From the IMG/VR virus record IMGVR_UViG_3300043410_001708, positions 1-64,000 of that record: a DNA stretch of 64,000 nt; one strand, 5' to 3'. The notes below the pieces were generated by a model. The model did no database searches. It saw only the letters and a list, made by a program, of their open reading frames with translations, and was not told the DNA's origin. Below are positions 1 to 64,000 of the stretch, in pieces. The stretch comes from a virus. Each line of letters begins with the position of its first letter. Within the stretch, counting starts at the first letter, position 1. The translations under genes and the position numbers were made by a program.

Positions 1-516
1 ACCGGTTGCTACTCCTTCAAAGGCACCAAAGCCGTGCGTGCTGACAATAAAGCTGCATGGCAGGACGCTGGTTGGGTTGACACTATGGTGGCTGCTCTCA
101 AAAAACAAAGCTATTTCCGTTGGTTTGATAGCGGCGATATGTATAGCTTGTCCTTGGCCGTTAAAATGTACGAGGTAATGGCAGCTACGCCCCATGTAAA
201 GCACTGGTTGCCAACCCGCATGTATAAATTCGCTAAATTTGACGCTATACTGGCTAAAATGGAAGCTTTACCTAACGTCATGGTCCGCCGTAGCTCGGAT
301 GCTATTGACGGTACATATACTGCTGGTGTGCATGGCTCTACAATTTTACCTGATGCTACCTCAGTGCCTGCTGGTGTTACATTGTGCCAAGCATATGAGC
401 ATGGTGGTAAATGTAATGGATGCCGTGCTTGCTATGATAAGGCGGTGGCAGTGGTTGGATATCCCGCCCATGGCCGCAAAATGGCCAAGGTTATTCGGTT
501 GGCTGTAGCGGCTTAA
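1..516 (+). CDS. GP88-like phage protein (5' end outside window)
   Basis: The reading frame is open from base 1, so the gene starts upstream of the window. It reads TGCYSFKGTK before the first possible internal start, a GTG at 34. The visible part has FRWFDSGDMYS, a WLPTRMYKF segment and a cysteine cluster near the C-terminus (GKCNGCRACYDK), the pattern I associate with the gene product 88 family of phage proteins, whose function is unknown. The clustered cysteines suggest metal or Fe-S binding, which is inference. It is the only plus-strand gene in this part and is followed by a hairpin terminator. Confidence 0.7.
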   Translation, partial: TGCYSFKGTKAVRADNKAAWQDAGWVDTMVAALKKQSYFRWFDSGDMYSLSLAVKMYEVMAATPHVKHWLPTRMYKFAKFDAILAKMEALPNVMVRRSSDAIDGTYTAGVHGSTILPDATSVPAGVTLCQAYEHGGKCNGCRACYDKAVAVVGYPAHGRKMAKVIRLAVAA

Positions 517-545
517 GGTTTTCGCTCGGGCTCTGGGAGCTCTTT

Positions 546-579
546 GGACTGGTTGAGCTGTGCTCCCAGTCCTTTTTTT
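546..579 (+). terminator. Rho-independent terminator after the gp88-like gene
   Basis: GGACTGG (546-552) pairs with CCAGTCC (566-572), followed directly by seven T. An alternative stem CTGGGAGC (533-540)/GCTCCCAG (562-569) overlaps it, so the two hairpins exclude each other. Confidence 0.75.
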
Positions 580-686
580 GGCTCATGGGGGCTGCTGTCC
601 GAGCAGTAGCGGTAAGGGGTGGGGGTGCCGTAGGTAAGCGATTAGCTAAAAAAGCTCCACCAGGTCAAACTCTTTTTTCCAATTTT

Positions 687-887
687 TTATTTTCTGGGGC
701 TCCCAAGCACCCCAGAATTTTTTTCCAGGAGGAATTTTTGCCGGATATCGCATGTCTCCATATCACACAGATAACCGTCTACATGAGCACAACCAATTTC
801 TCTATAAACTTCACAATGTTTTACTGGATCGTTTCTCAAAGAATTCTCAAGCATCTCTATCATTCTCTGTACATCTGAATCACGCAT
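687..887 (-). CDS. hypothetical 66-aa protein
   Basis: A small minus-strand protein with no recognised domain. It has four cysteines, including a CDMETC pair, and is otherwise polar and helical. It overlaps the next upstream gene by 8 bp, as is normal in this block of small early genes. Its C-terminal codons cover the plus-strand terminator. Confidence 0.5.
   Translation of the reverse strand: MRDSDVQRMIEMLENSLRNDPVKHCEVYREIGCAHVDGYLCDMETCDIRQKFLLEKNSGVLGSPRK
692..724 (+). terminator. Second plus-strand terminator facing the minus-strand genes
   Basis: TTCTGGGG (692-699) pairs with CCCCAGAA (710-717), followed by seven T (718-724). It lies in the 3' end of the first minus-strand gene, at the convergence point of the two transcription directions. 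Between the two terminators (580-690) I see no gene, only GC-rich sequence. Confidence 0.6.
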
Positions 888-1062
888 TTCTGTTTTTCCA
901 CATAATGATTGCTTTATCTAGTTGGTCAATTTGTTCTAGGCGAATCTGATCCATTATATTGAACGAATCGGCATTCATATTCTGTTGTGTCATCTTCCAT
1001 AGTACTGCACGGTGTTTCTGCAATACGTCTACCACTACATCATAATCTTTTTCTTCGGTCAT
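880..1062 (-). CDS. hypothetical 60-aa protein
   Basis: A short charged, helical protein (starts MTEEKDYDVVVDVLQ) without a recognised domain. It overlaps both neighbours by 4-8 bp, which supports expression as part of the leftward polycistronic unit. Confidence 0.5.
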   Translation of the reverse strand: MTEEKDYDVVVDVLQKHRAVLWKMTQQNMNADSFNIMDQIRLEQIDQLDKAIIMWKNRNA

Positions 1063-1295
1063 CTCAACTCCGGGTCTTTATCATAACAAGTGAAACATAC
1101 TGCATCATACTTTGGACCCATACAATGGTAAATTGCACCATCGCAATACTTACAAAGTATAAATGCATGGGTTACAATTGAACCTTTAGGTGGACCATAC
1201 AAGGGATAAAATCCTTCTTCACGTTCAGTATACCCAATATGTTCTCTCTCACGGGGATCCATTCCGCCATCTGAGATTAGGTCACTATAACTCAT
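1059..1295 (-). CDS. small zinc-finger-like protein, 78 aa
   Basis: Contains CKYC followed about 18 residues later by CFTC, a spacing suited to a treble-clef or zinc-ribbon finger (CxxC...CxxC). The N-terminal half is acidic. It overlaps its neighbours by 4 bp on both sides. The zinc site is inferred from the cysteine pattern; the function is unknown. Confidence 0.6.
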   Translation of the reverse strand: MSYSDLISDGGMDPREREHIGYTEREEGFYPLYGPPKGSIVTHAFILCKYCDGAIYHCMGPKYDAVCFTCYDKDPELR

Positions 1296-1528
1296 TCTTC
1301 AACTCCAAAGTGTTCTCTAATCTTTCTGCCAATTGCGCTTCTAGGATGCTTACAGTTTACATGTTCTTCACAGGTACAATCTTTCACATAATCATCCGCA
1401 ATACCAACACATTTTTGAATAAGCAACTCAGCGAATCTTTCAGCAACTACATTAGTATCAATATCACCGAGATTTTCCATAACATCTAGATGAGCCTGAG
1501 CCAATAATGATTTAATTCGTTCGTTCAT
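1292..1528 (-). CDS. hypothetical 78-aa protein
   Basis: A small helical protein with a cysteine/histidine patch (CTCEEHVNCKHP) that could bind a metal. No family recognised. It overlaps the zinc-finger-like gene by 4 bp and the 36-codon gene upstream by 4 bp. Confidence 0.5.
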   Translation of the reverse strand: MNERIKSLLAQAHLDVMENLGDIDTNVVAERFAELLIQKCVGIADDYVKDCTCEEHVNCKHPRSAIGRKIREHFGVEE

Positions 1529-1635
1529 TTCTTACTACCAATCTTACGCATATAGCCACGGAAGATAGTTCTAGGATCTTCTACAATAATCCACTCATAT
1601 CCTGGTGGAATGTACTTCGGTGCTTTCCATTTCAT
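1525..1635 (-). CDS. 36-aa mini-protein
   Basis: Begins MKWKAPKYIPPGYEW and ends GYMRKIGSKK. A GAGGA ribosome-binding site lies about 9 nt upstream, and the stop overlaps the next start in an ATGA. It is nested 41 bp into the end of the upstream gene in another frame. Aromatic and basic composition looks protein-like; function unknown. Confidence 0.5.
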   Translation of the reverse strand: MKWKAPKYIPPGYEWIIVEDPRTIFRGYMRKIGSKK

Positions 1636-1894
1636 ATCGTTTATCCTCATAATAATCAAGTGCTTTTCTTAAAGCGGGGTTATCTACTCTACTGGCAGCA
1701 ACAAGTTGTACCAGAATGTTATATATGTCTTTTCTTTCATACCAAGTACCAATAAAGACACCGTGTGGATCTCTTATACCTCTAAGAATATCTGGTCCGC
1801 CAACAAAGACGAAATCTTTCCTATCAACACCTCTTTCCCATGTCCATTGTTTGTACTGGTCATAGTTACCAGAAATAATATAATGTCTTTTCAT
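1595..1894 (-). CDS. hypothetical ~99-aa protein
   Basis: Start taken at the ATG overlapping the upstream stop (TAATGA), giving MKRHYIISGNYDQYK. It contains a VGGPDILRGIRDPHGVFIGTW segment suggestive of a small alpha/beta fold. I do not recognise the family. Confidence 0.55.
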   Translation of the reverse strand: MKRHYIISGNYDQYKQWTWERGVDRKDFVFVGGPDILRGIRDPHGVFIGTWYERKDIYNILVQLVAASRVDNPALRKALDYYEDKRYEMESTEVHSTRI

Positions 1895-2100
1895 TACCAA
1901 CCACTTTCGTCCACAATAGTTTTCTCTATTACTACCATATCGCCGTTGACGACAGCAGGCAAAGACACTTTGACAATCGAACCGATACCAGAAGAAGAAT
2001 CAACGGTCACGGTGACGTATTCGGAGTCCGGATACTTGTCACAAAAGGTCTTGATTGCCAACAGGTCTTCTTGGTGTAATGATAGTTTATTCTTGCTCAT
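1894..2100 (-). CDS. hypothetical 68-aa protein
   Basis: A small, probably beta-rich protein (segments YVTVTVDSSSGIGSIVKVSLP and MVVIEKTIVDE). No family recognised. It overlaps neighbours at both ends by 1-4 bp. Confidence 0.55.
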   Translation of the reverse strand: MSKNKLSLHQEDLLAIKTFCDKYPDSEYVTVTVDSSSGIGSIVKVSLPAVVNGDMVVIEKTIVDESGW

Positions 2101-2282
2101 GGATTATCTTTGGGTGGTGGATTGAAATGTTTGATAGTTTCTTTGACTGCTCCGTAACTTAGTCCAGCCATTATAACAAGTCCTACTGAACCGACAAGTA
2201 GATATAGGCAAATAAAGAATATCTTTACCAGTTTGCCAATCGTATACTCTATGATTGACAATAGTTTTTTTATCGCATCCAT
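2097..2282 (-). CDS. small single-pass membrane protein, 61 aa
   Basis: Residues ~18-42 (IFFICLYLLVGSVGLVIMAGL) form one strong transmembrane helix, followed by a short hydrophilic tail rich in proline. Likely an inner-membrane protein of unknown function. Confidence 0.55.
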   Translation of the reverse strand: MDAIKKLLSIIEYTIGKLVKIFFICLYLLVGSVGLVIMAGLSYGAVKETIKHFNPPPKDNP

Positions 2283-2572
2283 GCCGATATTTCTGAACCG
2301 CTACTGGCCTCTCCGGCACTTAATACGCAAGCAAGTCTAGAATCGTATTCGATGAGAGTCCAACTACGTTTCTCTTTGTTGACCATGAGTGTTGTGTAAG
2401 TATTGAAAGATGTTTTGCCAACCCAAACTGGCTTCTCTCCATAGTTTTCTGCGAAATGGTTCATCACAAACTCAGCATTAGAACATTTAATCTCTTTCGC
2501 CAGATTAATTACTTCTTGTGAGAACGATGTGGTGGATATCAGGAGAGCTAGGGTGATGAATGTTTTACGCAT
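2270..2572 (-). CDS. secreted 100-aa protein with signal peptide
   Basis: The N-terminus MRKTFITLALLISTTSFSQ is a typical Sec signal peptide with possible cleavage after the SFS. The mature part has two cysteines that could form a disulfide in the periplasm. No known domain. It overlaps the membrane-protein gene downstream by 13 bp. Confidence 0.6.
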   Translation of the reverse strand: MRKTFITLALLISTTSFSQEVINLAKEIKCSNAEFVMNHFAENYGEKPVWVGKTSFNTYTTLMVNKEKRSWTLIEYDSRLACVLSAGEASSGSEISAWMR

Positions 2573-2679
2573 TGTGGTTCCTCTAAGTTATTCATTGCTC
2601 GGTCATGGAGTTTATCCCATACGTCTGGTTCTCCCCAGAAAAGGAAGAATAGTAATAGAATAACTAGAAGGTCAGACAT
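2548..2679 (-). CDS. 43-aa membrane mini-protein
   Basis: MSDLLVILLLFFLFWGEPD forms a hydrophobic N-terminal helix, followed by a polar tail. A GAGG site lies about 11 nt upstream of the ATG. It overlaps the secreted-protein gene by 25 bp and the macro-like gene by 8 bp, filling what would otherwise be a 100-bp gap. Confidence 0.45.
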   Translation of the reverse strand: MSDLLVILLLFFLFWGEPDVWDKLHDRAMNNLEEPQCVKHSSP

Positions 2680-3160
2680 TTTTAAGTACCTCTAAAAATT
2701 CTTGTGGTAGGCGGACGTTCGTAAGTCCGGAAGCGCTGGAAAACATCGGTGCTATTTGAGAAGGAGTATAACCAGCAAGGCCACATCCAATAGCAGTAAC
2801 GTTAAAAACTAGGTTAGGCATATGTTTAGCAAACTCTATGAATTGATTAACATATACTTTAATGTAATCTAGCGGTAAGGTTTCTATGTTTTGGTCTTTG
2901 GTTGGAATACCATAAGAATCACCTTGTAGTCCAACACCGACACCATAGATGGCACCATGGTTATCTAGAGCAAACTTTGCAGCACCTGCACCGTGGCGGC
3001 CGGCCAGATTAGAACCAAAAACAAATATTTCTCTCAGTGGTTTATCTGGTCTTCCGTAACGACCAATACAAAGTTCACAATTTGGATCATCACAGATATC
3101 TTCCAACCATTCGTTGGTTTGTTCATCATAGTATGCGTCAAATTGTTCCGAATATTTCAT
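2672..3160 (-). CDS. A1S_2505-type phage non-structural protein (macro-domain-like)
   Basis: After an acidic N-terminus with CDDPNCELC, the core reads IFVFGSNLAGRHGAGAAKFAL, then GVGLQGDSYGIPTKD and later NVTAIGCGLAGY. This glycine-rich pattern is typical of a widespread phage family related to macro (ADP-ribose-binding) folds. The reaction, if any, is unknown; binding of ADP-ribose or a related nucleotide is inference from the fold resemblance. Length (162 aa) fits the family plus a short extension. Confidence 0.7.
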   Translation of the reverse strand: MKYSEQFDAYYDEQTNEWLEDICDDPNCELCIGRYGRPDKPLREIFVFGSNLAGRHGAGAAKFALDNHGAIYGVGVGLQGDSYGIPTKDQNIETLPLDYIKVYVNQFIEFAKHMPNLVFNVTAIGCGLAGYTPSQIAPMFSSASGLTNVRLPQEFLEVLKNV

Positions 3161-3175
3161 AATATAAATCCAATT

Positions 3176-3319
3176 TTAGGTATTTGTGTTGAGATAATAA
3201 TACTTATATAGTTTCACAAAATATGAGAATTGCATTGGTTCGTGGTCGGGGTCCGGCAATTTATCACCATAATGAGATTTTAATTTCTCATATAATTCTA
3301 AAGCTTCTTGGTCACTCAT
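3176..3319 (-). CDS. hypothetical 47-aa protein
   Basis: Reads MSDQEALELYEKLKSHYGDK and ends in a tyrosine-rich segment (YKYYYLNTNT). It fills the gap between the macro-like gene and the next upstream gene and overlaps the latter by 8 bp, which supports it being real. Confidence 0.5.
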   Translation of the reverse strand: MSDQEALELYEKLKSHYGDKLPDPDHEPMQFSYFVKLYKYYYLNTNT

Positions 3320-3770
3320 AGTAACGCTTATTCAGGCCACGAATAATCTTCATAACATCTTTGACGGTCATTGAATTGTCACCATCAAGTCTATCTTCTA
3401 ATGGAAGAATGTCCCATGTATCAGTTTCAACATCATACCATCCGTAAATACAAACTTCTTCCTTTGGTCTGTGCCCAATCACTCGGCCAAATGTAAATGC
3501 ATATACATCATGTTCTGGAAATTCAAAATCATCTTTCAGTGTATCTTTGTGTAGAAAGATGGCGTATGATTCCATGTTCTTGTTACCACCTTCGGTATAA
3601 ACATACTCTCCATCAATTTCTTCTTCAAGGTCACCATAACCCTCAAAAGTGATTTTGACTTCAGGAATATCTGAAATGTTTTTACCAATTTCTAGGTTGT
3701 CAGGATCCCCTAATGAATCAATCAATAAATTTGTAAGAACTCTATCATACAACTCATAATCATATTTCAT
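3312..3770 (-). CDS. hypothetical acidic 152-aa protein
   Basis: A soluble, strongly acidic protein with mixed alpha/beta propensity and no recognised motif. It sits between a MazG-like gene and a 47-codon gene in the same operon. Confidence 0.55.
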   Translation of the reverse strand: MKYDYELYDRVLTNLLIDSLGDPDNLEIGKNISDIPEVKITFEGYGDLEEEIDGEYVYTEGGNKNMESYAIFLHKDTLKDDFEFPEHDVYAFTFGRVIGHRPKEEVCIYGWYDVETDTWDILPLEDRLDGDNSMTVKDVMKIIRGLNKRYYE

Positions 3771-3772
3771 AT

Positions 3773-4051
3773 TTAAACCTCTTTATAGATGTTTGACCAG
3801 ATTTTCAGTTTCTCTTTTTTGGCCTGTCTGGCTGCGTTGACATTACTATCAGAAACAATACACTTCTCTACCATAATATCAATCATAGCCAGAAGGTCAC
3901 CAACTTCTTCTTCTAAACTCTGCATATTACTTTTATTCGTAACTGGATGTACAGAATCGAAACCGAAACGGAAAATCTTTGAGATTGCCTGTGTTACTTC
4001 GGCACATTCTTCCTGAGCAATACAGAAAATCTCTTTGGTCTTTTTATCCAT
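3773..4051 (-). CDS. MazG-like nucleotide pyrophosphohydrolase
   Basis: Contains the EExxE-like helix of the family (AQEECAEVTQAISKI) and the second metal-binding helix EEVGDLLAMIDIM. These all-alpha enzymes hydrolyse NTPs or (d)NTP analogues to the monophosphate and PPi with Mg2+. I start at MDKKTKEIF, which overlaps the upstream gene by 8 bp; a longer start at 4063 is possible. In phages the role is usually nucleotide-pool cleansing or alarmone reduction (known for relatives, inferred here). Confidence 0.75.
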   Translation of the reverse strand: MDKKTKEIFCIAQEECAEVTQAISKIFRFGFDSVHPVTNKSNMQSLEEEVGDLLAMIDIMVEKCIVSDSNVNAARQAKKEKLKIWSNIYKEV

Positions 4052-4274
4052 TAATAACCTCATTCAACAAAATTTGATTGCCGTCACCACCTTGGCACCA
4101 AGATTCAGCGAAATCATCTGCTTCACTTTCCGAGCGCATTGTGGTTCTTTGAACAACCTTATTCTCAACATACAAAGCAACTTCCCAAACATCAAATTGT
4201 CTATCAAGTCCTCTGCTGAGTCTTGTAACTGTGGCTTTTCTACCATCACCATAATATTCTGAGTAAATCTCCAT
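4044..4274 (-). CDS. hypothetical 76-aa protein
   Basis: A small acidic protein, MEIYSEYYGDGRKATVTR at the N-terminus, with beta-strand-rich composition. It overlaps the MazG-like gene by 8 bp. An alternative frame at 4064-4291 was rejected because it lacks this coupling. Confidence 0.5.
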   Translation of the reverse strand: MEIYSEYYGDGRKATVTRLSRGLDRQFDVWEVALYVENKVVQRTTMRSESEADDFAESWCQGGDGNQILLNEVING

Positions 4275-4283
4275 AATAACTCC

Positions 4284-6380
4284 TTATGCAATTAGTCCAA
4301 TAAAACGATTCAGTACAACTCGGCTGTTATGTTTACCACTATTGTACTTCGTAAATGCTGAGGCAATACCTCTGAAGGTTGAATTTTCTTTAACCTCAAA
4401 AGAAGAATCCTCATCGGTATCTAGGCCATTTGACCGCAAGATATAATATTCATCATATCCGGTATTTTCTAAGATAGCAAATTTTGATTTCCTAAAGTTA
4501 TCTTTCATTTCTTCATGGTTCATTTGTTTTGGAAACCATTCATGAACTTTACGATTGAAGTCTCTGCCATTGATAACATAGAAACCAATAACGTTAGAAC
4601 CTGTTCGTGCTTTCAATAAACGAATCAGTGCATTTGTCTGTGCGGCATAACCACTTCTATTATCAATTTTCTGTTCATGTTTGGTAACAGGATCACGGAT
4701 AATCAATCGTTCACATTTCATATGAGTATCAGTTAGTCCGTAATAAGGATCTTTTTGATAATAACGATTCGTATTATTACTTTCACCATCAGTCAAAAAG
4801 ATTGTATTGACAATTTGCAATTTGTTTTTCTTTTGAAACTCTGGAACAATGGTCATTGCATGAACGATTGCCGAGTTCAATGGTGTTCCTTGCATATTCA
4901 TCCAGCTTGGAAAATAACCACGGGTTTTGGATAAACCAGCCATGCATACTAGTGAAGAACACGCATATGTGAATTCAGCACTAGTCATTCTGGATGACAA
5001 GAGATTCATCAAACCATAAGGTTTGAAATGCATATCGTTTTCTTTTGGCACTTGTCTAGTTAGATTTTTTGAATCAGTATCTTCAATGAACGCATACACA
5101 TCATATGGTATATTCATTTTCTTACAGAACAATACCAAGTTGATTAGTTGTTTCATTGTATTACCAATATGGTCAATCATAGAACCTGACCAATCGAGGA
5201 ACATAACAAGTCCATGTGATTTGCCACCAGGAACAACCGAGATTTTCTTAAAGATATCTTCACTGAAACCATAAGAGTAAATCTTACTCATGTTCAATTC
5301 ACCAGTTTTGGCTGTTGTTGCACGTTTCAACTGGTCGGCATTCTTACGCATTTCAAATTCTTTGACAAGATAAGAAACAACCTTATTACTTTCATTACGA
5401 ATTTTCAAAAAGGCTTCTGGTGAAGAAATATAGTTTTCTTCTTTATATCTTTCCCAAATTACTTTGTGGTCAACAACTTGTTTTGGATCAAGATATGGAA
5501 CATTTGCGTAAATAATATGGTTAACACTATTATCGAATAGTTGTTTTTCGTTTTCTTTATATGCAGCATCGGTGAAGGAACGAATCTGGTCTTCAAGACT
5601 TACTTGCTTATCTTCTTCTACAGAATCGACTTCATCACTATCGGATAGTTTATTACTATCAATTTCTTTTTCTGGTGCATCTTCACCATCTTCAAAAGAT
5701 TGTTCTTGTGAATTACCTTGGTCATCAAAGTCAACTTCTTCATATTCATATTCTTCTTCGGCTTCACCATCACCACTTTCACCTTCTTCAGCTTTGGCTT
5801 TGGCACGCTTCTGTTCTTGTTCTTCTAACTGACGTTTCATGTATTCGACAATCTTCTTCGATACATCAATAACATCATCATAAGTTTCGGTGGTTTCAAC
5901 TTCATTTAATAAACCACGTTCTTCATCATTAAATTGAATACGTAGTGCTGCGCCACCTTTGCAGTGTAGGTTAATGCGGTCAATAAAATTCATCTTATTG
6001 ATATCAGTACCTTTGATACCAAAGAAATCTCTGTCCATAAGCTCACCATAAGCTTTGACAAAGGAGTTTTTAAGACCTGGATATTTGTATTTGATTTTAC
6101 GTTCAATACGTGAATCTTCGACTACGTTGGCCACATCTCCGTTAATCTTTAATTCTTTGGCTTTCAACATACCTTCCATTGGTGTGTAGAGAGCATGGCC
6201 GACTTCGTGGCCTGTAAAAAGGTCATAAAGAGCACTAGAGATATTTCTGTCTAGAACCGGAAGTGTCAAAATCCGATTCTTAACGTCAAAGGATGCTGTT
6301 TGTACCGGACGTTGTTCAACAACAAGGTTCTCGGTCGCCATTAGTTTGGCCAACAGTGATTTTGATTCAATTAATTCCAT
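4284..6380 (-). CDS. metalloprotease-like/vWA-domain protein (CobT-like), 698 aa
   Basis: N-terminal domain (1-190) carries HEVGHALYTP, a zincin-type HExxH motif. Residues ~190-260 are a long Glu/Asp linker. The C-terminal domain is a von Willebrand A domain: MIDAS motif DWSGSM, the threonine loop QGTPLNSAI and the aspartate strand FLTDGES are all visible. The architecture recalls the CobT/vWA subunits that work with MoxR/CobS AAA+ ATPases; similar proteins occur in cyanophages. No AAA+ partner is in this window. Protease activity is inferred from HExxH only. The start overlaps the AbrB-like gene by one base (TAATG). Confidence 0.8.
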   Translation of the reverse strand: MELIESKSLLAKLMATENLVVEQRPVQTASFDVKNRILTLPVLDRNISSALYDLFTGHEVGHALYTPMEGMLKAKELKINGDVANVVEDSRIERKIKYKYPGLKNSFVKAYGELMDRDFFGIKGTDINKMNFIDRINLHCKGGAALRIQFNDEERGLLNEVETTETYDDVIDVSKKIVEYMKRQLEEQEQKRAKAKAEEGESGDGEAEEEYEYEEVDFDDQGNSQEQSFEDGEDAPEKEIDSNKLSDSDEVDSVEEDKQVSLEDQIRSFTDAAYKENEKQLFDNSVNHIIYANVPYLDPKQVVDHKVIWERYKEENYISSPEAFLKIRNESNKVVSYLVKEFEMRKNADQLKRATTAKTGELNMSKIYSYGFSEDIFKKISVVPGGKSHGLVMFLDWSGSMIDHIGNTMKQLINLVLFCKKMNIPYDVYAFIEDTDSKNLTRQVPKENDMHFKPYGLMNLLSSRMTSAEFTYACSSLVCMAGLSKTRGYFPSWMNMQGTPLNSAIVHAMTIVPEFQKKNKLQIVNTIFLTDGESNNTNRYYQKDPYYGLTDTHMKCERLIIRDPVTKHEQKIDNRSGYAAQTNALIRLLKARTGSNVIGFYVINGRDFNRKVHEWFPKQMNHEEMKDNFRKSKFAILENTGYDEYYILRSNGLDTDEDSSFEVKENSTFRGIASAFTKYNSGKHNSRVVLNRFIGLIA

Positions 6381-6556
6381 TATTTTTTCTCTGTCATTAC
6401 AATAACATTACCAGTAGGAGTTTCTTCTACTCGCAAATTCAATACGGTGCCTTCTTTCCAACCAACTTCAGCAATAAATTCTTCGGTAAACTGTATGATT
6501 GCATCACCGGAACCATCGTCAGCTTCAATTACATCAAATATGTAATTTTTAGGCAT
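6380..6556 (-). CDS. AbrB/MazE-like DNA-binding protein, 58 aa
   Basis: Reads MPKNYIFDVIEADDGSGD, then a FTEEFIAEVGWKEGT segment followed by a beta hairpin, the swapped-hairpin pattern of AbrB/SpoVT proteins (LPxEhhxxhGWxxGD-like). These dimers bind DNA as transition-state regulators or antitoxins; no toxin gene is adjacent. T4-like cyanophages carry similar proteins. It is coupled to the vWA gene by TAATG. Confidence 0.65.
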   Translation of the reverse strand: MPKNYIFDVIEADDGSGDAIIQFTEEFIAEVGWKEGTVLNLRVEETPTGNVIVMTEKK

Positions 6557-6695
6557 AATATTCTTTCAATTTTTTGTACCAATCTTGGTCATTTTCATGT
6601 CCTGATAGTGCTGCCCATTTTCTTACAGCTTCATCCAAAGCTTTCCACTCAATCGGTGCTTGCGGTTCTTGTTTTAGCTCAGTATTTTGCGACAT
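6549..6695 (-). CDS. hypothetical 48-aa protein
   Basis: MSQNTELKQEPQAPIEW then a helical segment ending KKLKEYYA. No domain recognised. It overlaps the AbrB-like start by 8 bp. Confidence 0.5.
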   Translation of the reverse strand: MSQNTELKQEPQAPIEWKALDEAVRKWAALSGHENDQDWYKKLKEYYA

Positions 6696-6696
6696 T

Positions 6697-6849
6697 TTAA
6701 TCTCCTAGAGCAGCAATTTGCGACAAAATCGCTTTTTTCTCGTCCTTACGACTGTATTTTACGACATTTTTGTGAGCCTGCACCGGTTTAATTGGTGTAC
6801 GACACACAGGACGTTGTAATTTTACAACAAAACTCATTTTCTTACTCAT
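6697..6849 (-). CDS. hypothetical basic 50-aa protein
   Basis: A lysine-rich small protein (MSKKMSFVVKLQRPVCRTP at the start). It fits head-to-tail between neighbours with one base of spacing. Basic charge suggests nucleic-acid contact, but this is only a guess. Confidence 0.45.
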   Translation of the reverse strand: MSKKMSFVVKLQRPVCRTPIKPVQAHKNVVKYSRKDEKKAILSQIAALGD

Positions 6850-6850
6850 T

Positions 6851-7180
6851 TTAGCGCCTCATTTTTGAAATTTCTACAGCTGATTCACTATTAAACACAG
6901 GAACAGCGTTGGATTTGTGCATTGTTGCGATACCTAACATATTTGTACCAGTATAGACCTTTGCTGCAGCTTTAGTTGCACCAGTTTCACCAGTATTTAA
7001 TGACGGATGCCGCACGGTTTCACGACCGGCAGGCACCGTTAACTTGTATGTTAGTTGATTGCTTGTGGATTTTATAGGTTTTGATGTTTGGTGTGATTTC
7101 AACCAAGCATCATATTGTTCACGCACGGCTTTTGGTCCTAGTTTTTTCTTGGACTTTGCGGTTCGAACATAAATCATCAT
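6851..7180 (-). CDS. hypothetical basic protein, ~110 aa
   Basis: Start placed at MMIYVRTAKSKKKLG, with AGGAG nine bases upstream; it is the first gene after a perfect sigma70 promoter. The N-terminus is very basic (TAKSKKKLGPKAVREQYDAW) and the C-terminal half is Thr/Ala/Gly-rich. Likely an early protein; no family recognised. Confidence 0.6.
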   Translation of the reverse strand: MMIYVRTAKSKKKLGPKAVREQYDAWLKSHQTSKPIKSTSNQLTYKLTVPAGRETVRHPSLNTGETGATKAAAKVYTGTNMLGIATMHKSNAVPVFNSESAVEISKMRR

Positions 7181-7205
7181 AAAAAATCTCCTGAACAATG
7201 GTTGT

Positions 7206-7234
7206 ATTATACACCATTTATCAAAGAGTGTCAA
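7206..7234 (-). promoter_or_regulatory. perfect sigma70 promoter
   Basis: Minus-strand TTGACA (7229-7234) and TATAAT (7206-7211) with a 17-bp spacer. Predicted start near 7199, about 20 nt before the gene at 6851-7180. Confidence 0.85.
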
Positions 7235-7258
7235 TAGTTGTGTTGTTAATCTACAACA

Positions 7259-7444
7259 TTAATAGTATTTAAATTTTTGGGATTTTTGATTGTGGCGATG
7301 GTGTGATTCAAAAGATTCGTAATCATCGTAATACTTTTGTTTTCGCTGTTGTTTTTGACGTTTCTTATTTTTGTTTTCCTCACGGAAGTACTGCTCATCG
7401 TCATAGTCTCGCTCATTACGAAACTTTCCAGAAAATTTAGACAC
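7259..7444 (-). CDS. disordered, highly charged 61-aa protein
   Basis: Composed almost entirely of Lys, Arg, Glu, Asp, Gln, Tyr and His (NKNKKRQKQQRKQKYYDDYE). No fold is expected. Similar low-complexity proteins occur as small phage accessory genes; function unknown. Confidence 0.5.
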   Translation of the reverse strand: MSKFSGKFRNERDYDDEQYFREENKNKKRQKQQRKQKYYDDYESFESHHRHNQKSQKFKYY

Positions 7445-7449
7445 TTTAA

Positions 7450-7839
7450 TTAAACTCCTTGATTGATAATACTATAAGTTGTGAATGTTACACCACGAAT
7501 ACGTGATTCAGGCATATTTTCGACACCATTTTTTGAAACATAAATTATATTTGACATTGGATAACATAATTTTACAAGTTTTAAGAGATTACATGATGTT
7601 CCATCAAAATCATTGAAAGCAAAAACTTCATCTACAAAAGGAAAACTTATCAAGACTTCTTTTCTTTGTTCAAATGTGTTGTTAACACGTCCATAACATA
7701 ATTCTAAGAAAGAATCGGAATGTAGGCCAAGAATAAGCCAATCACATTTATTTTTGCAAGCTTTTAATAACTTAAATTCGTTGTAAGTTATAGGATCAAA
7801 TTCACCTGATACAATGATTATGTTTTCTTTTAAAATCAT
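7450..7839 (-). CDS. cytidylyltransferase-like protein, probably degenerate
   Basis: The N-terminus IIIVSGEFDPITYNEFKLL aligns with the TagD-type nucleotidyltransferase start (GxFDxxHxGH), and WLILGLHSD matches the next strand and loop. The catalytic HxGH is replaced by TYNEF, so enzymatic activity is doubtful. Length 129 aa fits the single-domain family. It may be a binding protein derived from a nucleotidyltransferase. Confidence 0.6.
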   Translation of the reverse strand: MILKENIIIVSGEFDPITYNEFKLLKACKNKCDWLILGLHSDSFLELCYGRVNNTFEQRKEVLISFPFVDEVFAFNDFDGTSCNLLKLVKLCYPMSNIIYVSKNGVENMPESRIRGVTFTTYSIINQGV

Positions 7840-8261
7840 GGTAACATATCTGGAAATGCCTCTTTTACAAATTTATAGTCCAAACCTTTTACTCCCAAAT
7901 CTTTTTGAAAGATACCCAATAAAACTTCTGCTTCCCGTGGTTCAATAGATTCTAACATTTGAATTAGTAATTCATTTTTACGGTGTTCATTTAATTTTTC
8001 TGCGGTTGGATCACCAACCCTAAACATATACAATCTACGTATTTGTCCATTAATACTATCATGTGTGATACCTGGTAACATATCGGTTGGAACACGATAA
8101 TTTTCCGGTAACTCTTTTACTGTCCATTGTATATCTGGATGATATGCCAATTTTAACACATCTACTAATGTTTGTGATAGATTCTTGGCAATTACATCCA
8201 TTCTTTCTTTTTTATTCTTTGCCATTTCAAAGTCATCAAATACTTCATATAAAGCTTTCAT
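7836..8261 (-). CDS. DUF6433-like conserved phage protein
   Basis: Begins MKALYEVFDDFEMAKNKKER and contains HPDIQWTVKELPENY and ESIEPREAEVLLGIFQKDL, features I know from a conserved family next to RNase H in T4-like cyanophages. Helical, cytoplasmic, function unknown. It overlaps both neighbours (4 bp and 1 bp), linking it to the replication gene upstream. Confidence 0.65.
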   Translation of the reverse strand: MKALYEVFDDFEMAKNKKERMDVIAKNLSQTLVDVLKLAYHPDIQWTVKELPENYRVPTDMLPGITHDSINGQIRRLYMFRVGDPTAEKLNEHRKNELLIQMLESIEPREAEVLLGIFQKDLGVKGLDYKFVKEAFPDMLP

Positions 8262-9124
8262 TAAAATTCCCCAATAACATCTATTAAACTTTTCAGTTTG
8301 TTTGCAATCAAATAATCCAGTATTTTACCCTTAGGTGCTGGTTTGGTTTCTTCATAAGTATTTATAATTTTGGTCTGTATGTCACCTGGTATGTTTCTCA
8401 AGTCAATCAATGTCTGGTTGCGTGAAAAACCAATACGTGCATTTTCATCATCATAATCACCATAGTTTTGTGACATGAATTTGGTAAGTTTGGCCTCTGT
8501 CATAACCTTTTGACGAATTTCACGTACAAAGGTGTCACTTGGTGAAAGAATGTTGGGAATACCATCACCTTTATCACCATGAATGATTTTCTCTTTCAAT
8601 TCATCCATTGGATTCTTGGAAATGAGAAACTTCTTCTGTGCAGGATTGTATTGCTTAACGGTGTAGTCACTTCTGCCATTATACATCTGTAATTGCAAGA
8701 AATCACCATCACTTGAAATGATTAGGATGTTTTCATGCATGATATGTCGAGGCACAAGTGTACCGATGATATCATCAGCTTCTGCACCTTCAACATCAAT
8801 AACTTTATATGGGAAATTATCTCTGAGCTCTTGCTTAAATTTGGAAAGCATGTCAAAGATTAAATGCCAGTCGAGGTCAGACTTCTCTCTGGTTTTTTTA
8901 CGGCCGGCTTTGTAGAAAGGAAAGAATTCCTTACGCCAGTATTTACGGTTGTCAGCACACAATACAACTTCACCATATTCTTCACGGAAGTTTTTTAGGT
9001 GAGTCCTGAGAATGTTCAGGACCATGTGTCTGATAAGACCTTCTTCTAATTTCACACCTTTTTGACTGGCAATTTGTGCCATCAATCCGGCTAATAGTAC
9101 CTGGTTAAGGTCAACAAGAATCAT
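8261..9124 (-). CDS. rnh: RNase H (T4 Rnh-like 5' nuclease)
   Basis: A FEN1/T4 RNase H family 5'-to-3' exonuclease that removes RNA primers from Okazaki fragments. Metal-binding acidic residues are visible in MILVDLNQVLLA, CADNRKYWRKEFFPFYKAGR, VEGAEADDIIGT and SSDGDFLQL, and the helix-hairpin region has HGDKGDGIPN. Length 287 aa is close to T4 Rnh (305). It is transcribed with the DUF6433-like gene. Confidence 0.9.
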   Translation of the reverse strand: MILVDLNQVLLAGLMAQIASQKGVKLEEGLIRHMVLNILRTHLKNFREEYGEVVLCADNRKYWRKEFFPFYKAGRKKTREKSDLDWHLIFDMLSKFKQELRDNFPYKVIDVEGAEADDIIGTLVPRHIMHENILIISSDGDFLQLQMYNGRSDYTVKQYNPAQKKFLISKNPMDELKEKIIHGDKGDGIPNILSPSDTFVREIRQKVMTEAKLTKFMSQNYGDYDDENARIGFSRNQTLIDLRNIPGDIQTKIINTYEETKPAPKGKILDYLIANKLKSLIDVIGEF

Positions 9125-9153
9125 AATATACTTTCAGTTTAGATATTCGTATT

Positions 9154-9498
9154 TTACATCATCGACTTGAATTTGTCAATAGCGTCATCTAAGAAATTGT
9201 TGGATGTTGTGGTTTTCTTTGCAATTATACCATACCAACCTTGTGGAATTAATCCAGATATGTATTCTCTAGGATCCGAGAATATGGCATCGAAAGTATC
9301 AAGGTGTTCAACTGCACCACTTTCTTCGTTGCATTTGAACAACAAAATGTGCCACCATTTACCGATATCGCTGCCGTTAATTTCTTCTCCAGGATTTTTA
9401 TACTTATTTGTTATGATGTTGATGCTATCATCATCTTCCATTGGTAGAAAAAATAGTGCATCGAATTCTTCACCAACATCTTTCAAATATTCTAACAT
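9154..9498 (-). CDS. hypothetical acidic 114-aa protein
   Basis: A soluble protein with GKWWHILLF and IPQGWYGIIAKK segments and an acidic N-terminal half. No family recognised. A plus-strand ORF over the same bases is its shadow. It overlaps the GIY-YIG gene by 7 bp. Confidence 0.5.
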   Translation of the reverse strand: MLEYLKDVGEEFDALFFLPMEDDDSINIITNKYKNPGEEINGSDIGKWWHILLFKCNEESGAVEHLDTFDAIFSDPREYISGLIPQGWYGIIAKKTTTSNNFLDDAIDKFKSMM

Positions 9499-9905
9499 TG
9501 TAGTCCTTTAATGTGTGATTTTCTTACTCTAACCATAATCCAAGAATTGTAATAGTCATCTGTTTCCAGAGCACCATTTACAAATTGTTCTTTTGCTTCA
9601 AGATAACCACACTCACCTTTGCTTTTGCATAGGTGAATAATTTCTCGGCTAAACGATTCTTGTCCATGTATTATAACATCTTTTTTCAATTCCTCATTGC
9701 TACCGTAATAAGTTTGCCAGTCCGAAGAAATTTTGAAACGTTTCTTCTTACCTTTTACTTGTTTGGTTTTTGAGGAGTAGAAAAATTTCTTACCAATGTA
9801 TTTTTTATTTGTTACATTGTTGGTTATAACATACACAAACCCGTAATTGTCACCAATTAATTCTTCTGTAAATTCTTTATTTTTATATGTCCAATTCAGT
9901 TCCAT
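9492..9905 (-). CDS. GIY-YIG-type putative endonuclease
   Basis: GFVYVITNNVTNKKYIGKKFF corresponds to the GIY-YIG motif (variant FVY...YIG). Downstream are WQTYYGSNEELKKDV, ESFSREIIHLC and GECGYLEAKEQF, which match a conserved phage subfamily related to Seg-type nucleases. No DNA-binding extension is present (137 aa), so a small phage nuclease is more likely than a large homing endonuclease. Catalytic Glu is probably in LEAKEQF. Confidence 0.75.
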   Translation of the reverse strand: MELNWTYKNKEFTEELIGDNYGFVYVITNNVTNKKYIGKKFFYSSKTKQVKGKKKRFKISSDWQTYYGSNEELKKDVIIHGQESFSREIIHLCKSKGECGYLEAKEQFVNGALETDDYYNSWIMVRVRKSHIKGLQC

Positions 9906-10084
9906 TTATCATCATCATTGAGTTCATCATCCTCTATATATTCTTCTTCGGATATTGAATCAATGGGTTCACCACAGAATGGGCAAAACTCTGGCAATTC
10001 TTCTGATACTAATTCTTCCATATAAATTACATCATAACTGGATTCACAGTTACTGCACTCCGCTGTTATTGTTCTTGTTGACAT
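9896..10084 (-). CDS. zinc-ribbon protein, 62 aa
   Basis: Two CxxC pairs (CSNC and CPFC) about 23 residues apart form a zinc ribbon; the C-terminal 20 residues are almost all acidic. Function unknown; it is encoded directly downstream of nrdB. Confidence 0.6.
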   Translation of the reverse strand: MSTRTITAECSNCESSYDVIYMEELVSEELPEFCPFCGEPIDSISEEEYIEDDELNDDDKWN

Positions 10085-10093
10085 GTGTTTCCT

Positions 10094-11080
10094 TTAATTG
10101 GCCCAAACATCACTCCAATCTCCAGACAATGCTCCCTTTGCATAATCGGTTGCACGGTTCTCAAAGAAGTTAGTGTGTGTTGGTGCGTTAATCATCTCCT
10201 CAACCCAAGGTAGAGGATTCTTTTTCACCTTAAAAATACCTTTAAGACCAAGAGATATAAGACGCCTATCGGCAATATAACGGATATACTTCTTGACATC
10301 CTCACTAGAAAGACCGTCCATAGCGCCCATAGAAAAGGAGAGGTCAATAAACTTATCTTCCAGTTCGACCATTTTTTCCGCAATGCTATAAATGCGTCCT
10401 TTAAGTTCATCGTTCCATATCTCTTTATTTTCTTCTATGTAGGTACGGAATAATTTAATCATTGATTCAGCATGTTGAGTTTCATCAACGATTGACCAAG
10501 TAACAATTTGGCCCATGCCTTTCATCTTACCCATGCGAGGGAAGTTTAATAACATAATAAAGGAGCTGAACAACTGCATCCCTTCAGTGAAAGCACTGAA
10601 CACGGCGATGTGGGTTGCAGTTGAAGCAGCATCTCCATTTTTTGAACTAATGTCCAAAATATAATCATGTTTATCTTTCATTTCTTGGTATTCCAAGAAT
10701 TGATTGTATGTGGCTTCCGGTAAGCCTAATGTTTCAATTAAGTGACTGTATGCAGCAACGTGTAATGCTTCTCTTGCAGCAAAGCCCAACAACATCATAC
10801 GAACTTCAGGTTGAGGAAAATATGGAAGATAATTCTTTACATATCCGCCGGCAACGTCAATATCACCTTGTGTGAAAAAACGAAAGATGTGCGTAAGAAA
10901 TTGTTTTTCTTCTTTGCTAAGTTTCTTTTTCCAATCTTTAACATCTTCCATCATTGGTACTTCTGTGTGAAGCCAATGTGACTGTTCATGTTTCAGCCAA
11001 GCATCATATGCCCATGGATAGTTGAAAGGTTTGAAACTATTTCTTTCATCTGTAAGTCTGGAATCGACTTTCTTAATCAT
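10094..11080 (-). CDS. nrdB: ribonucleotide reductase small subunit
   Basis: Class I RNR beta subunit, which makes the tyrosyl radical used by NrdA to reduce NDPs. The ligand set is visible: Asp in TQGDIDV, Glu/His in REALHVAAY with the radical Tyr at the expected place (E-x2-H-x3-Y), Glu in FTEGMQ, and Glu/His in DETQHAES. Start chosen at MIKKVDSRL, giving a 4-bp ATGA overlap with the thioredoxin gene; a longer start at 11092 is less likely. Confidence 0.93.
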   Translation of the reverse strand: MIKKVDSRLTDERNSFKPFNYPWAYDAWLKHEQSHWLHTEVPMMEDVKDWKKKLSKEEKQFLTHIFRFFTQGDIDVAGGYVKNYLPYFPQPEVRMMLLGFAAREALHVAAYSHLIETLGLPEATYNQFLEYQEMKDKHDYILDISSKNGDAASTATHIAVFSAFTEGMQLFSSFIMLLNFPRMGKMKGMGQIVTWSIVDETQHAESMIKLFRTYIEENKEIWNDELKGRIYSIAEKMVELEDKFIDLSFSMGAMDGLSSEDVKKYIRYIADRRLISLGLKGIFKVKKNPLPWVEEMINAPTHTNFFENRATDYAKGALSGDWSDVWAN

Positions 11081-11319
11081 ACTGTGGCCCACTCTTTTAA
11101 TTCTAAAATTGTTCTAGGACCCATTGTACGTTTGACTTCAATATTTCCATCCATCAATACTAATGTTGGAACACCACGTACACCATATTCGATTGCTACA
11201 TCAGATTGAACATCGATATCAACAACTTCAATTGGTATACCAAGGTCGGCTCCTTCTAAATTCTGTGCTAATGTTTTGCATGGCGCACACCATGATGCTG
11301 TAAATCTTAATATTTTCAT
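11077..11319 (-). CDS. nrdC: thioredoxin-like protein
   Basis: An 80-aa thioredoxin fold with the redox motif WCAPC at residues 10-14 and the cis-proline loop GVPTLV. Being coupled to nrdB and close to nrdA, it is the likely reductant of ribonucleotide reductase, as NrdC is in T4. Confidence 0.85.
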   Translation of the reverse strand: MKILRFTASWCAPCKTLAQNLEGADLGIPIEVVDIDVQSDVAIEYGVRGVPTLVLMDGNIEVKRTMGPRTILELKEWATV

Positions 11320-11435
11320 TTCTTTTCTTCCTTTTTTTCTATTGGTGGCGGAAAGTATGGCTCAATAACATAATGAGTTGCTGTCCACCATCCAAACGCA
11401 GTTATTATACCTGCAACAAACACTTCTAAAACCAT
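11316..11435 (-). CDS. 39-aa membrane mini-protein
   Basis: MVLEVFVAGIITAFGWWTAT forms one transmembrane helix, followed by a proline then lysine/glutamate-rich tail. The stop overlaps the nrdC start. Function unknown. Confidence 0.5.
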   Translation of the reverse strand: MVLEVFVAGIITAFGWWTATHYVIEPYFPPPIEKKEEKK

Positions 11436-12074
11436 TTACTTCTCCATTAATCTATCTACAAAGTTTAATAACAACTTGTGTTGTTTTCCGTCATGGTAGT
11501 GACCTTTCATCCAACTATATGATTCATACCAATGTGGTTGACTTTCAGGATGACAACCAATTAAACCTAACTTGCCTTGAATGATGGCCATTGGATCATC
11601 ATTCTTATATTTTGCTATAATCTCATACTGACCTGGACCAAAAGCACAACCATCATAAAAGAACATCTTTTCTTCTTTGCCTAACCAATCAATTCCTAAA
11701 TTTTTTGCATGTGGCCTTCGTGTGTCTGTATTTGGTCTCTTTATGTATTGCTCAACTTCTACATCACATAAAAAATTAAAATAATGATTGCTAGCCCAAT
11801 AAGCACCCATGCAAATTCCCAAATAACGACCACCATTGTTAACAAAATTAACTATACGTTCACGATTGTTTTTAAACAAATAATCAAAACTATCGCTGTC
11901 ACCTAAACCACCAGGAAAAGCAACAATATCAACACCATCAAAGAAATCATTTTCCAATTCATGTCTTGTGAATATTTTGAAATGATAATGTGATTCTAAT
12001 GCTTTGATTATACCATTTCCGGATTGAACTGAACATTTTGGTTGATGTAAGAATAATGCTATTGTAGGTTTCAT
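11436..12074 (-). CDS. class I glutamine-amidotransferase-like protein (BPL_N type)
   Basis: The nucleophile elbow LGICMGAYWAS and the downstream GCHPESQ supply the Cys-His-Glu triad; FPGGLGDSDSF and FGPGQYEI complete the pattern of the family found at the N-terminus of fungal biotin-protein ligases and in bacteria. At 212 aa it is a stand-alone domain. Substrate unknown. It is linked to a small membrane protein by a 4-bp overlap. Confidence 0.75.
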   Translation of the reverse strand: MKPTIALFLHQPKCSVQSGNGIIKALESHYHFKIFTRHELENDFFDGVDIVAFPGGLGDSDSFDYLFKNNRERIVNFVNNGGRYLGICMGAYWASNHYFNFLCDVEVEQYIKRPNTDTRRPHAKNLGIDWLGKEEKMFFYDGCAFGPGQYEIIAKYKNDDPMAIIQGKLGLIGCHPESQPHWYESYSWMKGHYHDGKQHKLLLNFVDRLMEK

Positions 12075-12313
12075 TTGTCATTTCTTTTTAGTATCATACC
12101 GACATATGTTCCAAAAAATGCTCCTGCGATTGCAGGTAACATTAACCAATTATTTTGTGTATAGTTAATGACAGCAACACTACCTAAGACATAACAAGCA
12201 ACAGCCCATAAACTTGCAGCCATTGCTTGATTGTTTTGTACACATCTTAGATAATAAGTATAAACAACATCTAAAATTGCAATTGCAAAAAATGTTACAA
12301 CATAATCTAACAT
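12071..12313 (-). CDS. small multi-pass membrane protein, 80 aa
   Basis: Three hydrophobic segments (VVTFFAIAILDVVYTYYL, SLWAVACYVLGSVAVI, WLMLPAIAGAFFGTYVGMIL). The composition resembles small phage inner-membrane proteins found near nrd genes. No function assigned. Confidence 0.6.
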   Translation of the reverse strand: MLDYVVTFFAIAILDVVYTYYLRCVQNNQAMAASLWAVACYVLGSVAVINYTQNNWLMLPAIAGAFFGTYVGMILKRNDK

Positions 12314-14098
12314 TTATCCCTCACAGGCAATACAATCGTTACCTTGTGCTACTTGTACCATATCAAGTTCTTTGATTACTTGGCGTTCAATTTTCTTGGA
12401 AACTTTATCAGCTTTACCAATCTTTTCTGAACGGCAGTAATAAAGTGTTTTCAATCCTTTTTTCCATGCCATAAAATGAATTGCATGAATATATTTAATA
12501 TGTGCATCTGGACGGAAGAACAAATTCAAAGATTGTGCTTGGTCAATATATTGTTGACGGTCAGCAGCCAATTCAATTACCCAACGTTGGTCAATTTCCA
12601 TGGATGTTTTGTATATCGCTTTTTGGTTTTCATCCAAAATATCTAAATGTTGAACTGATCCATCATTAGCAATAATAGAAGACCAAACATCATTATATTC
12701 TTCTTCTGTCTGTGTTAATCCTTTGATAATTCTGTCAAGATACTTATTCTTGTTTAGAAAAGCTCCTGAAAGAGTATCTTGACGGTATGCATTAGCACGA
12801 TAAGGCTCAACACTAGGGCTAGTATTTCCCATAATGATAGACGAAGAAGCATTTGGAGCAATAGCCATAAGGTGACTGAACCGCTGGCCAGTGCCAACAG
12901 CATCAGGAGCCTCACCTCTAGTTTTTCCGAGATATTGGTTAGCATCATCCAATCCTTTTCTGATGTGTTTAAAAATTTGGTTATTTGAGACTTTGGCCAT
13001 TACACCTTCAAATGCTATATTGTTCTTCTGTAAATATGCATGAAAACCTAAGGCACCAACGCCAATAGAACGCTCACGGCTAGCAGAGTATATAGCCCTG
13101 GAAATGGTATCAGGTGCATTAGTAATAAAATACTCCAAAACGTTATCGAGCATTTCAGCAACATCCCTAAGGAATAAAGGGTCATTCTTCCATTCATCAT
13201 AGTACTCCAAATTTAAAGATGATAGACAACACACGGCTGTTCTTTCTTCATTTGTTGGTAAAATGATTTCAGAACAAAGATTCGATTGATGTACTTTCAA
13301 TCCTTTATCTTTTAAGAATTGCGGCAACATATTATTGCTTGTGTCAATAAAGTGAATATAAGGTTCACCTGTATGCATACGCAATTCTAGAATTTGTTGC
13401 CATAAATGCTTAGCTGAAACTGTTTCTCTAACTTCTCCTGATTTTGGATCAACCAAAGGCCACGAATCATCTGCTTCTGGATCCAACATACAGTTTTCAA
13501 TTAACTGCATGAAGTTATCTGTAATATTAATACCATGATGTAAGTTCAGGCAACGCACATTAGGGTCACCTGTTGGTTTACGCATTTCTAAAAATGGTAT
13601 AATATCGGGATGACTGATATCAAGATAAGCAGCATAACTTCCACGGCGAGTACGACCCTGACGGTAAGCAAGAGATGAAGCATCGTAAATTTTGAGGTGC
13701 GGCATAACACCAGTACTCTTGTCGTCTGCACTACGTATACCGAAGCCAATACCAACACCACCGCCAAGCATAGAAAGCCAATTAGTTTCGCTAAGATTAT
13801 CAACTAGACCCTCCGCTGTATCTTCAATATAGTTGAGAAAGCATGAAATAGGCATACCACGCTTAGAACGGCCGTAGCTAAGAATTGGAGTACTATAACT
13901 GAGCCAATGATTAGAGGCGTAATTGTAAAGGCGCTGAGAATGTTCAGTATTACTTCCAAATGACGATGATACATATGCAAACCTCTGTTGTGGTGATGTT
14001 TCATCATCACGCATGTAAGATTCTTGTAATCTTTTAATTCCCAATTCATCAAATAGTTTATCTTTTTCCAAATCTATTTTGACACCCATATATTCCAT
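12314..14098 (-). CDS. nrdA: ribonucleotide reductase large subunit
   Basis: Class I RNR alpha subunit. Visible are the active-site NLCSE (Asn/Cys/Glu), the redox cysteines (MPISCFL and the AVCCLSS region), the finger-loop region TSPSVEPY, and a C-terminal CIACEG shuttle. At 594 aa it is shorter than E. coli NrdA and lacks the N-terminal ATP cone, so overall activity control by dATP is probably absent, as in many phage enzymes. Forms an operon with ThyX upstream and nrdC/nrdB downstream. Confidence 0.93.
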   Translation of the reverse strand: MEYMGVKIDLEKDKLFDELGIKRLQESYMRDDETSPQQRFAYVSSSFGSNTEHSQRLYNYASNHWLSYSTPILSYGRSKRGMPISCFLNYIEDTAEGLVDNLSETNWLSMLGGGVGIGFGIRSADDKSTGVMPHLKIYDASSLAYRQGRTRRGSYAAYLDISHPDIIPFLEMRKPTGDPNVRCLNLHHGINITDNFMQLIENCMLDPEADDSWPLVDPKSGEVRETVSAKHLWQQILELRMHTGEPYIHFIDTSNNMLPQFLKDKGLKVHQSNLCSEIILPTNEERTAVCCLSSLNLEYYDEWKNDPLFLRDVAEMLDNVLEYFITNAPDTISRAIYSASRERSIGVGALGFHAYLQKNNIAFEGVMAKVSNNQIFKHIRKGLDDANQYLGKTRGEAPDAVGTGQRFSHLMAIAPNASSSIIMGNTSPSVEPYRANAYRQDTLSGAFLNKNKYLDRIIKGLTQTEEEYNDVWSSIIANDGSVQHLDILDENQKAIYKTSMEIDQRWVIELAADRQQYIDQAQSLNLFFRPDAHIKYIHAIHFMAWKKGLKTLYYCRSEKIGKADKVSKKIERQVIKELDMVQVAQGNDCIACEG

Positions 14099-14103
14099 AT
14101 TTT

Positions 14104-14463
14104 TTACCTTTTTATAATTGCTTTAATATTAGGTGGTGTCCAACCTTCTGGTTTTAACACTTTACCATCTTCTCTTTTTAATACTTTTCCGTTTTCGGAA
14201 ATTTTCGCTAAATTGCTACGTGCAACTTCGTTCCAAACTTCTTGTTGTGGAATGTTGAGTGTGTGTTCAAGGCCTTCAATGACCCATTTTAAATCCGCAG
14301 TTGCATCTGCGATTTCTACAAGGTTTCTATTACCATATGCAGTAACGAGTTCCTTAAATTCTTCGATTATCAAGTCCATATAGAGTTCTGCTTGTGGACC
14401 AAAATCTCTTGCCTTTTGGTCACATGCATCCATAAAGATTCTTACATCATTCTTACTGTCCAT
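14104..14463 (-). CDS. MazG/PRA-PH-like NTP pyrophosphohydrolase
   Basis: An all-alpha NTP-pyrophosphatase with metal-binding helices MDLIIEEFKELVTAYG and EIADATADLKWVIEG. The C-terminal part has a repeated GKVLK segment. Located between nrdA and thyX, it probably cleans or balances dNTP pools, for example by hydrolysing dUTP or dCTP; the substrate is not visible. Confidence 0.75.
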   Translation of the reverse strand: MDSKNDVRIFMDACDQKARDFGPQAELYMDLIIEEFKELVTAYGNRNLVEIADATADLKWVIEGLEHTLNIPQQEVWNEVARSNLAKISENGKVLKREDGKVLKPEGWTPPNIKAIIKR

Positions 14464-15103
14464 TGGTGTACTCCTTAATCATAGGAAAAATTGGTTCAAT
14501 GGCATCAGCACAGGCTAATGCAACATCTTGATGCTCTTTCTGTGTCCCGTTTGCGCTACGGAGTTGTATATAGTGTACCCAACTACGAAGCGTTCCGTTC
14601 ATATACAAACGTGAACCTGTCATGCCTTCCGGCAGTACTGCTCTCGCTTGTTCCTTTGCAATTCCACTTTCAAGTGCCCATTGATAAGCTTCCTGACACT
14701 CCCTTAAAACTCTCTTTTGTCGTTCTTCCCACCAAGCCTTTAATGCAAGGTTATCAGTATCAACACTATTTTGACGATTCTTTAAGTCTTGTAACCTACA
14801 TTCTTTTAATTGGAATTCTAATTGGGACGCATCAGCATACCGTTGACTAAATTCCTGAAAAGAAAATGAACGATGACGTAAAATCTGTCTTGCAATATCT
14901 CTTGTAGTGTCTATCTCTAAACAAATGCTCACCATTTCAAGTGGCGACCAATGTTGGTTTTTGATAAGATACCGAACCAACTTTTCAGAAGTTTCGGTAT
15001 TATTTTGATTGGCAGGATTTGAGACTCTGGCTGCAAAAGCAACCTGTTCTAACAAATTCTTACCGTCTGTTCCCTGTGTGTATGATATCAATTTGACTTG
15101 CAT
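14453..15103 (-). CDS. thyX: flavin-dependent thymidylate synthase
   Basis: Contains the ThyX signature RHRSFSFQEFSQRY and the C-terminal substrate region LPEGMTGSRLYMNGTLRSWVHY. Uses FAD, NADPH and methylene-tetrahydrofolate to make dTMP. At 216 aa it has typical family length. It overlaps the MazG-like gene by 11 bp. T4 itself uses the unrelated ThyA-type enzyme (td). Confidence 0.92.
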   Translation of the reverse strand: MQVKLISYTQGTDGKNLLEQVAFAARVSNPANQNNTETSEKLVRYLIKNQHWSPLEMVSICLEIDTTRDIARQILRHRSFSFQEFSQRYADASQLEFQLKECRLQDLKNRQNSVDTDNLALKAWWEERQKRVLRECQEAYQWALESGIAKEQARAVLPEGMTGSRLYMNGTLRSWVHYIQLRSANGTQKEHQDVALACADAIEPIFPMIKEYTNGQ

Positions 15104-15118
15104 AACAAAATCTCCATT

Positions 15119-16132
15119 TCAAGTTTTTTTCCAATTAATAAATTCCATCTTTGCTCTCAAATTCACAAAGGTATGTTTACTTATGATATCTTGGATTTCA
15201 TCAGGTGAGAAACCATTTAAAACCATATCATTTATATCTTTTTCTTCAATCATTTCTGGCCAAATTACCACATTGTAATGTTCTTCAATGGCTTTGTCCA
15301 TCTGCTTATGTAGTTCTTTATTTCTTGGTTCATTATCATATACCAAGACAATCTTAGACTTGTCAAAATGCTTGGAAGCAGCCATCAAATTTGAATCCGC
15401 AGTGGCCACGGCATTCTCCAAGAACATGGAGTCAATAGGACCTTCCACGACATAAATCATTTGTTCCTTGTCGATCCTATCAGTGCCGAACAACTTGTGA
15501 TTCTCTTTGTCTGTCTTTACTGTTATGTATCTGAGTTTAGATTCACCTAGAGCACGACCTTGAAATGCCACAAGGTTCTTATCTTCATCATAAAAAGGAA
15601 TCACCAACCTGGGGTCATCTTCTTTGAGTCCTTCTTTTTCAATCTGTAAGGATTCCACGAAACTCTTGAAATCTTCTGCAAAGTATAAATCCGAATAAAA
15701 TCTCTCCGGTATTCTGCGTGACTTAACATACACTTTAGCATAATGTTCTTCTGGTAAAGAGTTGACCGATGGGATTTCCAAAGACTTCTTAAACTTAGGT
15801 GTTTCTGTTTTGATTTCTTCAAATGTGGGTTTAACATAATTATCACGTCCTTGTTCACCATTCTTATATCTTTCAAGTGCATATTCTTTAACTAAAGTTG
15901 AATCGACTTTTTCCAGGAAATTATAAAAAGAAGTGGATGCACCACAATTGTGGCACATATAAAAATAATTGTTCTTTTTTTCGTAAACATAACCACGGGC
16001 TTTGGTTTTGTTTTTACTTGAATCACCACAGAGAGGACACCTGAAATTATACAGGTTCTCTTTCTTCTGTGTGAATTTTTGAAGCTTTGGTGATACCCTC
16101 AGCAGAAAGGTTCTATCAATAAAAACGGACAT
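15119..16132 (-). CDS. 61: DNA primase (gp61-like)
   Basis: N-terminal zinc finger (CPLCGDSSKNK...CHNCG) followed by a TOPRIM-type catalytic core: VVEGPIDSMF holds the conserved Glu and the IVLVYDNEPRN strand the DxD-like acidic residues. Works with helicase 41 to make RNA primers. 337 aa is close to T4 gp61 (342). Confidence 0.88.
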   Translation of the reverse strand: MSVFIDRTFLLRVSPKLQKFTQKKENLYNFRCPLCGDSSKNKTKARGYVYEKKNNYFYMCHNCGASTSFYNFLEKVDSTLVKEYALERYKNGEQGRDNYVKPTFEEIKTETPKFKKSLEIPSVNSLPEEHYAKVYVKSRRIPERFYSDLYFAEDFKSFVESLQIEKEGLKEDDPRLVIPFYDEDKNLVAFQGRALGESKLRYITVKTDKENHKLFGTDRIDKEQMIYVVEGPIDSMFLENAVATADSNLMAASKHFDKSKIVLVYDNEPRNKELHKQMDKAIEEHYNVVIWPEMIEEKDINDMVLNGFSPDEIQDIISKHTFVNLRAKMEFINWKKT

Positions 16133-16164
16133 AACAAAAAGGTGTGGAGTTTACAAGAAACTAG

Positions 16165-16193
16165 ATTATACACCAATTAATGAAAAAATGCAA
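16165..16193 (-). promoter_or_regulatory. possible sigma70 promoter before primase
   Basis: A perfect TATAAT (16165-16170) with a weak TTGCAT at 16188-16193, 17-bp spacing, about 30 bp upstream of the primase start in the only gap between it and the membrane-protein gene. Confidence 0.4.
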
Positions 16194-16482
16194 GTATCTT
16201 ATCGTAGTGTCCAGAAAATATTCCAAGTACCGCAACACCACCGGCAACCATCCACATAGTTCTCTCACGGATTTTTTCCAAACCACTTATTTTTTTGGCA
16301 AGTTCGGCATGTTGTGTGCATGATGCATCATACATTTCATCCAGTTTTTTTAATAAACCGTCTCTGGTATTATCCAAACAATCATGCATTTCTTTAACAT
16401 CAACTTTTAAGTCATCCAATTTTTCATTAAGGTTCTCCACCTTAGTTTCAACAATACCGATTCTTTCTACTGTGGTTGCCAT
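16177..16482 (-). CDS. XhlA-like membrane protein, 101 aa
   Basis: Residues 1-75 form a coiled coil (ETKVENLNEKLDDLKVDVKE) and 78-95 a single transmembrane helix (MWMVAGGVAVLGIFSG). This is the layout of haemolysin XhlA-type phage proteins that assist holins. Close to endolysin and holin candidates. Confidence 0.55.
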   Translation of the reverse strand: MATTVERIGIVETKVENLNEKLDDLKVDVKEMHDCLDNTRDGLLKKLDEMYDASCTQHAELAKKISGLEKIRERTMWMVAGGVAVLGIFSGHYDKILAFFH

Positions 16483-16494
16483 TGGTTGCTTTCT

Positions 16495-16689
16495 TTATTT
16501 CTTTACAGGTACTTCCGTGCCTTCTAGTTTCTTGTGAACTTTCATTTCTTTGCAATTTTGTTTTGGATTGCCTTTTTTGTCTTTAACAACTTGACCTTGT
16601 TTGTCTTTTACATCAACACAAACTTTAGTTGTTTCTGCTTGAGCAAACAATGATAGGCATAGGCCTGCGGCTAAAATAATCTTTTTCAT
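16495..16689 (-). CDS. small periplasmic protein, 64 aa
   Basis: Signal peptide MKKIILAAGLCLSLFAQA with cleavage after AQA, then a lysine-rich mature peptide with two cysteines. Located in the lysis region; role unknown. Confidence 0.55.
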   Translation of the reverse strand: MKKIILAAGLCLSLFAQAETTKVCVDVKDKQGQVVKDKKGNPKQNCKEMKVHKKLEGTEVPVKK

Positions 16690-16910
16690 TTTTCGTCCTT
16701 TTTAGTAAATTTTTCAGAAGCTGTAAATCCTAAACCTGCAATTACAATGTACATCATTGAATCTAATGTATGTGGTTTCACATCCAATCCAAAGGCAAGT
16801 TCACAAATAAATTCTATTGCACACAATAAGAAAGCCAATAATGTAACCACTCTCTTACTTGAGATGGTGCCATTGACACCATCTGTTAACATACTCTTTA
16901 AGAAATTCAT
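16686..16910 (-). CDS. holin candidate, 74 aa
   Basis: Two transmembrane segments (VVTLLAFLLCAIEFICEL and MMYIVIAGLGFTAS) with short charged ends, a class II holin-like topology. It lies 750 bp downstream of the endolysin gene in the same transcription direction. Assignment rests on topology and position. Confidence 0.55.
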   Translation of the reverse strand: MNFLKSMLTDGVNGTISSKRVVTLLAFLLCAIEFICELAFGLDVKPHTLDSMMYIVIAGLGFTASEKFTKKDEK

Positions 16911-16914
16911 TTAT

Positions 16915-17364
16915 TTAGATTTCTGGTTGTGGGGCTGGTGCAGGTGCTGGTTTGCCACCGAAGCCTGTGATGACTTGTGCTGTTGGTGCAGCTGCTGCTT
17001 GTGTTGTTGTTGCATTTGTCGCTGGCGTTCCAAATGTAACATTGTTGCTTGGTGTATTTGTTGAAGGCGCATTTGGTGGTGGTCCTGAAACTACTGGTGG
17101 TTTATTGGCTGCTTCTAGTGCTTTTGCTCTTAGGTCTTTATCGTTACCAGCCAACATAATACCAGATAAAGTACCAGTTAAAAATGTTGCAATTGGAATA
17201 ATCAACTCAAAAAACTTTTGGTCAATTGGACTAATAGCATTCAATGGTTGAGTTACAAAAATGATGGAGTATAACACAACAAATACAATACCTGTCAATG
17301 TTAATGCCAAACAAATACCAATGAAGAATTTTAGTCGAGCCATCAACTGTTCTTCTGTGTACAT
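16915..17364 (-). CDS. two-TM protein with Pro/Ala-rich tail
   Basis: Start taken at MYTEEQLMARLKF. Two transmembrane helices (FFIGICLALTLTGIVFVVLY and LIIPIATFLTGTLSGIML) are followed by a 70-residue Pro/Ala/Thr-rich tail. Could be a second holin/antiholin-like or virion membrane-contact protein; not recognised. A run of ATA repeats precedes the start. Confidence 0.5.
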   Translation of the reverse strand: MYTEEQLMARLKFFIGICLALTLTGIVFVVLYSIIFVTQPLNAISPIDQKFFELIIPIATFLTGTLSGIMLAGNDKDLRAKALEAANKPPVVSGPPPNAPSTNTPSNNVTFGTPATNATTTQAAAAPTAQVITGFGGKPAPAPAPQPEI

Positions 17365-17377
17365 GAAATTATTATTA

Positions 17378-17653
17378 TTATTTTCCACAATTCGCTCCTT
17401 GTGTTGGTGTAGTACATTGTGCTGGTGATGCAATCTTAGGTACATCTGGTCCCAATCTTGGATCACGTTGTCCTTTGAAAATGTGTTCAGGACAAGTTCT
17501 TGTCACATCACACTTTGGCATTTTGCAAAAGTCTTTATCCCAATTGTCAGGGTCTTGGCAAGGATAACGGAATCTATCACCACCAAAAAAGGCTAATGAT
17601 AATGGTAAAAGTATCATTGCAACTGCTACGTATAAAAGTTTTCTATCGGACAT
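17378..17653 (-). CDS. membrane-anchored Cys-rich protein, 91 aa
   Basis: N-terminal helix LLYVAVAMILLPLSLAFFGG, then FRYPCQDPDNWDKDFCKMPKC...TCPEHIF with six cysteines. The same FRYPCQDP...CPEHIF pattern is common in T4-like cyanophages. The domain should sit in the periplasm with disulfides. Function unknown. Confidence 0.6.
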   Translation of the reverse strand: MSDRKLLYVAVAMILLPLSLAFFGGDRFRYPCQDPDNWDKDFCKMPKCDVTRTCPEHIFKGQRDPRLGPDVPKIASPAQCTTPTQGANCGK

Positions 17654-17655
17654 AA

Positions 17656-18279
17656 TTACACTCCAAAAACGTGAAGTGCATGTTCGTAATGTTTGATACG
17701 GTCTTCAAGACCGATAGTACCACCATTAATACGTTTTGTCAAAGTAACAATATCACCTTTATCTGCCCATTGATTCAAGTTATTTGTTTCCCAGAACCAA
17801 CATGCTGATTGTGCTGCACCTTCAAATGTTTGTAGATATTCAGATGCTTCTTCGACAGAGATGCCTAATGAACCTGCAAAGAATGTATAGTTGTCACGGC
17901 CTGTCAATTGAATCAAACCACGGCCACAGAACTTGTAACCATCACCAGAAGATTCATCACCATTACCCATGCGTGATGCATAGATGCGGTTTGCGATTGC
18001 TTCTTGTTTGTTTGGTTTAGATGCATACTCATTTGCAATATCATCATTTGGAAAATACTTACCAAACAACTTACGTAGTGATGCTGCTTTGTAATTTAGA
18101 TTCTCTTTGAGAACCATGAAACCACCAGACTCATGTGAACATTGTGCTATGAAAGCAGCCATTCTCTGAGGTGTATTGATTTCATAATCAGGTAATAAAA
18201 TTGACAATGCATGGTGCCAGTGGTCAATGTACGGGTTTTTTGGAAGTAATTGTTTTAATTGTTCTTTTGTTAATTCCAT
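17656..18279 (-). CDS. GH19-type endolysin (chitinase-like lysozyme)
   Basis: A single-domain glycoside hydrolase family 19 enzyme of 207 aa. The catalytic region is AAFIAQCSHESGGF (acid in HESGG), with the conserved YKFCGRGLIQLTGRDNY and the WFWETNNLN segments. GH19 phage enzymes cleave peptidoglycan glycan strands. No signal peptide, so it needs a holin. Confidence 0.9.
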   Translation of the reverse strand: MELTKEQLKQLLPKNPYIDHWHHALSILLPDYEINTPQRMAAFIAQCSHESGGFMVLKENLNYKAASLRKLFGKYFPNDDIANEYASKPNKQEAIANRIYASRMGNGDESSGDGYKFCGRGLIQLTGRDNYTFFAGSLGISVEEASEYLQTFEGAAQSACWFWETNNLNQWADKGDIVTLTKRINGGTIGLEDRIKHYEHALHVFGV

Positions 18280-18288
18280 TTTCAGTCC

Positions 18289-18810
18289 TTATAATGTTAT
18301 CGGTAACCATAACAAAGCACCTTGAGACATTAATAAAACTGCAAATACACCAAGACTGATTCCAATCCAGTACATTCTTTTACTAAACGTCAACATAGAT
18401 GCGGCCAAAATAACAATTGCAATTTGATAGAAAGCATTAGAGTATGTGTACCAAGGACTTCTTAGTTCTGCTACTGCTCTCTCCGCTTCAATTGCACGAG
18501 CCTTTGCCATCAATTCTTTTTTACCCTCGCCAGTTGAAGGTTCTGATTCATAACGTTCCATTTTGGCTTTCATTACTTCAGCCTTTTTTCTGTCACCAGC
18601 ACGGACCGCATTATCATATGATATTTCAGCTAATGATTGTTTAATACTTTTTGCCTGATAGAAAGACCAAACATTGTTCGCTTGAATTGTGTTATCCAAA
18701 ATCTGTGCTGAATTACCACCATCAAGTAATGATGTGATGGCCAAAAATGCGGCCAAAAATGTGATAATCCAACCAGTGCGTTCTTTTGTTTGTTCTTGTT
18801 CTTCTGTCAT
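18289..18810 (-). CDS. three-TM membrane protein, 173 aa
   Basis: TM segments near the N-terminus (WIITFLAAFLAITSLL) and two at the C-terminus, with a central coiled-coil segment rich in Glu/Lys/Ala. It overlaps the LamG-like gene by 4 bp. I do not recognise it. Confidence 0.55.
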   Translation of the reverse strand: MTEEQEQTKERTGWIITFLAAFLAITSLLDGGNSAQILDNTIQANNVWSFYQAKSIKQSLAEISYDNAVRAGDRKKAEVMKAKMERYESEPSTGEGKKELMAKARAIEAERAVAELRSPWYTYSNAFYQIAIVILAASMLTFSKRMYWIGISLGVFAVLLMSQGALLWLPITL

Positions 18811-19523
18811 GCTGCATCCAATGCGAATATTGAACTACCAGCCCATTGTAAGAATGATGCTGTTGTGCCAGCGAATTGTACACTGCCGCCACTGTCACCC
18901 CAAGGATCATCGGTTGAAAAAACGACAGAACCAACTTGGTTGACATTTGGTCCAGTATTTGGGTTCCAATTACCATCTAAAAATGGGTATAATAATACAG
19001 TTTCGGTTACAGCAGCAGTTCTTCCGCTAGGATAATATCCAGGTTGAATATACTTAACACCACCTTTCATAATGTGAAAATCAGAGATACGGCCTTTCCA
19101 ATGGAAGTTTGTATCGCCGCCAAGATAGAAAGGTGTTGTTGCATCAGTGATTGCAGGACCGACACGGGGTGTATTGACTTTCTCAACGCCATCCATGTAA
19201 ACATATAAATTGGTGCCGTCTGAATTGACGGAAAAATGATGCCATTGATTTACAATAGAACCTACAGAAAACGGACCTGCAGCTGCTGTTGATCCAGTTG
19301 CACCGGTCCAAACAAAATCACCACCCTGTTCATTTGAATAACCGATAGACGCAGATGTGTCTACACCAACAGCAAAAACTCTTGGACTGGTTACAACTTG
19401 TGGTGAAAGTTTCTTTTCCCACCATTCTATAGTCCAACTACGATATGTTGGGCCGCCGCCACCGCCACCTCCTCCTTGAGAAGAAGCGGAGATAGATGCC
19501 ATAATTGCTTGAATAATTGACAT
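18807..19523 (-). CDS. LamG/concanavalin-like virion protein
   Basis: After an eight-glycine linker, the segment TIEWWEKKL...HHFSVNSDGTNLYVYMDGV...FYLGGDTNFHWKGRISDFHI is the laminin-G/concanavalin beta-sandwich pattern. Such domains bind glycans on phage fibres. Next to the tail-fibre-like gene, so a receptor-binding accessory is likely (inference). Confidence 0.7.
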   Translation of the reverse strand: MSIIQAIMASISASSQGGGGGGGGPTYRSWTIEWWEKKLSPQVVTSPRVFAVGVDTSASIGYSNEQGGDFVWTGATGSTAAAGPFSVGSIVNQWHHFSVNSDGTNLYVYMDGVEKVNTPRVGPAITDATTPFYLGGDTNFHWKGRISDFHIMKGGVKYIQPGYYPSGRTAAVTETVLLYPFLDGNWNPNTGPNVNQVGSVVFSTDDPWGDSGGSVQFAGTTASFLQWAGSSIFALDAA

Positions 19524-19537
19524 TCTATCTCCTAATA

Positions 19538-21265
19538 TTAATCAACTGTAATGCCGGAACCAGATAACATCCAATCATTGAAATAATTGTCCATACCTGT
19601 TCCAATTTTAATTAAGGTACAGATATTGCCGCCACCATTATCGGGAATATCCCAACCTGTTGAAGAACTTGATGTGCCAGCACCGTAAATTGTACCACTC
19701 TCATCATCGTTTTGTTTGTAAAGATATACTGTACCACCTGTACGATTGATAATTGTAATAGTTGCACCGATTGGGAAATCATATGCACCACCATCAGGTA
19801 ATTTTAATGTATTTGTAGTATTACCATCAAGAATAATCATTTTACCAATATCAGCAGGAGTGATATATCGGTCACCAACTTGAGAAGTTTTTTGACTTGC
19901 AGCTTTGATTGTACCTGCAATTTTTTCTGAGTATGCTGTTTGTTGAACAGTACCATCATTGAATCTCATACCAGATGTTAGTTTGTTAACATCAATTAAA
20001 CGGCGAGTATATGAGAAACCTGGATAACTATAGTCGTTACCTTGAGCCCAACGAGTAAACACGATAGCATAATACTTGTCGTTTTGTGTATCATGCATTA
20101 CAAGTTCTTTACCAACAATACGCTTGCCTAAGTTTTGTCCAGCCCATAAATCATCAAACAACATAAATTGACGAGACATTAGATTTGATAGGTCTTCATG
20201 TCCTTCTGCATTCCATAATGTTCCATATGGACTTACATCTTCATCATAACCATTTTCTAAATTACCAGGTTGAGTAAGATTCAAATAAATGAATGTTGGA
20301 TTAACTGTATCAGCGGACCAATCCAATGTGAATGATGATGTAACTGAATCCCATGCTGTCACAACAGTTTGAGATGTACCGTCATTATTGCCAGTATAGT
20401 CAATCCAAACAGGATCACCAACTTGCATTTGTTGAAGTGCAATTAATAATTCATTTTGTGGATTTTCAATAGTAACTTTATGAGTTCCTGTTTCCAATGT
20501 TATGCTGTCACAGTAATCTGTAACAGGATCAAAATGGAAATTGTTAGTAACTGGACCAATACCCCAGTTAAAAATAGCTTGGCCATTGCCACGGGTGATG
20601 TTTAGATTTTCAGCAATTGGATCGCCATTAACATATGCTGTTTCTTCATCATTCGTATCTTCACGATTGAAATATATTGCAGTATTGATTTCACGGCGCA
20701 TGTAACTGAAGGCACCAGTTGCTTGGTTACTACCTGAATCCCATGATAAGAAACGAATAGCATAATACTTGTCGTTCATTGTATCATGCATAATCCATTC
20801 ATGTTTTGTTGTAGCCCAACCACCGCCAGAGAAAGATGGAGTAAAGTTTTGGTAATAACGGGTTTTGGTGGTTGATAGGTCTTGCCAACCATCTGTATTC
20901 CATTGTGTGCCATAAGGAGTGCTTACACTACCGTTAGAATCTAATGTACCTTCTCCATCAGGAGCAGAGTTCCATAAAGATCCACTTTCACCTTGTGGAT
21001 CACGGGTAATCCATAGATTGTCTGCAATTTTATCGACAATTTCGGGAGAATCATCTGGACGTGCAAAGTAAACCCAATCACCAATGAAAAGACTTTCCAT
21101 TGGACTAGATTCGGTGAAACTGTGGCCACCTGGAGTAACACCATCACCCACTCTTAGAGCACCAGACTGTGCATCAAAGAACATTTCACCTGGTTTGCCA
21201 ATGAATGTTTCGACATTTCGGCCGCCCATCTGTTCTGTTAAAATTCTATTGACTACTTTTGACAT
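19538..21265 (-). CDS. tail-fibre-like structural protein, 575 aa
   Basis: The N-terminus has GKPGEMFFDAQSGALRVGDG, a repeat common at the base of phage fibres, and the middle holds two related copies of a module with YGTxWNxxGxxDLS...MHDTxNDKYYAIxFxxW (about residues 105-190 and 340-425). The C-terminal IPDNGGGNICTLIKIG region resembles fibre tips. Internal duplication suggests a repeated shaft module. Confidence 0.7.
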   Translation of the reverse strand: MSKVVNRILTEQMGGRNVETFIGKPGEMFFDAQSGALRVGDGVTPGGHSFTESSPMESLFIGDWVYFARPDDSPEIVDKIADNLWITRDPQGESGSLWNSAPDGEGTLDSNGSVSTPYGTQWNTDGWQDLSTTKTRYYQNFTPSFSGGGWATTKHEWIMHDTMNDKYYAIRFLSWDSGSNQATGAFSYMRREINTAIYFNREDTNDEETAYVNGDPIAENLNITRGNGQAIFNWGIGPVTNNFHFDPVTDYCDSITLETGTHKVTIENPQNELLIALQQMQVGDPVWIDYTGNNDGTSQTVVTAWDSVTSSFTLDWSADTVNPTFIYLNLTQPGNLENGYDEDVSPYGTLWNAEGHEDLSNLMSRQFMLFDDLWAGQNLGKRIVGKELVMHDTQNDKYYAIVFTRWAQGNDYSYPGFSYTRRLIDVNKLTSGMRFNDGTVQQTAYSEKIAGTIKAASQKTSQVGDRYITPADIGKMIILDGNTTNTLKLPDGGAYDFPIGATITIINRTGGTVYLYKQNDDESGTIYGAGTSSSSTGWDIPDNGGGNICTLIKIGTGMDNYFNDWMLSGSGITVD

Positions 21266-21523
21266 TTATTTTATTCCTTCGAATATGTGTTTTTGAATAT
21301 TGTACCACTCAATCCATGCATCGTTTTTCACTGCACATTCATAATAGGTTGTATAATTTACTGTGACCGTCTTACTTATGTCGCTTAATTTTGCTTCTTC
21401 TTTTAGTTTTTCCAGTTGAGGACATTTCTGCATCAATCTATCTGGTATCTGAGGAAACTTAGCTGTTACTGGAACAATTGTTGAACATCCCACTAACATT
21501 AGTAATATTAATATATATTTCAT
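21266..21523 (-). CDS. outer-membrane spanin subunit (Rz1-like lipoprotein)
   Basis: MKYILILLMLVGCS has a lipobox (LVGC), so the mature protein is a lipoprotein of about 73 aa. It overlaps by 4 bp the gene of an inner-membrane protein with a periplasmic coiled coil, the layout of two-component spanins that fuse the membranes at lysis. Confidence 0.65.
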   Translation of the reverse strand: MKYILILLMLVGCSTIVPVTAKFPQIPDRLMQKCPQLEKLKEEAKLSDISKTVTVNYTTYYECAVKNDAWIEWYNIQKHIFEGIK

Positions 21524-21975
21524 TTTGGTGCCTCTGCCGCATCGTTATGTGCCTTGATAAACTCTTTAGGTATCTCACAGGCACCACCTGGTGCAAACTT
21601 TGTGTCATACTTGACCACTTCTCTATCTACATATTTAACAATGTCCTGGCCACGGGTTTTTACTACTTGTACCTTGTTTACCACTTTAGTTACAATCTTA
21701 ACATTTTCTTCTTTTGATTGTACTTCTGCTGCGGCAACCTTTTCTTCCATTTCTTTGACTCTTGCTTCCCATGCATCGTTATCATGTATTGCACCGGCCA
21801 TAAAAGTGCCAATAGCAATTGCTGCAATAGAACCAAGTTGTATAGGTGTTTTGTAAACGTAAAGAAAAGGAATGAAACTTAAAAATCTAATAAAATATGT
21901 TAGTACCAAACCAAAAACGCCGGCTAGTAAGACGGCGTAGAATATCCAATTAGGTAACCATTGCAGTATCCACAT
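21520..21975 (-). CDS. inner-membrane spanin subunit (Rz-like)
   Basis: Two to three N-terminal TM helices (FYAVLLAGVFGLVLTYFI, LGSIAAIAIGTFMAGAI) then a long coiled coil (ARVKEMEEKVAAAEVQSKEE) ending in a polar tail. Together with the overlapping lipoprotein gene this fits an i-spanin, though it has more TM segments than classical Rz. Confidence 0.6.
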   Translation of the reverse strand: MWILQWLPNWIFYAVLLAGVFGLVLTYFIRFLSFIPFLYVYKTPIQLGSIAAIAIGTFMAGAIHDNDAWEARVKEMEEKVAAAEVQSKEENVKIVTKVVNKVQVVKTRGQDIVKYVDREVVKYDTKFAPGGACEIPKEFIKAHNDAAEAPK

Positions 21976-21976
21976 A

Positions 21977-22279
21977 TTACATCTTTGGTTGTTTACGTTT
22001 AAAGAATGACATTACTGGATTTCTTTTCTTAGAAACACCAGGTTCTCCGCCGGCGCCACCTGAACCAGCAATATTTCCGCCGCCAACATTGTTTGCTGGT
22101 GCACCAACTGCTCCTGCACCCATACCATCTTCTTTCATGTGCTTGAAGTATTGTACTTGTGCTTCACGTTTTTTGATACCTGATAAACTAGATGCAGTGC
22201 CTAGATTTTTACCAGATGATTTGGAAACTAATTTGTAACCACTATCTGTTTTAACGATATGTTCCAAAAAAGTTTTCAT
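21977..22279 (-). CDS. virion-module protein with CTS-like start, ~100 aa
   Basis: I start at MKTFLEHIVK, whose ATG overlaps the upstream stop (TAATG). It resembles the T4 capsid-targeting peptide MKTYQEFIAE but lacks the final cleavage Glu. The rest is Gly/Ala-rich and basic at the C-terminus (FFKRKQPKM). Probably a packaged internal protein; function unknown. Confidence 0.55.
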   Translation of the reverse strand: MKTFLEHIVKTDSGYKLVSKSSGKNLGTASSLSGIKKREAQVQYFKHMKEDGMGAGAVGAPANNVGGGNIAGSGGAGGEPGVSKKRNPVMSFFKRKQPKM

Positions 22280-22704
22280 TAGCAATTCCACTTACGTAAA
22301 GATTTATTAATACGTGAATCCGGATCTCTAGCGGTTGCTGCTGAAGTTAATCTTTTCTTCATGCCAGACATTCTAGCACAGAATGATTTACGGCGATTGG
22401 CTGCAGCGGAACCTGGTTTTAATTTTGATGGTTTAGTTGTAACTGCTGTTTTTAGTTTGGAACCAGGATGTTCTCTACGATAAGAGTCAACACCTTTTTG
22501 ATTCAAACCACCAGATTCTCTTTTGCCTTCTTTGCGTTGCCATGCAGCAGTTTCATCCAATTCAACTTCTTCTGGCACACAGTTAGGAACTTTTCTGCCA
22601 CCTTTCATTTTCATACCGACAGCAGTGTATCCTGTCCAACAAACTTTCTTTAGGTCACCAGTTGGTTCTTTTACTTCGTTGATGAATTCGTTAAATTTTT
22701 TCAT
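22279..22704 (-). CDS. DUF5872-like basic virion protein with CTS-like start
   Basis: Starts MKKFNEFINE, closely matching the T4 capsid-targeting consensus with a possible protease cut after INE. Then KKVCWTGYTAVGMKMKGGRKVPNC, a motif seen in several cyanophage proteins, and a C-terminal basic domain (SAAANRRKSFCARMSG...RDPDSRINKSLRKWNC) matching DUF5872. Net charge is strongly positive, which suits binding DNA inside the head. Confidence 0.7.
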   Translation of the reverse strand: MKKFNEFINEVKEPTGDLKKVCWTGYTAVGMKMKGGRKVPNCVPEEVELDETAAWQRKEGKRESGGLNQKGVDSYRREHPGSKLKTAVTTKPSKLKPGSAAANRRKSFCARMSGMKKRLTSAATARDPDSRINKSLRKWNC

Positions 22705-23087
22705 ATGTTTCGTAATATCTCTGCGACATTTATATCTAAAGGTAAATCGGATGATGATATAGTTTTTCCATTAATACCATAAACAAAATCAGGCATAATA
22801 TCAAGGTAATCTAAAAAAGTTTTTAGAATATCATAATCACGTTCATCAGTTTTATAGAACAATATTCTTGCGGTTGCTTCTGGCCCAAAAACATTATTCA
22901 ATAAAATGATATGATTTAAAATCAATCTCTCTTTAAGAGATTTTGTTATTTTATATCTTCTGAACAATCTTTTTAAATATTTTGTTCTTTTGATATCTCC
23001 TTCAAATTCAGACATGATGCAGTGTGGTGAAGTATAACATTTCATCGCATACATCATAAAATTGTCGTCATTCAAATCATCAAACAT
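22701..23087 (-). CDS. conserved T4-like phage protein, 128 aa
   Basis: Contains MMYAMKCYTSPHC, RTKYLKRLFRRYK and LKERLILNHIILLNNVFGPE, a helical family I recognise from T4-like marine phages near structural genes. Function unknown. It overlaps the DUF5872-like gene by 4 bp. Confidence 0.6.
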   Translation of the reverse strand: MFDDLNDDNFMMYAMKCYTSPHCIMSEFEGDIKRTKYLKRLFRRYKITKSLKERLILNHIILLNNVFGPEATARILFYKTDERDYDILKTFLDYLDIMPDFVYGINGKTISSSDLPLDINVAEILRNI

Positions 23088-23097
23088 AGTATTCCAA

Positions 23098-23125
23098 TAA
23101 AATAGGGGGTGGATTAACCACCCCC
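23098..23125 (-). terminator. minus-strand terminator after the Ig-like gene
   Basis: GGGGGTGG and CCACCCCC (23105-23112/23118-23125) form a stem with a 5-nt loop; on the minus strand it is followed by TATTTTATT. It lies just past the stop of the gene at 23133-23858. Confidence 0.75.
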
Positions 23126-23132
23126 ATTATCA

Positions 23133-23858
23133 TTAAGTAGTAATCAGAATTCTAGCGTTAGCAGAGTACTCTGTTACACCAGCATCGCTGTTGTATACTT
23201 TAGCACGGAATAGATAATTGTTTGCTGTAGTACCTGTTGGATCCAATACCAATGTTGTGGTATTTGCACCTGTTTTGGTCATGTTTCCTGGTTGACCAGT
23301 TGTTACACCAGTTCCGTTTGGAAGGTCAACCCATACACCACCAGAGTTGTTATTAACTTGCCACTGATAAGACAATGAACCGCCTGTAGCACCATCAGTA
23401 ATTTCTGCACCAACTGTCAATGTGATTGTATCAGAACTTGCAGCACTTACTGGACCAGATAGAGATTCAGGTTGTGTTGTAATTGCAATTACCATATCAG
23501 GTAATACAGTATCATCACTATTGTTATCGGAAGCAACTTGTGAAAGTGCAACCAATGTTTCCCATTGTACACGACCTGCACGACCACCAGAACCAGTTGT
23601 TTTAATATTCCAACCAGTATGAGCAGGTGGTGTTCCAGCTGCTTCTTGTACGTCCATTTCGTTTCCATCAACTAAGAATAGACCAATTGTTTCACCAGAT
23701 GTATATACACTAGAAGTTGTATTGCCGTAAAGCAATGCAACGTTTGCTGCATCAGGTGCAGCCGCAACAGATTTTACGTCCGCTGCATTTACTATTGCTG
23801 AGTTAACGGCCCAATATGGTGCGTTAGCTGCGTTATCGTTTTTGCCCCAAGATGACAT
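23133..23858 (-). CDS. Ig-like head/virion decoration protein
   Basis: The N-terminal SSWGKNDNAANAPYWAVNSA is typical of a cyanophage structural family; the C-terminal part (residues ~125-241, ITTQPESLSGP...SLSYQWQVNN...NNYLFRAKVY) is an immunoglobulin-like beta sandwich. Flanked by a late-promoter-like box and a strong terminator, it forms a monocistronic late unit, suggesting an abundant structural protein. Confidence 0.7.
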   Translation of the reverse strand: MSSWGKNDNAANAPYWAVNSAIVNAADVKSVAAAPDAANVALLYGNTTSSVYTSGETIGLFLVDGNEMDVQEAAGTPPAHTGWNIKTTGSGGRAGRVQWETLVALSQVASDNNSDDTVLPDMVIAITTQPESLSGPVSAASSDTITLTVGAEITDGATGGSLSYQWQVNNNSGGVWVDLPNGTGVTTGQPGNMTKTGANTTTLVLDPTGTTANNYLFRAKVYNSDAGVTEYSANARILITT

Positions 23859-23890
23859 TTTATTCTCCTTTTAACCGTGGGTTATCTTAC

Positions 23891-23898
23891 TATTTATC
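23891..23898 (-). promoter_or_regulatory. late-promoter-like box GATAAATA
   Basis: One mismatch from the T4 late consensus TATAAATA, 33 bp upstream of the Ig-like structural gene, and matched by a terminator at that gene's end. Confidence 0.45.
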
Positions 23899-25465
23899 TT
23901 TTTCCAGAAATTGGTTTACGCATCTTCATCATAGGATCGATTTCGATGGTATCTCGCTTTTCACCAGTCATGGTGGTGCCACCCGTAAGTATCGCAGCGG
24001 CTTTTGGTTCCTCTAAACCTGCACCAGCTTGTTGCATCTTTGGTTTTTTACCATATGTTGCAACAGACTTGCCTTCTTTTTCATGGTCATAAATTTCCTC
24101 TTTCATACCTTTCTTTTTGTAAAGGTTTTTAATGATTCGAGCAGACTTAGACATTTGAATCAATTTTTTATTCTTATCTTTTGGTTCAACATCATCAGGA
24201 CTATTTGCACAATCACAAGGCATTGATGTGGCAGCCATTGGGTCTTGTGTATTTTCGTGTATTGTGTAACCTTGTTTTTTTAAATGTGCTCTTGCAGCAG
24301 GTTTAGCTTCAGCGTGAGTTTTTTGAGAATTAGAAATAGTTACTGTGCGATTGTGTTTCTCACCACCATCTTTAGAAACATTAAATGTAATTTTATGTGT
24401 TATTCCTGGATCTGGAACATGGTACTCATCATCTTCTCTACGAGGACGACCAAACGAGTGATAACTAGGAACACCGTGTCTGTAACCACGACCTTCTTCT
24501 AATTCTGTTTCCTCATTCTTTTGAGTGCCGTCAGCCTTCTTATGTGACTTGTAACCTTTGTTCTTCATGGACCATGCAAGTGCCCAAGGATTATCAATCT
24601 TCTTGTACTTTTTCATTGCTTTGACGGTACCTTCAAAACCTGGAGGTGCAACTTCTGTCATGTCTTGTTTTTTAGGTTGCGTGTCTGCTGGTTTCTTGTT
24701 CAACAATTCGTTGCCCAATCGTTCTTCACGTTCACGTTTTTGTTTAGCTTGTTGTAAAGCTTTGTACATACGAATAGAAGCTGATGTGGCTTCATTAATA
24801 TCTTCATTCTTACTGTTTAGATAGTTACCAACAGTATCAATGTAGTCTGATGCCAATGTCAATTTAGATTGAACCCATGCAGGTAGTTGTTTTTCATAAT
24901 CAGTACCAATGTAATCACGAACCATCTTTACGGCACGCTCCATTTGATCCAACTGATTCAAAACCATACTACCTTCATCATCCATCATCTGACCCATTGC
25001 AATTGCAATATGGTTTTCATCGAGGTCAAGGTCTTCTTTCAATTTTGTCACAAAGTTGTAATCTTTCATTGACAAGACACCTTTTTTACGGATGTGAATC
25101 AATTTTTCAACCATTTTGTGCAAAGCAATATCAGTCTTTAAATCTTCTCTGGTAAATTCCAAAACACGAATCAACAAAGGAATGTCAAATGTAACAACAT
25201 CCATTTTGTCAATTGCTTCAACAAGAGATTCGACCATGTGGTCTCTTTTCCACTTGATGAATTGACCCATCTTGGAATGTGCAACCTTTTGGTCTTTGGT
25301 AACATGTTTTGGATTAATACCTCTAGAAATGAGATATTGATTCAAAGCAGCATCTTCCGAAATGTTTGCTTTTGCGGACCATGGATCCCAAGGATTGGTA
25401 CCAAAAGATGATTTTTCTAAACCACCTTTTTTTACTATAGACTTTACTGTTTGTGCTTTGCTCAT
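23894..25465 (-). CDS. multi-module virion-associated protein, 523 aa
   Basis: A mosaic of segments common in T4-like cyanophages: a helical N-terminal region (to ~235), then APPGFEGTVKAMKKYKKID with NPWALAWSMKNKGYKSH (~285-325), a charged middle, SKSARIIKNLYKKKGMKEE (~430), and LTGGTTMTGEKRDTIEIDP near the end. Charged and low in hydrophobic residues. Probably an internal head or neck protein (inference from context). No CTS-like start. Confidence 0.6.
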   Translation of the reverse strand: MSKAQTVKSIVKKGGLEKSSFGTNPWDPWSAKANISEDAALNQYLISRGINPKHVTKDQKVAHSKMGQFIKWKRDHMVESLVEAIDKMDVVTFDIPLLIRVLEFTREDLKTDIALHKMVEKLIHIRKKGVLSMKDYNFVTKLKEDLDLDENHIAIAMGQMMDDEGSMVLNQLDQMERAVKMVRDYIGTDYEKQLPAWVQSKLTLASDYIDTVGNYLNSKNEDINEATSASIRMYKALQQAKQKREREERLGNELLNKKPADTQPKKQDMTEVAPPGFEGTVKAMKKYKKIDNPWALAWSMKNKGYKSHKKADGTQKNEETELEEGRGYRHGVPSYHSFGRPRREDDEYHVPDPGITHKITFNVSKDGGEKHNRTVTISNSQKTHAEAKPAARAHLKKQGYTIHENTQDPMAATSMPCDCANSPDDVEPKDKNKKLIQMSKSARIIKNLYKKKGMKEEIYDHEKEGKSVATYGKKPKMQQAGAGLEEPKAAAILTGGTTMTGEKRDTIEIDPMMKMRKPISGKR

Positions 25466-25474
25466 TATTGTGCC

Positions 25475-25620
25475 TTATTTGTTCATCATTTCTTTTTGAA
25501 CTCTATCTAAAGATTTTTTAGCCAAGTATCTTGCATGATTCAATGGCTTCAAATCGTGTGTATCATTGATACTAGAGACAAAAGGTCCGTCTTCCTGACT
25601 GGTTGGTCCTTTTGCCTCAT
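25475..25620 (-). CDS. predicted -1 frameshift extension of the upstream gene
   Basis: An open frame without an ATG start continues the upstream gene in the -1 frame. After the slippery A_AAA_AAG it reads VNEAKGPTSQEDGPF and ends LAKKSLDRVQKEMMNK. The sequence looks like a helical protein tail. Without a frameshift it would have no start codon. Confidence 0.55.
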
Positions 25621-26346
25621 TTACTTTTTTTCGTCAGTGTCCTTTTCAGGTACGTCTTTTTGTTTAGAGCCACCATAACGTGAACCTTGTTTAACACCTG
25701 AACCACCGTTTGGTTCTGGATCAGGTTTCTTTTTCCAATCAAATGCATTTTCTTTAAATTGTTTCAATGTTTTTGGCATGATTTCTTCTTTTGTTAAACG
25801 TTCAACTGCTTTGTCAATACCTGCGTGACGCTTTTGAGCGATGGAATTGAATCTGTCAGAAAGACGAGAGTTCGCTGACTTGGAACTAGGTTTTCTAGAT
25901 TTGTTTGCATTATTTGCAAAGTTGGCACCAAGTGAACGAGAAGCACCAACATCTTTTGCTGCATTTTTCACATAAGAACCTAAAGTTGATTTTGATAATT
26001 CATCAATCTGTTCAACTTCTTCACCCATAGCCTTGTCTGATGGTTTCTTACCAGTTTGTGGAAGATTCATCTTGCGTTGAAGGTCTTTAAGTTGGTCTTC
26101 ATCTGAACCACCAGTCAAAGCTTTGAAAGCTTTCTTAGCAATTTCTTTAATACCTTCTTCAACTGTTTCTTCTGCAACTTCTTTCTTTTTGGCTTTCTTT
26201 TCACCACGAAGAATCTCAAAGTCTTCCGCATCGACTTTGTTGTTATGGTTCTTGTCGATAGCTCCTTGGTTACCCTTTAGTGCTTCTTGTTGTAGAATGC
26301 CTTTTACTGCATCTGCAATAGGATCTTGTTTTTTTAAGTTAATCAT
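25621..26346 (-). CDS. virion-module protein with EF-hand-like loop and frameshift site
   Basis: Start taken at MINLKKQDPIADAVKG, three bases after the upstream stop. Residues ~31-45 (DKNHNNKVDAEDFEIL) look like a calcium-binding EF-hand/dockerin loop. EEVEQIDELSKSTLGSYVKNA is a motif repeated in many T4-like phage virion proteins. The zero frame ends GACGAAAAAAAGTAA: A_AAA_AAG followed by a stop, so a -1 shift can add about 48 residues. Confidence 0.65.
   Translation of the reverse strand: MINLKKQDPIADAVKGILQQEALKGNQGAIDKNHNNKVDAEDFEILRGEKKAKKKEVAEETVEEGIKEIAKKAFKALTGGSDEDQLKDLQRKMNLPQTGKKPSDKAMGEEVEQIDELSKSTLGSYVKNAAKDVGASRSLGANFANNANKSRKPSSKSANSRLSDRFNSIAQKRHAGIDKAVERLTKEEIMPKTLKQFKENAFDWKKKPDPEPNGGSGVKQGSRYGGSKQKDVPEKDTDEKK
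25624..25630 (-). promoter_or_regulatory. -1 ribosomal frameshift heptamer A_AAA_AAG
   Basis: The dnaX-type slippery heptamer lies in frame directly before the stop UAA. Nine bases further, CAAAAGG pairs with CCTTTTG to give a 7-bp stem, the usual stimulator geometry. Confidence 0.6.
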
Positions 26347-26347
26347 T

Positions 26348-26560
26348 TTATGCTCCTTTAATATTTTTTGCAGCTGCAGCAAAAGTTTCACCTTTAGCTT
26401 GTGCGGCGCCGCCGTGTCCGAATTGTTTTTCTCTTTCAGCTTGGTCACCATACTCTTTTGCTTTATCCATCAAATGTTTCTTTTGACGTTTGATTTCTTC
26501 AGCATCATGGTGTACCGTTTCTGGTGTGGATTCTTTTACAAATTCTGTGAATTTTTTCAT
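26348..26560 (-). CDS. 70-aa internal-protein candidate with CTS-like start
   Basis: Begins MKKFTEFVKE, the closest match in the window to T4 MKTYQEFIAE. The remaining 60 residues are helical, charged and Ala/Gly-rich (EEIKRQKKHLMDKAKEYGDQ). Size and composition recall T4 internal proteins IPI-IPIII. Coupled by 4 bp to the NMNAT-like gene. Confidence 0.65.
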   Translation of the reverse strand: MKKFTEFVKESTPETVHHDAEEIKRQKKHLMDKAKEYGDQAEREKQFGHGGAAQAKGETFAAAAKNIKGA

Positions 26561-28323
26561 TTCTTTTTCTTCTTTGTTGAACTAGAACCAAATTTATCTC
26601 TTGGGTTTTCCATTGGTTCTTTATTTGTAGAACCACTTAAAACACCAACAACACCCATTTCGGAATCACCTGGATCATTAAATGATTCTCTGTATGTTAC
26701 ATCGCCTAAACCAGACATAGGGTATACTGTTCCCTGTTGGCGTGTATCGAATTCTGGACCAACTGTTGAAATATTTCTCATTCTTTGATTAACAGTTGGT
26801 GAATCAATAAAACGATTACGTTTTACTTTTTCTTTGTCCTTGGAGAAGTTGCTTTCTTTGGGGATTGGGCTGATTTTGAGGCTTGCGTTTTCTTCGCTGT
26901 AGGTTTTGAAGGTGTAACTTCCTCGCTTTTTGTTTCCGTCCCACTTGATGTTGTCGGCGTTGGTGTCTCCTGCACGATTATCTGGGGTGGTGTCTCCTGG
27001 ACCATCGGCTGTTGGACCTGTTCCGGATGATATTTTTGGATATCTAGAGGATGTTTCTGTGTTGCGCTTGGACTTGTAACTTTCAAAAAATCTAGAATTT
27101 TTCTTAACATTTTCATTTTCCTTAAATAATGATGTGATACTAATTTTACCACGACTTTCCAACCAAGAGAACGCAATTTCATTGTAATTTTTGTCCTCAA
27201 TGAACCTATTTATTTTTTCGTAAGTATCAGTAATATCCTCTTGAATTTCTTCAAAGGTTGAACTATTATTAAAATCTATAAAATTAGAAAAATTCTGTTT
27301 GTATGCTTCTTTTGAAGTTTGTGCTAATTGCCACTTATCATATCTAACCGATTCTGAAATCGACTTGGCCAATTTCTCATTACGTTCTTTGCTGGCTTCA
27401 TTTGTTGTATCAACAAATACCATAACAGCTTCGTAACCAAATTCTTCCAATTCTTCTCTAATGGTAATCATTCTTGTGTGGTCATCAGCAGGACCATTAA
27501 TGATTAGGGGTCCACGATTACGAATTGCTTCTCTGCGATAATCTGTTGTTTTTTCGGACAATTTTTGTTTATCCATCAACAAGTCAAATGCCTGTACTGA
27601 ATTTAATTCTACTGCTTTGCTTTCAGCAATTGCTTCACGTATGATAACATCTTTGCCTGAACCTGGACCACCAGTCACAAAGATTGCTTTGAATAATCCA
27701 CGATTGTGTTCTTCATTTAGTCCCATGCCTCTACGAACATCACGGAATAATTCTCTTGCGTGTTTTTCTGGTACATGTGATGGAACACCTTGTCTAAAAG
27801 AATTGAAATCACCATTCTTTGCATGTTCACGCATTTTAGAAGCCGACATGCCTTCTGCACCTTCGGCATCAGGATCACGTTGGCCAGCAGACTTAACTTC
27901 AATCTTTTTAAAATTAAAAAGAGAACCAGCAGCTGTTCCGTTGTATTGTTTTAATTTATCTGCATATTCATTTACACGGTCAGAACCAGCAACCATAATT
28001 AAATGGTCGTGTCCCATTTGATTCAATCTGGCTGCATGTTGCAAGAATGTTGGTTGTTCTTTACTAGACGTTTCAATATTCGTATCTGGAAAGAATCTCT
28101 TAGCGTGCTTCAATTTGGATTTTGCATCCAAAGGATTTTTCTTAGCATCAACTGAATGAGAAATGATAACGTGATGTGGTGCTTTGTAATCTTTGGCAAT
28201 TTGTTTAACTTTATCCACTAACTTTTCATGGCCAATTGTGGGTGGATTCATACGGCCAAAAGCCATCACCACTGGCTTGTGGGTTTTTGAATCTGCTTCT
28301 AATTTTTCTAAGAATGATTTCAT
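26557..28323 (-). CDS. nucleotidyltransferase/P-loop kinase fusion (NadR-like), 588 aa
   Basis: Residues ~17-190 are an NMNAT/cytidylyltransferase domain: GRMNPPTIGHEKL supplies the T/HxGH motif and MSASKMRE the ISxxxxR-type motif. Residues ~210-370 are a P-loop kinase (FVTGGPGSGKDVIIREA) related to zeta-toxin/NadR kinases. The last 200 residues are disordered with a KKKKK end. The architecture matches bifunctional NAD-salvage enzymes; substrate unproven. Its start MKSFLEKLEA is CTS-like, implying it may be packaged in the virion. Confidence 0.75.
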   Translation of the reverse strand: MKSFLEKLEADSKTHKPVVMAFGRMNPPTIGHEKLVDKVKQIAKDYKAPHHVIISHSVDAKKNPLDAKSKLKHAKRFFPDTNIETSSKEQPTFLQHAARLNQMGHDHLIMVAGSDRVNEYADKLKQYNGTAAGSLFNFKKIEVKSAGQRDPDAEGAEGMSASKMREHAKNGDFNSFRQGVPSHVPEKHARELFRDVRRGMGLNEEHNRGLFKAIFVTGGPGSGKDVIIREAIAESKAVELNSVQAFDLLMDKQKLSEKTTDYRREAIRNRGPLIINGPADDHTRMITIREELEEFGYEAVMVFVDTTNEASKERNEKLAKSISESVRYDKWQLAQTSKEAYKQNFSNFIDFNNSSTFEEIQEDITDTYEKINRFIEDKNYNEIAFSWLESRGKISITSLFKENENVKKNSRFFESYKSKRNTETSSRYPKISSGTGPTADGPGDTTPDNRAGDTNADNIKWDGNKKRGSYTFKTYSEENASLKISPIPKESNFSKDKEKVKRNRFIDSPTVNQRMRNISTVGPEFDTRQQGTVYPMSGLGDVTYRESFNDPGDSEMGVVGVLSGSTNKEPMENPRDKFGSSSTKKKKK

Positions 28324-29298
28324 TTAATCTTTATGTCCCAAAGTTTTCTTGAAATTAAACAAATCTTCGTCTTTGTCTAAGTCGTATGTACTTTTATTCA
28401 AACCCTTTTTACCATCTGGATGAAAAGCAACTGTTCTGGCAAATTTATTACCTTTTTGTTTTTCCCTAATTCTCCAAGAACCTTGGCCAGATATATTAGG
28501 TAGGCCATGGCCAGTTTCATCTTTTTTACCAACACTGTATGTGCCATAACCACCAACTTGAAGTACGTGTACATGGTGGTCTTGTAGGTATGCTTGTGCT
28601 GGATCTAAATTTGGATGTTTCAGTTCAATTGTTTTTGTTCTACCTGAAGCAGTAGTCTCCACATTTTCAGGAGTATGGTAATGAGCATTCATATGGTCCA
28701 AAATACCAGCTTTCTCTATTGCCTTTGCATAAAGTGGTCTTTTCTTTCTTGCTGCGTCACCAATATGCCAACCCTTTTCTTTGGTGTGATGTATTGTTAA
28801 TTGTCCCATTGCGGCAGTAACACCGTCTTTTGTTTCACCATTTAATAAAGAACCAGAAACTGTTCCAGGATGCATGGATTGAGTTTTTTTGTTTTCGATT
28901 GCAAAGTCTGTGCCGCTGGTTGAACCTGCACCTAGGAGATGATGTGGCATAATACCGTGGTGTTTCAATCTCTCAACAAACTTAGATTCATAATCATGTC
29001 CTTTGTTTGTTGGTGCTTCACCTGGTTTATGTAATTTTGAAATAGGAATTAATTGATGATTACCAGTTTCATCTTCAGCATTTACATGGATTTTTCCGTT
29101 GATGCGTTCAACACTCTTTAATTTTACAGAAGAACCTTTTGGTAAATCTTCATGTTCGGTTGCTAGAGTGTGTGTAAATTCCTTTGAACCAAGATATGGT
29201 GTAACATATTTTTTTAAATGGTCTTCACCTGCTTGGCCAGAAGCAGTCATTTTACCACGACCTTCGGTCAACAAAAAAGACTTGAATGATTCCATCAA
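28324..29298 (-). CDS. putative PD-(D/E)XK nuclease with CTS-like start, 324 aa
   Basis: After a start ESFKSFLLTE, residues ~100-190 show the nuclease pattern: a helix with Glu (DYESKFVERL), GSTSGTDFAIE with the metal-binding Asp, LNGETKDG with the ExK pair, and a following MGQ. The C-terminal half is rich in His, Gly and Lys. Nuclease assignment is by motif spacing. It lies between the kinase fusion and the ligase-like gene with overlapping ends. Confidence 0.55.
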   Translation of the reverse strand: MMESFKSFLLTEGRGKMTASGQAGEDHLKKYVTPYLGSKEFTHTLATEHEDLPKGSSVKLKSVERINGKIHVNAEDETGNHQLIPISKLHKPGEAPTNKGHDYESKFVERLKHHGIMPHHLLGAGSTSGTDFAIENKKTQSMHPGTVSGSLLNGETKDGVTAAMGQLTIHHTKEKGWHIGDAARKKRPLYAKAIEKAGILDHMNAHYHTPENVETTASGRTKTIELKHPNLDPAQAYLQDHHVHVLQVGGYGTYSVGKKDETGHGLPNISGQGSWRIREKQKGNKFARTVAFHPDGKKGLNKSTYDLDKDEDLFNFKKTLGHKD

Positions 29299-30497
29299 AT
29301 GTTCCTTATACCAGCAAAGTTTCTACGTGAGAATTCTGCACGATTAACAAATTTATCAGATTCATTATTGTGGTGAAATACGTAACCTTCTGGATTAGCA
29401 TCTTCACCAGCATGTGAATGTTGAAACTGTTGGTGTTGATTTAAAGTATCAATCAATACACCTTTTGCTGATTGCAACTCTTTATGCATTTTGAAAAGGT
29501 TATTGTAATGTTTCTTATTGCGTTCAACTTTACCAAGTTCATCTTTCAATTCGGCCTGTTTTGCTGTGCGATTCTTTTCAGTTTTTAGTTTATCAATCTT
29601 CTTATTTCTATCTTTTTCCAACCAGTTTTTGAAATTCGTATGGTTAGGTTCTTCACCCGTTCTAACTGTATGATTCATATATGTTTCTAATGAACCACCA
29701 ACGCCATGGTGAGTACTAGTGCCAGCATACATATCACTACCATGAGTATCATGTATTGCTTGTGCAGCTGCAATATGTTTATTAAATTTTTTCTGACTAT
29801 CTGGACTGAAATGAACCTTTGTTGTATCCATTCTAGGATCAACTGAGTATACATCGGGATGTTTAGTAAATTTTTCATGGTTGACTTCGTGTGATGCATT
29901 TAGACTAGATGCATCTTCACCATGATAAGAAAGGTGTGTAACGACACCAATCTTTGCTTTTTTAACTTTTGCAGCTTCATCGCCATGAGCTGTGTATGTT
30001 AGACCTGATGGATTGGGATGAAATGAAGTTCCACCATTCTTCTCTTGTTTCTTATCACCTTTGTCTGTACCAAACATCATATCACCTTGATATACACCTT
30101 CTTTTGGTGCAATCTTAGGTAAATGTGTCAGTGCATCTTTTAATTTGGCGGCCAGACCAGGTGCATGGCCATGGTTCATGTCTACATCTTTTGGTGTGTA
30201 GTTAATCTTTGGTGTCTTGTTAAAAGCAGACTTTGATGCAACAAAGAATTTACCATTTTTTGGATGGTGACCATACACTAGTGCTGGTGAACCATCATAT
30301 TTTGTAGTTAATTCAGAGGTTTTTTTGCCTGACTTAATGTGTTCTGCTGCAGCAGTTAGTGAAGAAATAGCGTGTTTTGCACCCTTTTCACCTGTTTGTA
30401 GAGGTCGGTCTTCCACATGCGTCAAGTGTTTAATCTGACGGCTGGCGCCTTCTTCAGGATCTTCTTGTTCTGTTAAAAAAGTTTTAAACGATAACAT
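29295..30497 (-). CDS. ligase-like covalent nucleotidyltransferase (DUF6267-like), 400 aa
   Basis: Starts MLSFKTFLTE (CTS-like, LTE cut site). Motif I of the ligase/capping superfamily is visible as TKYDGSPALVYG (Lys would carry AMP), a motif III-like GVYQGDMMF follows about 80 residues later, and NPEGYVFHH near the C-terminus fits motif IV (EGxV). A motif V-like KFVNRAEFSRRNF comes last. A 40-residue coiled coil separates III from IV. Ligation activity is inference; the family is of unknown function in phages. Confidence 0.6.
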   Translation of the reverse strand: MLSFKTFLTEQEDPEEGASRQIKHLTHVEDRPLQTGEKGAKHAISSLTAAAEHIKSGKKTSELTTKYDGSPALVYGHHPKNGKFFVASKSAFNKTPKINYTPKDVDMNHGHAPGLAAKLKDALTHLPKIAPKEGVYQGDMMFGTDKGDKKQEKNGGTSFHPNPSGLTYTAHGDEAAKVKKAKIGVVTHLSYHGEDASSLNASHEVNHEKFTKHPDVYSVDPRMDTTKVHFSPDSQKKFNKHIAAAQAIHDTHGSDMYAGTSTHHGVGGSLETYMNHTVRTGEEPNHTNFKNWLEKDRNKKIDKLKTEKNRTAKQAELKDELGKVERNKKHYNNLFKMHKELQSAKGVLIDTLNQHQQFQHSHAGEDANPEGYVFHHNNESDKFVNRAEFSRRNFAGIRNI

Positions 30498-30540
30498 TGT
30501 CTACCTATGAAATACAACACACTTTGGTTGTCCGTAGGGT

Positions 30541-30548
30541 TATTTATA
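30541..30548 (-). promoter_or_regulatory. late-promoter box TATAAATA
   Basis: An exact match to the T4 late consensus, about 45 bp upstream of the first CTS-bearing gene, inside the start region of a sigma70 promoter. Confidence 0.6.
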
Positions 30549-30552
30549 ATGG

Positions 30553-30581
30553 ATTGTATCACAGATTCACAAATTTGTCAA
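30553..30581 (-). promoter_or_regulatory. sigma70 promoter of the virion-protein module
   Basis: TTGACA (30576-30581) and TACAAT (30553-30558) with a 17-bp spacer on the minus strand, in the 113-bp gap upstream of the ligase-like gene. Confidence 0.75.
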
Positions 30582-30610
30582 ATCTTGGCTTCGATATATA
30601 GCGCACTAAA

Positions 30611-31279
30611 TTAATCTAATTCTACCAAACCTGTTCTGGATATCTGACACCTAAAGTATACCATATCTTTTTCTACCAATTTTGTCAAATCTAATTCTGA
30701 GAAAATTACATGTTCCACATCTGGACCAACATTCATGCAACCAGCAAAAACTCTGGCCAACATTTCGTGTGTTTCGTCAAAAAGACTGTAACACAAAGAC
30801 CAACACCTTGTACTAACAAGGCTTTTTTGTGGATCCATCCAAGAAGTTATTCTTTTCTTGAAAACATATTTACCAAACAATTCCGGATTTTCATAATATG
30901 AAATATCAAATTCTTCCGAAAGTTCGCCTCGGCCTGTCAATTTAAACACTCGCTTGACATTTTTAAGATTCAAACTTTTAATAAAATCAAACGTCATACT
31001 CAAATTCAAAGTTTCAGCTGAACTTTTTAAAAATTTATTACCGAGGTCTTGAACCAAAGGATTATCAGATAATACTAGAAGTCTATCAACTTTTGAATGT
31101 AATAGAGCCAGTTTTTCTGTAGATAATTTTTTAGGTGATGATTCTGACAAAATTATAAATGAATTTGGAACTTTTTGTCTGATAGATTCTATTGTTTTAA
31201 ATGTATCGTTAAATCTTGTCTCGGTATCCATAAAACTGGATACCGCATCGATACATGATGTAATAATAAAAATATACAT
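30611..31279 (-). CDS. hypothetical protein in glycosyltransferase cluster, 222 aa
   Basis: An alpha/beta protein with MYIFIITSCIDAV at the N-terminus, FIILSES, and RVFKLTGRGELSEEF, reminiscent of GT-A type sugar transferases, but without a clear DxD. Overlaps the methyltransferase gene by one base. Confidence 0.5.
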   Translation of the reverse strand: MYIFIITSCIDAVSSFMDTETRFNDTFKTIESIRQKVPNSFIILSESSPKKLSTEKLALLHSKVDRLLVLSDNPLVQDLGNKFLKSSAETLNLSMTFDFIKSLNLKNVKRVFKLTGRGELSEEFDISYYENPELFGKYVFKKRITSWMDPQKSLVSTRCWSLCYSLFDETHEMLARVFAGCMNVGPDVEHVIFSELDLTKLVEKDMVYFRCQISRTGLVELD

Positions 31280-31992
31280 TATTTTATAATGACTGCGATA
31301 TTATTATCCCAAATGTTGATTTTTGGAATAGTTGGATTATAAATGTTAATGATTGAAGGATCGTGAGCCCAATTTGGTGGCATTGGTAGATGCATCAAAG
31401 TTTTAAAATCACATTCAACACCACTCAGAAATTTTTCCAAAGGATAAACATCAAAATTCAAAATATCCTCAATGATAAAGATACCACCTTTTTTCAACTT
31501 GTGAAATGAATTTGCGAAAAATGTAATGTTTGCATGGGCTTCGTGAAGTCCATCATCAATGATGATATCAAATTCTTCTGGTATTTTACTCCACATATCT
31601 CTGATGATTTCTGGATCGGTTTGGTCACAGTAGAATGTTTTAATTCTATCGGTTTGAAACAAAATATCTTTATCAATGTCTGCACCAAAGATTTTTCCTT
31701 TAGGAAAATATTCTGCAAACGCTCTCATGGATGCTCCAGGCTTACCATTTGCACCCATGTTTGATTTGATACTGGTGTTGTTTGTACCAAGTCCTAATTC
31801 AAAGAAATTAACTTCTTTGTCTTTCAATCCAAAATTTTGGAATAACGCATCATAAAAATTTGTGTAGTTGTGCCATGTACTCTTATCTGATCCATGTTCA
31901 GCAAATGTTTTGCACATTTCTGTTCTTGCACCAAAAAATTCTTGTTTCATGTATGCGAAAATAATTTTTTCAATAATTTCTTTGTTTTCCAT
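31279..31992 (-). CDS. SAM-dependent O-methyltransferase-like protein
   Basis: Start at MENKEIIEK, directly after the upstream stop. The Rossmann motif FFELGLGTNN with GADIDKDIL and the acidic DIIIDDGLHEAHAN, then GGIFIIEDI, matches macrocin/TylF-type or cephalosporin-hydroxylase-like methyltransferases. In a sugar-transferase cluster it probably methylates a glycan. Confidence 0.75.
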   Translation of the reverse strand: MENKEIIEKIIFAYMKQEFFGARTEMCKTFAEHGSDKSTWHNYTNFYDALFQNFGLKDKEVNFFELGLGTNNTSIKSNMGANGKPGASMRAFAEYFPKGKIFGADIDKDILFQTDRIKTFYCDQTDPEIIRDMWSKIPEEFDIIIDDGLHEAHANITFFANSFHKLKKGGIFIIEDILNFDVYPLEKFLSGVECDFKTLMHLPMPPNWAHDPSIINIYNPTIPKINIWDNNIAVIIK

Positions 31993-31993
31993 A

Positions 31994-32803
31994 TTATACC
32001 TCTTTATTAAAGTCACTAAAAATAACAAACGGATCAAGACCCAGTTGATGGTCGGGAATCTTATGTAGTTCAAATAAATCTGGTTCTTTAATTGTTGATA
32101 ACAACATAAGAGTTTGGTCATCATCAACTAAACCATTTTCCAATAATCCAATTAAACTAGATTTCATAAGTTCTTCAAATTTTGGCCATGCAGTTACACC
32201 ACCAACAATTTTTGCACCAAGGATGTAAACATCGTTGGTTGAAATTATCTCTTGTATTGGTTTACCATCATAGTCTTTGTAATTGAATAGATGCATCTTA
32301 TTAACATCAAAATCAAAAGACCATTTTCTACTTGCAGGAATTTTGTCAGCAGTACGGCAATAACCAAAATCTAACCAAGAAACCAAATCACTTTTAACCA
32401 TATTGTGTTTAATTGCAAGATTAACAAATATAGATTTCAAAAAATTTACAGCAACATAATGTGCATTCCAATATTCAGGATTTGCTCTCTGTGATGGACT
32501 AATTGAGTTTTGAAAGCTTTCTGATTTATGTACGTTATGTATATTTTTTATCAGTTCATCAAATTGTGTGAATATATCAAATGAAATCCAGTTTGTGACA
32601 CGACCTTCTCTTAATGGTTGTAATCTTTCGATAATATCAGGTGTCGAAAACACCACCATTTCGTTTTCCATTTTAGCCATGTGTGAAAAACGTTCAATAT
32701 ATGTGTCGGTTGTTCTTTGTAGGTAATGTGGCAAACCTTTATCTGGTGTCCAATCTCCACGTCCTATATCATAAAAAGCAGTAACTATAGTAATATCACT
32801 CAT
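31994..32803 (-). CDS. HtrL/WlaTC-family glycosyltransferase-like protein
   Basis: ITIVTAFYDIGRGDWTP, YIERFSHMAKMENEMVVFS and WLDFGYCR are the hallmarks of the HtrL/YibB family, thought to be GT-A sugar transferases of surface polysaccharide clusters. 269 aa, usual family length. It overlaps the next gene by one base. Confidence 0.75.
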   Translation of the reverse strand: MSDITIVTAFYDIGRGDWTPDKGLPHYLQRTTDTYIERFSHMAKMENEMVVFSTPDIIERLQPLREGRVTNWISFDIFTQFDELIKNIHNVHKSESFQNSISPSQRANPEYWNAHYVAVNFLKSIFVNLAIKHNMVKSDLVSWLDFGYCRTADKIPASRKWSFDFDVNKMHLFNYKDYDGKPIQEIISTNDVYILGAKIVGGVTAWPKFEELMKSSLIGLLENGLVDDDQTLMLLSTIKEPDLFELHKIPDHQLGLDPFVIFSDFNKEV

Positions 32804-33663
32804 TATATTGTCCTAAAAGTAATTAATTCTTCAACTCCATACTTATCATCGTAAAATTTCTTCAATACTGGATCTCGGTCATATTGATGTACGATGTAAT
32901 ATGGTTCTCCATCACCAGTTTTCATTAATCCATCTTCAAAGATTGGATGTTTTTCTGTAATGAAAGGTGCAAAGTGGTCTTTCTCAATTGGTTTATTTGT
33001 TACGTGTAGATTGCAACAAAAGCCATCATTTAAACCACTAATATAAATTTTTTCAATGTATGGATACCAACTTGTCAATACATTATATGCAGCTTGGTCT
33101 GCAACCCAATCTGCTCTATTCATAGATAATTGATATAACATACCACACAAATCACAAACAACATGTGATTTTCCGGCCAAAGTACCAACATTTAGAACTT
33201 CATAATTTTTAATTTCTTCGTAGAAGTATGTACCAAAACATTTTAAAATGTTATCTCGGTTCCAATGTTCGTCTTTAATTTTGATACACTCTGATACACC
33301 AATCAAATCATAACCAGAATTGCGTGTCAATACATGTGACAAATACTTCATAGGGTCTTTTTGAAAGATTACATCACGTACATCTGTGCTTACAACATAA
33401 CGATATTCATCTATATGTTTTTTCAAATAATCATAAATGTGTATGAAACGTTCCATGTGAAACATTGCACCTGACATGGACTTTGCTGGAATGGCAATAA
33501 ATCCTGCTTCTGTGATTTTCGATAATGTTTCTTTTGATGCGTCAATTGCAATTAAAACTTTGTCACCGTTAAAACCACATTGATTAATAGATTCAATCCA
33601 AGGTTTGACTTGTTCGTAGTTATAGTTTTTAAATGCACCTATGATTAGGTCTTTTTTGTCCAT
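32803..33663 (-). CDS. GT-A fold glycosyltransferase-like protein, 286 aa
   Basis: The region YRYVVSTDVRDVIFQKDP contains a DxxD/DxD-like metal site at the end of a beta strand, and ADWVADQAAYN follows later. This pattern occurs in galactosyltransferase-like enzymes. Neighbours are all sugar or methyl transferases. Substrate unknown. Confidence 0.6.
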   Translation of the reverse strand: MDKKDLIIGAFKNYNYEQVKPWIESINQCGFNGDKVLIAIDASKETLSKITEAGFIAIPAKSMSGAMFHMERFIHIYDYLKKHIDEYRYVVSTDVRDVIFQKDPMKYLSHVLTRNSGYDLIGVSECIKIKDEHWNRDNILKCFGTYFYEEIKNYEVLNVGTLAGKSHVVCDLCGMLYQLSMNRADWVADQAAYNVLTSWYPYIEKIYISGLNDGFCCNLHVTNKPIEKDHFAPFITEKHPIFEDGLMKTGDGEPYYIVHQYDRDPVLKKFYDDKYGVEELITFRTI

Positions 33664-34367
33664 GGTAAATCTCCATTATATTGTTTATTCATCACTTCAT
33701 TTCCTCTCAAAAAGAATTCTGCTTGTACAGAATCTCCTCTGCTTGCAACTCTATAGTTTACTGTATATTGGCCATTCGTGTCAAATTCTGGTAAATTTTG
33801 CATCATAAATGGTGACAGTATTCTATCAACTTCTGGCTGCTCTTGTGGGTGTCTTGCTCTACGATACCAATAAGGTGAAAAACCTAGTGCTGGTATTTTA
33901 GGTACCATGAAACAATTAACATCAATAAATTTATCATTGATAACAGAAGTCCATTTCCCTAATGATTCACAATCATCATTACATATGTATTCACCTTCCT
34001 GACTAACAATTTTTCGTAGTGAGTATGCCCATTTGTTACCTTTTGATACAACATCAACCAAAGATTCGATGTGATTTGGTTCATACCAATTATCTTCATC
34101 CAAGAAACATAGGAACTCACCGTTTGCAATATAGGTCATTGCACCATATATTCTGTGTCCGTTGTACTGGTCTTTTCCTGTTGGGTATGGGAGGTCAATT
34201 AGGTCTATATGTGGATATTCTCTAGCTATCACACGACCTTTTGGTTGACCATCTACGACAACCAAATGTTGTATATTATCATAAGTTTGATTTTTAACCG
34301 AGTCTAATGCTTGACGTAGACACGGTGCACCTGTGGTAGGTGTAATCACTGTCACCAATGGTTTCAT
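33645..34367 (-). CDS. family 2 glycosyltransferase
   Basis: A classical GT2 start VTVITPTTGAPCLRQALDSVKNQTY, and GEFLCFLDEDNWYEPNHIE carries the DxD-type site. 240 aa. It overlaps the downstream GT-like gene by 19 bp. Possible targets are phage structural proteins, modified DNA or host glycans; the sequence does not tell. Confidence 0.85.
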   Translation of the reverse strand: MKPLVTVITPTTGAPCLRQALDSVKNQTYDNIQHLVVVDGQPKGRVIAREYPHIDLIDLPYPTGKDQYNGHRIYGAMTYIANGEFLCFLDEDNWYEPNHIESLVDVVSKGNKWAYSLRKIVSQEGEYICNDDCESLGKWTSVINDKFIDVNCFMVPKIPALGFSPYWYRRARHPQEQPEVDRILSPFMMQNLPEFDTNGQYTVNYRVASRGDSVQAEFFLRGNEVMNKQYNGDLPWTKKT

Positions 34368-34373
34368 AATTTA

Positions 34374-34676
34374 TCATCCTCTAGTTAATTTCAATATCTT
34401 TTCTATCTGTTTTTCAATTGCTGGTTTACGATTAGGCCAGTAGATGTATTCTTTATCTCCTGTACTATGTAGTTTCTTTAGGAAAGGGATAATCATCTTT
34501 TCAAGTTCAACCAATCTTTGTTCCGTTTCAGTCAAAGTATTTTTTACTGCTTCTACTGTTTGGACACTCTCTGTGATAATAGAATTATATTCTTTTTCGG
34601 AAACGGCTGAGAAACCGAAATCGTCCTCAGAATCTTTATATTCTTTTAAAATTTTATCAAAATCTGTTAGTGGCAT
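34374..34676 (-). CDS. conserved T4-like phage coiled-coil protein, 100 aa
   Basis: DFGFSAVSEKEY, a central coiled coil (TETEQRLVELEKMIIPFLKKL), and YIYWPNRKPAIEKQIEK form a pattern I know from T4-like marine phages near late structural genes. Function unknown. Confidence 0.65.
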   Translation of the reverse strand: MPLTDFDKILKEYKDSEDDFGFSAVSEKEYNSIITESVQTVEAVKNTLTETEQRLVELEKMIIPFLKKLHSTGDKEYIYWPNRKPAIEKQIEKILKLTRG

Positions 34677-34678
34677 AA

Positions 34679-35794
34679 TTATTTCGACAAGTTAAACATT
34701 GAAGGACCAGACTCAACAATATTTCTTAAGTAAGGAGAATATTTTTTGCCTGCTTTGGTAGTTGTAGATTCTGTTGCAATTTTAGTTCTAAATTGAATTA
34801 TCAAATTTTGTTTACTGGTAGAACCAGCATAAACTCTTACGACAGGATCAATACCTTCAACAAACATAATTTTTAATTCATTTCTTTTCAAGACTTCTGC
34901 ATAAGTTTTTACAAAATCTTTATTGAATCTCAACTGTTTAAATTTTCCGTTGGCCAAAGAAACCAATTCAATTGTTTCATTACCTTTTGTGGCTCCCTGA
35001 AACACAAGAGTTGCAAGATTGATAAAAAATGCAGGATCTTTAGCTTTTACTTTTGCCTGCATTTGTTTTGCAGCTTCACGATAAACAATTGCTGTTGCAT
35101 TTTTTAACATATCTTTAATAACTTCAACTCTCTTATCTTCACGACTTAAAAAGAATTCAGATTTATCATATTCTTTTAAAGCAGCATCATACTTAGATTC
35201 CATCTTTTTGATATCCAATTTAAGTATGTCACTCCATAATGTTTTTTGTTTTTCAAATTCGTGGCCACTTACTTGAAAGAATTGGTCTCCACCTTTAACT
35301 TTCAGTGAAATTTGCCTTGAGTAATCTTTACCATTAACTTTTAATTTAATATCGGCTTTTGTTCCTTTTTGGTCACCCACACCATCTGAACTTATATCAA
35401 CTGAATCGATTTGACCATTTGTTGCAAAAATTAAAATTTCTTTCATCCATGTTTCTTCAATATACTCTATTGAAGATTCATAAAGGTCATAAACAACTTT
35501 TCTATCTTCTTTTGAAGATAATAATTCCGCAGCAGCAGAAGGTAAATTTATACTGAAATTGATTTTGTCGATTGATATTTTATTTTGTTTGACTAGAATA
35601 TCTTTTACTTTATATTCTTTTGAATGTGTGGCACGTTTAAAAATGTCATCCAAAACTTTATCAATCATTTGTTTGGTCAATTTGACGTTGGCATCTTTTA
35701 ATGTTTTTGGTCGGTTGATAAATTTGGCGACCAAGGCTGCACCTAGCACACCTTCACCAACATCACCTCTATTAAACTTCAAAGATTTGTCCAT
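34679..35794 (-). CDS. possible PD-(D/E)XK-like phage nuclease, 371 aa
   Basis: Contains KGTKADIKLKVNGKDYSRQISLKVKGGDQF, where the Asp and the SLK pair with a following Gln resemble a restriction-endonuclease-like core. The rest is helical and lysine-rich. The assignment is tentative. A late-promoter-like GATAAATA lies 23 bp upstream of the start. Confidence 0.45.
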   Translation of the reverse strand: MDKSLKFNRGDVGEGVLGAALVAKFINRPKTLKDANVKLTKQMIDKVLDDIFKRATHSKEYKVKDILVKQNKISIDKINFSINLPSAAAELLSSKEDRKVVYDLYESSIEYIEETWMKEILIFATNGQIDSVDISSDGVGDQKGTKADIKLKVNGKDYSRQISLKVKGGDQFFQVSGHEFEKQKTLWSDILKLDIKKMESKYDAALKEYDKSEFFLSREDKRVEVIKDMLKNATAIVYREAAKQMQAKVKAKDPAFFINLATLVFQGATKGNETIELVSLANGKFKQLRFNKDFVKTYAEVLKRNELKIMFVEGIDPVVRVYAGSTSKQNLIIQFRTKIATESTTTKAGKKYSPYLRNIVESGPSMFNLSK

Positions 35795-35816
35795 TTTTTG
35801 TCCCTATTAAAGGAAA

Positions 35817-35824
35817 TATTTATC
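35817..35824 (-). promoter_or_regulatory. late-promoter-like box GATAAATA
   Basis: One mismatch to TATAAATA, 23 bp upstream of the ATG of the gene at 34679-35794, in the gap between it and the DruA-like gene. Confidence 0.4.
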
Positions 35825-36926
35825 TAATTATTTGAATGTCCTTTCCAGAGGTCCAGACTTCTAGTTCTGTTCTTAAACGATTCTCTGATTTTAATGTATC
35901 GAACCGATTAATAGCCTTCTTGCGCCACCATTCAATCAAGTTTACCAGATTATGTTTTTCATAGTTTTCACCAGGAATAAGCATGTCGGTCTTACAGTTT
36001 ATATAATCTTTCATGTTACTGAAACCATAGTCTGAATGGTAATAACGTTTTTGTTCTGTCAACCCTTTTGCTTTCTCAATCGTTGCTGTGAATGTACCCC
36101 CTTCAGGTGTATCCTTAAGTGCAGCTTTAACCAATGAAACAATCTTCATGGTCGTTTTTAGTTTCTTACTGGACACATCCTCGTCAACGATATCACCAAC
36201 AAGGTCTTGCACATAGTCACGCAATTCTTCATAAGGTTTGCCGTGCATCATTGGTATAAAATCACTGTCGGTCAAACCATCATAACGAATATAAGGTTTC
36301 ATACCATCATATTGTGAAACAGTCTTTGAACTTCCATATAAACTGGTAGTCTCAAACAAACACAAATTCATTCCATATTTCTGGTTAGCAATCTCTCTAA
36401 CTGTATGTGAGGTGCAGATTGCAGCCAACAATTTACCACCAAGGTAATTGTATCCAAACGGTTGACTTGGCACAATCACAAAACCCATCAAAGTAGAATC
36501 GTTAAATCGTTTGGACCATTCTGGTTGTTGTGTGAACACTTGTCCAAGTAATTCGTTTCGAGGTTTCATATTGATGACTGGAGAACCAAGACGGATGAAA
36601 CCTACCCATTTACCAGTATTTGTTTCTTTGACACCTAAACGAATTTGTTTTCCAACAGGTGAAATGTTAACGTGCGATGAAGTAATATTGAGTAGTGTTT
36701 CCCATTCGGATTGTGGCATACCAACGACTTCAAAATTCATATCTTTTGGATGCATAGTGAAGTCGGAGAACAAATCTTCTTCGATTGGAAAAAGTGGATT
36801 TGATGGTAACTCTGCCAGTGAATTCAATTTCTGGTCACGCATGTATTCATCAATACGGTCAAAGTTACCAAAGTAATCTTCAAATACTTTGGCACAATGT
36901 ACTGCATCATTAAATTCTAACTTCAT
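35820..36926 (-). CDS. DruA/DUF4338-like protein, 368 aa
   Basis: The core VGFIRLGSPVINM...GFVIVPSQPFGYNYLGGKLLAAI...LFETTSLYGSS...SQYDGMKPYIRY follows the DUF4338 pattern found in DruA of Druantia defence systems (hFLILPw...N...kLL...ETF...G..Y). N- and C-terminal extensions are phage-specific. A paralogue starts at the right edge of the window. Enzymatic activity is not established. Confidence 0.6.
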   Translation of the reverse strand: MKLEFNDAVHCAKVFEDYFGNFDRIDEYMRDQKLNSLAELPSNPLFPIEEDLFSDFTMHPKDMNFEVVGMPQSEWETLLNITSSHVNISPVGKQIRLGVKETNTGKWVGFIRLGSPVINMKPRNELLGQVFTQQPEWSKRFNDSTLMGFVIVPSQPFGYNYLGGKLLAAICTSHTVREIANQKYGMNLCLFETTSLYGSSKTVSQYDGMKPYIRYDGLTDSDFIPMMHGKPYEELRDYVQDLVGDIVDEDVSSKKLKTTMKIVSLVKAALKDTPEGGTFTATIEKAKGLTEQKRYYHSDYGFSNMKDYINCKTDMLIPGENYEKHNLVNLIEWWRKKAINRFDTLKSENRLRTELEVWTSGKDIQIIR

Positions 36927-37123
36927 ACTTTAAATTCCATATGTGGTAATATATCATTATCAAAAATCTGAGCCATTTGTTTCCACAAATATTCTCTTTC
37001 TACTTGTGTCATACCTGCAATACCAGGAAAAGTATAACCACCAGGATCGGCTTCTTTTGTCAAACCATAATCATGTCGCCATGTGTAACACATTGATGTA
37101 ATTATTTCTTCACGGGTTTTCAT
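36923..37123 (-). CDS. hypothetical 66-aa protein
   Basis: MKTREEIITSMCYTWRHDYG and a QVEREYLWKQMAQIFDND helix. It is coupled by 4-bp overlaps to helicase 41 upstream and the DruA-like gene downstream. No family recognised, although similar small proteins follow gene 41 in relatives. Confidence 0.55.
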   Translation of the reverse strand: MKTREEIITSMCYTWRHDYGLTKEADPGGYTFPGIAGMTQVEREYLWKQMAQIFDNDILPHMEFKV

Positions 37124-38511
37124 ACTTTAAATCCGTCAAAAGATTTCTTCTGTGGTTTTTCTCTGTTACCAAATGTGTTAAGTGGTTTATCTTGACCCGA
37201 ATCTGTGATGCCATCTTGGCCAGATTGTTCAACATCATAAAGCCTCATCTTTGACCTATCGATACCCAAAGTAAAACGTTTGAAATAAGTTGGATCATTA
37301 TAACGATTCTTCAATTGTTTGACCATAATCTGTCCCATTTCTTCTAGTTCTTCGGAAGAAATAAGAGCAAACATCAAGTCAGCTGTAGCGGGCAGACCAA
37401 AAGATTCAGAGGTATCTTCAAGTCCGGGGTCTGAACTCGAAAAACCGGATCTTGTGGTTTGGGTTGCAGAAACAATTGGTACTCCGAACTCAACTGCCAA
37501 ACCTCGCAATTCTTCGGCAATGGCCTTGACGTATGTATACGAATTAACGTTGGCTCCTGCTTTGATTCTAGCAGAACAGCAAATGTTAAGATAATCAATG
37601 AAAATGATATCAGGAACAAAAGATTTTTTAAGATTGAGCTCGTTGAGTAAGGTGCGAAAATGTACGCTGCTTGCAGACGCTGTTGGATACTCTTTAATGA
37701 TAAGTTTTCCAACAGTCTTTTCACGGAGTCTTTCAATTTTTCTATCATACATATCTTTCGGTAAATTTATGAGGTCATCTACTGTGACATTCAACAAGTT
37801 GGCATCAATACGTTCAGCAATCTTTTCTTCACTCATTTCCATAGTGATATAAAGAACATTCTTGCCTTGTACCATGGCACCTGCGGCTACGTGACACATA
37901 AACAATGATTTACCAACACCAGTACCTGCAAGAGCAATGTTTAGTGTCTTGTTAGGTAAACCACCTTTTGTAATTTTATTAAAAAATTCTAGGTCAAAAG
38001 GAATTCTTTCTTCGTGTCTGTGATAGAATTCATATCGTTCATCCGAATTTTCCAAATAATCGTGGCCGACCGAACTATCAAAAGAAATCGCTAGCGCATC
38101 GGAAAGTAACTTAGGTATCGACCCCTTATCTTGGGTTTTGTCTTTACCATCGAGAATGGAAATAGACCCCAATACTGCATTGTATATGGCCCTCTCTTGG
38201 CAGAATTTTTCGGTCTTGTCAACCAACCACTCAATTTTGGATTCTTCTTGTTTAGTTGCAACAATCTCCTGTAGACTAGATTCACACTTCTCCACTTCAT
38301 CATCTGTGAGATTTCGCCTTTCTTTGACGGCCAACTCAAGTGCTTCAATCGTTGGTGGAGAATTGTAAGATTCCGTGAACTTGGAAATCTCAATGAAGAT
38401 TGCTCTATCGGTCCTATCTGTAAAGTATTCCTCTTTGATGAACGGTAGTACTTTGCGTAGGAAATCTTCATTATATATTAGATTCTTTAAAATAGTCTGT
38501 TCCAGTCTCAT
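37120..38511 (-). CDS. 41: replicative DNA helicase (gp41-like)
   Basis: DnaB/gp41 family hexameric 5'-3' helicase. Walker A ALAGTGVGKSLF, the ITMEMSEEKIAERID segment, Walker B-type IIFIDYLNI, and the arginine-finger region LKNRYND are visible in the C-terminal RecA domain; the N-terminal 140 residues form the helical hairpin domain. 463 aa compared with 475 for T4. Confidence 0.93.
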   Translation of the reverse strand: MRLEQTILKNLIYNEDFLRKVLPFIKEEYFTDRTDRAIFIEISKFTESYNSPPTIEALELAVKERRNLTDDEVEKCESSLQEIVATKQEESKIEWLVDKTEKFCQERAIYNAVLGSISILDGKDKTQDKGSIPKLLSDALAISFDSSVGHDYLENSDERYEFYHRHEERIPFDLEFFNKITKGGLPNKTLNIALAGTGVGKSLFMCHVAAGAMVQGKNVLYITMEMSEEKIAERIDANLLNVTVDDLINLPKDMYDRKIERLREKTVGKLIIKEYPTASASSVHFRTLLNELNLKKSFVPDIIFIDYLNICCSARIKAGANVNSYTYVKAIAEELRGLAVEFGVPIVSATQTTRSGFSSSDPGLEDTSESFGLPATADLMFALISSEELEEMGQIMVKQLKNRYNDPTYFKRFTLGIDRSKMRLYDVEQSGQDGITDSGQDKPLNTFGNREKPQKKSFDGFKV

Positions 38512-38794
38512 CGCTTACTTCCTGTTCAATGTTAGATGACATTATTTCTACCAATAAGTCACCAATATAATTTTTAAATGTGTTGTCTTTTTCCAGTTTT
38601 GCTGGTTTCATCACTGGTGATTCTAACACATCGTAAGCAAAAAGTAAATAGACCTGGTCATTTTCTTCTTTAAACTTTACCTTGCCATATTTGAAGATGG
38701 TATCTTTATATGGACCTTCCAAAAATTTAATATTAACTGCCGTTTTGTCATCCTTTGGATAGATGTAACAGTAATCTATTCCTTCAATCATCAT
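38471..38794 (-). CDS. hypothetical 107-aa protein between uvsX and 41
   Basis: N-terminal half is beta-rich (IKFLEGPYKDTIFKYGKVKF), then an acidic helix. It overlaps gene 41 by 41 bp and uvsX by 4 bp. The same position holds a small conserved gene in related phages, so a role in recombination-dependent replication is plausible but unproven. Confidence 0.6.
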   Translation of the reverse strand: MMIEGIDYCYIYPKDDKTAVNIKFLEGPYKDTIFKYGKVKFKEENDQVYLLFAYDVLESPVMKPAKLEKDNTFKNYIGDLLVEIMSSNIEQEVSDETGTDYFKESNI

Positions 38795-39858
38795 ACACCA
38801 TTCATAGTTTCAACATCAAATGTTTCATCGACATTGCTTGTCATAATTTCTCCAGCTGCCACACGGTATTTGTTTTCAATAAAATCACGAAATGATTTCT
38901 GTTTCAAAATAGGCATCCAGAACTCTTTGGAATCAGTGTCTTTCTCACGGTAATTTTTTTCTTCAATTACACCATCAGCGTCAACACGTTGATACCAACC
39001 ATTTTTTGGTTTAACCACATGCTTGGATTCCAAAGCAAGGTCCAACAAACCAGACCAAGTGCTAATGCCACCGTCAAAAGATACGCTAACAGGTATTTTA
39101 GATTTTTCTTTGACATATCTACTTTTCTCTACGTTAATAATAAAATTATAACCGGTAACTTCTGTACCGTCTTTTTCTTGTTGTCGGCCGATGATAAAAA
39201 TATTATCAGCCGAATAATATGAACCCGTACCACCACCAACGATATCTTTGGGGAACATACCAATCTCTTTGTATGTATGATTGACAACAATCATTGGAAT
39301 ATCTTTTAGTGAAAGATGTGGTGTTACCATACGGAATAAACTCTTAACTTGTTTTGCACGACTCATATCAGCAACTGATTTCTCCGCCAATGCATCTTCA
39401 ACTTCTTTCTTGGATGCCAAGTTACCAATTGAATCGATGACAATAATTAATTTATCACCACGTTCTAATTGTGTCAACTGAGCCATAACGTCAAACTTCA
39501 ATTGTTCAATATCTGTAAGAGGAGTATGGAGCACCCTGTTTGTGTCAATACCAAAAGAATCGAAATAAGACTGAGGAGTACCAAATTCCGAATCGTAGAA
39601 AAGGAGCGCTGCGTCTTCATATTTGTCCAAATAAGATTTTGCCATCAACAAAGAAAATGCTGTCTTAAAATGTTTGGATGGACCGGCCCACATTGTAAGA
39701 CCTGGCGTTAGACCACCATCTAACTTACCAGAAAGTGCCACGTTAATAATTGGCACTGCGGTTGGAATCATATCTTTATCATTAAAGAATTTTGATTTAG
39801 CCAATATAGCAGAATCTTTGATGCTGCTGTTCTTTTTAATTTTATCTAATATACTCAT
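38791..39858 (-). CDS. uvsX: RecA-like recombinase UvsX
   Basis: ATP-dependent strand-exchange protein. The phage-type Walker A AGPSKHFKTAF, Walker B LIIVIDSIGNL and a loop with DIVGGGTGSYYSADNI match T4 UvsX. 355 aa against 391 in T4. It is encoded just downstream of polymerase and the large membrane protein. Confidence 0.92.
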   Translation of the reverse strand: MSILDKIKKNSSIKDSAILAKSKFFNDKDMIPTAVPIINVALSGKLDGGLTPGLTMWAGPSKHFKTAFSLLMAKSYLDKYEDAALLFYDSEFGTPQSYFDSFGIDTNRVLHTPLTDIEQLKFDVMAQLTQLERGDKLIIVIDSIGNLASKKEVEDALAEKSVADMSRAKQVKSLFRMVTPHLSLKDIPMIVVNHTYKEIGMFPKDIVGGGTGSYYSADNIFIIGRQQEKDGTEVTGYNFIINVEKSRYVKEKSKIPVSVSFDGGISTWSGLLDLALESKHVVKPKNGWYQRVDADGVIEEKNYREKDTDSKEFWMPILKQKSFRDFIENKYRVAAGEIMTSNVDETFDVETMNGV

Positions 39859-39868
39859 TTTTCATCCT

Positions 39869-41194
39869 TTAAAATGTACCACCATCACGAACATTTTTTT
39901 CTTTAAAAGAAAATGGTTCATCATAATCATACTTAGGTTCCAATTTTTTAGCAGGTTCTTCTGCTGGTACATGATGTTCCTCATACATAAAAGAATTCTT
40001 ATCTGCAAGAGGAATATCAACAGTTACTCTTTCGTGTGTAATTGGTGGTATTGTTTCACCAGTTACATCATCAATCACAATCATATTATCTTTTTTAATC
40101 TCTACTGTATCCTGTTTTGATTCTGTAACAACGAGTATTGTTTCAGGTATTGGTTCAACAGGTGCAACCATTGGTTTCAAATTCTCAAAGTGCTTGAATG
40201 GTTTTTTTAAGTAAGCATAAGGATCAACATGATTATCAACTTTTTCATTTAATTCTTGAAGTGCTTTCACCATGTGAGCCATAACCAATTCACTATTAAC
40301 AGACACAGTTTCAGGTTCTTCTTCTATTACCGCTTCAGGTATCACAGATGCAATCTCTTGTGCTACAAAACCTTGTTTAGATTCTTCATCCAATTCTTTG
40401 GCAGTTTCTCTAGCACGTTTAAAGAATGTCTCAACATCATTGTAACCTTCTTTTTCTTTCATTGACATGTTGTATGCAATCAACAATAGAATTGCCAATG
40501 GATCAAACACAACAATAATCAATAGAATAACAAGTCTTACCGCTTTGTCGATAATATCACCAGAAGTCTCCGAACCGTATGCCAAGGCTGCAATGTATTT
40601 GATTGGACCGACATCCGCTTCAACTTTCTTAAGTTGTGTAGATAGAGGCGCACGTTCCTCGGAGTATTTGGCAATGGCGGCTTGCGACTGTTGAATTTCT
40701 TGTAGTATTCTAGTCCTATCTTTCTGTTGGGAACGCCGTATTGCTTGCGCTGTTGCGGCACCCTTTTCATCAGTTGAGCGACCCATAGTTTGGTCCACAA
40801 CCTCATCATACTGTTTAATTGCCTTACGGTTTGCTTCGACATTTTCTTTCTCCGTTTTAATCTTTTCATCCAGTAATGAAATTTTATCCACAAGTGGTGC
40901 ATTATCTGATGAATGTTCCAGATGGGCCTTTGATAAGAAACCAAAGATACCCATGGAAGTAATCAACATCAAAATCGTTACGGCAACTGACAAATATGAT
41001 TTGATTAATATTGGACATTTTTTCCAGTTCCTATACAACCAAGATACAGTTACAAGTTTCGATGCTTCAAGTATCGAACCCATAATGATAACTGGCCAAA
41101 AAGAACCTGGAAAGATTTGTGCTAAACCAATAACTGAGTAATAGGCAGCAACACCAGACAAACCTAATGCTGTCAGTAACGTTAAAAATATCAT
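39869..41194 (-). CDS. conserved membrane protein with coiled coil, ~441 aa
   Basis: Start at MIFLTLLTALGLSG, overlapping the polymerase stop (ATGA). Three N-terminal TM helices up to residue ~90, a coiled coil (~110-215), another TM (LVILLIIVVFDPLAILLLIAY), and a 200-residue cytoplasmic tail rich in Pro/Glu. The same membrane family sits beside uvsX/43 in cyano- and pelagiphages. Possible membrane anchor of replication or an envelope sensor (inference). Confidence 0.65.
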   Translation of the reverse strand: MIFLTLLTALGLSGVAAYYSVIGLAQIFPGSFWPVIIMGSILEASKLVTVSWLYRNWKKCPILIKSYLSVAVTILMLITSMGIFGFLSKAHLEHSSDNAPLVDKISLLDEKIKTEKENVEANRKAIKQYDEVVDQTMGRSTDEKGAATAQAIRRSQQKDRTRILQEIQQSQAAIAKYSEERAPLSTQLKKVEADVGPIKYIAALAYGSETSGDIIDKAVRLVILLIIVVFDPLAILLLIAYNMSMKEKEGYNDVETFFKRARETAKELDEESKQGFVAQEIASVIPEAVIEEEPETVSVNSELVMAHMVKALQELNEKVDNHVDPYAYLKKPFKHFENLKPMVAPVEPIPETILVVTESKQDTVEIKKDNMIVIDDVTGETIPPITHERVTVDIPLADKNSFMYEEHHVPAEEPAKKLEPKYDYDEPFSFKEKNVRDGGTF

Positions 41195-43746
41195 CCGAAA
41201 AAGTCCTCTAAAGAGTTGGTTTTTTCCGCAGACCAATTCATACAGTTTAAAATGACACTGATTGGTTCCAGAAATGCTTTATCGAATTGTACATCATAAT
41301 CAATATAATTGTCAAGCTCGAATTCTTTAGGTATTCTACCAGGGAAAGAAACCACATCATTCTTAAAATGATTTGGCATTTTCAGATAGGTAAATTTCAG
41401 TTTTTCACCCTCTTGTATGAGTGGGTATTTCTTTGTCAGGCCTAATTGTTTCAGATTGTGGTTGTAAACGATTGCACCACGAACATGAATTGGTGTGCCT
41501 TTTTTGAACAACATTACTGGATCGGAATAAGTATTTAGCCCATTTAGACCCCGTGGAAAAGATATTTCTTCCGCAGGTAATTTTCTAAATTCTTTTCTAA
41601 AGTTGGCAATAAAATCCTGTACTTGTTGTTCTGTACCAGTCATCATCAACTTAATGGCATCTTTCATCTTTTCACGTATAGCAGATGGTGTGGAAGATTT
41701 AATCATTTCCAAACCCATCACTTTCATATGTGGTTCGGCATACTGAACACCTTCGTTATTGTATACATTTAGAATATAACGTTTCTTGGCAGTCCAAACA
41801 CCTTTGTCAGAAAGACCTTCACGTTTCATTTGCATTTTTTGTGCATACGCATGAACATAATCAGCCAATTCTTGGTATGATTTGTCGATATGTGGTTGTA
41901 TCTTATCTTCACAAACACGATCCATAAATTCAATAATCTTTTGTGGAGGCAGTTTAACTACATCATCAACACCATATACTTTATTTACCAAATCACCGAG
42001 GCGTAGGTAAATTGAATCGGTATCAGAAGCAATGACATAATCATTATCTGTACCGAGAAGTTTGTTCATGTATTGGTTGATTTTGGCTTCGATCCATCTG
42101 ATGGAAAGCTGGCCTGCCGTAGTGACTCCCAAAGCCATGCGTAGGTCATAAAACCTAAAATACTGACTTCCCAAAGCACCGTAGGCAGAGTTAAGGGAAA
42201 CTTTTTTTGCGAGTTGTAGGTTGTTGTATCTGGCGACTCGTTTTTCAATGTCGTATTTTTTGGATTCGTCTTTCTCATTTTCATATTCCTGTTGTGCTTG
42301 CAACATCATCTTTTTGAATTTCTTGCGGTCATCATACATTTCAACCATCATCTTAGGTAAGAAACCTTGAATGTCTGTACGGAAGAATTGACCGTTGGGT
42401 GTAATTGTGGCACCTTCTAAACTTGAAATGTCAATTTGTCTTTTCAAGAGTTTATCAACAGTAACACCTTGTGAAAGAATGTCACGCATTTCTTGTGTAT
42501 AGTTTTCTGGTTCAATCAACGTTTCTGGTGAAATATTATATTGCATCATCAAGTGAGGATACAAACTGTTCAAGTCAAACGATGCAACCCAATGATGTAG
42601 GCCAACCTGTGGTTCTTTAACGTATGCACCTTCAAACGCAGCATCTTTGTCTTGCACTTCTTTTGGTGGAACAATAATGTCTTTACCGAGTAAATAGGAA
42701 TATGTCAGAGAATCCCACATACGTGTCTGTGCAAATACATCTTCATAGTTACACTTGGTGTCATATGCAAGAGTCAAAGCCAATTCAATCAACTTTAACT
42801 TATCTTCAAGTTTGATAATCAACGCAACGTCTTTAATGTTATATTCAATAAAGAGTTGGTAATTCAATTTGTAAAGTTGGTGTAAGTTTTCATATTCATC
42901 GTATGAAATCTTACCTTCACCGAGTTCTACTTGTGCAATATTATCCAAACGATAAGATTCTTGTGACTTGCCACCTGGCGCATACCATTTGTATAGTTCA
43001 ATATAATCAAGTGATTCGATACCAACGAAACTATATGCAATCAACAATCGACCATTGATATTGGTTTTACGTTCACTGATATAATTCCATGGAGATAACA
43101 TCTTGGCTTTATCTTCACCAAGAATCTTACGAAAACGATTGACAAGATATGGTATATCAAAGAACTTGGTATTCCAACCAGTGATAACATCTGGATACAT
43201 TCTTGACCATAATTCAATAAACTTACTGCAAAGACTGTATTCATCTTTACACTTAATATATGTTACTGTATTCGGATTGTCATTACGAAAATCACCACAA
43301 CCAAACACATAGGTGTGACCATTTAAAAATGTTAATGCGATAGCAGTGATTGGTTCATCGGCTTTGTAAGGATCAGGGAAACCATTTTCTGAACCAACCT
43401 CAATGTCAATAATTGCAATGCTGATTTTATCTTGTTCCCAATCAACCATTTCTGGATGTTGTTCAGCGATAAATGCATATTCGAATCTAGTGTTTCCATA
43501 GATTTTTGGTGCACCAGGAAGACCATCATATTGTTTTACGAATTCTCTGGCTTCACGGATACCATCAAATCGTTTTGGAATAAGGTCTAAACCATCAAGT
43601 GATTTATGTGTACCTTTCCCGTTACGGGCTGGCAGATATAGTTGTGGTTCATAATCAATCTTTAGTTTGATTCGTTTACCGTCTTTGACACCACGGTAAA
43701 GAATTCTGCCACCTAGAGATTGTACATTTGTGTAAAAAGTTGACAT
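41191..43746 (-). CDS. 43: DNA polymerase (gp43-like, family B)
   Basis: Contains the 3'-5' exonuclease motifs (IAIIDIEVGS with the Asp-Glu pair; TGWNTKFFDIPYL), polymerase motif A (ASFDLNSLYPHLMM), motif B (KKVSLNSAYGALGS) and motif C (ASDTDSIYL). 851 aa compared with 898 in T4. It follows the Lsm-like gene by overlapping ATG/stop and is served by a perfect sigma70 promoter. Confidence 0.95.
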   Translation of the reverse strand: MSTFYTNVQSLGGRILYRGVKDGKRIKLKIDYEPQLYLPARNGKGTHKSLDGLDLIPKRFDGIREAREFVKQYDGLPGAPKIYGNTRFEYAFIAEQHPEMVDWEQDKISIAIIDIEVGSENGFPDPYKADEPITAIALTFLNGHTYVFGCGDFRNDNPNTVTYIKCKDEYSLCSKFIELWSRMYPDVITGWNTKFFDIPYLVNRFRKILGEDKAKMLSPWNYISERKTNINGRLLIAYSFVGIESLDYIELYKWYAPGGKSQESYRLDNIAQVELGEGKISYDEYENLHQLYKLNYQLFIEYNIKDVALIIKLEDKLKLIELALTLAYDTKCNYEDVFAQTRMWDSLTYSYLLGKDIIVPPKEVQDKDAAFEGAYVKEPQVGLHHWVASFDLNSLYPHLMMQYNISPETLIEPENYTQEMRDILSQGVTVDKLLKRQIDISSLEGATITPNGQFFRTDIQGFLPKMMVEMYDDRKKFKKMMLQAQQEYENEKDESKKYDIEKRVARYNNLQLAKKVSLNSAYGALGSQYFRFYDLRMALGVTTAGQLSIRWIEAKINQYMNKLLGTDNDYVIASDTDSIYLRLGDLVNKVYGVDDVVKLPPQKIIEFMDRVCEDKIQPHIDKSYQELADYVHAYAQKMQMKREGLSDKGVWTAKKRYILNVYNNEGVQYAEPHMKVMGLEMIKSSTPSAIREKMKDAIKLMMTGTEQQVQDFIANFRKEFRKLPAEEISFPRGLNGLNTYSDPVMLFKKGTPIHVRGAIVYNHNLKQLGLTKKYPLIQEGEKLKFTYLKMPNHFKNDVVSFPGRIPKEFELDNYIDYDVQFDKAFLEPISVILNCMNWSAEKTNSLEDFFG

Positions 43747-44057
43747 TAACCTGTAATAATTTGTTGTTGACCTGGAAGAATAATACCTACACCAAAAATT
43801 TGATTATAGTTATTGACAAAATCTTCTGCTGGAACATAGTAGTATACAATATGTTCAAGTTTCAAGGCAATAGTAGAATCCTTTTTTTGTTCTGCATGAA
43901 TTGGAAAAGGTGCAAAACCTACGTTTGGTTGGCCATCTTTACCACGAACAATTGCAATACCCAATGGGTTTTTAATTACCATTTCGTTGAAGTTTTCCGT
44001 TTCAATTTCACCAATGAGTTCTTCACCGGTTATCAATTTCATTGCATAAATTTTCAT
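43746..44057 (-). CDS. Sm/Lsm-like phage protein, 103 aa
   Basis: KLITGEELIGEIETENFNE...MVIKNPLGIAIV resembles the Sm1 motif, and the IALKLEHIVYYYVPAED part a bent-strand continuation. Sm-like rings have been described for cyanophages. It could bind RNA; being co-transcribed with the polymerase, it may affect the 43 mRNA. Family assignment is moderate. Confidence 0.6.
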   Translation of the reverse strand: MKIYAMKLITGEELIGEIETENFNEMVIKNPLGIAIVRGKDGQPNVGFAPFPIHAEQKKDSTIALKLEHIVYYYVPAEDFVNNYNQIFGVGIILPGQQQIITG

Positions 44058-44099
44058 AATAGTCGCATCCTAAATAAATATAGTTGATTTGGATCAAAC

Positions 44100-44128
44100 A
44101 TTATATCATTTTTTTAATATGTTGTCAA
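44100..44128 (-). promoter_or_regulatory. perfect sigma70 promoter of the Lsm/43 unit
   Basis: TTGACA (44123-44128) and TATAAT (44100-44105) with a 17-bp spacer on the minus strand. A plus-strand CTAAATA-type box at about 44070-44080 could serve the divergent cassette. Confidence 0.85.
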
Positions 44129-44147
44129 TAGATAAAAATGGTACAAA

Positions 44148-44978
44148 ATGGATCCGTTCACACTTTTTGCCTTGGCCAACGGTGCAGTTGCCGCTGTGAA
44201 AAAAGGTTGTCAGTTATACAAAGATATTAAAGGTGCCGCTGGGGATGTTAAAGCAGTCCTCAAGGATTTGGACGACCAGTTCCACAAAAAGTATGAAGGT
44301 AAACCTGTGCCGCCTGCTGCTGCAAAGCAGTTACAGGAAGAAAAGGCTCGCATTAAAGAATTAAACAAGCGTAGTGAAGAAAGCACTAATATTTATACAG
44401 AGATAGGTGATTATCTTGGTCAATACTATGACAATTATTATAAGTGTTTAGCGGTACTTGAACAAGAAGAAAAACGTAGTGCAACAGAAGTATATACCGG
44501 CGGTGATAGTTTAGCCAAGCGTGCATTACAACGTGTTCTTATGCGTAAACAACTAGAAGCCATGGGCAAAGAATTACGTGAATTGATGATATATCAATCA
44601 CCACCCGAACTTGGTGCATTATATACTGATGTTGAACTTATGACCAAAGAGTTGGGTGCTCAACAAAAGATTCTTATTGCTAAACAGATGGAAGAACAAG
44701 CCAAAAAAGCAAAACTAAGAGCACAAAAAATTGAACATTATAAGATGGAGTTTGGTATGATTGTTGCGTTTCTTATTTTGTTTATTTTCATGGGTTTATT
44801 TTGGACTTGGTTGTATTATGATTCGAAGGAAAGACATCCACAAATATGGAATGGAACTTATCAAGCTGAATTGGAAAAACAAAAAAGATATCAGGCTCAA
44901 AAAATTATGGATGCAATCAAATACCTGGACGAACAAAATTACGAAAATAATAAGAGGTTAATAACAAATCAAGAATGA
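44148..44978 (+). CDS. coiled-coil, C-terminally anchored membrane protein, 276 aa
   Basis: Starts MDPFTLFALANGAVAAVKKG; a family with this DPFTxxALAxxAVxAVKKGCxxYKD start is frequent in T4-like marine phages. Residues 30-200 are helical and charged; one TM helix follows (MIVAFLILFIFMGLFWTWLYY) with a short charged end. First gene of a plus-strand cassette inserted between minus-strand blocks. Confidence 0.65.
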   Translation: MDPFTLFALANGAVAAVKKGCQLYKDIKGAAGDVKAVLKDLDDQFHKKYEGKPVPPAAAKQLQEEKARIKELNKRSEESTNIYTEIGDYLGQYYDNYYKCLAVLEQEEKRSATEVYTGGDSLAKRALQRVLMRKQLEAMGKELRELMIYQSPPELGALYTDVELMTKELGAQQKILIAKQMEEQAKKAKLRAQKIEHYKMEFGMIVAFLILFIFMGLFWTWLYYDSKERHPQIWNGTYQAELEKQKRYQAQKIMDAIKYLDEQNYENNKRLITNQE

Positions 44979-45115
44979 AAAGAAATAGATACACATTTTT
45001 AGAATGGGTATTTGATGATTTAGGCCTTGCTAAATTTTTATTATTTTTTTATCTTTTTTTATTGTTATTGGCAACTGGTATATTGTCACTGGTTTGGTGG
45101 TACACTAAAAGATGA
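44975..45115 (+). CDS. 46-aa single-pass membrane protein
   Basis: MKRNRYTFLEWVFDDLGLAK then a strongly hydrophobic helix to WWYTKR. ATGA overlaps on both sides couple it to its neighbours. The layout resembles small cell-division or envelope proteins of phages (FtsL-like size), but no homology is seen. Confidence 0.6.
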   Translation: MKRNRYTFLEWVFDDLGLAKFLLFFYLFLLLLATGILSLVWWYTKR

Positions 45116-45393
45116 AAACCAGTTATCAAGCAGCACTCATAGTTGCTGGACTTATTCTTATGCCGGTGCTTATAGTCTTACTGGCAAATTATATAAACAT
45201 AATTGTTATAATTATTACCTTTTCTTTAAGTTTTAGTTTGGTTGCATATTATTTGTATGTTGACATTAAAGAAGAATTGGATTGGACTCGTAGTGAAGAT
45301 GAACGATTAACTTATGGATTTAAAGATAATCCTTACAAAATGAGGATGTATAAATTCTATAAAAATTACTTCAACACACGCCATGAAAAATAA
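45112..45393 (+). CDS. two-TM membrane protein, 93 aa
   Basis: Two adjoining TM helices (AALIVAGLILMPVLIVLLANY and IIVIIITFSLSFSLVAYYLYV) and a charged cytoplasmic tail with many Tyr/Lys. Coupled to both neighbours. Function unknown. Confidence 0.6.
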   Translation: MKTSYQAALIVAGLILMPVLIVLLANYINIIVIIITFSLSFSLVAYYLYVDIKEELDWTRSEDERLTYGFKDNPYKMRMYKFYKNYFNTRHEK

Positions 45394-45661
45394 ACTATTG
45401 TTTACAGTTGTTACAACTGCGGCAACACTCGTTGTTACACATCCAACTATCAATATAAATTTGATGCCGGATGCTGTCATATATACAAAAAGCACTTTTG
45501 AAAGTTCTGATTATTGTAAATTGGAAAAAACTTTTACTGATCCAAGAGGATTACAAGTGTGTGAATATAAATGTCCATCAACAAGAGGTGGAAACAAAGT
45601 TATACATACGACTTCCATAAACAATGCTAGAGCATGTAAATCTAAGGTGGAGGCACCGTAA
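45383..45661 (+). CDS. secreted Cys-containing protein, 92 aa
   Basis: N-terminal MKNKLLFTVVTTAATLVVT acts as signal or anchor; the rest has four cysteines (CKLEKTF, VCEYKC, ACKSK) consistent with disulfides in the periplasm. It overlaps the upstream gene by 11 bp. No family recognised. Confidence 0.55.
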   Translation: MKNKLLFTVVTTAATLVVTHPTININLMPDAVIYTKSTFESSDYCKLEKTFTDPRGLQVCEYKCPSTRGGNKVIHTTSINNARACKSKVEAP

Positions 45662-45686
45662 TGTTTAATCCCTACGGAGTATTCGA

Positions 45687-46460
45687 TTGTTACATAGAAT
45701 TTTTATTATACTGTTATTTTTTACCCTACTTCTTGGCCAACAAACAGTCAAAGCAGAATTCTTTACCGCCAAATCCTGGCTTGTGTCGGATTTAAATGGC
45801 ACTATAATAGATGGTGAAGATTATGATAAGGTTAGACCAATTGCTAGCATAACAAAATTGTTAACAGTTATGGTTGTGATGGACACAAAACCTGACATGA
45901 ATCAAATGTTGATGTTGACCACAAAAATACAAGATAAATTGCCAGCAAAAAATCAAAGTGTCAGTAGAGGAAATTTAGTACTGATGGCTATAGTACACAG
46001 TAGTAACAGAGCCGCATATACTCTGTGTGAGAATTATCCTGGTGGTATGCCCGCTTGTATTAAAGCAATGAATGACAAGTTGAAAAAATTAAAAATGGAA
46101 AATTCCATTGTTTATGAACCAACAGGTTTAGATAAAAGAAACGTTAGCACTGCAAGAGAACTCATAACATTAACAAAGGCAGCGGCTGAATATGAATCCA
46201 TAGTTTATGCTAGCCGTAAGTCTGAAATAAAAATACAAGTAAAAAAGAAATGGTTTGTTTTTCGTAATACAAACCCTATGATTGGTCATTACCAAAATAT
46301 CGTAGTAAGTAAAACTGGATTTATAAATGAATCGGGTGGATGTATCACGTTGTTACTTGATACAAGTGTTGGTGATAGAATAGTTGTGGTTCTTGGCAGT
46401 AAGAACACTAAGACTAGAATTCCTGAAGCGGAATTTATATATGAGGTGTATAAAGATTAG
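45687..46460 (+). CDS. D-alanyl-D-alanine carboxypeptidase/endopeptidase-like protein (S11)
   Basis: Signal peptide (HRIFIILLFFTLLLG), then all three penicillin-binding motifs: SxxK in ASITKLLT, SxN in HSSNRAA, and KTG in SKTGFINESGG. This is the S11 (PBP5/PBP7) fold, so it likely trims peptidoglycan cross-links or stem peptides in the periplasm. Start is TTG with GGAG upstream. Last gene of the plus cassette; its stop abuts a minus-strand tRNA. Confidence 0.8.
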   Translation: MLHRIFIILLFFTLLLGQQTVKAEFFTAKSWLVSDLNGTIIDGEDYDKVRPIASITKLLTVMVVMDTKPDMNQMLMLTTKIQDKLPAKNQSVSRGNLVLMAIVHSSNRAAYTLCENYPGGMPACIKAMNDKLKKLKMENSIVYEPTGLDKRNVSTARELITLTKAAAEYESIVYASRKSEIKIQVKKKWFVFRNTNPMIGHYQNIVVSKTGFINESGGCITLLLDTSVGDRIVVVLGSKNTKTRIPEAEFIYEVYKD

Positions 46461-46533
46461 TGGTTGCGGGTCACGGAGTTGCACCGGAACTGAGGATTAT
46501 GAGCCCACTGTGATACTATTTCACCAACCCGCT
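46461..46533 (-). tRNA. initiator-like tRNA-fMet(CAT)
   Basis: Anticodon loop CTCATAA, GGG in the anticodon stem, and an unpaired A1-A72 end next to GCGGGT/ACCCGC are initiator features; CCA encoded. The T-loop (TGCAACT) and T-stem deviate from normal. Its 5' end overlaps the TAG stop of the next gene. Confidence 0.65.
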
Positions 46534-46720
46534 ATATTTCTTGTTTTTTCTGACGTTGAAGATTTTGTTCTAAAATTCTGTCAAATTCTTCTTGTTCAGC
46601 TTTAGCATCTTCTATTTCTTTTGGTGATGGTTTTCTAAAAATCTTGTCGTAGTTATTAGCAAATGTTTCCTGTGAAACACTAAATGGTCTTGGACTAGAA
46701 CCTTTACCACCATCAGACAT
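46532..46720 (-). CDS. conserved small phage protein, 62 aa
   Basis: MSDGGKGSSPRPFSVSQETF with a helical charged tail. The GGKGSxPRPFSVSxxxF start is common in phages. Function unknown. Follows the co-chaperonin gene; its stop codon overlaps a tRNA 5' end. Confidence 0.65.
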   Translation of the reverse strand: MSDGGKGSSPRPFSVSQETFANNYDKIFRKPSPKEIEDAKAEQEEFDRILEQNLQRQKKQEI

Positions 46721-46722
46721 AT

Positions 46723-46968
46723 TTATTCTCCGTAGATATAAGCAATATCTTCAATCTTCACTACAAAATAATCTTGCACTGTTACAGCTTTACCCCAATC
46801 TGGTTGCACCACATCACCAATCTGTAACTCAGTAACATCTGGTCCAACTGCAAGTACTTTTGCTCTATCAGGTTCTTCGGAGTGTCTTAGGATGATTCCT
46901 GAAGCGGTCTGTTTAACATTCTCAAGCCGTTCAATCAATACTTTATCGTGCAAGGGTTTAATATTCAT
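46723..46968 (-). CDS. GroES/gp31-like co-chaperonin, 81 aa
   Basis: Start at MNIKPLHDKVLIERL. GroES fold signature: NIKPLHDKVLIERLE, the mobile-loop KQTASGIIL, VLAVGPD and IGDVVQ. It would cap host GroEL for folding phage proteins such as the capsid. About 15 residues shorter than GroES. Confidence 0.85.
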   Translation of the reverse strand: MNIKPLHDKVLIERLENVKQTASGIILRHSEEPDRAKVLAVGPDVTELQIGDVVQPDWGKAVTVQDYFVVKIEDIAYIYGE

Positions 46969-47054
46969 AATGTCCTCAAAATGGAGCGGTCTTCTGCTTT
47001 GCTCAGATAACACAAGGGGGTGCCTTGTATCGTACTATTACAAACCGCATTAAA

Positions 47055-47128
47055 TGGAGCGGGATATCAGAATCGAACTGATGACGAAAGATTGGAAATC
47101 TCTAGTTTTGCCATTAAACTAATCCCGC
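47055..47128 (-). tRNA. tRNA-Gly(TCC)
   Basis: Acceptor GCGGGAT/ATCCCGC, anticodon loop TTTCCAA, encoded TCCA end. Lies between the Ro-like gene and the co-chaperonin gene. Confidence 0.9.
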
Positions 47129-47178
47129 ATATAACTATATATGCATCATTTTAAAACACACATAATGCATTTTAAAAT

Positions 47179-47198
47179 GAGGACTCTTGCGAGTCCCC
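47179..47198 (-). terminator. terminator after the Ro-like gene
   Basis: GGACTC/GAGTCC stem (47181-47196) with a GCAA tetraloop on the minus strand, followed by ATTTTAAAAT. The next 50 bp contain two copies of TTTTAAAATG. Confidence 0.6.
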
Positions 47199-47204
47199 AT
47201 ACCA

Positions 47205-48632
47205 TCACAATACTTTGTAACGGTCATCCATGATGGTTTTAAGCATCACAGATTCTGGTGTAAAGGTTTCTAAGTCACCCGCCAACAGTGGTTTTACGAC
47301 TGCTGGTGAGAAACCAGATACCAATGCAGTACCAGAAGTGTCGAACTTTACTGGAGCGTTGCCGTATGCGGCATTCAAGTTCCAGAATACAACCTTTGGC
47401 AAAGTGTATCCTGCTTCTTTGTACTTACGTGCAATCATCTGCATAGCAGAGTCATCATGTCTAACGCAAGCGTTAAATTGCATGTCTGACAGAATCAATA
47501 CCATCGCTGGCATTTCTTCTTGTGGCACGCCACCTTTTACTGCTACATCAAGGATTTTTGCAAATGCCTTGTGTAGGTCGGTAGACATACCCCAATCAGA
47601 TTTAACCATTTGGTCAATCTTTTGATTGATGTTACCTTTCAAGTGCAACAATTCTGGATTGGTAGAGAAAGTTAGGAAGGTGTCCTTGAACTTGCCTTCA
47701 TTCTTATCTGCCAAGTATAGTCCCAAAGAGACTGCTACTTCCAAACAGGTTAGACCTGATTTGGAACCATAACCACCTGCAGCGCAGGTCATTGAACCAG
47801 AAACATCCACCAAAGGTAGAATGTTTGCATCGCCAACAAAGTTAGGCAAAGCCTCCCATTGTTTTTGCACCAAGTCCAATTCGGTCTTGTCGAATTTCAT
47901 GTAACCACCGATACGGCCTTTCAGCACATCGTATGGGAACACAGCACCTGCATTAACCTTAACTTCTGGATTATCACCCTTAACCAACGAAGCAACATAT
48001 GCTGCATAAGTTGGAGTGTTACGGTTAAAAGCCTTCTTGTAACGGGATGCCGCTACGGAAGGTACGTGTGAGAAATTGATGGAATCCCAGTCTTTCGCAC
48101 ACATTTGAGTTTCAACCACTTTGGTCATTTCAACCAAAGACTTACGGTAAAACTTTGGGGACATACCAAAGAACTGACGGATTTCAGCCGCTAGTTTACC
48201 TTGGCGAGGAGTCCACTTTGCAGCCAATCCATTCTTCGCACGAAGCGCATCACCCAACATAGTGAATGCTGCTGACTTCATAACATCAGAATCGAATACA
48301 AAAATGTCGTCCCAACGGCCCAATTCAGGAACCTTTGTCAACAATGCTTTTGCGGCTTCTACGTCATTCTTTTCCAAATAACGCAAGATAGTACGGAACG
48401 ATTCACGTTCACCGGCACCACCACGAGCATCACGTAACCAAGCAGCAACACGCAAAGCGAGTTCACGGTTTTCTGCCATTGCAGCTGCGAAAGCAGGCAC
48501 AATGTTTTTGCCACGGGAAGCACCTGCATTGTAGAACAAATCTACAACTGCATTAGCAGTGGACTTACGAGCCTTCATACCGTTTGCGGTACGGGCATCT
48601 TGATTAACAACGGCATCTACAAAAGTTGACAT
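47205..48632 (-). CDS. Ro60-like HEAT/vWA protein (DUF2828 family), 475 aa
   Basis: N-terminal helical-repeat region (NAVVDLFYNAGASRG, ALRVAAWLRDARGGAGERE, VPELGRWDDIFVF) as in the TROVE/Ro family, and a C-terminal vWA domain with MIDAS PLVDVSGSMT, STDLHKAF and ILSDMQFNA. DUF2828 proteins occur in viruses and plants. Ro proteins bind the ends of misfolded RNAs and Y RNAs. Here it is the only long gene inside an array of tRNAs and other structured RNAs, transcribed from the same promoter as two of them. Confidence 0.75.
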   Translation of the reverse strand: MSTFVDAVVNQDARTANGMKARKSTANAVVDLFYNAGASRGKNIVPAFAAAMAENRELALRVAAWLRDARGGAGERESFRTILRYLEKNDVEAAKALLTKVPELGRWDDIFVFDSDVMKSAAFTMLGDALRAKNGLAAKWTPRQGKLAAEIRQFFGMSPKFYRKSLVEMTKVVETQMCAKDWDSINFSHVPSVAASRYKKAFNRNTPTYAAYVASLVKGDNPEVKVNAGAVFPYDVLKGRIGGYMKFDKTELDLVQKQWEALPNFVGDANILPLVDVSGSMTCAAGGYGSKSGLTCLEVAVSLGLYLADKNEGKFKDTFLTFSTNPELLHLKGNINQKIDQMVKSDWGMSTDLHKAFAKILDVAVKGGVPQEEMPAMVLILSDMQFNACVRHDDSAMQMIARKYKEAGYTLPKVVFWNLNAAYGNAPVKFDTSGTALVSGFSPAVVKPLLAGDLETFTPESVMLKTIMDDRYKVL

Positions 48633-48657
48633 AACTTACTCCTCATAAAAAAACAAC

Positions 48658-48772
48658 AGAATACATTTTTTAGCGCACTACCAATTGTGCTATTCACGCC
48701 GAAGCGTAAAACAGGATTCGAACCTGTAACCTCTCCGTTATAAGCGGAAAAATTGTTTGCTGTGAGTATTCT
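48658..48772 (-). ncRNA. scaffold RNA copy 4 (holds the permuted tRNA-Ile)
   Basis: Closing stem AGAATAC/GTATTCT (48766-48772 with 48658-48664), CAGCAA box inside the 5' strand, GTTGT after the 3' strand. The interior is a circularly permuted tRNA. The stem sequence differs from the other copies but stays fully paired. Confidence 0.75.
48673..48748 (-). tRNA. circularly permuted tRNA-Ile(TAT)
   Basis: In transcript order: anticodon arm TCCG-CTTATAA-CGGA (48734-48748), T-arm ACAGG-TTCGAAT-CCTGT (48711-48727), acceptor 3' strand TTTACGC (48704-48710), a UUCG linker (48700-48703), acceptor 5' strand GCGTGAA (48693-48699), and D-arm with AATTGGTA loop (48675-48690). All elements of a tRNA are there but the 3' half comes first. 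The seven acceptor pairs are intact (one G-U). No CCA is encoded. Confidence 0.75.
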
Positions 48773-48781
48773 AAAAACAAC

Positions 48782-48932
48782 AGGTTAGCTTTCTACTTTT
48801 TGTTTACAGTGAGAAATCGAAACTCACCTTCGTTAGGACCATTTCAATAAACACCTTCAAAGGTCGAAACCTCCAGTGTTTACCATAGTTACCTAACAGT
48901 TCAGTATTATTGAATAATGCTGTAACTAACCT
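48782..48932 (-). ncRNA. scaffold RNA copy 5 (large interior domain)
   Basis: Closing stem AGGTTAG/CTAACCT (48926-48932 with 48782-48788), CAGCA box, GTTGT tail. Inside, GTTAGG/CCTAAC encloses TAAACAC/GTGTTTA and a UUCG-capped AGGT/ACCT hairpin; a T-arm-like GTGAG...CTCAC hairpin follows. Confidence 0.65.
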
Positions 48933-48961
48933 AAAACCTTTTCAATCTTTCAATACTGTGT

Positions 48962-48990
48962 ATTGTAACACAAAAATTTGTTGTAGTCAA
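48962..48990 (-). promoter_or_regulatory. sigma70 promoter of scaffold RNAs 5/4 and the Ro-like gene
   Basis: TTGACT (48985-48990), TACAAT (48962-48967), 17-bp spacer; a GTATGT/ACATAC hairpin lies just upstream. Confidence 0.7.
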
Positions 48991-49019
48991 GCAGTATGTT
49001 GTAAACATACCACAATATT

Positions 49020-49093
49020 TGGTGCCCCATGACAGAATCGAACTGCCGTACCCGGATTACAAAACCGGTGTAATACCATTATACTAATAGGGC
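49020..49093 (-). tRNA. tRNA-Thr(TGT)
   Basis: GCCCTAT/ATGGGGC acceptor, anticodon loop TTTGTAA, encoded ACCA. Confidence 0.9.
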
Positions 49094-49101
49094 AAAAAAC
49101 T

Positions 49102-49176
49102 TGGAGCGGGTAGTGGGAATCGAACCCACAACTAAACCTTGGCAAGGTCTTGTGTTACCACTAGCACCATACCCGC
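49102..49176 (-). tRNA. tRNA-Gly(GCC)
   Basis: GCGGGTA/TACCCGC acceptor, anticodon loop TTGCCAA, encoded TCCA. First product of the promoter at 49186-49214, whose start is only a few bases upstream. Confidence 0.92.
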
Positions 49177-49185
49177 ATCATGTGT

Positions 49186-49214
49186 ATTATATATGCTTTA
49201 CAAACAATTGTCAA
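49186..49214 (-). promoter_or_regulatory. perfect sigma70 promoter for tRNA-Gly/Thr
   Basis: TTGACA (49209-49214), TATAAT (49186-49191), 17-bp spacer on the minus strand. Confidence 0.85.
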
Positions 49215-49234
49215 GCACATTTTTAAAAAATATT

Positions 49235-49318
49235 TGGTACGAGTAACCGGAGTCGAACCGGTACGCACAAGGCGGCAGATTTTAAGTCTGCTGGGTCTAC
49301 CAATTCCCCCATACTCGC
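49235..49318 (-). tRNA. tRNA-Leu(TAA)
   Basis: Class II tRNA; GCGAGTA/TACTCGT acceptor (G-U at 1-72), anticodon loop CTTAAAA, encoded ACCA. Confidence 0.92.
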
Positions 49319-49319
49319 A

Positions 49320-49904
49320 TCACATGGCAGGTCCGTTTCCATTACGGAAACCGACCTCACCACCTTCTTCTTTGATTCGTTTCATAACATCTTCAAAAAG
49401 AATAGGACGAAAATCTGTTTGTTCAACACAAACACAATGATAACGAACATCTGGTGTGTCCAGTTCTTGACCTCCGTTCCATGTCATCATCACACGACCT
49501 GTATGAAGGTGACCGTGAATGTTTGTTCCGAAACGACCAAGACTGGCGGGATGAATTGGAATATGTGAAAGAATCATTCCGTTCATTACATGATACGCAC
49601 GAAGTTCACGGAAGTGTATTCTATATTCATCATCACGGAAGATATCGTGGTTACCACGAATAAGAACTTTATCACCGTTAAGTCTATGCATAATGCTAAG
49701 TGCTTTACGATTGATTACAACATCACCAAGATGATATACTTTATCAGTTGGCTTTACTGTTTCGTTCCAACGCTTAACCATTTCTTCATCCATTTCATTT
49801 GGATCGGTCCATGGTCTAATCTTTTCACCTGTTATGGAGTCGGTGAATCTACACACACCAGCGTGACCAAAGTGTGTGTCACTTACTAAAAATACTGATG
49901 GCAT
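49320..49904 (-). CDS. calcineurin-like metallophosphoesterase
   Basis: Start at MPSVFLVSDTHFGH with AGGAG upstream. The metal-ligand series is complete: DTHFGH, LGDVV, RGNHD, SHIPIH and GHLH. Such enzymes hydrolyse phosphodiesters or phosphomonoesters; the phage substrate is unknown. Position between tRNA-Leu and tRNA-Arg could point to RNA 2',3'-phosphate or end processing (speculative). Confidence 0.85.
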   Translation of the reverse strand: MPSVFLVSDTHFGHAGVCRFTDSITGEKIRPWTDPNEMDEEMVKRWNETVKPTDKVYHLGDVVINRKALSIMHRLNGDKVLIRGNHDIFRDDEYRIHFRELRAYHVMNGMILSHIPIHPASLGRFGTNIHGHLHTGRVMMTWNGGQELDTPDVRYHCVCVEQTDFRPILFEDVMKRIKEEGGEVGFRNGNGPAM

Positions 49905-49922
49905 AATAAACTCCTGAAAAAA

Positions 49923-49997
49923 TGGCCCGGCGTGAGGGAATCGAACCCCCATTCGCACTTTAGAAGAATGCTGTCCTATCCATTGAACGAACGCCAG
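49923..49997 (-). tRNA. tRNA-Arg(TCT)
   Basis: CTGGCGT/ACGCCGG acceptor, anticodon loop CTTCTAA, encoded GCCA. Confidence 0.9.
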
Positions 49998-50002
49998 AAA
50001 AA

Positions 50003-50443
50003 TCATACTCGGATGTATTCGTAATTAACTGTTTCTTCATTTTCTCTAAAAACAATAGCGCCGTTCTTCAAGTGAAAACGCTTTGCCATTTCAGTTTTTG
50101 GAGATAATGTCACAAATCTTTTTATGTATGGCATATTATTTTCTATGTGTGATACTGCATCAAATATAAGTGTTCCACCAGCACCTGGTGCATAACTCCA
50201 TATTGTATAAAATACCGCAATCTCTGGATCGTTTACCTTTTCAAACAATTCAGATTCTTTTGTCGGAACATTTGTCTGATAACTTACGCATGTGATTGCT
50301 AATACTTTACCATTTGTATCCCGAAGAACAAAAATATCTTTGTTATTACCTACTCTTTCCGTAGTTGGAATGTTAGGCCTGACAGGATCTTCATCCAATA
50401 AATTAAAAAAACTATCTGTGATGGATTTTATAATATGTAACAT
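50003..50443 (-). CDS. hypothetical protein, possibly GNAT-like, 146 aa
   Basis: Strand-helix pattern with FVLRDTNGKVLAITCVSY, a glycine-rich APGAGGTLIFDAV and MAKRFHLKNGAIVF resembles an acetyltransferase fold, but the acetyl-CoA loop is not canonical. It lies between two tRNA genes. Confidence 0.5.
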   Translation of the reverse strand: MLHIIKSITDSFFNLLDEDPVRPNIPTTERVGNNKDIFVLRDTNGKVLAITCVSYQTNVPTKESELFEKVNDPEIAVFYTIWSYAPGAGGTLIFDAVSHIENNMPYIKRFVTLSPKTEMAKRFHLKNGAIVFRENEETVNYEYIRV

Positions 50444-50459
50444 GATAACTTAAATATAA

Positions 50460-50536
50460 TGGTGCCCCAGAGGAGACTCGAACTCCTAAAATTTGGTTTC
50501 TAAGACCAACACGTATACCAATTCCGTCACCGGGGC
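50460..50536 (-). tRNA. tRNA-Leu(TAG), short variable arm
   Basis: GCCCCGG/CTGGGGC acceptor, anticodon loop CTTAGAA, encoded ACCA. The variable region is only about five bases, unusual for tRNA-Leu. Confidence 0.88.
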
Positions 50537-50549
50537 AATAAATACTTAT

Positions 50550-50774
50550 ATGATACCTTACGAACAAAGACAAACAGTAAAACCACTTTATGAGTTATTC
50601 TCAAATGAAACATATGTGCCTCATGCTTATTATTGTATTGAATCTGATTTTATCGAATCATATGTTACTGAGATAAAATCTTTTAATGATGATGAAATAT
50701 ATATTCAACCTGAAAAAGAGTTTGTCTTAACAACATTAAAACAAGTTGGTGCTCCTACTAAGAATCGAACTTAG
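50550..50774 (+). CDS. possible plus-strand 74-aa protein within the tRNA array
   Basis: MIPYEQRQTVKPLYELFSN and an acidic FNDDEIYIQPEKEF segment look coding, and no other feature explains 50537-50745. There is no clear ribosome-binding site, and the end runs antisense into tRNA-Thr. Treated as tentative. Confidence 0.4.
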   Translation: MIPYEQRQTVKPLYELFSNETYVPHAYYCIESDFIESYVTEIKSFNDDEIYIQPEKEFVLTTLKQVGAPTKNRT

Positions 50775-50820
50775 GATACATCCTTACCATGGATGTGGTA
50801 TGCCATTTACCTATAAGAGC
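50747..50820 (-). tRNA. tRNA-Thr(GGT)
   Basis: GCTCTTA/TAGGAGC acceptor, anticodon loop ATGGTAA, encoded ACCA. Confidence 0.9.
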
Positions 50821-50825
50821 ATGAT

Positions 50826-50900
50826 TGGTGGGTCGTCAGAGAATCAAACTCTGTTCTTCCGGTTAAGAGCCGGTTGCTTCATCACTTAAGCTTACAACCC
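50826..50900 (-). tRNA. tRNA-Lys(CTT)
   Basis: GGGTTGT/ACGACCC acceptor, anticodon loop CTCTTAA, encoded ACCA. Confidence 0.9.
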
Positions 50901-50903
50901 ATA

Positions 50904-50980
50904 TGGTACCCAAGGTGGGATTCGAGCCCACATAATCTTGCTTTTGAGACAAGCACGTATACCAATTCCGTCACTTGGGT
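50904..50980 (-). tRNA. tRNA-Leu(CAA)
   Basis: ACCCAAG/CTTGGGT acceptor, anticodon loop CTCAAAA, encoded ACCA, short variable arm like tRNA-Leu(TAG). Confidence 0.9.
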
Positions 50981-50989
50981 ATATACAAC

Positions 50990-51086
50990 AGGATAGTTTT
51001 TTTACAGTGGGAATTGAACCCACAAGGTTTGCTTAGAAGGCAAATTGCGAACCATTCGCATGTGAATTTTTTGCTGAACCTATCCT
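50990..51086 (-). ncRNA. scaffold RNA copy 1 (holds a tRNA-Arg-like fold)
   Basis: Closing stem AGGATAG/CTATCCT (51080-51086 with 50990-50996), CAGCAA box, GTTGT tail. The interior is a tRNA-like RNA in normal order. Confidence 0.75.
51001..51066 (-). tRNA. tRNA-Arg(TCT)-like fold inside scaffold RNA
   Basis: D-arm TGCGAATGGTTCGCA, anticodon arm TTTGC-CTTCTAA-GCAAA and T-arm GTGGG-TTCAATT-CCCAC are intact. The acceptor is weak (TTCACA/TGTAAA with a C-A mismatch) and no CCA is encoded. It duplicates the anticodon of the tRNA at 49923. Confidence 0.6.
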
Positions 51087-51092
51087 AAAACT

Positions 51093-51168
51093 TGGTGCTG
51101 CCTAGTAGAATCGAACTACTTTCCGAGGTTCTTCAGACCCCTGCTATGACCACATCAGCTAAAGCAGC
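51093..51168 (-). tRNA. tRNA-Phe(GAA)
   Basis: GCTGCTT/AGGCAGC acceptor, anticodon loop CTGAAGA, encoded ACCA. Confidence 0.9.
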
Positions 51169-51176
51169 ATATTGAA

Positions 51177-51343
51177 TTTGTAAGTATTGGGACCTCCCTC
51201 ATTTCCCAACATTTTACCGGTATTTTCTGTGAAGCGGCCGACCGGTTAGAGGTACGTAGTAATAGTTGATACTTGGCATCGGCAAAGCACTATCCTCATT
51301 CTTGTATGCCTACAAAAACTTTCTCAACATCTACACTTACAAA
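51177..51343 (-). ncRNA. structured ~167-nt RNA between tRNA-Phe and tRNA-Val
   Basis: Closed by a 9-bp stem TTTGTAAGT/ACTTACAAA (51335-51343 with 51177-51185). Internal hairpins include TTGTA/TACAA, GATAGT/ACTATT around the centre, and TTGGGA/TCCCAA near the 3' end. No ORF and no tRNA fold. Confidence 0.6.
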
Positions 51344-51346
51344 ACT

Positions 51347-51421
51347 TGGTACCTTGTGACGGGATCGAACCGCCGACCTTCTCCTTGTAAGGGAGACACT
51401 CTACCGCTGAGTTAACAAGGC
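51347..51421 (-). tRNA. tRNA-Val(TAC)
   Basis: GCCTTGT/ACAAGGT acceptor (G-U at 1-72), anticodon loop CTTACAA, encoded ACCA. Confidence 0.9.
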
Positions 51422-51434
51422 ATAAAATTTACTT

Positions 51435-51509
51435 TGGGGAGATATATGAGAATCGAACTCATGATAACGGAATCACAACCCGTGGTTTTGCCACTAAACT
51501 AATATCTCC
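51435..51509 (-). tRNA. tRNA-His(GTG)
   Basis: Anticodon GTG with the extra G-1 opposite C73 and encoded CCA. The acceptor helix continues into the flanks to give an 18-bp perfect inverted repeat (51428-51445/51502-51519). Confidence 0.9.
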
Positions 51510-51557
51510 CCAAAGTAAACTTTGGAATTTTTAACCGTGTTTATTCACGGGGGTCTG

Positions 51558-52046
51558 TTAGACCTGCAAAGCTTCTTGTTCTGCCAAGATTCTTTTCAAT
51601 CTGTCAGCACAAAAACTTGCAGCTGGTGCGTCTGGTTTAACCATAGGTGTCATGTTACATGTACCCTTGATATAACCAATCGCTTGTTGTACAACACATG
51701 AACTTCCGTACAAGTCATCTTTGTTTAAGTCCAAATGAACTTCAACATGGAAATCTTCTAATACATCAGCCAAGTCTTGGAACAATTCTGAAACCTTATA
51801 CACTTCGGTCATTAACCGCATTGCAGGTTTACTTTTCTTATGGTCATAATCCAACTCACGTTGAACGAAACCAAAAATCTTACAACCATGGCGGCCATCA
51901 ATATGAACTACGACAGCCAAAGCATAGTCTGCATACCATACACCGTTTACACGGATACGTTCTGAGTCAGCACCCAAATATACTTTCGTATCTGGTCCTT
52001 GACTTGCAAGGAATTGCTTAACTTCTTGTATGTCGAACTTTTTCAT
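51558..52046 (-). CDS. DUF458/YkuK-like RNase H-fold nuclease
   Basis: Start at MKKFDIQEVKQF, with AGGTGA upstream. KVYLGADSERIRV is the first RNase H strand with its Asp, VEVHLDLNKDDLYGSS carries the second acidic site, and MVKPDAPAASFCADRL the C-terminal motif, as in the YkuK family. A nuclease gene between tRNA-His and tRNA-Trp invites a role in tRNA/ncRNA processing, which is inference. Confidence 0.75.
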   Translation of the reverse strand: MKKFDIQEVKQFLASQGPDTKVYLGADSERIRVNGVWYADYALAVVVHIDGRHGCKIFGFVQRELDYDHKKSKPAMRLMTEVYKVSELFQDLADVLEDFHVEVHLDLNKDDLYGSSCVVQQAIGYIKGTCNMTPMVKPDAPAASFCADRLKRILAEQEALQV

Positions 52047-52076
52047 ATCAATCACCTTTCTTTTTTTTACTAACAC

Positions 52077-52150
52077 TGGCATCCCGACAGGGACTCGAAC
52101 CCCGACCAACAGTTTTGGAGACTGGTATGCTGCCATTACACTATCGAGAT
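52077..52150 (-). tRNA. tRNA-Trp(CCA)
   Basis: ATCTCGA/TCGGGAT acceptor, anticodon loop CTCCAAA, encoded GCCA. Confidence 0.88.
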
Positions 52151-52160
52151 ATAATACAAC

Positions 52161-52219
52161 AGGATAGATTTTACTTTTCAAGTTACAAGTTTGAAGTATT
52201 TTATTGCTGTTACTATCCT
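52161..52219 (-). ncRNA. scaffold RNA copy 2 (minimal, 59 nt)
   Basis: Closing stem AGGATAG/CTATCCT, box CAGCAATAAA, a single internal hairpin (ACTT...AAGT) and a GTTGT tail. Same length as copy 3. Confidence 0.7.
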
Positions 52220-52224
52220 AAAAA

Positions 52225-52298
52225 TGGTCCTCAGAACAAGAATCGAACTTGTGATGGCCGGTTATCAGCCGACTGTTATACCATTTAACTATCCGAGG
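52225..52298 (-). tRNA. tRNA-Ile(GAT)
   Basis: CCTCGGA/TCTGAGG acceptor, anticodon loop CTGATAA, encoded ACCA. Confidence 0.9.
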
Positions 52299-52302
52299 AA
52301 TA

Positions 52303-52378
52303 TGGAGGGTCTTGAGGGATTCAAACCCCCGACCAATTGCTTCGTAGGCAACTACTCTGTTCACTGAGCTAAAGACCC
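52303..52378 (-). tRNA. tRNA-Arg(ACG)
   Basis: GGGTCTT/AAGACCC acceptor, anticodon loop CTACGAA, encoded TCCA. Confidence 0.9.
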
Positions 52379-52384
52379 ATAATC

Positions 52385-52459
52385 TGGTGGTTCAGGTGAG
52401 AATCGAACTCACACAAGGCACCGTATGAAGATGCTGCACTGCCACTATGCTACTGAACC
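52385..52459 (-). tRNA. tRNA-Met(CAT), elongator-like
   Basis: GGTTCAG/CTGAACC acceptor fully paired, anticodon loop TTCATAC, encoded ACCA. Could also be an Ile2 tRNA after lysidine modification. Confidence 0.85.
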
Positions 52460-52464
52460 AAATT

Positions 52465-52539
52465 TGGTGGACCGAGGGGGAATCGAACCCCCAACTGTGA
52501 CTTGCAAGGCCACTGTGTTCCCAATTATACCATCAGCCC
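52465..52539 (-). tRNA. tRNA-Ala(TGC)
   Basis: GGGCTGA/TCGGTCC acceptor, anticodon loop CTTGCAA, encoded ACCA. Confidence 0.9.
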
Positions 52540-52595
52540 AAATTTGTTGTTGACAATTTATCTCATTATACGCCGTCAACAAAGGCGAGTATTAC

Positions 52596-52669
52596 TGGTC
52601 TCGGTGGCAAGAATCGAACTTGCGCCACATGCTCCCAAAGCACGGATGATACCATTTCACCACACCGAG
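52596..52669 (-). tRNA. tRNA-Pro(TGG)
   Basis: CTCGGTG/CACCGAG acceptor, anticodon loop TTTGGGA, encoded ACCA. Confidence 0.9.
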
Positions 52670-52679
52670 AAAATACAAC

Positions 52680-52738
52680 AGGATCGTTTTTGTCGCTAGA
52701 CATCCAAAAGTTAGCTTGTTTATTGCTGAACCGATCCT
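52680..52738 (-). ncRNA. scaffold RNA copy 3 (minimal, 59 nt)
   Basis: Closing stem AGGATCG/CGATCCT, box GTTCAGCAATAAA, one internal GCTA/TAGC hairpin, GTTGT tail. The A-to-C change at position 6 of the stem is compensated on the other strand. Confidence 0.7.
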
Positions 52739-52743
52739 AAAAC

Positions 52744-52818
52744 TGGCTCCACAGGCAGGGATCGAACCTACGACCAATTGATTAACAGTCAACTGCACTA
52801 CCGCTGTGCTACTGTGGA
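52744..52818 (-). tRNA. tRNA-Asn(GTT)
   Basis: TCCACAG/CTGTGGA acceptor, anticodon loop CTGTTAA, encoded GCCA. Confidence 0.9.
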
Positions 52819-52825
52819 ATATATC

Positions 52826-52900
52826 TGGCGGTCCCAAGGGGTAACGATCCCCTTCTTTATGCGTGACAGGCATACGTGCGTCCATGAACACTTTGAGACC
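52826..52900 (-). tRNA. tRNA-Asp(GTC)
   Basis: GGTCTCA/TGGGACC acceptor, anticodon loop CTGTCAC, encoded GCCA. The T-loop is ATCGTTA instead of TTCGATT. Confidence 0.85.
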
Positions 52901-53097
52901 AAATATTAGTACAAGCTACTGATTTTCCACGTCAGCCCTTGATTGAGCGGTTTCTCTGTCCATCCCTTTTATCTGGTACCTGTGTGCAGAGGGATACTGC
53001 CTATCAGAGCCTGAGTATTTCTCTCGCTAACGGTTTTCTGCCACCGGATCTCTATCGTTAATCAAACGCTACTTTAACGAAAAGTAGTAACGAGATT
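52901..53097 (-). ncRNA. structured ~195-nt spacer RNA between tRNA-Tyr and tRNA-Asp
   Basis: Read 5' to 3' on the minus strand: an ATCTCGTTA/TAACG...GAGAT helix capped by CTACTT-TTCGTTA-AAGTAG (a T-arm-like hairpin), a CGGT/ACCG hairpin, ATACT/AGTAT, ATCCCT/AGGGAT and CTGA/TCAG hairpins. No ORF. It lacks an overall closing stem. Confidence 0.45.
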
Positions 53098-53184
53098 TGG
53101 TGGAGACGGTGTGAGTCGAACACACAATGCCCTGAGGGCGGCGGATTTACAGTCCACTGGGGTTACCAATTTTCCTACATCTCC
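53098..53184 (-). tRNA. tRNA-Tyr(GTA)
   Basis: Class II; GGAGATG/CGTCTCC acceptor, anticodon loop CTGTAAA, encoded ACCA. Confidence 0.92.
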
Positions 53185-53192
53185 AAATTTTT

Positions 53193-53267
53193 TGGTAGGG
53201 GCACAGAGAATCGAACTCTGATTATCTGGTTAAAAGCCAGGTACTTTCGCCGTTAAGTTATACCCCC
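53193..53267 (-). tRNA. tRNA-Lys(TTT)
   Basis: GGGGGTA/TGCCCCT acceptor (G-U at 1-72), anticodon loop CTTTTAA, encoded ACCA. Confidence 0.9.
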
Positions 53268-53273
53268 ATAATT

Positions 53274-53401
53274 TACCATTTGTTTTGCTGACGCACTATA
53301 TGCTATGCTTCAACGGAATAGCTGCAGCGTTACCGTTTATTAACATAGTTACTCAGCATTGAACGTTTCTGCTGTGGCTTACATCAGCAAAACAAATGGT
53401 A
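53274..53401 (-). ncRNA. stem-closed ~126-nt RNA (Y-RNA-like shape)
   Basis: Ends pair over 18 bp (53274-53291 with 53384-53401; core TTTGCTGA/TCAGCAAA). The interior has hairpins CAGCA/TGCTG and CTATG(...AACGG/CCGTT...)CATAG. The outer four pairs include the CCA end of tRNA-Glu, so the free RNA probably has a 13-bp stem. Confidence 0.6.
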
Positions 53402-53471
53402 CACCTAAGGAGAATCGAACTCCTCTTTCCGCCTTGAAAGGGCAGCGTCCTAACCGATAGACGATAGGTGC
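53397..53471 (-). tRNA. tRNA-Glu(TTC)
   Basis: GCACCTA/TAGGTGT acceptor (G-U at 1-72), anticodon loop CTTTCAA, encoded ACCA. Confidence 0.9.
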
Positions 53472-53528
53472 AAAAAACTACAACAAATTTTTAAAGAACA
53501 TTTGATTGATTTCTCAATTCATAGATGA

Positions 53529-53557
53529 AGTATAACACAACCATGAATCTCTGTCAA
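53529..53557 (-). promoter_or_regulatory. sigma70 promoter inside the tRNA array
   Basis: TTGACA (53552-53557), TATACT (53529-53534), 17-bp spacer. A GTTGTA-GAAA-TACAAC hairpin lies just upstream (53563-53580). Confidence 0.8.
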
Positions 53558-53585
53558 CCAGTGTGTTGTATTTCTACAACGTGTT

Positions 53586-53661
53586 TGGAGTAGGTGACAG
53601 GAATCGAACCTGCATACAAGTGGTTTGCAATCACTTCCCTAGCCTTTCGGGTCACACCTAC
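53586..53661 (-). tRNA. tRNA-Cys(GCA)
   Basis: GTAGGTG/CACCTAC acceptor, anticodon loop TTGCAAA, encoded TCCA. Its first bases overlap the stop codon of the gene upstream. Confidence 0.9.
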
Positions 53662-53897
53662 ACTAATTTTTTCCTTGAACTACGGTGTGTTTCATCACGC
53701 CGCATAGTCCAATCGTAAGAGTTACCATCTGGTAACTTCTTATCTTTAACTTCATCATATCCAAACTTACCAACGAATTCCATTTCACCATTAGTGATTG
53801 TTACGAATTCGTTAACAGTCTTGGCAAAGAACATTGCACCTGACAATGTTTCATGTTTCCATTCTTTCAATTTTGTTTTTACTATCCACATACTCAT
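53658..53897 (-). CDS. hypothetical 79-aa protein in the tRNA array
   Basis: MWIVKTKLKEWKHETLSGAM start and a basic C-terminus (MRRDETHRSSRKKLV). Beta-strand-like N-terminal half. Short proteins starting MWIVK occur in related phages; no function known. It sits between tRNA-Ile and tRNA-Cys. Confidence 0.55.
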   Translation of the reverse strand: MSMWIVKTKLKEWKHETLSGAMFFAKTVNEFVTITNGEMEFVGKFGYDEVKDKKLPDGNSYDWTMRRDETHRSSRKKLV

Positions 53898-53905
53898 CTT
53901 TCATT

Positions 53906-53997
53906 TGGTACCAGCGGTGAGAATCGAACTCACTCAAGAACGCTAATCTGGCGCTAAAAGGTGTATAAGACCTCTCTGACTACCAAGTCTCGCTGGC
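53906..53997 (-). tRNA. class II tRNA with anticodon TAT (Ile by anticodon)
   Basis: GCCAGCG/CGCTGGT acceptor, D-stem GACT/AGTC, anticodon loop CTTATAC, variable-arm helix AGCGC/GCGTT with a 7-nt loop, T-arm GTGAG-TTCGATT-CTCAC, encoded ACCA. A long variable arm is normal for Leu/Ser/Tyr, not Ile. Confidence 0.8.
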
Positions 53998-53999
53998 AT

Positions 54000-54089
54000 T
54001 GGTGGAGAGTCAGGGAGTCGAACCCTGTGACCTACTTTCGTAAATCTACGGATTAGCAATCCGCTGCATTACCATCCTGCCCACTCTCC
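54000..54089 (-). tRNA. tRNA-Ser(GCT)
   Basis: Class II; GGAGAGT/ACTCTCC acceptor, anticodon loop TTGCTAA, encoded ACCA. Confidence 0.92.
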
Positions 54090-54095
54090 GAATTT

Positions 54096-54186
54096 TGGTG
54101 GAAGCGGTGAGATTCGAACTCACGGACCCTTTCGGATCGGCAGTTTTCAAGACTGCTGCAATAAACCGGACTCTGCCACACTTCCA
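54096..54186 (-). tRNA. tRNA-Ser(TGA)
   Basis: Class II; GGAAGTG/CGCTTCC acceptor, anticodon loop CTTGAAA, encoded ACCA. Confidence 0.92.
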
Positions 54187-54192
54187 TATAGA

Positions 54193-54258
54193 AACACACT
54201 ACTGGCTATACACTCAGCGTCCCAAGTGCTACCAGAATCTAACTGGCGTAATGTGTTT
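54193..54258 (-). ncRNA. 66-nt stem-closed RNA between tRNA-Gln and tRNA-Ser
   Basis: Ends AAACACA/TGTGTTT pair over 7 bp. Inside is a T-arm-like hairpin GCCAG-TTAGATT-CTGGT and a CACT/AGTG hairpin. Size is close to the minimal scaffold RNAs but it lacks their CAGCA box. Confidence 0.5.
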
Positions 54259-54263
54259 TTATA

Positions 54264-54339
54264 TGGCAGGGGTTATCAGATTCGAACTGATGATGACGAT
54301 TTCAAAGACCGTTGCCTTAGGCCACTAGGCGAAACCCCA
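54264..54339 (-). tRNA. tRNA-Gln(TTG)
   Basis: TGGGGTT/AACCCCT acceptor with the weak 1-72 pair usual in tRNA-Gln, anticodon loop CTTTGAA, encoded GCCA. First tRNA of the array. Confidence 0.9.
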
Positions 54340-54376
54340 ACATAAACTACAACAAATTTTTAAAGAACAAGTGTGT

Positions 54377-54404
54377 ATTGTAACAGAACCAAAGGTCCTG
54401 GCAA
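54377..54404 (-). promoter_or_regulatory. promoter of the main tRNA array
   Basis: TTGCCA (54399-54404), TACAAT (54377-54382), 16-bp spacer; a TGTTGT/ACAACA hairpin lies upstream. Confidence 0.65.
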
Positions 54405-54431
54405 CTACACTGTTGTATTGAAACAACAAAC

Positions 54432-54462
54432 AAAAAACCCTAGTAGATTTCTCTTACTAGGG
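54432..54462 (-). terminator. terminator upstream of the tRNA array
   Basis: CCCTAGTA/TACTAGGG stem (54438-54462), 9-nt loop, six T on the minus strand. It ends the transcript from the promoter at 54641. Confidence 0.85.
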
Positions 54463-54636
54463 TCTTGTGTTTGGAGTCTTTTTTAGAACTTCTGTTTTAG
54501 TTCTCCATCTTCACACAAAACCCGGTTGCAATCGCCCATGAGCTATCAGCGCAATTAACTGTGCGATACTCTGGTTGCAACGTAAAGGGTTTATGAGATA
54601 TGAGAGACACTTTTTTCTTTCTAAAATTTAATATAT
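54432..54636 (-). ncRNA. candidate ~200-nt small RNA with own promoter and terminator
   Basis: No protein gene fits between the promoter at 54641-54669 and the terminator. The RNA shows nested helices TGTGT/ACACA, TGGAG/CTCCA and AGAACT/AGTTCT near its 3' end, a CGCA/TGCG hairpin and two copies of TTGCAACC. Only an 18-codon ORF (MGDCNRVLCEDG...) without a ribosome-binding site is present. Confidence 0.6.
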
Positions 54637-54640
54637 GTGT

Positions 54641-54669
54641 ATTATATAGGAACTTTTTAACCTCGGCAA
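54641..54669 (-). promoter_or_regulatory. promoter of the 54432-54636 small RNA
   Basis: TTGCCG (54664-54669), TATAAT (54641-54646), 17-bp spacer. Confidence 0.65.
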
Positions 54670-54682
54670 GCGGTTTTTGAAA

Positions 54683-55216
54683 TTATTTTTTGAATCCTTG
54701 AAAAAATAATTCGGGAGTATCATTTGTTTCAAACTTATAAGAATGAAACATACTATCTATATCAAAGTTAGTACGAAAATCTTCTTCTGTAAGATTCTTG
54801 TAATATTCCCAACCTTTACCGACAGTCAGTGGACTATCTTCTGGTTTTGCATTTGATGTACCATGTTCAGGTGCACCAGTTGTCGGTACAGTAATGAAAA
54901 CTAATCCGTCTTTTTTGGTCATGCGATACATGTTTTGAAATGTTTCAACCCAAAATGGATTGTGTTCAAAACAATTACATGAACCTGTTGTATCGTATGT
55001 GCCGTCTGAATGGTCAACTAATTGACCCTCGCAAACTAAATCAACACTAGGTCCTTCAGCAACATCAACGCCAGTATAATCACAGTCTTTAAAATGACTT
55101 CTCATAGTACCATTGATATCTAAACTACCAACTTCTAAAACTTTTGCGTTATTGAAGTTTTGTGGAAATTGTTTTGACAAATTTCTAACATATTCTTGTT
55201 GTGCTGGATGTGACAT
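54683..55216 (-). CDS. class I SAM-dependent methyltransferase
   Basis: NAKVLEVGSLDINGTMRSHF is the SAM-binding loop, followed by YTGVDVAEGPSVDLV and, after the catalytic region, GLVFITVPTTGAPEH. 177 aa, ubiE/type-11 like. Substrate unknown; the gene stands alone between the small RNA promoter and the SprT-like gene. Confidence 0.75.
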   Translation of the reverse strand: MSHPAQQEYVRNLSKQFPQNFNNAKVLEVGSLDINGTMRSHFKDCDYTGVDVAEGPSVDLVCEGQLVDHSDGTYDTTGSCNCFEHNPFWVETFQNMYRMTKKDGLVFITVPTTGAPEHGTSNAKPEDSPLTVGKGWEYYKNLTEEDFRTNFDIDSMFHSYKFETNDTPELFFQGFKK

Positions 55217-55219
55217 AAT

Positions 55220-55726
55220 TTATTTCTTCCATAATATTGGTGACTCAATAATTGGTGCAGACGGGTTAACAAAATCATCAAATGTTTCCCACAAATGTTC
55301 TGATATTGCAAACTTTGTAATCAATCCTGGTTCACGGCCATAGGCATCTATCTCCCATGGTTGAATCCAATAATCAATTTTGTCTGGATCAATTCTCTTT
55401 CCTCTCCATCGGGTCAATTCATCGTTAGTTTCACCTTCAATGTATTGTTTCACATGAACCATTTCATGTGCCAATGTTTCTAAAATCTTCCTAGAACCAA
55501 TATGTGGATGAATCTCTATCAAAAATTTTCGAGGTTGATTTCGTGTATTGTAATCTTCAATACTAGCAAAACCATATTCATCTATTTTGGTACTAAAAAG
55601 GATTTGTGTGGTGCAATTGTTTCTTATTCGTGTATTGGGTATCAATTCTTTAGCATAAAAATGGGCGGCTCTTTCAACAAAGGGCTTAAAATCTTTATCC
55701 GGACAGTTAACCACACGAATAATCAT
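55220..55726 (-). CDS. SprT-like zinc metallopeptidase-fold protein
   Basis: ETLAHEMVHVKQY contains HExxH with a second region farther on (ERWRGK-like TRWRGKRID) typical of SprT/DUF45-type proteins. 168 aa. The upstream leader has a CTAAGGG/CCCTTAG hairpin whose 3' arm includes part of the ribosome-binding site, so translation may be controlled. Confidence 0.7.
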   Translation of the reverse strand: MIIRVVNCPDKDFKPFVERAAHFYAKELIPNTRIRNNCTTQILFSTKIDEYGFASIEDYNTRNQPRKFLIEIHPHIGSRKILETLAHEMVHVKQYIEGETNDELTRWRGKRIDPDKIDYWIQPWEIDAYGREPGLITKFAISEHLWETFDDFVNPSAPIIESPILWKK

Positions 55727-55734
55727 CCTAGTCT

Positions 55735-55757
55735 CCTAAGGGCAACATTACCCTTAG
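55735..55757 (-). promoter_or_regulatory. hairpin masking the start region of the SprT-like gene
   Basis: CTAAGGG pairs with CCCTTAG on the minus strand (8-nt loop); the 3' arm runs into the AGGAG-like sequence before the ATG. Could be a translational operator or a weak terminator. Confidence 0.4.
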
Positions 55758-55769
55758 TTATTTAGATGA

Positions 55770-56222
55770 TTAGATTTTTTCTACTAAAACTTTTGCCTTT
55801 TGTAAAAACTTAATACCATCATCACTCCGATAAGAGTTCCGATATAGAATGTGGTTAATACCACTTTGGTATATAAGTTTGGCACAGTCCAAACATGGAG
55901 CATGGGTAATAAACATAGTAGCACCCATACCAGATTCGTTAGACTTAGCCAACTTGGCAATGGCGTTAGTTTCTGCATGTAATACCTCCGGGCGTGTAAC
56001 TAAAATATCTTTCTTTTCTACAGGCTGGCATGTTTCAGGATCCATTACATACGGATGCGTTTCACAGTTATTGTCCCAACCAGCCGGCATACCATTGTAG
56101 CCAATAGAAATAATCCTATCTTCTTTGACTACAATGGCACCTACATGAAGTCTACGTGCTGAGGATAATTCTGCGAACACCTCAGCAGTTTTCATATACG
56201 CATCACGAAATTTTTGTTTCAC
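55770..56222 (-). CDS. cd: dCMP deaminase
   Basis: Zinc-dependent deaminase of dCMP to dUMP feeding ThyX. The motifs are VLHAETNAIAKL (HAE) and APCLDCAKLIYQSGI (PCxxC), with a further Cys/His region near the N-terminus as in T4 Cd. GTG start overlapping the rubredoxin stop. 150 aa. Dependence on dTTP/dCTP allosteric control is known for relatives. Confidence 0.9.
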   Translation of the reverse strand: MKQKFRDAYMKTAEVFAELSSARRLHVGAIVVKEDRIISIGYNGMPAGWDNNCETHPYVMDPETCQPVEKKDILVTRPEVLHAETNAIAKLAKSNESGMGATMFITHAPCLDCAKLIYQSGINHILYRNSYRSDDGIKFLQKAKVLVEKI

Positions 56223-56353
56223 AGGACCTCGTAATCTTCTTTACCGCAGCCACATTCAGGACAAGTAAAGTCATCAGGTAATGTATTCCATGCACCCTCT
56301 GTTGCTTCATCATGTTCATGTCCACAAACTACACATACGTGTACTTCACTCAT
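56219..56353 (-). CDS. rubredoxin, 44 aa
   Basis: Two rubredoxin knuckles, CVVCGHEHDE and CPECGCGKEDYE, bind one iron. It begins at the base where the rubrerythrin-like gene ends (TAATG), so both proteins are made together. Canonical rubrerythrin has this domain fused at its C-terminus; here it is a separate gene. Function would be electron transfer to the diiron protein. Confidence 0.85.
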   Translation of the reverse strand: MSEVHVCVVCGHEHDEATEGAWNTLPDDFTCPECGCGKEDYEVL

Positions 56354-56802
56354 TATAGTTCTCCTAATTTTTGTTGATATGCAGCTGCATGACGTTTTTC
56401 AATTTTGGATAATGCAGCAAAACGTTTTTCTGCCTTACGTAGGATATCAGAAAATTGTTCTGCGTGTATTTTTGATTCTTCAATTTGATGGCGAGCTTCC
56501 AATGAGGCAGATAAATTGCCTTCTGTTTTTGCATCAATTTCAAATTGTGGATACATTGTAGTGAATTCGTATGTCTCACCTTCAATGGCTTTCTCCAAAC
56601 ATTCTTTAGTTGATGGTTTACCAATTAACAATTCCAAATGACCCCATGCATGAAGTAACTCTTGGTCTGCTGTATGTTCAAAGTGTTTTGCAACATCTTC
56701 AAAACCTTCTTCTCGAGCAATCTTCGCAAAGTAACGATATTTGATATGTGCTTGACTTTCTCCAGCCAAGGCACTCTCAAGGTTTTTAATTGTAATTGAC
56801 AT
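56353..56802 (-). CDS. rubrerythrin-like diiron protein (no rubredoxin domain)
   Basis: Start at MSITIKNLESALAGE. Four-helix ferritin-like bundle with the Glu/His ligands AGESQAHIKY, EHTADQELLHAWGH, IEGETYEF and EESKIHAEQF, then a short tail (EKRHAAAYQQKLGEL). Rubrerythrins reduce hydrogen peroxide in the cytoplasm using rubredoxin. 149 aa matches the isolated N-terminal domain. Confidence 0.88.
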   Translation of the reverse strand: MSITIKNLESALAGESQAHIKYRYFAKIAREEGFEDVAKHFEHTADQELLHAWGHLELLIGKPSTKECLEKAIEGETYEFTTMYPQFEIDAKTEGNLSASLEARHQIEESKIHAEQFSDILRKAEKRFAALSKIEKRHAAAYQQKLGEL

Positions 56803-56820
56803 AATACTCCTTAATAAAAA

Positions 56821-56895
56821 TGGTGGGCCCACTAGGAATTGAACCTAGACTCAATGAATTATGAGTTCACTGCTTTACCATTAAGCTATAGGCCC
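56821..56895 (-). tRNA. tRNA-Met(CAT) outside the array
   Basis: GGGCCTA/TGGGCCC acceptor, anticodon loop CTCATAA, encoded ACCA. Its 5' base coincides with the last base of the TAG stop of the gene upstream. Confidence 0.88.
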
Positions 56896-57077
56896 TATTT
56901 GATATATTCTAACGAATCTTTTCTCATTAATTTAGGTGTTTCCCTAATACCAATGTTTTTAATTACGTAAACGAAAGTAACACCATCAATTTCTTTAGTC
57001 TCTGGTGAACAGACGTAGTAATTCTCCATCGTGGTTTTTACACGAACTTTTTTGATGTATTGTTTTTCAGTTTTCAT
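56895..57077 (-). CDS. hypothetical 60-aa protein, probably leaderless
   Basis: Start at MKTEKQYIKKVRVKTT. The ATG lies only seven bases after the TATAAT of a perfect promoter, so the mRNA would begin at or next to the start codon. Beta-rich and basic, with no family recognised. The stop codon overlaps tRNA-Met. Confidence 0.6.
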   Translation of the reverse strand: MKTEKQYIKKVRVKTTMENYYVCSPETKEIDGVTFVYVIKNIGIRETPKLMRKDSLEYIK

Positions 57078-57083
57078 AATACT

Positions 57084-57118
57084 ATTATAAAGGTAAAAAA
57101 AGAGGTTGTCAAGCAACC
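57084..57118 (-). promoter_or_regulatory. perfect sigma70 promoter fused to a terminator
   Basis: TTGACA (57107-57112) and TATAAT (57084-57089), 17-bp spacer. The -35 box lies in a hairpin GAGGTTG/CAACCTC (57100-57118) whose following seven T form the promoter spacer, so the same bases terminate the Hsp20 mRNA and start the next one. Confidence 0.8.
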
Positions 57119-57127
57119 TCTTTACTA

Positions 57128-57193
57128 TTACCGGAACTTTTCAGGATAATTTAGTCGTTCCCACTCCTCATCGGAGACAGGCCACCAATTCAT
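57128..57193 (-). CDS. 21-aa Trp-rich mini-protein
   Basis: MNWWPVSDEEWERLNYPEKF plus Arg. The ATG overlaps the Hsp20 stop (ATGA) and the hairpin terminator follows. Three tryptophans in 21 residues and translational coupling suggest a real peptide. Confidence 0.45.
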   Translation of the reverse strand: MNWWPVSDEEWERLNYPEKFR

Positions 57194-57636
57194 TCTTTTT
57201 CCTTAATAGCAATTTTCTTAATGGCGTCTTGTGTTTTGACCATATTTTCTAGCCAAATTTTAAGCATACCATTCATTAGTTCCGCATCTTTGATTTCTAC
57301 TTTATCTGCGAGAGTAAAGGTACGTTCAAATGCACGGTTGGCAATGCCTTTGTACAGATAATCTTCAGATTCATCATCTTTAGATGCAGCTTTAATTACA
57401 AGTTTGTTTCCTTCCAAAGTCATTTCAATATCAGACTTAGCAAAACCAGCAACAGCCATTTCAATGACGTACTTGTTTTCTTTTACCTGTTTGATGTTGT
57501 ATGGAGGATAAGATACGGCTTTAGTTGCAGCCGTTGCAGCTTCACGCATAAGTTCCAATGTATCATTGAATCCTACTGTGAATGGTTGAATTTTACCAAA
57601 ATCAGAACCGAAAAAATCTTTCATAAGATTTGTCAT
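57190..57636 (-). CDS. small heat-shock protein (Hsp20/alpha-crystallin)
   Basis: Alpha-crystallin domain: YNIKQVKENKYVIEMAVAGFAKSDIEMTL, then GIANRAFERTFTLADKVEI. The C-terminus lacks a clear IxI but has IKKIAIKEKE. ATP-independent holdase that keeps unfolding proteins soluble. Cyanophages carry similar genes. Served by a dual promoter and preceded by a structured RNA with its own terminator. Confidence 0.9.
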   Translation of the reverse strand: MTNLMKDFFGSDFGKIQPFTVGFNDTLELMREAATAATKAVSYPPYNIKQVKENKYVIEMAVAGFAKSDIEMTLEGNKLVIKAASKDDESEDYLYKGIANRAFERTFTLADKVEIKDAELMNGMLKIWLENMVKTQDAIKKIAIKEKE

Positions 57637-57660
57637 GTGTTTCTCCTAAAAGCGAGATTA

Positions 57661-57785
57661 AAAAATTGATACCCCGAAGGCGTATCGGTTGAGTTACTGG
57701 TTACGGGATCCAGTGTCACCCTATCGTTGTGACCGCTTTAAACGCTCCTAAGGTAGGTGGAGCACCTTCTTCCCATCCCTGGGAA
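57661..57785 (-). ncRNA. candidate ~120-nt small RNA upstream of hsp20
   Basis: Starts just after a perfect promoter and folds into successive hairpins TTCCC/GGGAA, GCTCC/GGAGC, GTCAC/GTGAC, ACTGG/CCAGT and a UUCG-capped terminator GATAC...GTATC (57668-57686) followed by AATTTTTT. Either a stable RNA with read-through into hsp20, or a riboregulator of hsp20. Confidence 0.65.
57668..57686 (-). terminator. UUCG-capped terminator between the small RNA and hsp20
   Basis: GATAC/GTATC plus CC/GG around UUCG with one bulged G, followed by AATTTTTTAA on the minus strand. Confidence 0.7.
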
Positions 57786-57788
57786 CTT

Positions 57789-57817
57789 ATTATATCAGTA
57801 TTTATACTAGTTGTCAA
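57789..57817 (-). promoter_or_regulatory. perfect sigma70 promoter with late box in the spacer
   Basis: TTGACA (57812-57817), TATAAT (57789-57794), 17-bp spacer that contains TATAAATA (57799-57806). The regA stop codon TGA lies within the -35 box. Confidence 0.85.
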
Positions 57818-58221
57818 GAACCGTTCGGTTTTTTACCAATATTATACTTTGGTGTAAGTTGCCAGTCATTCTTTTCCTTGTGTGACAATATTTTAATCTG
57901 TGACAAGAAAATAGGTGCTGGCACCTCAGTTTGTTTTTTGTTGACCAACTTTACTAAACCCCAATCTTCCAATAGGTTTGCAATAGCATTCCTACGTGAT
58001 AGGTCATTTTCGGTAATGTCGGTTGGTTTACCATCTAAGGCAAATAGTTCTTTGAAATGTACCACATAGTATTGTCCACGTTTGTGGAGAATGTGGCAAG
58101 ATTGGTATAATGTTTGGTCTTTCTTTGAGGCAACACCGATACGGGTCAGTGTTTCACGTACCTTTAGAAAATCATCTTTGTCATCCAATGTCACTTCAAC
58201 TAAGTCTTTAATGTCTATCAT
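57814..58221 (-). CDS. regA: translational repressor RegA
   Basis: Clear T4 RegA relative: DFLKVRETLTRIGVA, LYQSCHILHKRGQYYVVHFKE, ANLLEDWGLVKLV and a C-terminal WQLTPKYNIGKK. RegA binds early mRNAs at their start sites to block translation. Located directly after gene 62 as in T4, with a 14-bp overlap. Confidence 0.93.
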   Translation of the reverse strand: MIDIKDLVEVTLDDKDDFLKVRETLTRIGVASKKDQTLYQSCHILHKRGQYYVVHFKELFALDGKPTDITENDLSRRNAIANLLEDWGLVKLVNKKQTEVPAPIFLSQIKILSHKEKNDWQLTPKYNIGKKPNGS

Positions 58222-58597
58222 TATTCTTCACTCCGCCTGTATCTATTTTTGTTTTTATATCAGCGATTTGTTCATCGGTGAGGATACGTAGGGCTTCTTT
58301 AGCCTTGGAGTTTGAATACCCAAAATAGGTTTTCACACATTCAATATCCTTCTCAGAATCAGCTTTTTGCCATGGAACGAATTTACGTTTCATAGGCCTG
58401 ATACTATTTAGAAGATACTGGTATTGCATGTCCTTATCGATTCCAGGCCACAGGTTCATGTCATTGGCGTACAAGACACAATCTAAATGGTTGGACAACG
58501 ACCTATTGATTAGGAAAGGTGCATAATCTTTGAAGTCCAATTCACCATCCGGCACCTTCTTTCTCAGGATGTAATCGGCATAATCGAACGGACTCAT
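58208..58597 (-). CDS. 62: clamp-loader small subunit (gp62-like)
   Basis: FDYADYILRKKVPDGE...LSNHLDCVLYANDMN matches gp62, and the position between 44 and regA is that of T4. 129 aa against 187 in T4. It overlaps gene 44 by 4 bp. Forms a 4:1 complex with gp44. Confidence 0.85.
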   Translation of the reverse strand: MSPFDYADYILRKKVPDGELDFKDYAPFLINRSLSNHLDCVLYANDMNLWPGIDKDMQYQYLLNSIRPMKRKFVPWQKADSEKDIECVKTYFGYSNSKAKEALRILTDEQIADIKTKIDTGGVKNNDRH

Positions 58598-59526
58598 TTG
58601 AATTCACATTCGACCATAATTTCTGTCAGACAGGCAATCAAATTGATTTCATGGTCTGCAACAAAGGCTGATTGATACTGATACTTGGCCAAGATTAACA
58701 CCATTTGTGGTACAGAATTTGGTTTCAACTTTTCATACAGACCATCATAGATGTTTCTAAAGATTCTGGTGATATCATTGTCAAGGTTGTTTGTAACCCA
58801 TTTACGACAAGAAGCAAAGTCCTTGTTCATAAGTGAAGTCACCAACTCATTTAGTTGCACATCGGAAACTGATGCAAGAATACCTTTGTCAATTGTGCCG
58901 CTAACACTATAACGCTGAAGCTCGTTAAGAACACGGCGATTATCAGGAAAATGTTTCGTGATAACGGCAGCAACCACTTGCTTATCATATGTAACTCCTT
59001 CTTGTTCAAGAATCCACTCAACACGTTTGAAGAAGGCAGCTGCCATCTTTTGTTTACTGCCATTGATTTTGAAGTCAACAACGGTACAACGGGAATGAAT
59101 TGGGTCAATGATTCTGTTCTTAAAGTTACATGTGAAGATGAAAGAACAGTTGGATGCAAACTCCTCAATCGCACCACGCATGGCAGGTTGAGTTGAATTT
59201 GGATTTAGATAGTCTGCTTCATCAATGATAACGACCTTGCGTCCACCAGACAAGGACATTGACGATGCATAGTTTTTGATTTTGTTCCGTAGAACATCGA
59301 TACCCGATTCGTCTGAACCGTTAATCATAATGTAATCACAACCGACTTCTTCACAGAGAGCCTTTGCAATTGTAGTTTTACCAACACCAGCAGAACCAGA
59401 CAACAAGAGGTTGGGAATCTCTTTGCGGTTTACATATTCCTGAAATGTTGCTTTGATACCATCAGGAAGAATACAATCTTCGATGGTTTTAGGACGGTAC
59501 TTCTCCACCCATAAAATGTGTGACAT
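58594..59526 (-). CDS. 44: clamp-loader ATPase (gp44-like)
   Basis: AAA+ ATPase with WVEKYRPKTIEDC, Walker A LLSGSAGVGKTTIAKAL, Walker B KVVIIDEADYL, sensor 1 FIFTCNF and the SRC motif (PIHSRCTVVDF). Loads clamp 45 at primer ends. 310 aa, near T4 gp44 (319). Confidence 0.94.
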   Translation of the reverse strand: MSHILWVEKYRPKTIEDCILPDGIKATFQEYVNRKEIPNLLLSGSAGVGKTTIAKALCEEVGCDYIMINGSDESGIDVLRNKIKNYASSMSLSGGRKVVIIDEADYLNPNSTQPAMRGAIEEFASNCSFIFTCNFKNRIIDPIHSRCTVVDFKINGSKQKMAAAFFKRVEWILEQEGVTYDKQVVAAVITKHFPDNRRVLNELQRYSVSGTIDKGILASVSDVQLNELVTSLMNKDFASCRKWVTNNLDNDITRIFRNIYDGLYEKLKPNSVPQMVLILAKYQYQSAFVADHEINLIACLTEIMVECEFK

Positions 59527-59546
59527 TCAAATTCTCCATAATATAA

Positions 59547-59882
59547 TTAAATTTCGTCATGCCATTTAAAGCCAAGCAGTAACTTAGCAAAAAATCTTAT
59601 GACTGCATTTGGCTTAGTGGGTCTATACACAAACACCTTGTGTGTGATTTCCCATTTGCCAACATACTTTTCACTGGGTTTTATAACAAACTCGGATGTT
59701 GGTGGTTGTGTCCATGCAAATGAACCTGTGCCACCATTACTAATCAAGTAATTGCCACTGGTAACAGTACTCCATTGTCTCTTTCGCCACTCAGCAATCC
59801 ATTGTTCACTTGGAGTAAAATCCAAGTCTAAAGTTTTTTGCTCAGTCAATGGAAAGAAAAATTCAATTTCAAGTTGTTGCAT
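59547..59882 (-). CDS. hypothetical 111-aa protein between clamp and clamp loader
   Basis: LTEQKTLDLDFTPSEQW...YVGKWEITHKVFVYRP suggests a beta-rich domain, with a hydrophobic C-terminal helix (AVIRFFAKLLLGFKW). No known function. It overlaps the next gene by 14 bp. Confidence 0.55.
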   Translation of the reverse strand: MQQLEIEFFFPLTEQKTLDLDFTPSEQWIAEWRKRQWSTVTSGNYLISNGGTGSFAWTQPPTSEFVIKPSEKYVGKWEITHKVFVYRPTKPNAVIRFFAKLLLGFKWHDEI

Positions 59883-60069
59883 TTGGAAATGGCCAGTTCA
59901 ATTCTTGTTTGATTTCTTCGATACGATTTTGTAACACAGAAATTGCTGTGTTAAAATGTCCAGTACCTTCTTCATTCGGATTGAATCTAGTTTTTAGAAC
60001 CTGAATTTCTTTTTCCAAAACAGCAACATATTGTTCTCTATCAAACCATGTTCGTATTTCACCCATCAT
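59869..60069 (-). CDS. hypothetical coiled-coil protein, 66 aa
   Basis: Mostly one helix-rich segment (REQYVAVLEKEIQVLKTRF and VLQNRIEEIKQELN). Likely a small structural or adaptor protein. Overlaps both neighbours. Confidence 0.5.
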   Translation of the reverse strand: MMGEIRTWFDREQYVAVLEKEIQVLKTRFNPNEEGTGHFNTAISVLQNRIEEIKQELNWPFPNATT

Positions 60070-60341
60070 TTCACCTCATTCATACTTTCAAATAAAGCTT
60101 CAAACTCTTTTGACTCAGCAACCTCAGTCTGAAATGAATTTTTAAATTGTGTCTTTGCCATCCGTTTAACAATCTTTTTAGGGATTTTTAATTCATCATT
60201 CGTAATGTCCACAATATCTTTAATAGCATCATTGTTGGCTTGATTTCTCTGCATATGCAACACAATCTCGTCAACATAACCTTTTAGTTTTTTTAATTGG
60301 TCTTCATCAAAAGAACCAAATAGTGTATTTACTTTAGTCAT
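60066..60341 (-). CDS. T4 DsbA-like dsDNA-binding protein candidate, 91 aa
   Basis: The helical region AIKDIVDITNDELKIPKKIVKRMAK resembles T4 DsbA (IKDI...ELGxxxKxxN), a small protein that binds late promoter regions. The similarity is limited to this region. It lies among the replication genes. Confidence 0.45.
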   Translation of the reverse strand: MTKVNTLFGSFDEDQLKKLKGYVDEIVLHMQRNQANNDAIKDIVDITNDELKIPKKIVKRMAKTQFKNSFQTEVAESKEFEALFESMNEVK

Positions 60342-60529
60342 TATGTCATCATCCCAACAACTTCAAAATCAGTTTCTTCAACAATAATATTACCATTGAT
60401 TAAATTGATTGCCGTTTTACCGTTTTGTTCACCATCTGAAATTGTGAATACTGCCACAATATGTCTTGGGTTAACTGCAATTTTGTTTGACGATCCAATT
60501 TCTGTAATCCATATCATATTATTCTCCAA
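60341..60529 (-). CDS. hypothetical 62-aa protein
   Basis: A small beta-rich protein (MIWITEIGSSNKIAVNP, HIVAVFTISDGE, INLINGNIIVEETDFE). It overlaps gene 45 by 11 bp and the DsbA-like gene by 1 bp. Function unknown. Confidence 0.5.
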   Translation of the reverse strand: MENNMIWITEIGSSNKIAVNPRHIVAVFTISDGEQNGKTAINLINGNIIVEETDFEVVGMMT

Positions 60530-61196
60530 AACTTAAATCGGATTCTTTTGCTTCGATGGCGATCCAGTATTCCATATCTTCTTTGGTGTTCTTGAAGTAT
60601 GACAAACCTTTAGATGAAATTTGTACTTCATAAGAACCGGAAATCATTTTGAAGTTTTCTGTCAAAAACAATGCCTTAAACTTCTTGCCGTTGCCATCAG
60701 CAATCTCTGTTGAATCTGTATGTGCTGAATTGTCTTTTGCATCACAGGTTGTGATAGAAATCTTTTCACCATCAGACATGATGGCAATGTTAGGTGATTG
60801 TAGAATGCTTGCAGTCTTTAGGATAGAAGCAAGTTCTTCTTCTTTCAATGTGAAAGATACATCGACAGAAGGCAAGGTCAACTCTTTATCTGGTGGAGTT
60901 ACAATCATGCTTTTTGCAGTCTTGCGATAGTTTAGTTTTTTACGACCAACTTTGAAGATAACGTGTTTGTCATCAAAATCAATTTCACCATCTTTGTACA
61001 ATGATTGTACAGATAGAAACTGGTTCAAGTCATAGATGCAGAAATCCTGTGGGAAATCATCTTTAACTCCGGCTTTTGCCAGTACAGTCTTTGTTGCGGA
61101 AATAGTTGTCAATTTCTTACCAGTCTTAAACTCAATGCCAGGATTTATGTTGGCAAAGTTTTTAAGAACCGTTAAGGTCTCATTAGATAATTTCAT
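60519..61196 (-). CDS. 45: sliding clamp (gp45-like)
   Basis: DNA polymerase processivity factor, 225 aa (T4: 228). KLSNETLTVLKNFANINPGIEF, FCIYDLNQFLS and FTLKEEELASILKTASILQSPNIA match the T4 clamp. Also the mobile enhancer of late transcription in T4. Driven by a perfect promoter lying in the end of the upstream gene. Confidence 0.92.
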   Translation of the reverse strand: MKLSNETLTVLKNFANINPGIEFKTGKKLTTISATKTVLAKAGVKDDFPQDFCIYDLNQFLSVQSLYKDGEIDFDDKHVIFKVGRKKLNYRKTAKSMIVTPPDKELTLPSVDVSFTLKEEELASILKTASILQSPNIAIMSDGEKISITTCDAKDNSAHTDSTEIADGNGKKFKALFLTENFKMISGSYEVQISSKGLSYFKNTKEDMEYWIAIEAKESDLSFGE

Positions 61197-61858
61197 TACG
61201 ATACTCCTTGTTTCAATTCACTCATTATACCTGGACCATAAGAGGTTGTCAAGCATTTAATCAATTTGTTCTTTAAGTCTTCCAAAGAACCTTGGTTGTC
61301 AATGTTGTGGTCAACATAACCACCAATCCATCGCCATTCAGATTCGTGTACACCGGATTGTTTCAGCATAAATTCTTCTGCTTTCCAGTCACCACGATTA
61401 GCTTTGGCTGCAATCTCATACCAATGTGGTGTTGTACCACGTTCTATTTCTATGAGAATACCTTTATTACCATGAACAAATTCAATTTCATTTTGAAAAC
61501 GAACATCGGTTATAACATAATTTTGATTTGGATTATTTTGTATATAATTCTTTAATTTGATGATCCAAAAGTCTGAATGAAAAACATCACGTCCAACTTC
61601 TGTACCCATTAATTGTAATGCAAGTCTTGGTGTAAACTCACGTCCAAATTCTTCTGACCAAAACTTATCTGGTTGTTCACGCCACTGCCTAGATTGTTCT
61701 GTGTCACCTTCCAATAAATGTCGTGGCCAACCAAACATTTCTGCGGCAACATCTTTAACACCTTTAGCAAAACTGACAGGAGTAAAACCAAGGTCTTTAA
61801 GAATGTCACCGGCAGTACCTTTACCTGAACCAATGAATCCAAGTAAACCAACAATCAT
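61196..61858 (-). CDS. 1: deoxynucleoside monophosphate kinase (T4 gp1-like)
   Basis: P-loop MIVGLLGFIGSGKGTAGDIL, the VSFAKGVKD lid-like segment, and VITDVRFQNEIEF match T4 gene 1 kinase, which phosphorylates dTMP, dGMP and hmdCMP. 220 aa against 241 in T4. Its 3' end contains the gene 45 promoter. Confidence 0.85.
   Translation of the reverse strand: MIVGLLGFIGSGKGTAGDILKDLGFTPVSFAKGVKDVAAEMFGWPRHLLEGDTEQSRQWREQPDKFWSEEFGREFTPRLALQLMGTEVGRDVFHSDFWIIKLKNYIQNNPNQNYVITDVRFQNEIEFVHGNKGILIEIERGTTPHWYEIAAKANRGDWKAEEFMLKQSGVHESEWRWIGGYVDHNIDNQGSLEDLKNKLIKCLTTSYGPGIMSELKQGVS
61224..61252 (-). promoter_or_regulatory. perfect sigma70 promoter of gene 45
   Basis: TTGACA (61247-61252), TATAAT (61224-61229), 17-bp spacer, inside the last codons of the dNMP kinase gene; the 45 start with AAGGAG follows. 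Confidence 0.85.
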
Positions 61859-62676
61859 TACATTTCTCCAACATAATTTGCTACAGCTGGCATATCACCT
61901 TTGAAGTGATAAGTACCAATGTGGTCTGTTCGCATCCAAGGACACAACCAAATTGAACCACCAATTTTACGCCACAACTGACAGAACATATAATCTTCTG
62001 ACAAATAACGGTCAGAACCACCGCCTGTAGGCGAATCAACAGTGTCAATCAATGTGTCAAAGAAAGCATGAATATAACGTGTGCCATCAAAGTGTGCTTG
62101 GCCAACATGGTCAGGTTTGTAACGAAGATGTGGAAATGCTTGTGCAAATTTAGGAAACACTTCACGTTTAACCATCATAAAACCAGTACCAATTTCCAAC
62201 ACTTCAAGTGGATCGGCAACGCTGAACTTATCTGTGCCTCTAACTGGATTGAAAACATAATCACCAGTAACTTTCTCTAAATCACCAGCTTGCATATCTG
62301 GATTTTTCTCTAGAGCTTTCTTAACTGAGGACCATTTGATGGCTTTCTTAGGATAAGGGCCGCCGATAACATCTTTATCTAAGGCCAATAAAGCAATAAC
62401 ATCTTGTGGATTGAAGTGAATATCAGCATCAATAAACAACATGTGTGTGCAATCAGAACGATGCAAGAATTCATCAACAAGATAATTTCTAGCACGGGTA
62501 ATCAAAGATTCATTGAAAAGAAATGAGAATTTCACTTGAACACCATACTGCATACAGATGGCTTGTAAATCGAGACATGCTTTAGCATAGAGTCCATGAT
62601 TCATACCACCATACATTGGTGTTGCAACGAAAATGCTTTTCTTTGCTAATTCTTCTTTTTTAATTGAAATTTCCAT
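61858..62676 (-). CDS. GT-A glycosyltransferase-like protein, 272 aa
   Basis: FVATPMYGGMNHGLY at the start and CTHMLFIDADIHFNPQDV with a DxD site, then GTGFMMVKREVF and LSEDYMFCQLWRKIGG. This family is common in cyanophages and marine T4-like phages; the acceptor is unknown. Coupled to the dNMP kinase gene by one base. Confidence 0.75.
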   Translation of the reverse strand: MEISIKKEELAKKSIFVATPMYGGMNHGLYAKACLDLQAICMQYGVQVKFSFLFNESLITRARNYLVDEFLHRSDCTHMLFIDADIHFNPQDVIALLALDKDVIGGPYPKKAIKWSSVKKALEKNPDMQAGDLEKVTGDYVFNPVRGTDKFSVADPLEVLEIGTGFMMVKREVFPKFAQAFPHLRYKPDHVGQAHFDGTRYIHAFFDTLIDTVDSPTGGGSDRYLSEDYMFCQLWRKIGGSIWLCPWMRTDHIGTYHFKGDMPAVANYVGEM

Positions 62677-62685
62677 TTTCTCTCC

Positions 62686-62720
62686 AAAAATAAAAATGGG
62701 GATCCGGTGAACGGACCCCC
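62686..62720 (-). terminator. terminator of the HTH gene
   Basis: GGGG.TCCG/CGGA.CCCC hairpin (62698-62720, one bulge) followed on the minus strand by ATTTTTATTTTT. Confidence 0.75.
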
Positions 62721-62731
62721 AAATTGCTTAA

Positions 62732-63001
62732 TTAAGCGCTGAAGCTGTAGCCAGCTTTAAGTGCGGTACGAACCATTGCTTTAGTTGGTGTACCCAAACG
62801 GTATACAGATACCTTAGAACCATCACCACGGGTCTTGGTGTTAGTGTAGATGACATGGCCTTCTTGGCGCAATTCATCAATACGAGCGGCAACATTTTGG
62901 ATGCCGAAACGAGCACGAGCCTGTGCGGTTGAAAGGGTGTTGTAGCCTTCAGACTTGCTCAAATATTTGAGAATCTTTTCTTTGGCGGATAGTTTAGTCA
63001 T
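62732..63001 (-). CDS. winged-helix DNA-binding protein, 89 aa
   Basis: KILKYLSKSEGYNTLSTAQARARFGIQNVAARIDELRQEGHVIYT is a winged helix-turn-helix: recognition helix NVAARIDELR, then the wing KVSVYRLG. It has its own perfect promoter and terminator, so it is monocistronic; likely an early regulator or DNA-structuring protein. Confidence 0.75.
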   Translation of the reverse strand: MTKLSAKEKILKYLSKSEGYNTLSTAQARARFGIQNVAARIDELRQEGHVIYTNTKTRGDGSKVSVYRLGTPTKAMVRTALKAGYSFSA

Positions 63002-63057
63002 AATAATCTCCTAATGACAAAGTTAAAACAAAAGTCTTGCGTTTTGCAAGTATTCAC

Positions 63058-63086
63058 ATTATACTATTACTTAGTGTGTGTGTCAA
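63058..63086 (-). promoter_or_regulatory. perfect sigma70 promoter of the HTH gene
   Basis: TTGACA (63081-63086), TATAAT (63058-63063), 17-bp spacer; the 50-nt leader has a CTTGC/GCAAG hairpin. Confidence 0.85.
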
Positions 63087-63107
63087 GTATATTGGCGGTA
63101 TACTTTT

Positions 63108-64000
63108 TTATCTGCCAACTTGCGGCAAATACTTAGCCTTGGTTTCTTCCCAAGACAGGTATATCAAGTCATCATAAAACAATGATTCATAAGATACATT
63201 ATTCTTTTTCTTCAACATTGATATACGACCCTTGGCATATTTGGTTTTCCAAATTTGCGTCAAGGTTTCTTCACTGGTATCAAATGATTTGACCAGTTGT
63301 TCATCACCAATTTCTTTCCTAAGATACTCATTGGTGTTGTTATAGAGAGGTGAGAAATAGATGCCTCTCTGATGTTCGGTACGGATAAGTTCTTTTGGAA
63401 TACCTAACTTACCATACGCAAAATTTAATGTACGATTTTTGTGGTCACGTTTAAGTGGAAGTCCTTTTTGATTCTTGGCTTCCCACCACTCAAAATATTT
63501 ACGTGTATGATTCTCTTTTACCCAATCATAAATCATTGTTCTGGTTTTTCTGGACGGTTCAAAAGCAACAGAACCACTAGAGAAACCCATTTTGTTCCAA
63601 TGTTCAAGACCATCATACTGAGATAGACCATTGGACTTAGTATTACCATAAAGAGAAGTAGTTGTAACTCCAACAAGAACATCACCATATTGTTTTTTCC
63701 AATCATTCTGTACAGTATCGGCAAGACACAATAGTGCCAACAATTTTCCACCCATGTAATTGAAACCAAGTGGTTGTAATGGAACAATTGTGGAACCGAT
63801 TGCAGTATGATTAATCATACCTTGTTGTGTCTTAACATCTCTAGGCCAACCGATGGCCGTGTCTCTTGGAGTCAAGTCCAAGAAGTCGGATGATATACAG
63901 ATAACACCAAGATATTTGTCTGTAACTTCATCAACCACAGTGTAATAAAGATTGCGGCCAATGTTTGAATTGTTTTTCATTGTGGAAGAAAATGTACGTA
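63108..64000 (-). CDS. DruA/DUF4338-like protein (5' end outside window)
   Basis: The frame is open to the window edge, and residues before the first ATG (63980) align with the paralogue at 35820-36926, so the gene continues beyond the window. Motifs: YLGVICISSDF, DTAIGWPRDV, STIVPLQPLGFNYMGGKLLALL, TTTSLYGNTK and LSQYDGLEHW. DUF4338 is the domain of DruA in Druantia. Confidence 0.65.
   Translation of the reverse strand, partial: RTFSSTMKNNSNIGRNLYYTVVDEVTDKYLGVICISSDFLDLTPRDTAIGWPRDVKTQQGMINHTAIGSTIVPLQPLGFNYMGGKLLALLCLADTVQNDWKKQYGDVLVGVTTTSLYGNTKSNGLSQYDGLEHWNKMGFSSGSVAFEPSRKTRTMIYDWVKENHTRKYFEWWEAKNQKGLPLKRDHKNRTLNFAYGKLGIPKELIRTEHQRGIYFSPLYNNTNEYLRKEIGDEQLVKSFDTSEETLTQIWKTKYAKGRISMLKKKNNVSYESLFYDDLIYLSWEETKAKYLPQVGR

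What the first reader, a model, noticed from the sequence alone, without database searches (positions are those of the whole stretch)
21977..30497. A module of proteins sharing a T4-like capsid-targeting N-terminus
Six genes in this block start with variants of M-K-x-F-x-x-F-[IVL]-x-E: MKKFTEFVKE, MKKFNEFINE, MLSFKTFLTE, MESFKSFLLTE, and weaker MKSFLEKLEA and MKTFLEHIVK. T4 internal proteins carry MKTYQEFIAE, which targets them into the prohead and is cut by the gp21 protease after an (I/L)xE site. The bodies of these proteins are unrelated, so the shared start looks like a sorting tag. If so, the phage injects a set of enzymes with its DNA, including a nucleotidyltransferase-kinase, a nuclease and a ligase-like protein.
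Basis: partly seen in the sequence, partly recalled or inferred. Interest (0 to 1): 0.85.

Follow-up and report, generated by a model that had tools for sequence, protein, structure and literature searches.

The report
Phage cargo enzymes share capsid-targeting tag
Several unrelated enzymes of this aquatic T4-like phage start with the same short peptide that phage T4 uses to load proteins into its head, and relatives with this peptide were found by mass spectrometry inside purified virus particles, so the phage probably carries a set of ready-made enzymes into its host.

Summary
A strict pattern (M-x-x-[FY]-x-x-[FYH]-[ILVM]-x(1,2)-E) picks out four real genes in the 106-kb contig, all in one minus-strand operon (22279-30497); about 0.04-0.1 are expected. 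On T4 the same pattern returns only ipII, ipIII and gp61.1. Two weaker members (26557-28323, 21977-22279) belong to families that are tagged in relatives. The conserved positions (4, 7, 8, 10) are those that mutagenesis of T4 IPIII showed to control targeting (4, 7) and gp21 processing (8, 10). At least ten unrelated protein families carry the tag in related contigs. One operon slot is empty, or holds either of two unrelated genes, both tagged. A T4-type late promoter precedes the operon. Independent support comes from published virion mass spectrometry of cyanophages: cytidylyltransferases found in four virions all carry the tag, as do the SAM lyase and kinase in S-CREM2. Against: three small tagged proteins were not detected, several untagged proteins were, and Pelagibacter phage HTVC008M has only degenerate versions. 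Cleavage and injection are inferred, not shown. It works like the T4 capsid targeting sequence and is best filed as a new variant of it: a widespread tag on large, exchangeable enzymes.

The parts
29295..30497 (-). DUF6267 protein, 400 aa, ligase/nucleotidyltransferase-like; tag MLSFKTFLTE at 30468-30497
   Evidence: PF19782 E 1.9e-93; invariant K66-x-D-G, E370-G, K382-x-V; AF2 pLDDT 84.8 with residues 1-23 disordered; 121 of 136 homologous ORFs tagged, most of the rest being truncated starts
28324..29295 (-). putative PD-(D/E)XK nuclease, 323 aa; tag MESFKSFLLTE at 29263-29295; optional gene in a variable slot
   Evidence: invariant D130 and E154-x-K156; slot empty in 43, this gene in 17, another tagged gene in 6 of 66 loci; fold not confirmed, pLDDT 50
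26557..28323 (-). cytidylyltransferase/NMNAT-like domain plus P-loop kinase-like domain, 588 aa; weak tag MKSFLEKLEA at 28294-28323
   Evidence: PF01467 22.7 bits (cut-off 21), phrog_3041 E 1.6e-66; near relatives MKKFLEKLHED keep F4, L8, E10; four virion-detected homologues have full tags
26348..26560 (-). 70-aa protein of unknown function; tag MKKFTEFVKE at 26531-26560
   Evidence: 80 of 81 homologous ORFs tagged
22279..22704 (-). DUF6321 protein, 141 aa, basic; tag MKKFNEFINE at 22675-22704
   Evidence: PF19846 E 3.5e-18; at least 51 tagged homologous ORFs with F4, [FY]7, [ILV]8, E10
21977..22279 (-). 100-aa protein; degenerate tag MKTFLEHIVK at 22250-22279
   Evidence: 32 of 39 homologues carry a full tag such as MKTFQEYITE
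30541..30548 (-). T4-type late promoter TATAAATA, 44 bp upstream of the operon
   Evidence: one of four in the window; present at the same distance in 43 of 50 distinct upstream regions against 0.006 expected per 150 bp
30514..30531 (-). 5'-UTR hairpin ACAAC-CAAAGTGT-GTTGT
   Evidence: stem covaries, loop nearly constant, found in front of tagged DUF6267 genes
25621..26451 (-). untagged operon member, 276 aa
   Evidence: 0 of 106 homologous ORFs tagged
23894..25465 (-). untagged operon member, 523 aa
   Evidence: 0 of 151 homologous ORFs tagged

Best explanation
The shared N-terminus is a capsid targeting sequence equivalent to that of T4 internal proteins. The operon is read from a late promoter while heads assemble. 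The aromatic residues at positions 4 and 7 dock each protein onto the prohead core, gp21 cuts after [ILV]-x-E, and the freed enzymes stay in the head with the DNA and enter the next host with it. Any gene that acquires the tag becomes cargo, so the cargo list is exchangeable. Shown here: the motif and its non-randomness, peptide-level conservation, unrelated bodies, the swap slot, the late promoter, the gp21/22/23 genes, and tagged homologues among proteins detected in purified virions. Inferred: docking to the core in this phage, cleavage, injection, and the roles of the enzymes in the new host.
For: Motif statistics. T4 calibration: ipII, ipIII and gp61.1 only. Logo of 91 distinct tags: 4.06, 3.33, 2.82 and 4.32 bits at positions 4, 7, 8 and 10, against 1.0-2.4 at the others between 2 and 16 (the pattern itself fixed those four). 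Codons vary synonymously at the conserved positions. T4 IPIII mutagenesis maps targeting to 4 and 7 and processing to 8 and 10 (PMC9026906). At least ten unrelated tagged families. Swap slot. Late promoter. gp21/22/23 genes and candidate gp23 sites QLNE|T here, ILTE|A, LLTE|A and FLAE|A in cyanophages, FLTE|A in T4. Virion MS: all four strict-tagged annotated proteins of S-CREM2 are in its virion proteome (SAM lyase, kinase, cytidylyltransferase, gp136). Cytidylyltransferases found in S-SM1, S-SCSM1 and S-SZBM1 virions start MKKFSAFLNE, MKSFLQFLKE and MRFRQFIIE. The S-CRM01 kinase, reported in virions, starts MISFDQFLSE. Pooled over three phages, 6 of 9 tagged proteins were detected; P about 0.002 against all genes, 2e-5 against non-structural genes. 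AF2 leaves DUF6267 residues 1-23 disordered, detached from the fold.
Against: No virion proteome exists for this phage. Tagged small proteins S-SZBM1 gp191 and gp192 and S-SCSM1 gp30 were not detected, and untagged non-structural proteins were. The proteome authors themselves warn of co-purification. HTVC008M, a cultured relative with the same gene module, has only degenerate versions. In this phage two of the six tags lack E10 and one lacks an aromatic or histidine at 7.
Confidence: 0.83

Rival explanations
1. The tag docks the proteins on the prohead core, but they serve head assembly or DNA condensation and are retained or degraded, not injected as enzymes.
For: T4 gp22, gp67 and gp68 are core proteins cut or lost at maturation; DUF6321 and the 70-aa protein are small and charged.
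Against: The larger cargo has enzyme motifs and intact relatives are seen in mature virions; the operon composition is variable, unlike essential assembly parts.
Confidence: 0.12
2. The motif has another job, for example docking to a tail or membrane component, or it reflects a nucleotide-level signal at the gene starts.
For: It lies at start codons in a block of tightly packed genes.
Against: Conservation is of amino acids, with free synonymous change; the positions match the T4 CTS; it recurs in scattered genes of other phages, not only in this operon.
Confidence: 0.04
3. Coincidence: lysine- and phenylalanine-rich gene starts of an AT-rich phage.
For: Individual matches are short.
Against: About 0.04-0.1 hits expected, four found, all in one operon, and the motif is kept across homologues.
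Confidence: 0.01

Closest known systems
T4 capsid targeting sequence of internal proteins IPI, IPII, IPIII
   Same: N-terminal position and length, F/Y4, F/Y7, [ILV]8-x-E10, unrelated bodies, gp21-type protease encoded
   Different: T4 cargo is three small proteins (95-193 aa) plus Alt, whose N-terminus differs (MELITELFDED); here the cargo includes proteins of 300-600 aa (755 aa in S-CREM2) with enzyme motifs, in a late operon with an exchangeable slot
Virion-associated NMNAT/cytidylyltransferase, kinase and SAM hydrolase of cyanophages (S-SM1, S-SCSM1, S-SZBM1, S-CREM2, S-CRM01)
   Same: homologous cytidylyltransferase with a full tag, found in virions
   Different: the published reports offered no sorting signal and left co-purification open; DUF6267 is untagged in S-SM1, S-SZBM1 and S-CRM01 but tagged here
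Ejection proteins of SPN3US-like giant phages and DarA/Hdf of P1
   Same: proteins packed in the head, with prohead-protease processing in SPN3US
   Different: long propeptides or other signals (from the literature abstracts); not compared by sequence here

Membership tests
T4 capsid targeting sequence (CTS) | N-terminal peptide of 10-19 residues on otherwise unrelated proteins | tested here: met
T4 capsid targeting sequence (CTS) | aromatic targeting residues at positions 4 and 7 | tested here: met
   F4 in all six; F7 in four, H7 and K7 in the two weak ones
T4 capsid targeting sequence (CTS) | gp21 site [ILV]-x-E near residue 10 | tested here: met
   met in four (E at 11 in the nuclease); not met in MKSFLEKLEA and MKTFLEHIVK
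T4 capsid targeting sequence (CTS) | phage encodes a gp21-type prohead protease, and gp23 carries the same site | tested here: met
   gp21 54% identical to that of S-SZBM1; candidate gp23 site QLNE|T
T4 capsid targeting sequence (CTS) | tagged protein present in the virion | tested here: inconclusive
   no data for this phage; published MS positive for 6 of 9 tagged proteins in three relatives
T4 capsid targeting sequence (CTS) | tag cleaved off and mature protein ejected into the host | not testable with these tools
   needs N-terminal proteomics and an ejection assay
ATP-dependent ligase/nucleotidyltransferase superfamily (29295-30497) | KxDG, EG and KxV motifs | tested here: met
   invariant in 11 sequences down to 24% identity
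ATP-dependent ligase/nucleotidyltransferase superfamily (29295-30497) | adenylyltransferase fold | tested here: inconclusive
   best PDB matches are DNA ligases but E 0.018 and TM 0.17-0.22
PD-(D/E)XK nuclease (28324-29295) | D...(D/E)xK catalytic motif | tested here: met
   invariant D130 and E154-x-K156, but only among close homologues
PD-(D/E)XK nuclease (28324-29295) | restriction-endonuclease-like core fold | tested here: inconclusive
   pLDDT 50
NadR-like NMNAT plus kinase (26557-28323) | nucleotidyltransferase domain followed by P-loop kinase | tested here: inconclusive
   CTP_transf_like above cut-off; AAA_33 below cut-off

The most novel reading that the evidence does not exclude
T4-like phages of sea and lake share an open cargo-loading address: any gene that acquires a ten-residue start is packed into the head, so these phages swap pre-made enzymes (ligase-like, kinase, NMNAT, nuclease, SAM lyase, HAD phosphatase) that act on the host before the first phage gene is read, for RNA repair, NAD supply or counter-defence.
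Probability: 0.5. Interest if true: 0.85.

Novelty: new variant of a known kind. Interest (0 to 1): 0.73.

Why it matters
Virion proteomics has repeatedly found metabolic enzymes and kinases in cyanophage particles, and the authors could not tell packaging from contamination. A ten-residue address that accounts for much of that list, and predicts further cargo from sequence alone, makes the question directly testable. It also gives a rule to list injected proteins of abundant, mostly uncultured aquatic phages, and a ready tag for delivering proteins with such phages. That T4-like phages might load various proteins by CTS was already suggested (PMC9026906). I found no paper in the held library that applies it to cyanophages or their relatives.

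Tried and rejected
A structure for the putative nuclease was not usable (pLDDT 50) and was not searched. PDB sequence searches of the DUF6267 protein and the nucleotidyltransferase-kinase gave nothing significant. Rfam has no family for the 5'-UTR hairpin. I considered a programmed frameshift in the alternative slot gene and rejected it: the second frame has its own ATG behind GAGG. The relaxed pattern was rejected as a screen because it hits many internal Met codons. The S-SM1 supplementary proteome table could not be read, so S-SM1 is used only for the cytidylyltransferase named in the main text.

Full report
WHAT IS THERE. The window is part of a 106,269-base IMG/VR virus record of a T4-like phage: DNA polymerase, UvsX, gp41-type helicase and 28 tRNA genes are in the window, and gp20, gp21, gp22, gp23 and gp17 lie in the rest of the record. 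Its relatives include Pelagibacter phage HTVC008M, Methylophilales phage Melnitz, phage C48C1 and many cyanophages. The block 21977-30497 is a minus-strand gene cluster. Four of its genes start with the strict motif and two with weaker forms.

CHANCE. Testing every start codon in all six frames of the contig, the strict pattern gives the four operon genes; the other hits come from the relaxed pattern or are antisense, short or internal. The background rate from 9,291 internal ATGs in coding ORFs is 7.5e-4, which predicts about 0.1 hits in about 130 genes (P of four or more about 3e-6). From amino-acid composition the expectation is 0.04. As a calibration, the same pattern on all of T4 gives ipII and ipIII, the known CTS proteins, and gp61.1.

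THE MOTIF IS A PEPTIDE SIGNAL. In 91 distinct tags from related contigs the information content is 4.06, 3.33, 2.82 and 4.32 bits at positions 4, 7, 8 and 10, and 1.0-2.4 bits at the other positions from 2 to 16. The search pattern fixed those four positions, but it allowed Y, H, I, V and M, and homologues found by their bodies without using the motif (121 of 136 DUF6267 ORFs, 80 of 81 of the 70-aa family) carry a relaxed form of it. In 50 distinct DUF6267 gene starts, F4 is TTC or TTT, E10 is GAA or GAG, and position 8 uses six codons, so selection is on the peptide. In T4 IPIII, residues 4 and 7 govern targeting and residues 8 and 10 processing by gp21 (PMC9026906).

MANY UNRELATED BODIES, ONE TAG. 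Related contigs show tags on DUF6267, DUF6321, the 70-aa, 100-aa, nuclease-like and cytidylyltransferase families, a HAD-like phosphatase, an amidoligase-domain protein and several small families. Between the DUF6267 and cytidylyltransferase genes, 66 distinct loci show an empty slot (43), the tagged nuclease-like gene of this window (17), or a different tagged gene, MKTYKHFIVEQ, MKSFKYFTLEE or MKSFKNFSTEQ (6). In S-SM1, S-SZBM1 and S-CRM01 DUF6267 is untagged, and in S-SZBM1 it was not detected in the virion although the tagged neighbour was. Isolates outside the cyanophages carry tags too: Melnitz MQGFKTFLSE, C48C1 MLSFKQFVSE, MITFKKYLEE and MKKFKQYIDE, Stenotrophomonas phage DLP6 MMKFTQFLAE.

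EXPRESSION AND PROTEASE. TATAAATA, the T4 late promoter core, lies 44 bp before the first gene. It is at the same distance in 43 of 50 distinct relatives, where 0.006 per 150 bp is expected. The record encodes gp21, and its gp23 has QLNE|T at residue 53, where relatives have ILTE|A, LLTE|A or FLAE|A and T4 has FLTE|A. These gp23 sites are read from sequence; only the T4 site is experimentally established, and that is from general knowledge.

INDEPENDENT TEST IN VIRIONS. I compared the tag with published mass-spectrometry lists. In S-CREM2 (52 of 219 proteins detected) all four strict-tagged annotated proteins are in the list: SAM hydrolase MKDFDSFLEE, kinase MKRFDAFLTE (GTG start), cytidylyltransferase MKNFSSFLTE, and gp136 MQTFSMFFSE (Fisher P 0.003). 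gp13 MKDLHSFLTE and a Cas9-annotated protein with RFASFMAE near residue 20 are detected too. In S-SZBM1 the cytidylyltransferase MRFRQFIIE was detected, but the small tagged gp191 and gp192 were not. In S-SCSM1 the NMNAT MKSFLQFLKE was detected and the small tagged gp30 was not. The S-SM1 cytidylyltransferase, reported in virions, starts MKKFSAFLNE and is the only real tagged gene in 49 kb. The S-CRM01 kinase, reported in virions, starts MISFDQFLSE. Pooled over three phages, 6 of 9 tagged proteins were detected (P about 0.002 against all genes, 2e-5 against non-structural genes). The numbers are small, the phages are related, and one borderline structural protein (S-SCSM1 gp31) was left out of the 6 of 9. 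Untagged proteins are also in the virions, so the tag is not the only way in.

WHAT THE CARGO MAY DO. DUF6267 has the invariant KxDG, EG and KxV motifs of nucleotidyltransferase ligases. Its model (pLDDT 84.8) best matches DNA ligases, though weakly, and its first 23 residues are disordered. The 588-aa protein joins a cytidylyltransferase/NMNAT-like domain to a P-loop kinase-like domain. The 323-aa protein has an invariant D...ExK motif, but its fold is unproven. A ligase-kinase pair would fit RNA repair, and an NMNAT would fit NAD supply; both are guesses.

WEAK POINTS. In this phage the nucleotidyltransferase-kinase and the 100-aa protein have degenerate tags. In near relatives the former keeps F4, L8 and E10 with K7, and in T4 an E10D change blocked processing but still allowed targeting, so packaging without cleavage is possible. 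HTVC008M has only degenerate starts, such as MLSFTGYSNLSE|A. No virion of this phage has been seen.

VERDICT. It works like the T4 capsid targeting sequence and meets the sequence-level features of one. Virion presence is supported only in relatives, and cleavage and ejection are untested. Best filed as a new variant of a known kind: a widespread, exchangeable cargo tag on enzymes.

Noticed in passing
window 30514-30531 (-): Conserved 5'-UTR hairpin between late promoter and start codon: stem CAAC/GTTG or TAGT/ACTA with the outer pair A-T or G-C, loop C[AC]AAG[TC]GT, found in front of tagged DUF6267 genes (118 of 119 hits in the fetched loci, overlapping loci included); no Rfam match. Possibly a translational operator.
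   Followed up: partly
L226:18966-19130 and L228:16210-16440 (T4): T4 gp61.1 starts MKTFKEFIKED and a 76-aa T4 ORF downstream in uvsW starts MLLEFKQFLYEAS: both look tagged; gp61.1 lies beside the anti-toxin genes 61.2-61.5.
   Followed up: no
L218:7704-10313, L230:11422-11973, L231:11216-14149, L232:11243-14161: Virion protein annotated as Cas9 in S-CREM2 and its relatives share a leader with SRWxxW followed by FxxF[LIM]xE near residue 19-25, a longer tag layout like T4 IPI; no Pfam family supports the Cas9 name.
   Followed up: partly
L200:2248-3385, L201:8864-10001, L042:1256-2393, L079:6297-7444, L076:1464-2611: Alternative slot gene is split in two: a tagged 167-aa half ending DIVITTHKK and an untagged half starting MQVxHHGISLKV in another frame with its own GAGG and ATG; together they resemble a split PD-(D/E)XK nuclease.
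   Followed up: partly
window 22279-22704: The DUF6321 module sits at the C-terminus of many otherwise unrelated phage protein families (phrog_727, 3477, 10346, 30733), and short modules of this operon recur in mosaic order.
   Followed up: no
window 47055-56895: 28 tRNA genes in one region.
   Followed up: no

What the first reader, a model, noticed from the sequence alone, without database searches (positions are those of the whole stretch)
48658..52738. Five-copy RNA scaffold with covarying closing stems
Copies at 48658-48772, 48782-48932, 50990-51086, 52161-52219 and 52680-52738 share: a 5' TTTT leader (TTTTAG start), a 7-bp closing stem, a CAGCA box a few bases in, and a 3' GTTGT tail. 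The stems read AGGATAG, AGGATCG, AGAATAC and AGGTTAG with full compensation on the other strand, which is direct evidence of RNA structure. The interiors range from a single hairpin (59 nt) to a complete tRNA fold. I know no described RNA class with this design. It could be a processing cassette, a carrier for tRNA-like payloads, or a mobile RNA element.
Basis: seen in the sequence. Interest (0 to 1): 0.88.

Follow-up and report, generated by a model that had tools for sequence, protein, structure and literature searches.

The report
Phage Y RNAs mimicking tRNA pieces
A phage carries five small RNAs that share one stem, probably a docking site for a protein, but display different imitation pieces of transfer RNA, next to a gene for the ring protein Ro60; relatives occur in other phages, including one that grows on the laboratory strain E. 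coli K-12, so their role can be tested.

Summary
Five copies lie on the minus strand among tRNA genes. With them I collected 385 distinct elements from virus contigs. The 7-bp closing stem is real: 374 of 448 five-prime halves have an exact Watson-Crick partner followed by G, against 1.1% when stems are swapped.

The design is not wholly unprecedented. ORF 47205-48632, starting 20 nt after the first element's tail, is a Ro60/Rsr-like protein by predicted fold. The first element's tRNA-like module matches Rfam YrlA (bacterial Y RNA) at E 1.7e-5, below that family's cut-off. The Ro60 gene is in 20 of 22 large contigs with elements, and every measured pair is on one strand. Around Ro60 genes of isolated phages the motif occurs in 10 of 14 loci (48 hits, 4.1 expected), among them Listeria A511 and KVP40. 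E. coli K-12 phage garuso has four copies.

What looks new is the payload repertoire: permuted tRNAs with sealed acceptor stems, stand-alone anticodon hairpins, and ordinary-looking tRNAs with the hairpin inserted.

Best reading: Ro60-bound Y-type RNAs that display tRNA parts, probably as decoys or baits for tRNA-acting enzymes. Ro60 binding and decoy function are inferred, not shown.

The parts
48653..48776 (-). Element A (open form, 115 nt core 48658-48772): leader 48773-48776, stem 5' strand 48766-48772 AGAATAC, CAGCA 48758-48762, stem 3' strand 48658-48664, tail 48653-48657
48675..48749 (-). Payload of A: circularly permuted tRNA-like module: anticodon arm 48733-48749 (loop CUUAUAA, Ile UAU type), T arm 48711-48727, acceptor stem sealed by a UUCG loop 48693-48710, D arm 48675-48690; no CCA
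   Evidence: Rfam YrlA 48647-48759, 36.5 bits, E 1.7e-5; in the alignment the model's outer stem does not coincide with the scaffold stem
48777..48936 (-). Element B (151 nt core 48782-48932): stem 48926-48932 / 48782-48788, CAGCA 48918-48922, tail 48777-48781; long branched payload with GUGAGUUUCGAUUUCUCAC arm 48809-48827, unassigned
50985..51090 (-). Element C (97 nt core 50990-51086): stem 51080-51086 / 50990-50996, CAGCA 51072-51076; payload in normal tRNA order without CCA: D arm 51047-51059, anticodon arm 51028-51044 (loop CUUCUAA, Arg UCU type), T arm 51007-51023
   Evidence: Rfam tRNA 50999-51067, 35.8 bits
52156..52223 (-). Element D (59 nt core 52161-52219): stem 52213-52219 / 52161-52167, CAGCA 52205-52209; payload is an anticodon-arm-like hairpin 52178-52194, loop CUUGUAA (Thr UGU type), with an A.C mismatch closing the loop
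52675..52742 (-). Element E (59 nt core 52680-52738): stem 52732-52738 / 52680-52686, CAGCA 52724-52728; payload hairpin 52695-52715, not a clean 5-bp/7-nt anticodon arm
47205..48632 (-). Ro60/Rsr-like protein, 475 aa (DUF2828 + DUF7788; phrog_850 RNA-binding protein), starting 20 nt downstream of the tail of element A
   Evidence: Pfam; PHROG; AlphaFold2; Foldseek top hits 2nvo Rsr and 1yvr Ro autoantigen; VIA Z 16.2 to 9kop TROVE domain

Best explanation
These are Y RNA-type RNAs of phages that encode a DUF2828-type Ro60 (Rsr) protein. The shared part (AG-stem, three bases, CNGCA box, A-rich strand opposite) is the docking stem for the phage's own Ro60 (inferred). The variable interior is a display module resembling one part of a tRNA: a permuted tRNA with a sealed acceptor end, D/anticodon/T arms without CCA, or an isolated anticodon hairpin. 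A closed form of the same hairpin (often a GAYA loop) is inserted into otherwise normal-looking tRNAs. In A to E the acceptor end is sealed, lacks CCA or is absent, so these mimics could not be charged. Most likely use: Ro60 keeps the mimics stable, and they act as decoys or baits for enzymes that act on tRNA, foremost host tRNA-cleaving defences. Shown here: structure, tRNA mimicry, genomic link to Ro60. Inferred: binding by Ro60, expression in this phage, decoy function. My odds: Ro60-associated Y-type RNAs 0.85; decoy or bait for tRNA-cleaving or other tRNA-acting enzymes 0.45. The confidence below is for the first part.
For: Stem. Position: 377 of 385 elements lie within 2 kb of a tRNA gene, and all 4003 element-tRNA pairs within 2 kb are on the same strand. 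Ro60 link: ORF homologs in 68 of 184 fetched loci with elements against 7 of 113 without (the latter include bacterial contigs); 174 of 174 ORF-element pairs same strand; in 32 of 68 loci the nearest element ends within 50 nt of the open frame. In the 26 contigs of at least 100 kb printed, homologs in 20 of 22 with elements and 0 of 4 without, elements being sought only in the fetched loci (Fisher p 0.001). In 14 isolate loci around the homolog, 48 motif hits against 4.1 expected, 10 of 14 with a hit; in seven comparison loci 4 hits against 2.6 expected. Elements abut the Ro60 gene in BUCT-ZZ01, APT65, Campylobacter CP8 and Listeria A511. YrlA-like score of the permuted module: element A 36.5 bits and four of eight further loci tried, 36.7-40.4 bits. 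tRNA mimicry: 59 of 118 against 0 of 118 with one shuffle each; native anticodon loops in 86 of 226 short payloads against a mean of 0.7 and maximum of 3 in 100 shuffles. Expression in a probable relative: Listeria phage CKA15 has three highly transcribed regions within 2 kb upstream of its Rsr homolog, which its authors suggest may be Y RNAs (PMC12282133, passages). PMC7790460 (passages) suggests the YrlA tRNA-like domain could competitively inhibit an anticodon nuclease.
Against: No binding, expression or phenotype data for these elements. YrlA scores are below Rfam's gathering score of 69; four of eight loci with permuted elements gave no YrlA match at E 0.001, and for element A the model's outer stem does not fall on the scaffold stem. 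Four of 14 Ro60 isolate loci show no motif within 5-12 kb (OC, Rumpelstiltskin, CBB, SEP9); in DLP_6 the count is weak (3 against 1.1). The tRNA regions of three homolog-bearing phages fetched away from the Ro60 gene (CBB, XbC2, phiM12) have none. Two large contigs with elements (L109, L170) show no Ro60 homolog. 140 of 226 short payloads lack an exact native anticodon loop. Element B and payloads over 150 nt are unassigned. The whole-contig test rests on only four element-free contigs. PMC7790460 reports that YrlA itself is not cut by the nuclease it studied.
Confidence: 0.8

Rival explanations
1. RYPER-like tether: the RNAs hold phage Ro60 on a host or phage exoribonuclease such as PNPase, and the tRNA-like modules only recruit it, redirecting decay of structured RNA during infection.
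For: Known role of Rsr and Y RNA in Deinococcus as described in PMC8394870 and PMC7790460 (passages) and proposed for CKA15 in PMC12282133.
Against: Does not explain why one genome carries several different modules, or why stand-alone anticodon hairpins favour U36-A37 loops.
Confidence: 0.3
2. Bait for tRNA-modifying enzymes: the modules are substrates that titrate or capture host modification enzymes.
For: YrlA is reported as a substrate of DusA and TruB (PMC8394870). Anticodon payloads are almost only U36-A37 (73) or A36-A37 (12) of 86, against 1055 and 590 of 3153 native tRNAs (p 1e-22); these classes carry t6A37 and i6A37 (recalled).
Against: The same bias could reflect nuclease targets or AU-rich composition. 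No modification data.
Confidence: 0.15
3. Functional permuted or split tRNA genes, matured by RNA circularisation and cutting as in some algae and archaea.
For: Some permuted payloads keep ACCA plus a linker between acceptor strands, for example L008, L037 and L048.
Against: Other acceptor stems are sealed by short loops without CCA, element A among them, and some anticodon loops are shortened (not counted). 231 of 385 elements are under 75 nt, too short for a tRNA plus scaffold.
Confidence: 0.05
4. Self-cleaving or processing cassette related to HDV-like theta ribozymes that sit at phage tRNA 3' ends.
For: The stem follows a tRNA 3' end by 5 nt in 138 and 6 nt in 45 of the 371 elements with an upstream same-strand tRNA.
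Against: No second helix after the stem: the tail does not covary with CAGCA; a 5-nt gap instead of a junction at the tRNA end; Rfam finds no ribozyme in the window region or in seven loci.
Confidence: 0.03
5. Mobile DNA element with imperfect inverted ends.
For: Multiple dispersed copies with inverted termini.
Against: Stem ends differ between copies but stay complementary; always in the tRNA orientation with near-fixed spacing; unrelated payloads; no transposase among the 10 window proteins scanned.
Confidence: 0.03

Closest known systems
Bacterial Y RNA YrlA (Rfam RF02553)
   Same: RNA ends pair into a stem; permuted tRNA-like module with T arm, sealed acceptor and D arm; encoded beside Ro60/Rsr; element A's module matches model positions 1-114
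   Different: 36-40 bits against a gathering score of 69; the model's outer stem does not coincide with the scaffold stem; another conserved motif (AG-stem, NNN, CNGCA); several copies per genome; lone anticodon hairpins and insertion into ordinary-looking tRNAs
Listeria phage CKA15 Rsr and putative Y RNAs (PMC12282133; passages read)
   Same: Rsr homolog downstream of the tRNA genes, with highly transcribed regions just upstream; in Listeria phage A511, a relative by my recall, three scaffold elements lie there
   Different: The passages read give no RNA structure, motif or payload. That CKA15's regions equal the A511 elements was not tested.
Caulobacter phage CcrColossus TROVE gene and upstream RNAs
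   Same: At least four tandem permuted tRNA-like RNAs upstream of a TROVE gene, seen by eye; three sub-threshold YrlA hits
   Different: Different stem sequence; no protein match to the window ORF in its genome at E 0.001
Theta ribozymes (PMC10879173; passages read)
   Same: Small structured RNAs next to phage tRNA 3' ends
   Different: HDV-like fold with the cleavage site at the tRNA end; these elements lack that layout
T5 and T4 stable RNAs of unknown function
   Same: Structured RNAs inside phage tRNA clusters
   Different: No scaffold motif in those RNAs (one chance-like hit on the other strand elsewhere in the T5 stretch) and no Ro60 homolog in T4 or T5

Membership tests
Rfam YrlA (RF02553) | Curated gathering score of 69 bits | tested here: not met
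   36.5 bits for element A; 36.7-40.4 in four of eight other loci
Y RNAs in the broad sense (Ro60-associated RNAs) | RNA ends pair to form a stem | tested here: met
   (true RNA ends not mapped)
Y RNAs in the broad sense (Ro60-associated RNAs) | Encoded next to a Ro60/Rsr gene | tested here: met
Y RNAs in the broad sense (Ro60-associated RNAs) | tRNA-like effector module (bacterial Y RNAs) | tested here: met
   59 of 118 payloads of 75-150 nt; the short elements carry only an anticodon-like arm or an unassigned hairpin
Y RNAs in the broad sense (Ro60-associated RNAs) | Physical binding to Ro60 through the stem | not testable with these tools
   Needs a biochemical assay
Ro60/Rsr protein (for ORF 47205-48632) | HEAT-like ring plus vWA domain | tested here: met
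   Model pLDDT 75.4, pTM 0.70; Foldseek top three are Ro60 proteins, E 8e-7 to 7e-5, TM 0.39-0.52 normalised by the query; VIA Z 11.3-16.2 for ten Ro60/TROVE chains, next chain 8.3
Ro60/Rsr protein (for ORF 47205-48632) | Metal-site (MIDAS) motif of the vWA domain, motif recalled | tested here: met
   D276, S278 and S280 invariant in 33 of 33 aligned sequences
Ro60/Rsr protein (for ORF 47205-48632) | Match to the Pfam TROVE model | tested here: not met
   DUF2828 and DUF7788 in 33 of 33; no TROVE entry listed at E up to 1. Filed as Ro60-like by fold, not as a member of that Pfam model
Theta ribozyme | HDV-like nested pseudoknot with catalytic junction and cleavage at the tRNA 3' end | tested here: not met
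   No paired second helix: the tail base varies freely; no ribozyme hit at gathering or to E 10 over the five copies
Permuted tRNA gene | Acceptor strands separated by a removable linker carrying CCA | tested here: inconclusive
   Some payloads keep ACCA plus linker, others are sealed by short loops; not counted

The most novel reading that the evidence does not exclude
Phages across several host groups carry a modular counter-defence: one Ro60 ring, possibly also packaged in the virion, loaded with a set of tRNA-part mimics (anticodon loops, elbow, acceptor minihelix), each an uncleavable or sacrificial target for a different tRNA-attacking defence. The set would be recombined like cassettes inside the tRNA array, so the payload list of a phage is a readable record of which tRNAs its hosts' defences attack.
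Probability: 0.35. Interest if true: 0.93.

Novelty: new variant of a known kind. Interest (0 to 1): 0.82.

Why it matters
Ro60 homologs of this type are in 672 of 50,697 phage records searched; in the 60 rows listed they are mostly called hypothetical or RNA-binding proteins, and their function in phages is open. The finding gives them a candidate RNA ligand with a short searchable motif, ties phage tRNA arrays and some annotated pseudo-tRNAs (KVP40, Citrobacter Ci1) to Ro60, and supplies a testable idea of what phage Y RNAs do. A laboratory system exists: Felixounavirus garuso, host E. coli K-12 MG1655, has the Ro60 gene followed by four elements.

Tried and rejected
Pseudoknot between CAGCA and GTTG: suggested by the five copies, rejected because the tail varies (GTTG, GTTA, GTTT) without change in the box. 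Theta or HDV-like ribozyme: considered because of the position at tRNA ends, rejected. Permuted functional tRNAs: not a general answer, since 231 of 385 elements are short. T4 rnaC/rnaD and T5 stable RNAs as relatives: no motif. Bacterial genomes: 26 stretches matched the 5' half; the relaxed detector hit 4 of 26, and only L284 looks convincing, so the family looks viral. blastn with single elements against phages gave mostly tRNA or chance hits but led to CcrColossus. RtcB and RNA ligase in the phage's own 106-kb record: none found; the record may be a fragment. Profile search of PDB sequences with the ORF alignment: no hit; only fold comparison showed Ro60.

The 385 elements (window's five included) were chosen from 438 stem pairs by CNGCA and a G tail; exact pairing and the first two letters AG were required, so their invariance says nothing. 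The unselected test is; of its 448 halves 74 had no partner, several in coding-like sequence. Short payloads: 231, 226 after removing duplicates. Native anticodon loops were those seen at least 5 times among 3153 tRNAs. The 14 isolate loci were picked by me from the homolog hit lists, not at random; flanks were 12 kb (six) or 5 kb (eight), cut at record ends in APT65 and SEP9. Some of their 48 hits look like chance (coding-like, wrong strand) and were left in the count. Three of the seven comparison loci had one or two such hits; XacN1, without a homolog, had 2 against 1.1 expected. One search also printed a Fisher test of 10 of 14 against 0 of 6 isolate loci; its zero was wrong and I do not use it. 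One comparison record, phiM12, does have a homolog elsewhere. Absence in print rests, open-licence PMC only; the key Y RNA papers (Chen 2014, Wang 2018, Sim 2018) were not held and are known to me only from citations and recall.


Full report
WHAT IS THERE. On the minus strand of a 106-kb virus record, five copies of one scaffold lie among tRNA genes; ARAGORN finds 28 in the window, all on that strand. In RNA sense the scaffold is: UUUU, a 7-bp stem beginning AG and ending CU, three bases, CAGCA(A), a variable payload, an A-rich stretch, the second stem strand, GUU. All five copies have leader, box and tail. Among 371 elements with an upstream same-strand tRNA the gap from the tRNA 3' end to the stem is 5 nt in 138 and 6 nt in 45.

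IS IT REAL. The least selected test takes 448 distinct five-prime halves and asks for an exact partner followed by G: 374 succeed, against a mean of 1.08% (maximum 2.1%) with stems swapped between elements and none with the stem reversed. In the alignment of 57 short elements five of seven pairs show changes on both sides; 94 double-change cells against 24.1 in shuffles, none of 500 shuffles as high. Those 57 were already required to pair and to begin with AG. Mutual information also shows a non-Watson-Crick covarying pair just inside the stem, which was not selected for.

THE PAYLOADS ARE PIECES OF tRNA. Of 118 payloads of 75-150 nt, ARAGORN sees a tRNA in 2 as they stand and a tRNA spanning the rejoined ends in 59 when the payload is closed into a circle across the scaffold, many end trims being tried; one dinucleotide shuffle of each gives 0 and 0. 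The order seen by eye is anticodon arm, T arm, acceptor stem sealed by a short loop, D arm; element A is one. Some keep ACCA and a linker between the acceptor strands, and some have the anticodon loop shortened. Of 226 distinct short payloads, 154 have a 5-bp/7-nt hairpin (36 expected from shuffles) and 86 carry a loop identical to one of 92 native anticodon loops seen at least 5 times in 3153 tRNAs of the same loci (mean 0.7, maximum 3 in 100 shuffles). Lys UUU (30), Thr UGU (19), Asn GUU (12), Arg UCU (6), Ser UGA and Tyr GUA (5 each) lead. 85 of 86 have U36-A37 or A36-A37, against 1645 of 3153 native loops. From memory these are loops that carry t6A or i6A.

A CLOSED FORM. The same hairpin, closed by a short loop (GACA and GATA, or six-base loops), gave 29 distinct hits in 24 loci. 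By eye most lie in genes that look like normal tRNAs with CCA, usually between D arm and anticodon arm, a few in acceptor minihelices ending in GCCA, and a few are chance. Examples in isolates are three of the five annotated tRNA pseudogenes in the KVP40 stretch and the one in Citrobacter phage Ci1. The window shows none by pattern search; one detector hit at 58554 on the other strand looks like chance.

THE PARTNER PROTEIN. The ORF right after element A matches DUF2828 and DUF7788 and PHROG 850, RNA-binding protein. Its AlphaFold2 model (pLDDT 75.4, pTM 0.70) has as best Foldseek matches Deinococcus Rsr (2nvo), Ro autoantigen (1yvr) and a Ro60/La complex, E 8e-7 to 7e-5 with TM 0.39-0.52. With VIA-align ten Ro60/TROVE chains score Z 11.3-16.2, among them a Ro60 from Thermus phage phiLo, and the next chain 8.3. 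The vWA metal-site residues are invariant in 33 sequences. The Pfam TROVE model itself does not match.

THE LINK. Of the fetched loci, 68 of 184 with elements hold a homolog and 7 of 113 without; all 174 ORF-element pairs are on one strand, and in 32 of 68 loci the nearest element ends within 50 nt of the open frame (frames counted stop to stop). In the 26 printed contigs of 100 kb or more the homolog is in 20 of 22 with elements and 0 of 4 without, elements being sought only in the fetched loci (p 0.001). I then took 14 loci around the homolog in isolates, picked from the hit lists: 48 motif hits against 4.1 expected from Markov controls, 10 of 14 with at least one. In Aeromonas APT65 four elements, in Listeria A511 three, in Synechococcus BUCT-ZZ01 two and in Campylobacter CP8 one lie directly upstream of the Ro60 gene. 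In wV8 and in K-12 phage garuso (fetched later, not among the 14) four elements follow the Ro60 gene among the tRNAs. Misses: OC, Rumpelstiltskin, CBB, SEP9; and the tRNA regions of CBB, XbC2 and phiM12, which lie away from their Ro60 genes. Comparison tRNA regions (six records without the homolog, and phiM12) give 4 hits against 2.6 expected.

WHAT IT IS. Bacterial YrlA is described as an RNA of 90-150 nt whose ends pair into a stem that tethers the Rsr ring, with a tRNA-like domain (PMC8394870, passages). Element A matches the Rfam YrlA model at 36.5 bits, E 1.7e-5. The match rests on the T-acceptor-D module; the model's outer stem is placed beside, not on, the scaffold stem. Four of eight other loci tried match at 36.7-40.4 bits, one of them partially. 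All are below the gathering score of 69. So they are not members of Rfam YrlA by its own cut-off, but they have the layout and gene neighbourhood of Y RNAs. I file them as a separate phage Y-type family with its own conserved motif.

HOW IT PROBABLY WORKS. Shown: scaffold, tRNA mimicry, genomic link. Inferred: Ro60 binds the stem. Expression is supported only in a probable relative: Listeria phage CKA15 has three highly transcribed regions within 2 kb upstream of its Rsr homolog, and that protein was found by mass spectrometry in purified virions (PMC12282133, passages). In A511, a relative by my recall, three elements lie there, but I could not compare the two genomes. Function: sealed or CCA-less acceptor ends in A to E speak against a role as chargeable tRNAs there, and the wide choice of modules suggests targets that differ from case to case. 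Decoys or baits for tRNA-cleaving enzymes fit best; the Salmonella study PMC7790460 (passages) raised the same possibility for YrlA, while noting that YrlA was not a substrate of the nuclease it studied. A nuclease tether as in RYPER and a bait for modification enzymes remain open.

NOVELTY. Y RNAs with tRNA-like modules and phage Ro60 proteins are known (PMC12282133, PMC7824862, PMC7765460; passages). In the papers I could search I found no description of this motif, of stand-alone anticodon hairpins on a Y scaffold, of many modules in one genome, or of the hairpin inserted in tRNAs (searches listed under Tried and rejected). The main Y RNA papers could not be read, so part of this may be in print there.

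Noticed in passing
window 51169-51346, 52901-53097, 53268-53396 (-): Three spacers between tRNA genes fold into long closed structures (-39.8, -46.2, -39.5 kcal/mol) without the scaffold; the last has a 17-bp closing stem in the predicted fold. No Rfam match at gathering.
   Followed up: partly
window 48789-48917 (-), payload of element B; also L028, L008, L017, L039, L063: A recurring payload type with a GUGAGUUUCGA..UUCUCAC hairpin and an AAAAGUAG-like end that is not a recognisable tRNA part.
   Followed up: partly
L321 230-980 (Caulobacter phage CcrColossus): At least four tandem permuted tRNA-like RNAs with another stem sequence directly upstream of the TROVE gene, none annotated in the record.
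   Followed up: partly
L456 (phage T5 26000-48000): Eight annotated stable RNAs of unknown function in the tRNA cluster; none has the scaffold and T5 has no Ro60 homolog of this type.
   Followed up: partly
L239 5214 (-), L262 977 (+), L067 5657 (-) (positions on the scanned strand): Acceptor-stem minihelices ending in GCCA that hold only the hairpin, with no D, anticodon or T arm.
   Followed up: no
L112 6859-7094, L015 8827-9030, L096 10787-10996, L063 7839-8071 (positions on the scanned strand): Elements of 204-236 nt with large structured payloads that I could not assign; the Rfam matches at gathering in these loci are all to the tRNA family.
   Followed up: no
records behind H101, H107, H119 (CBB, Salmonella 7t3, Erwinia SNUABM_12): The Ro60 homolog is annotated as a structural protein in some jumbo phages, in line with its detection in CKA15 virions (PMC12282133).
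   Followed up: no
window 46464-46533 (-): A weak tRNA match (33.4 bits) not reported by ARAGORN.
   Followed up: no
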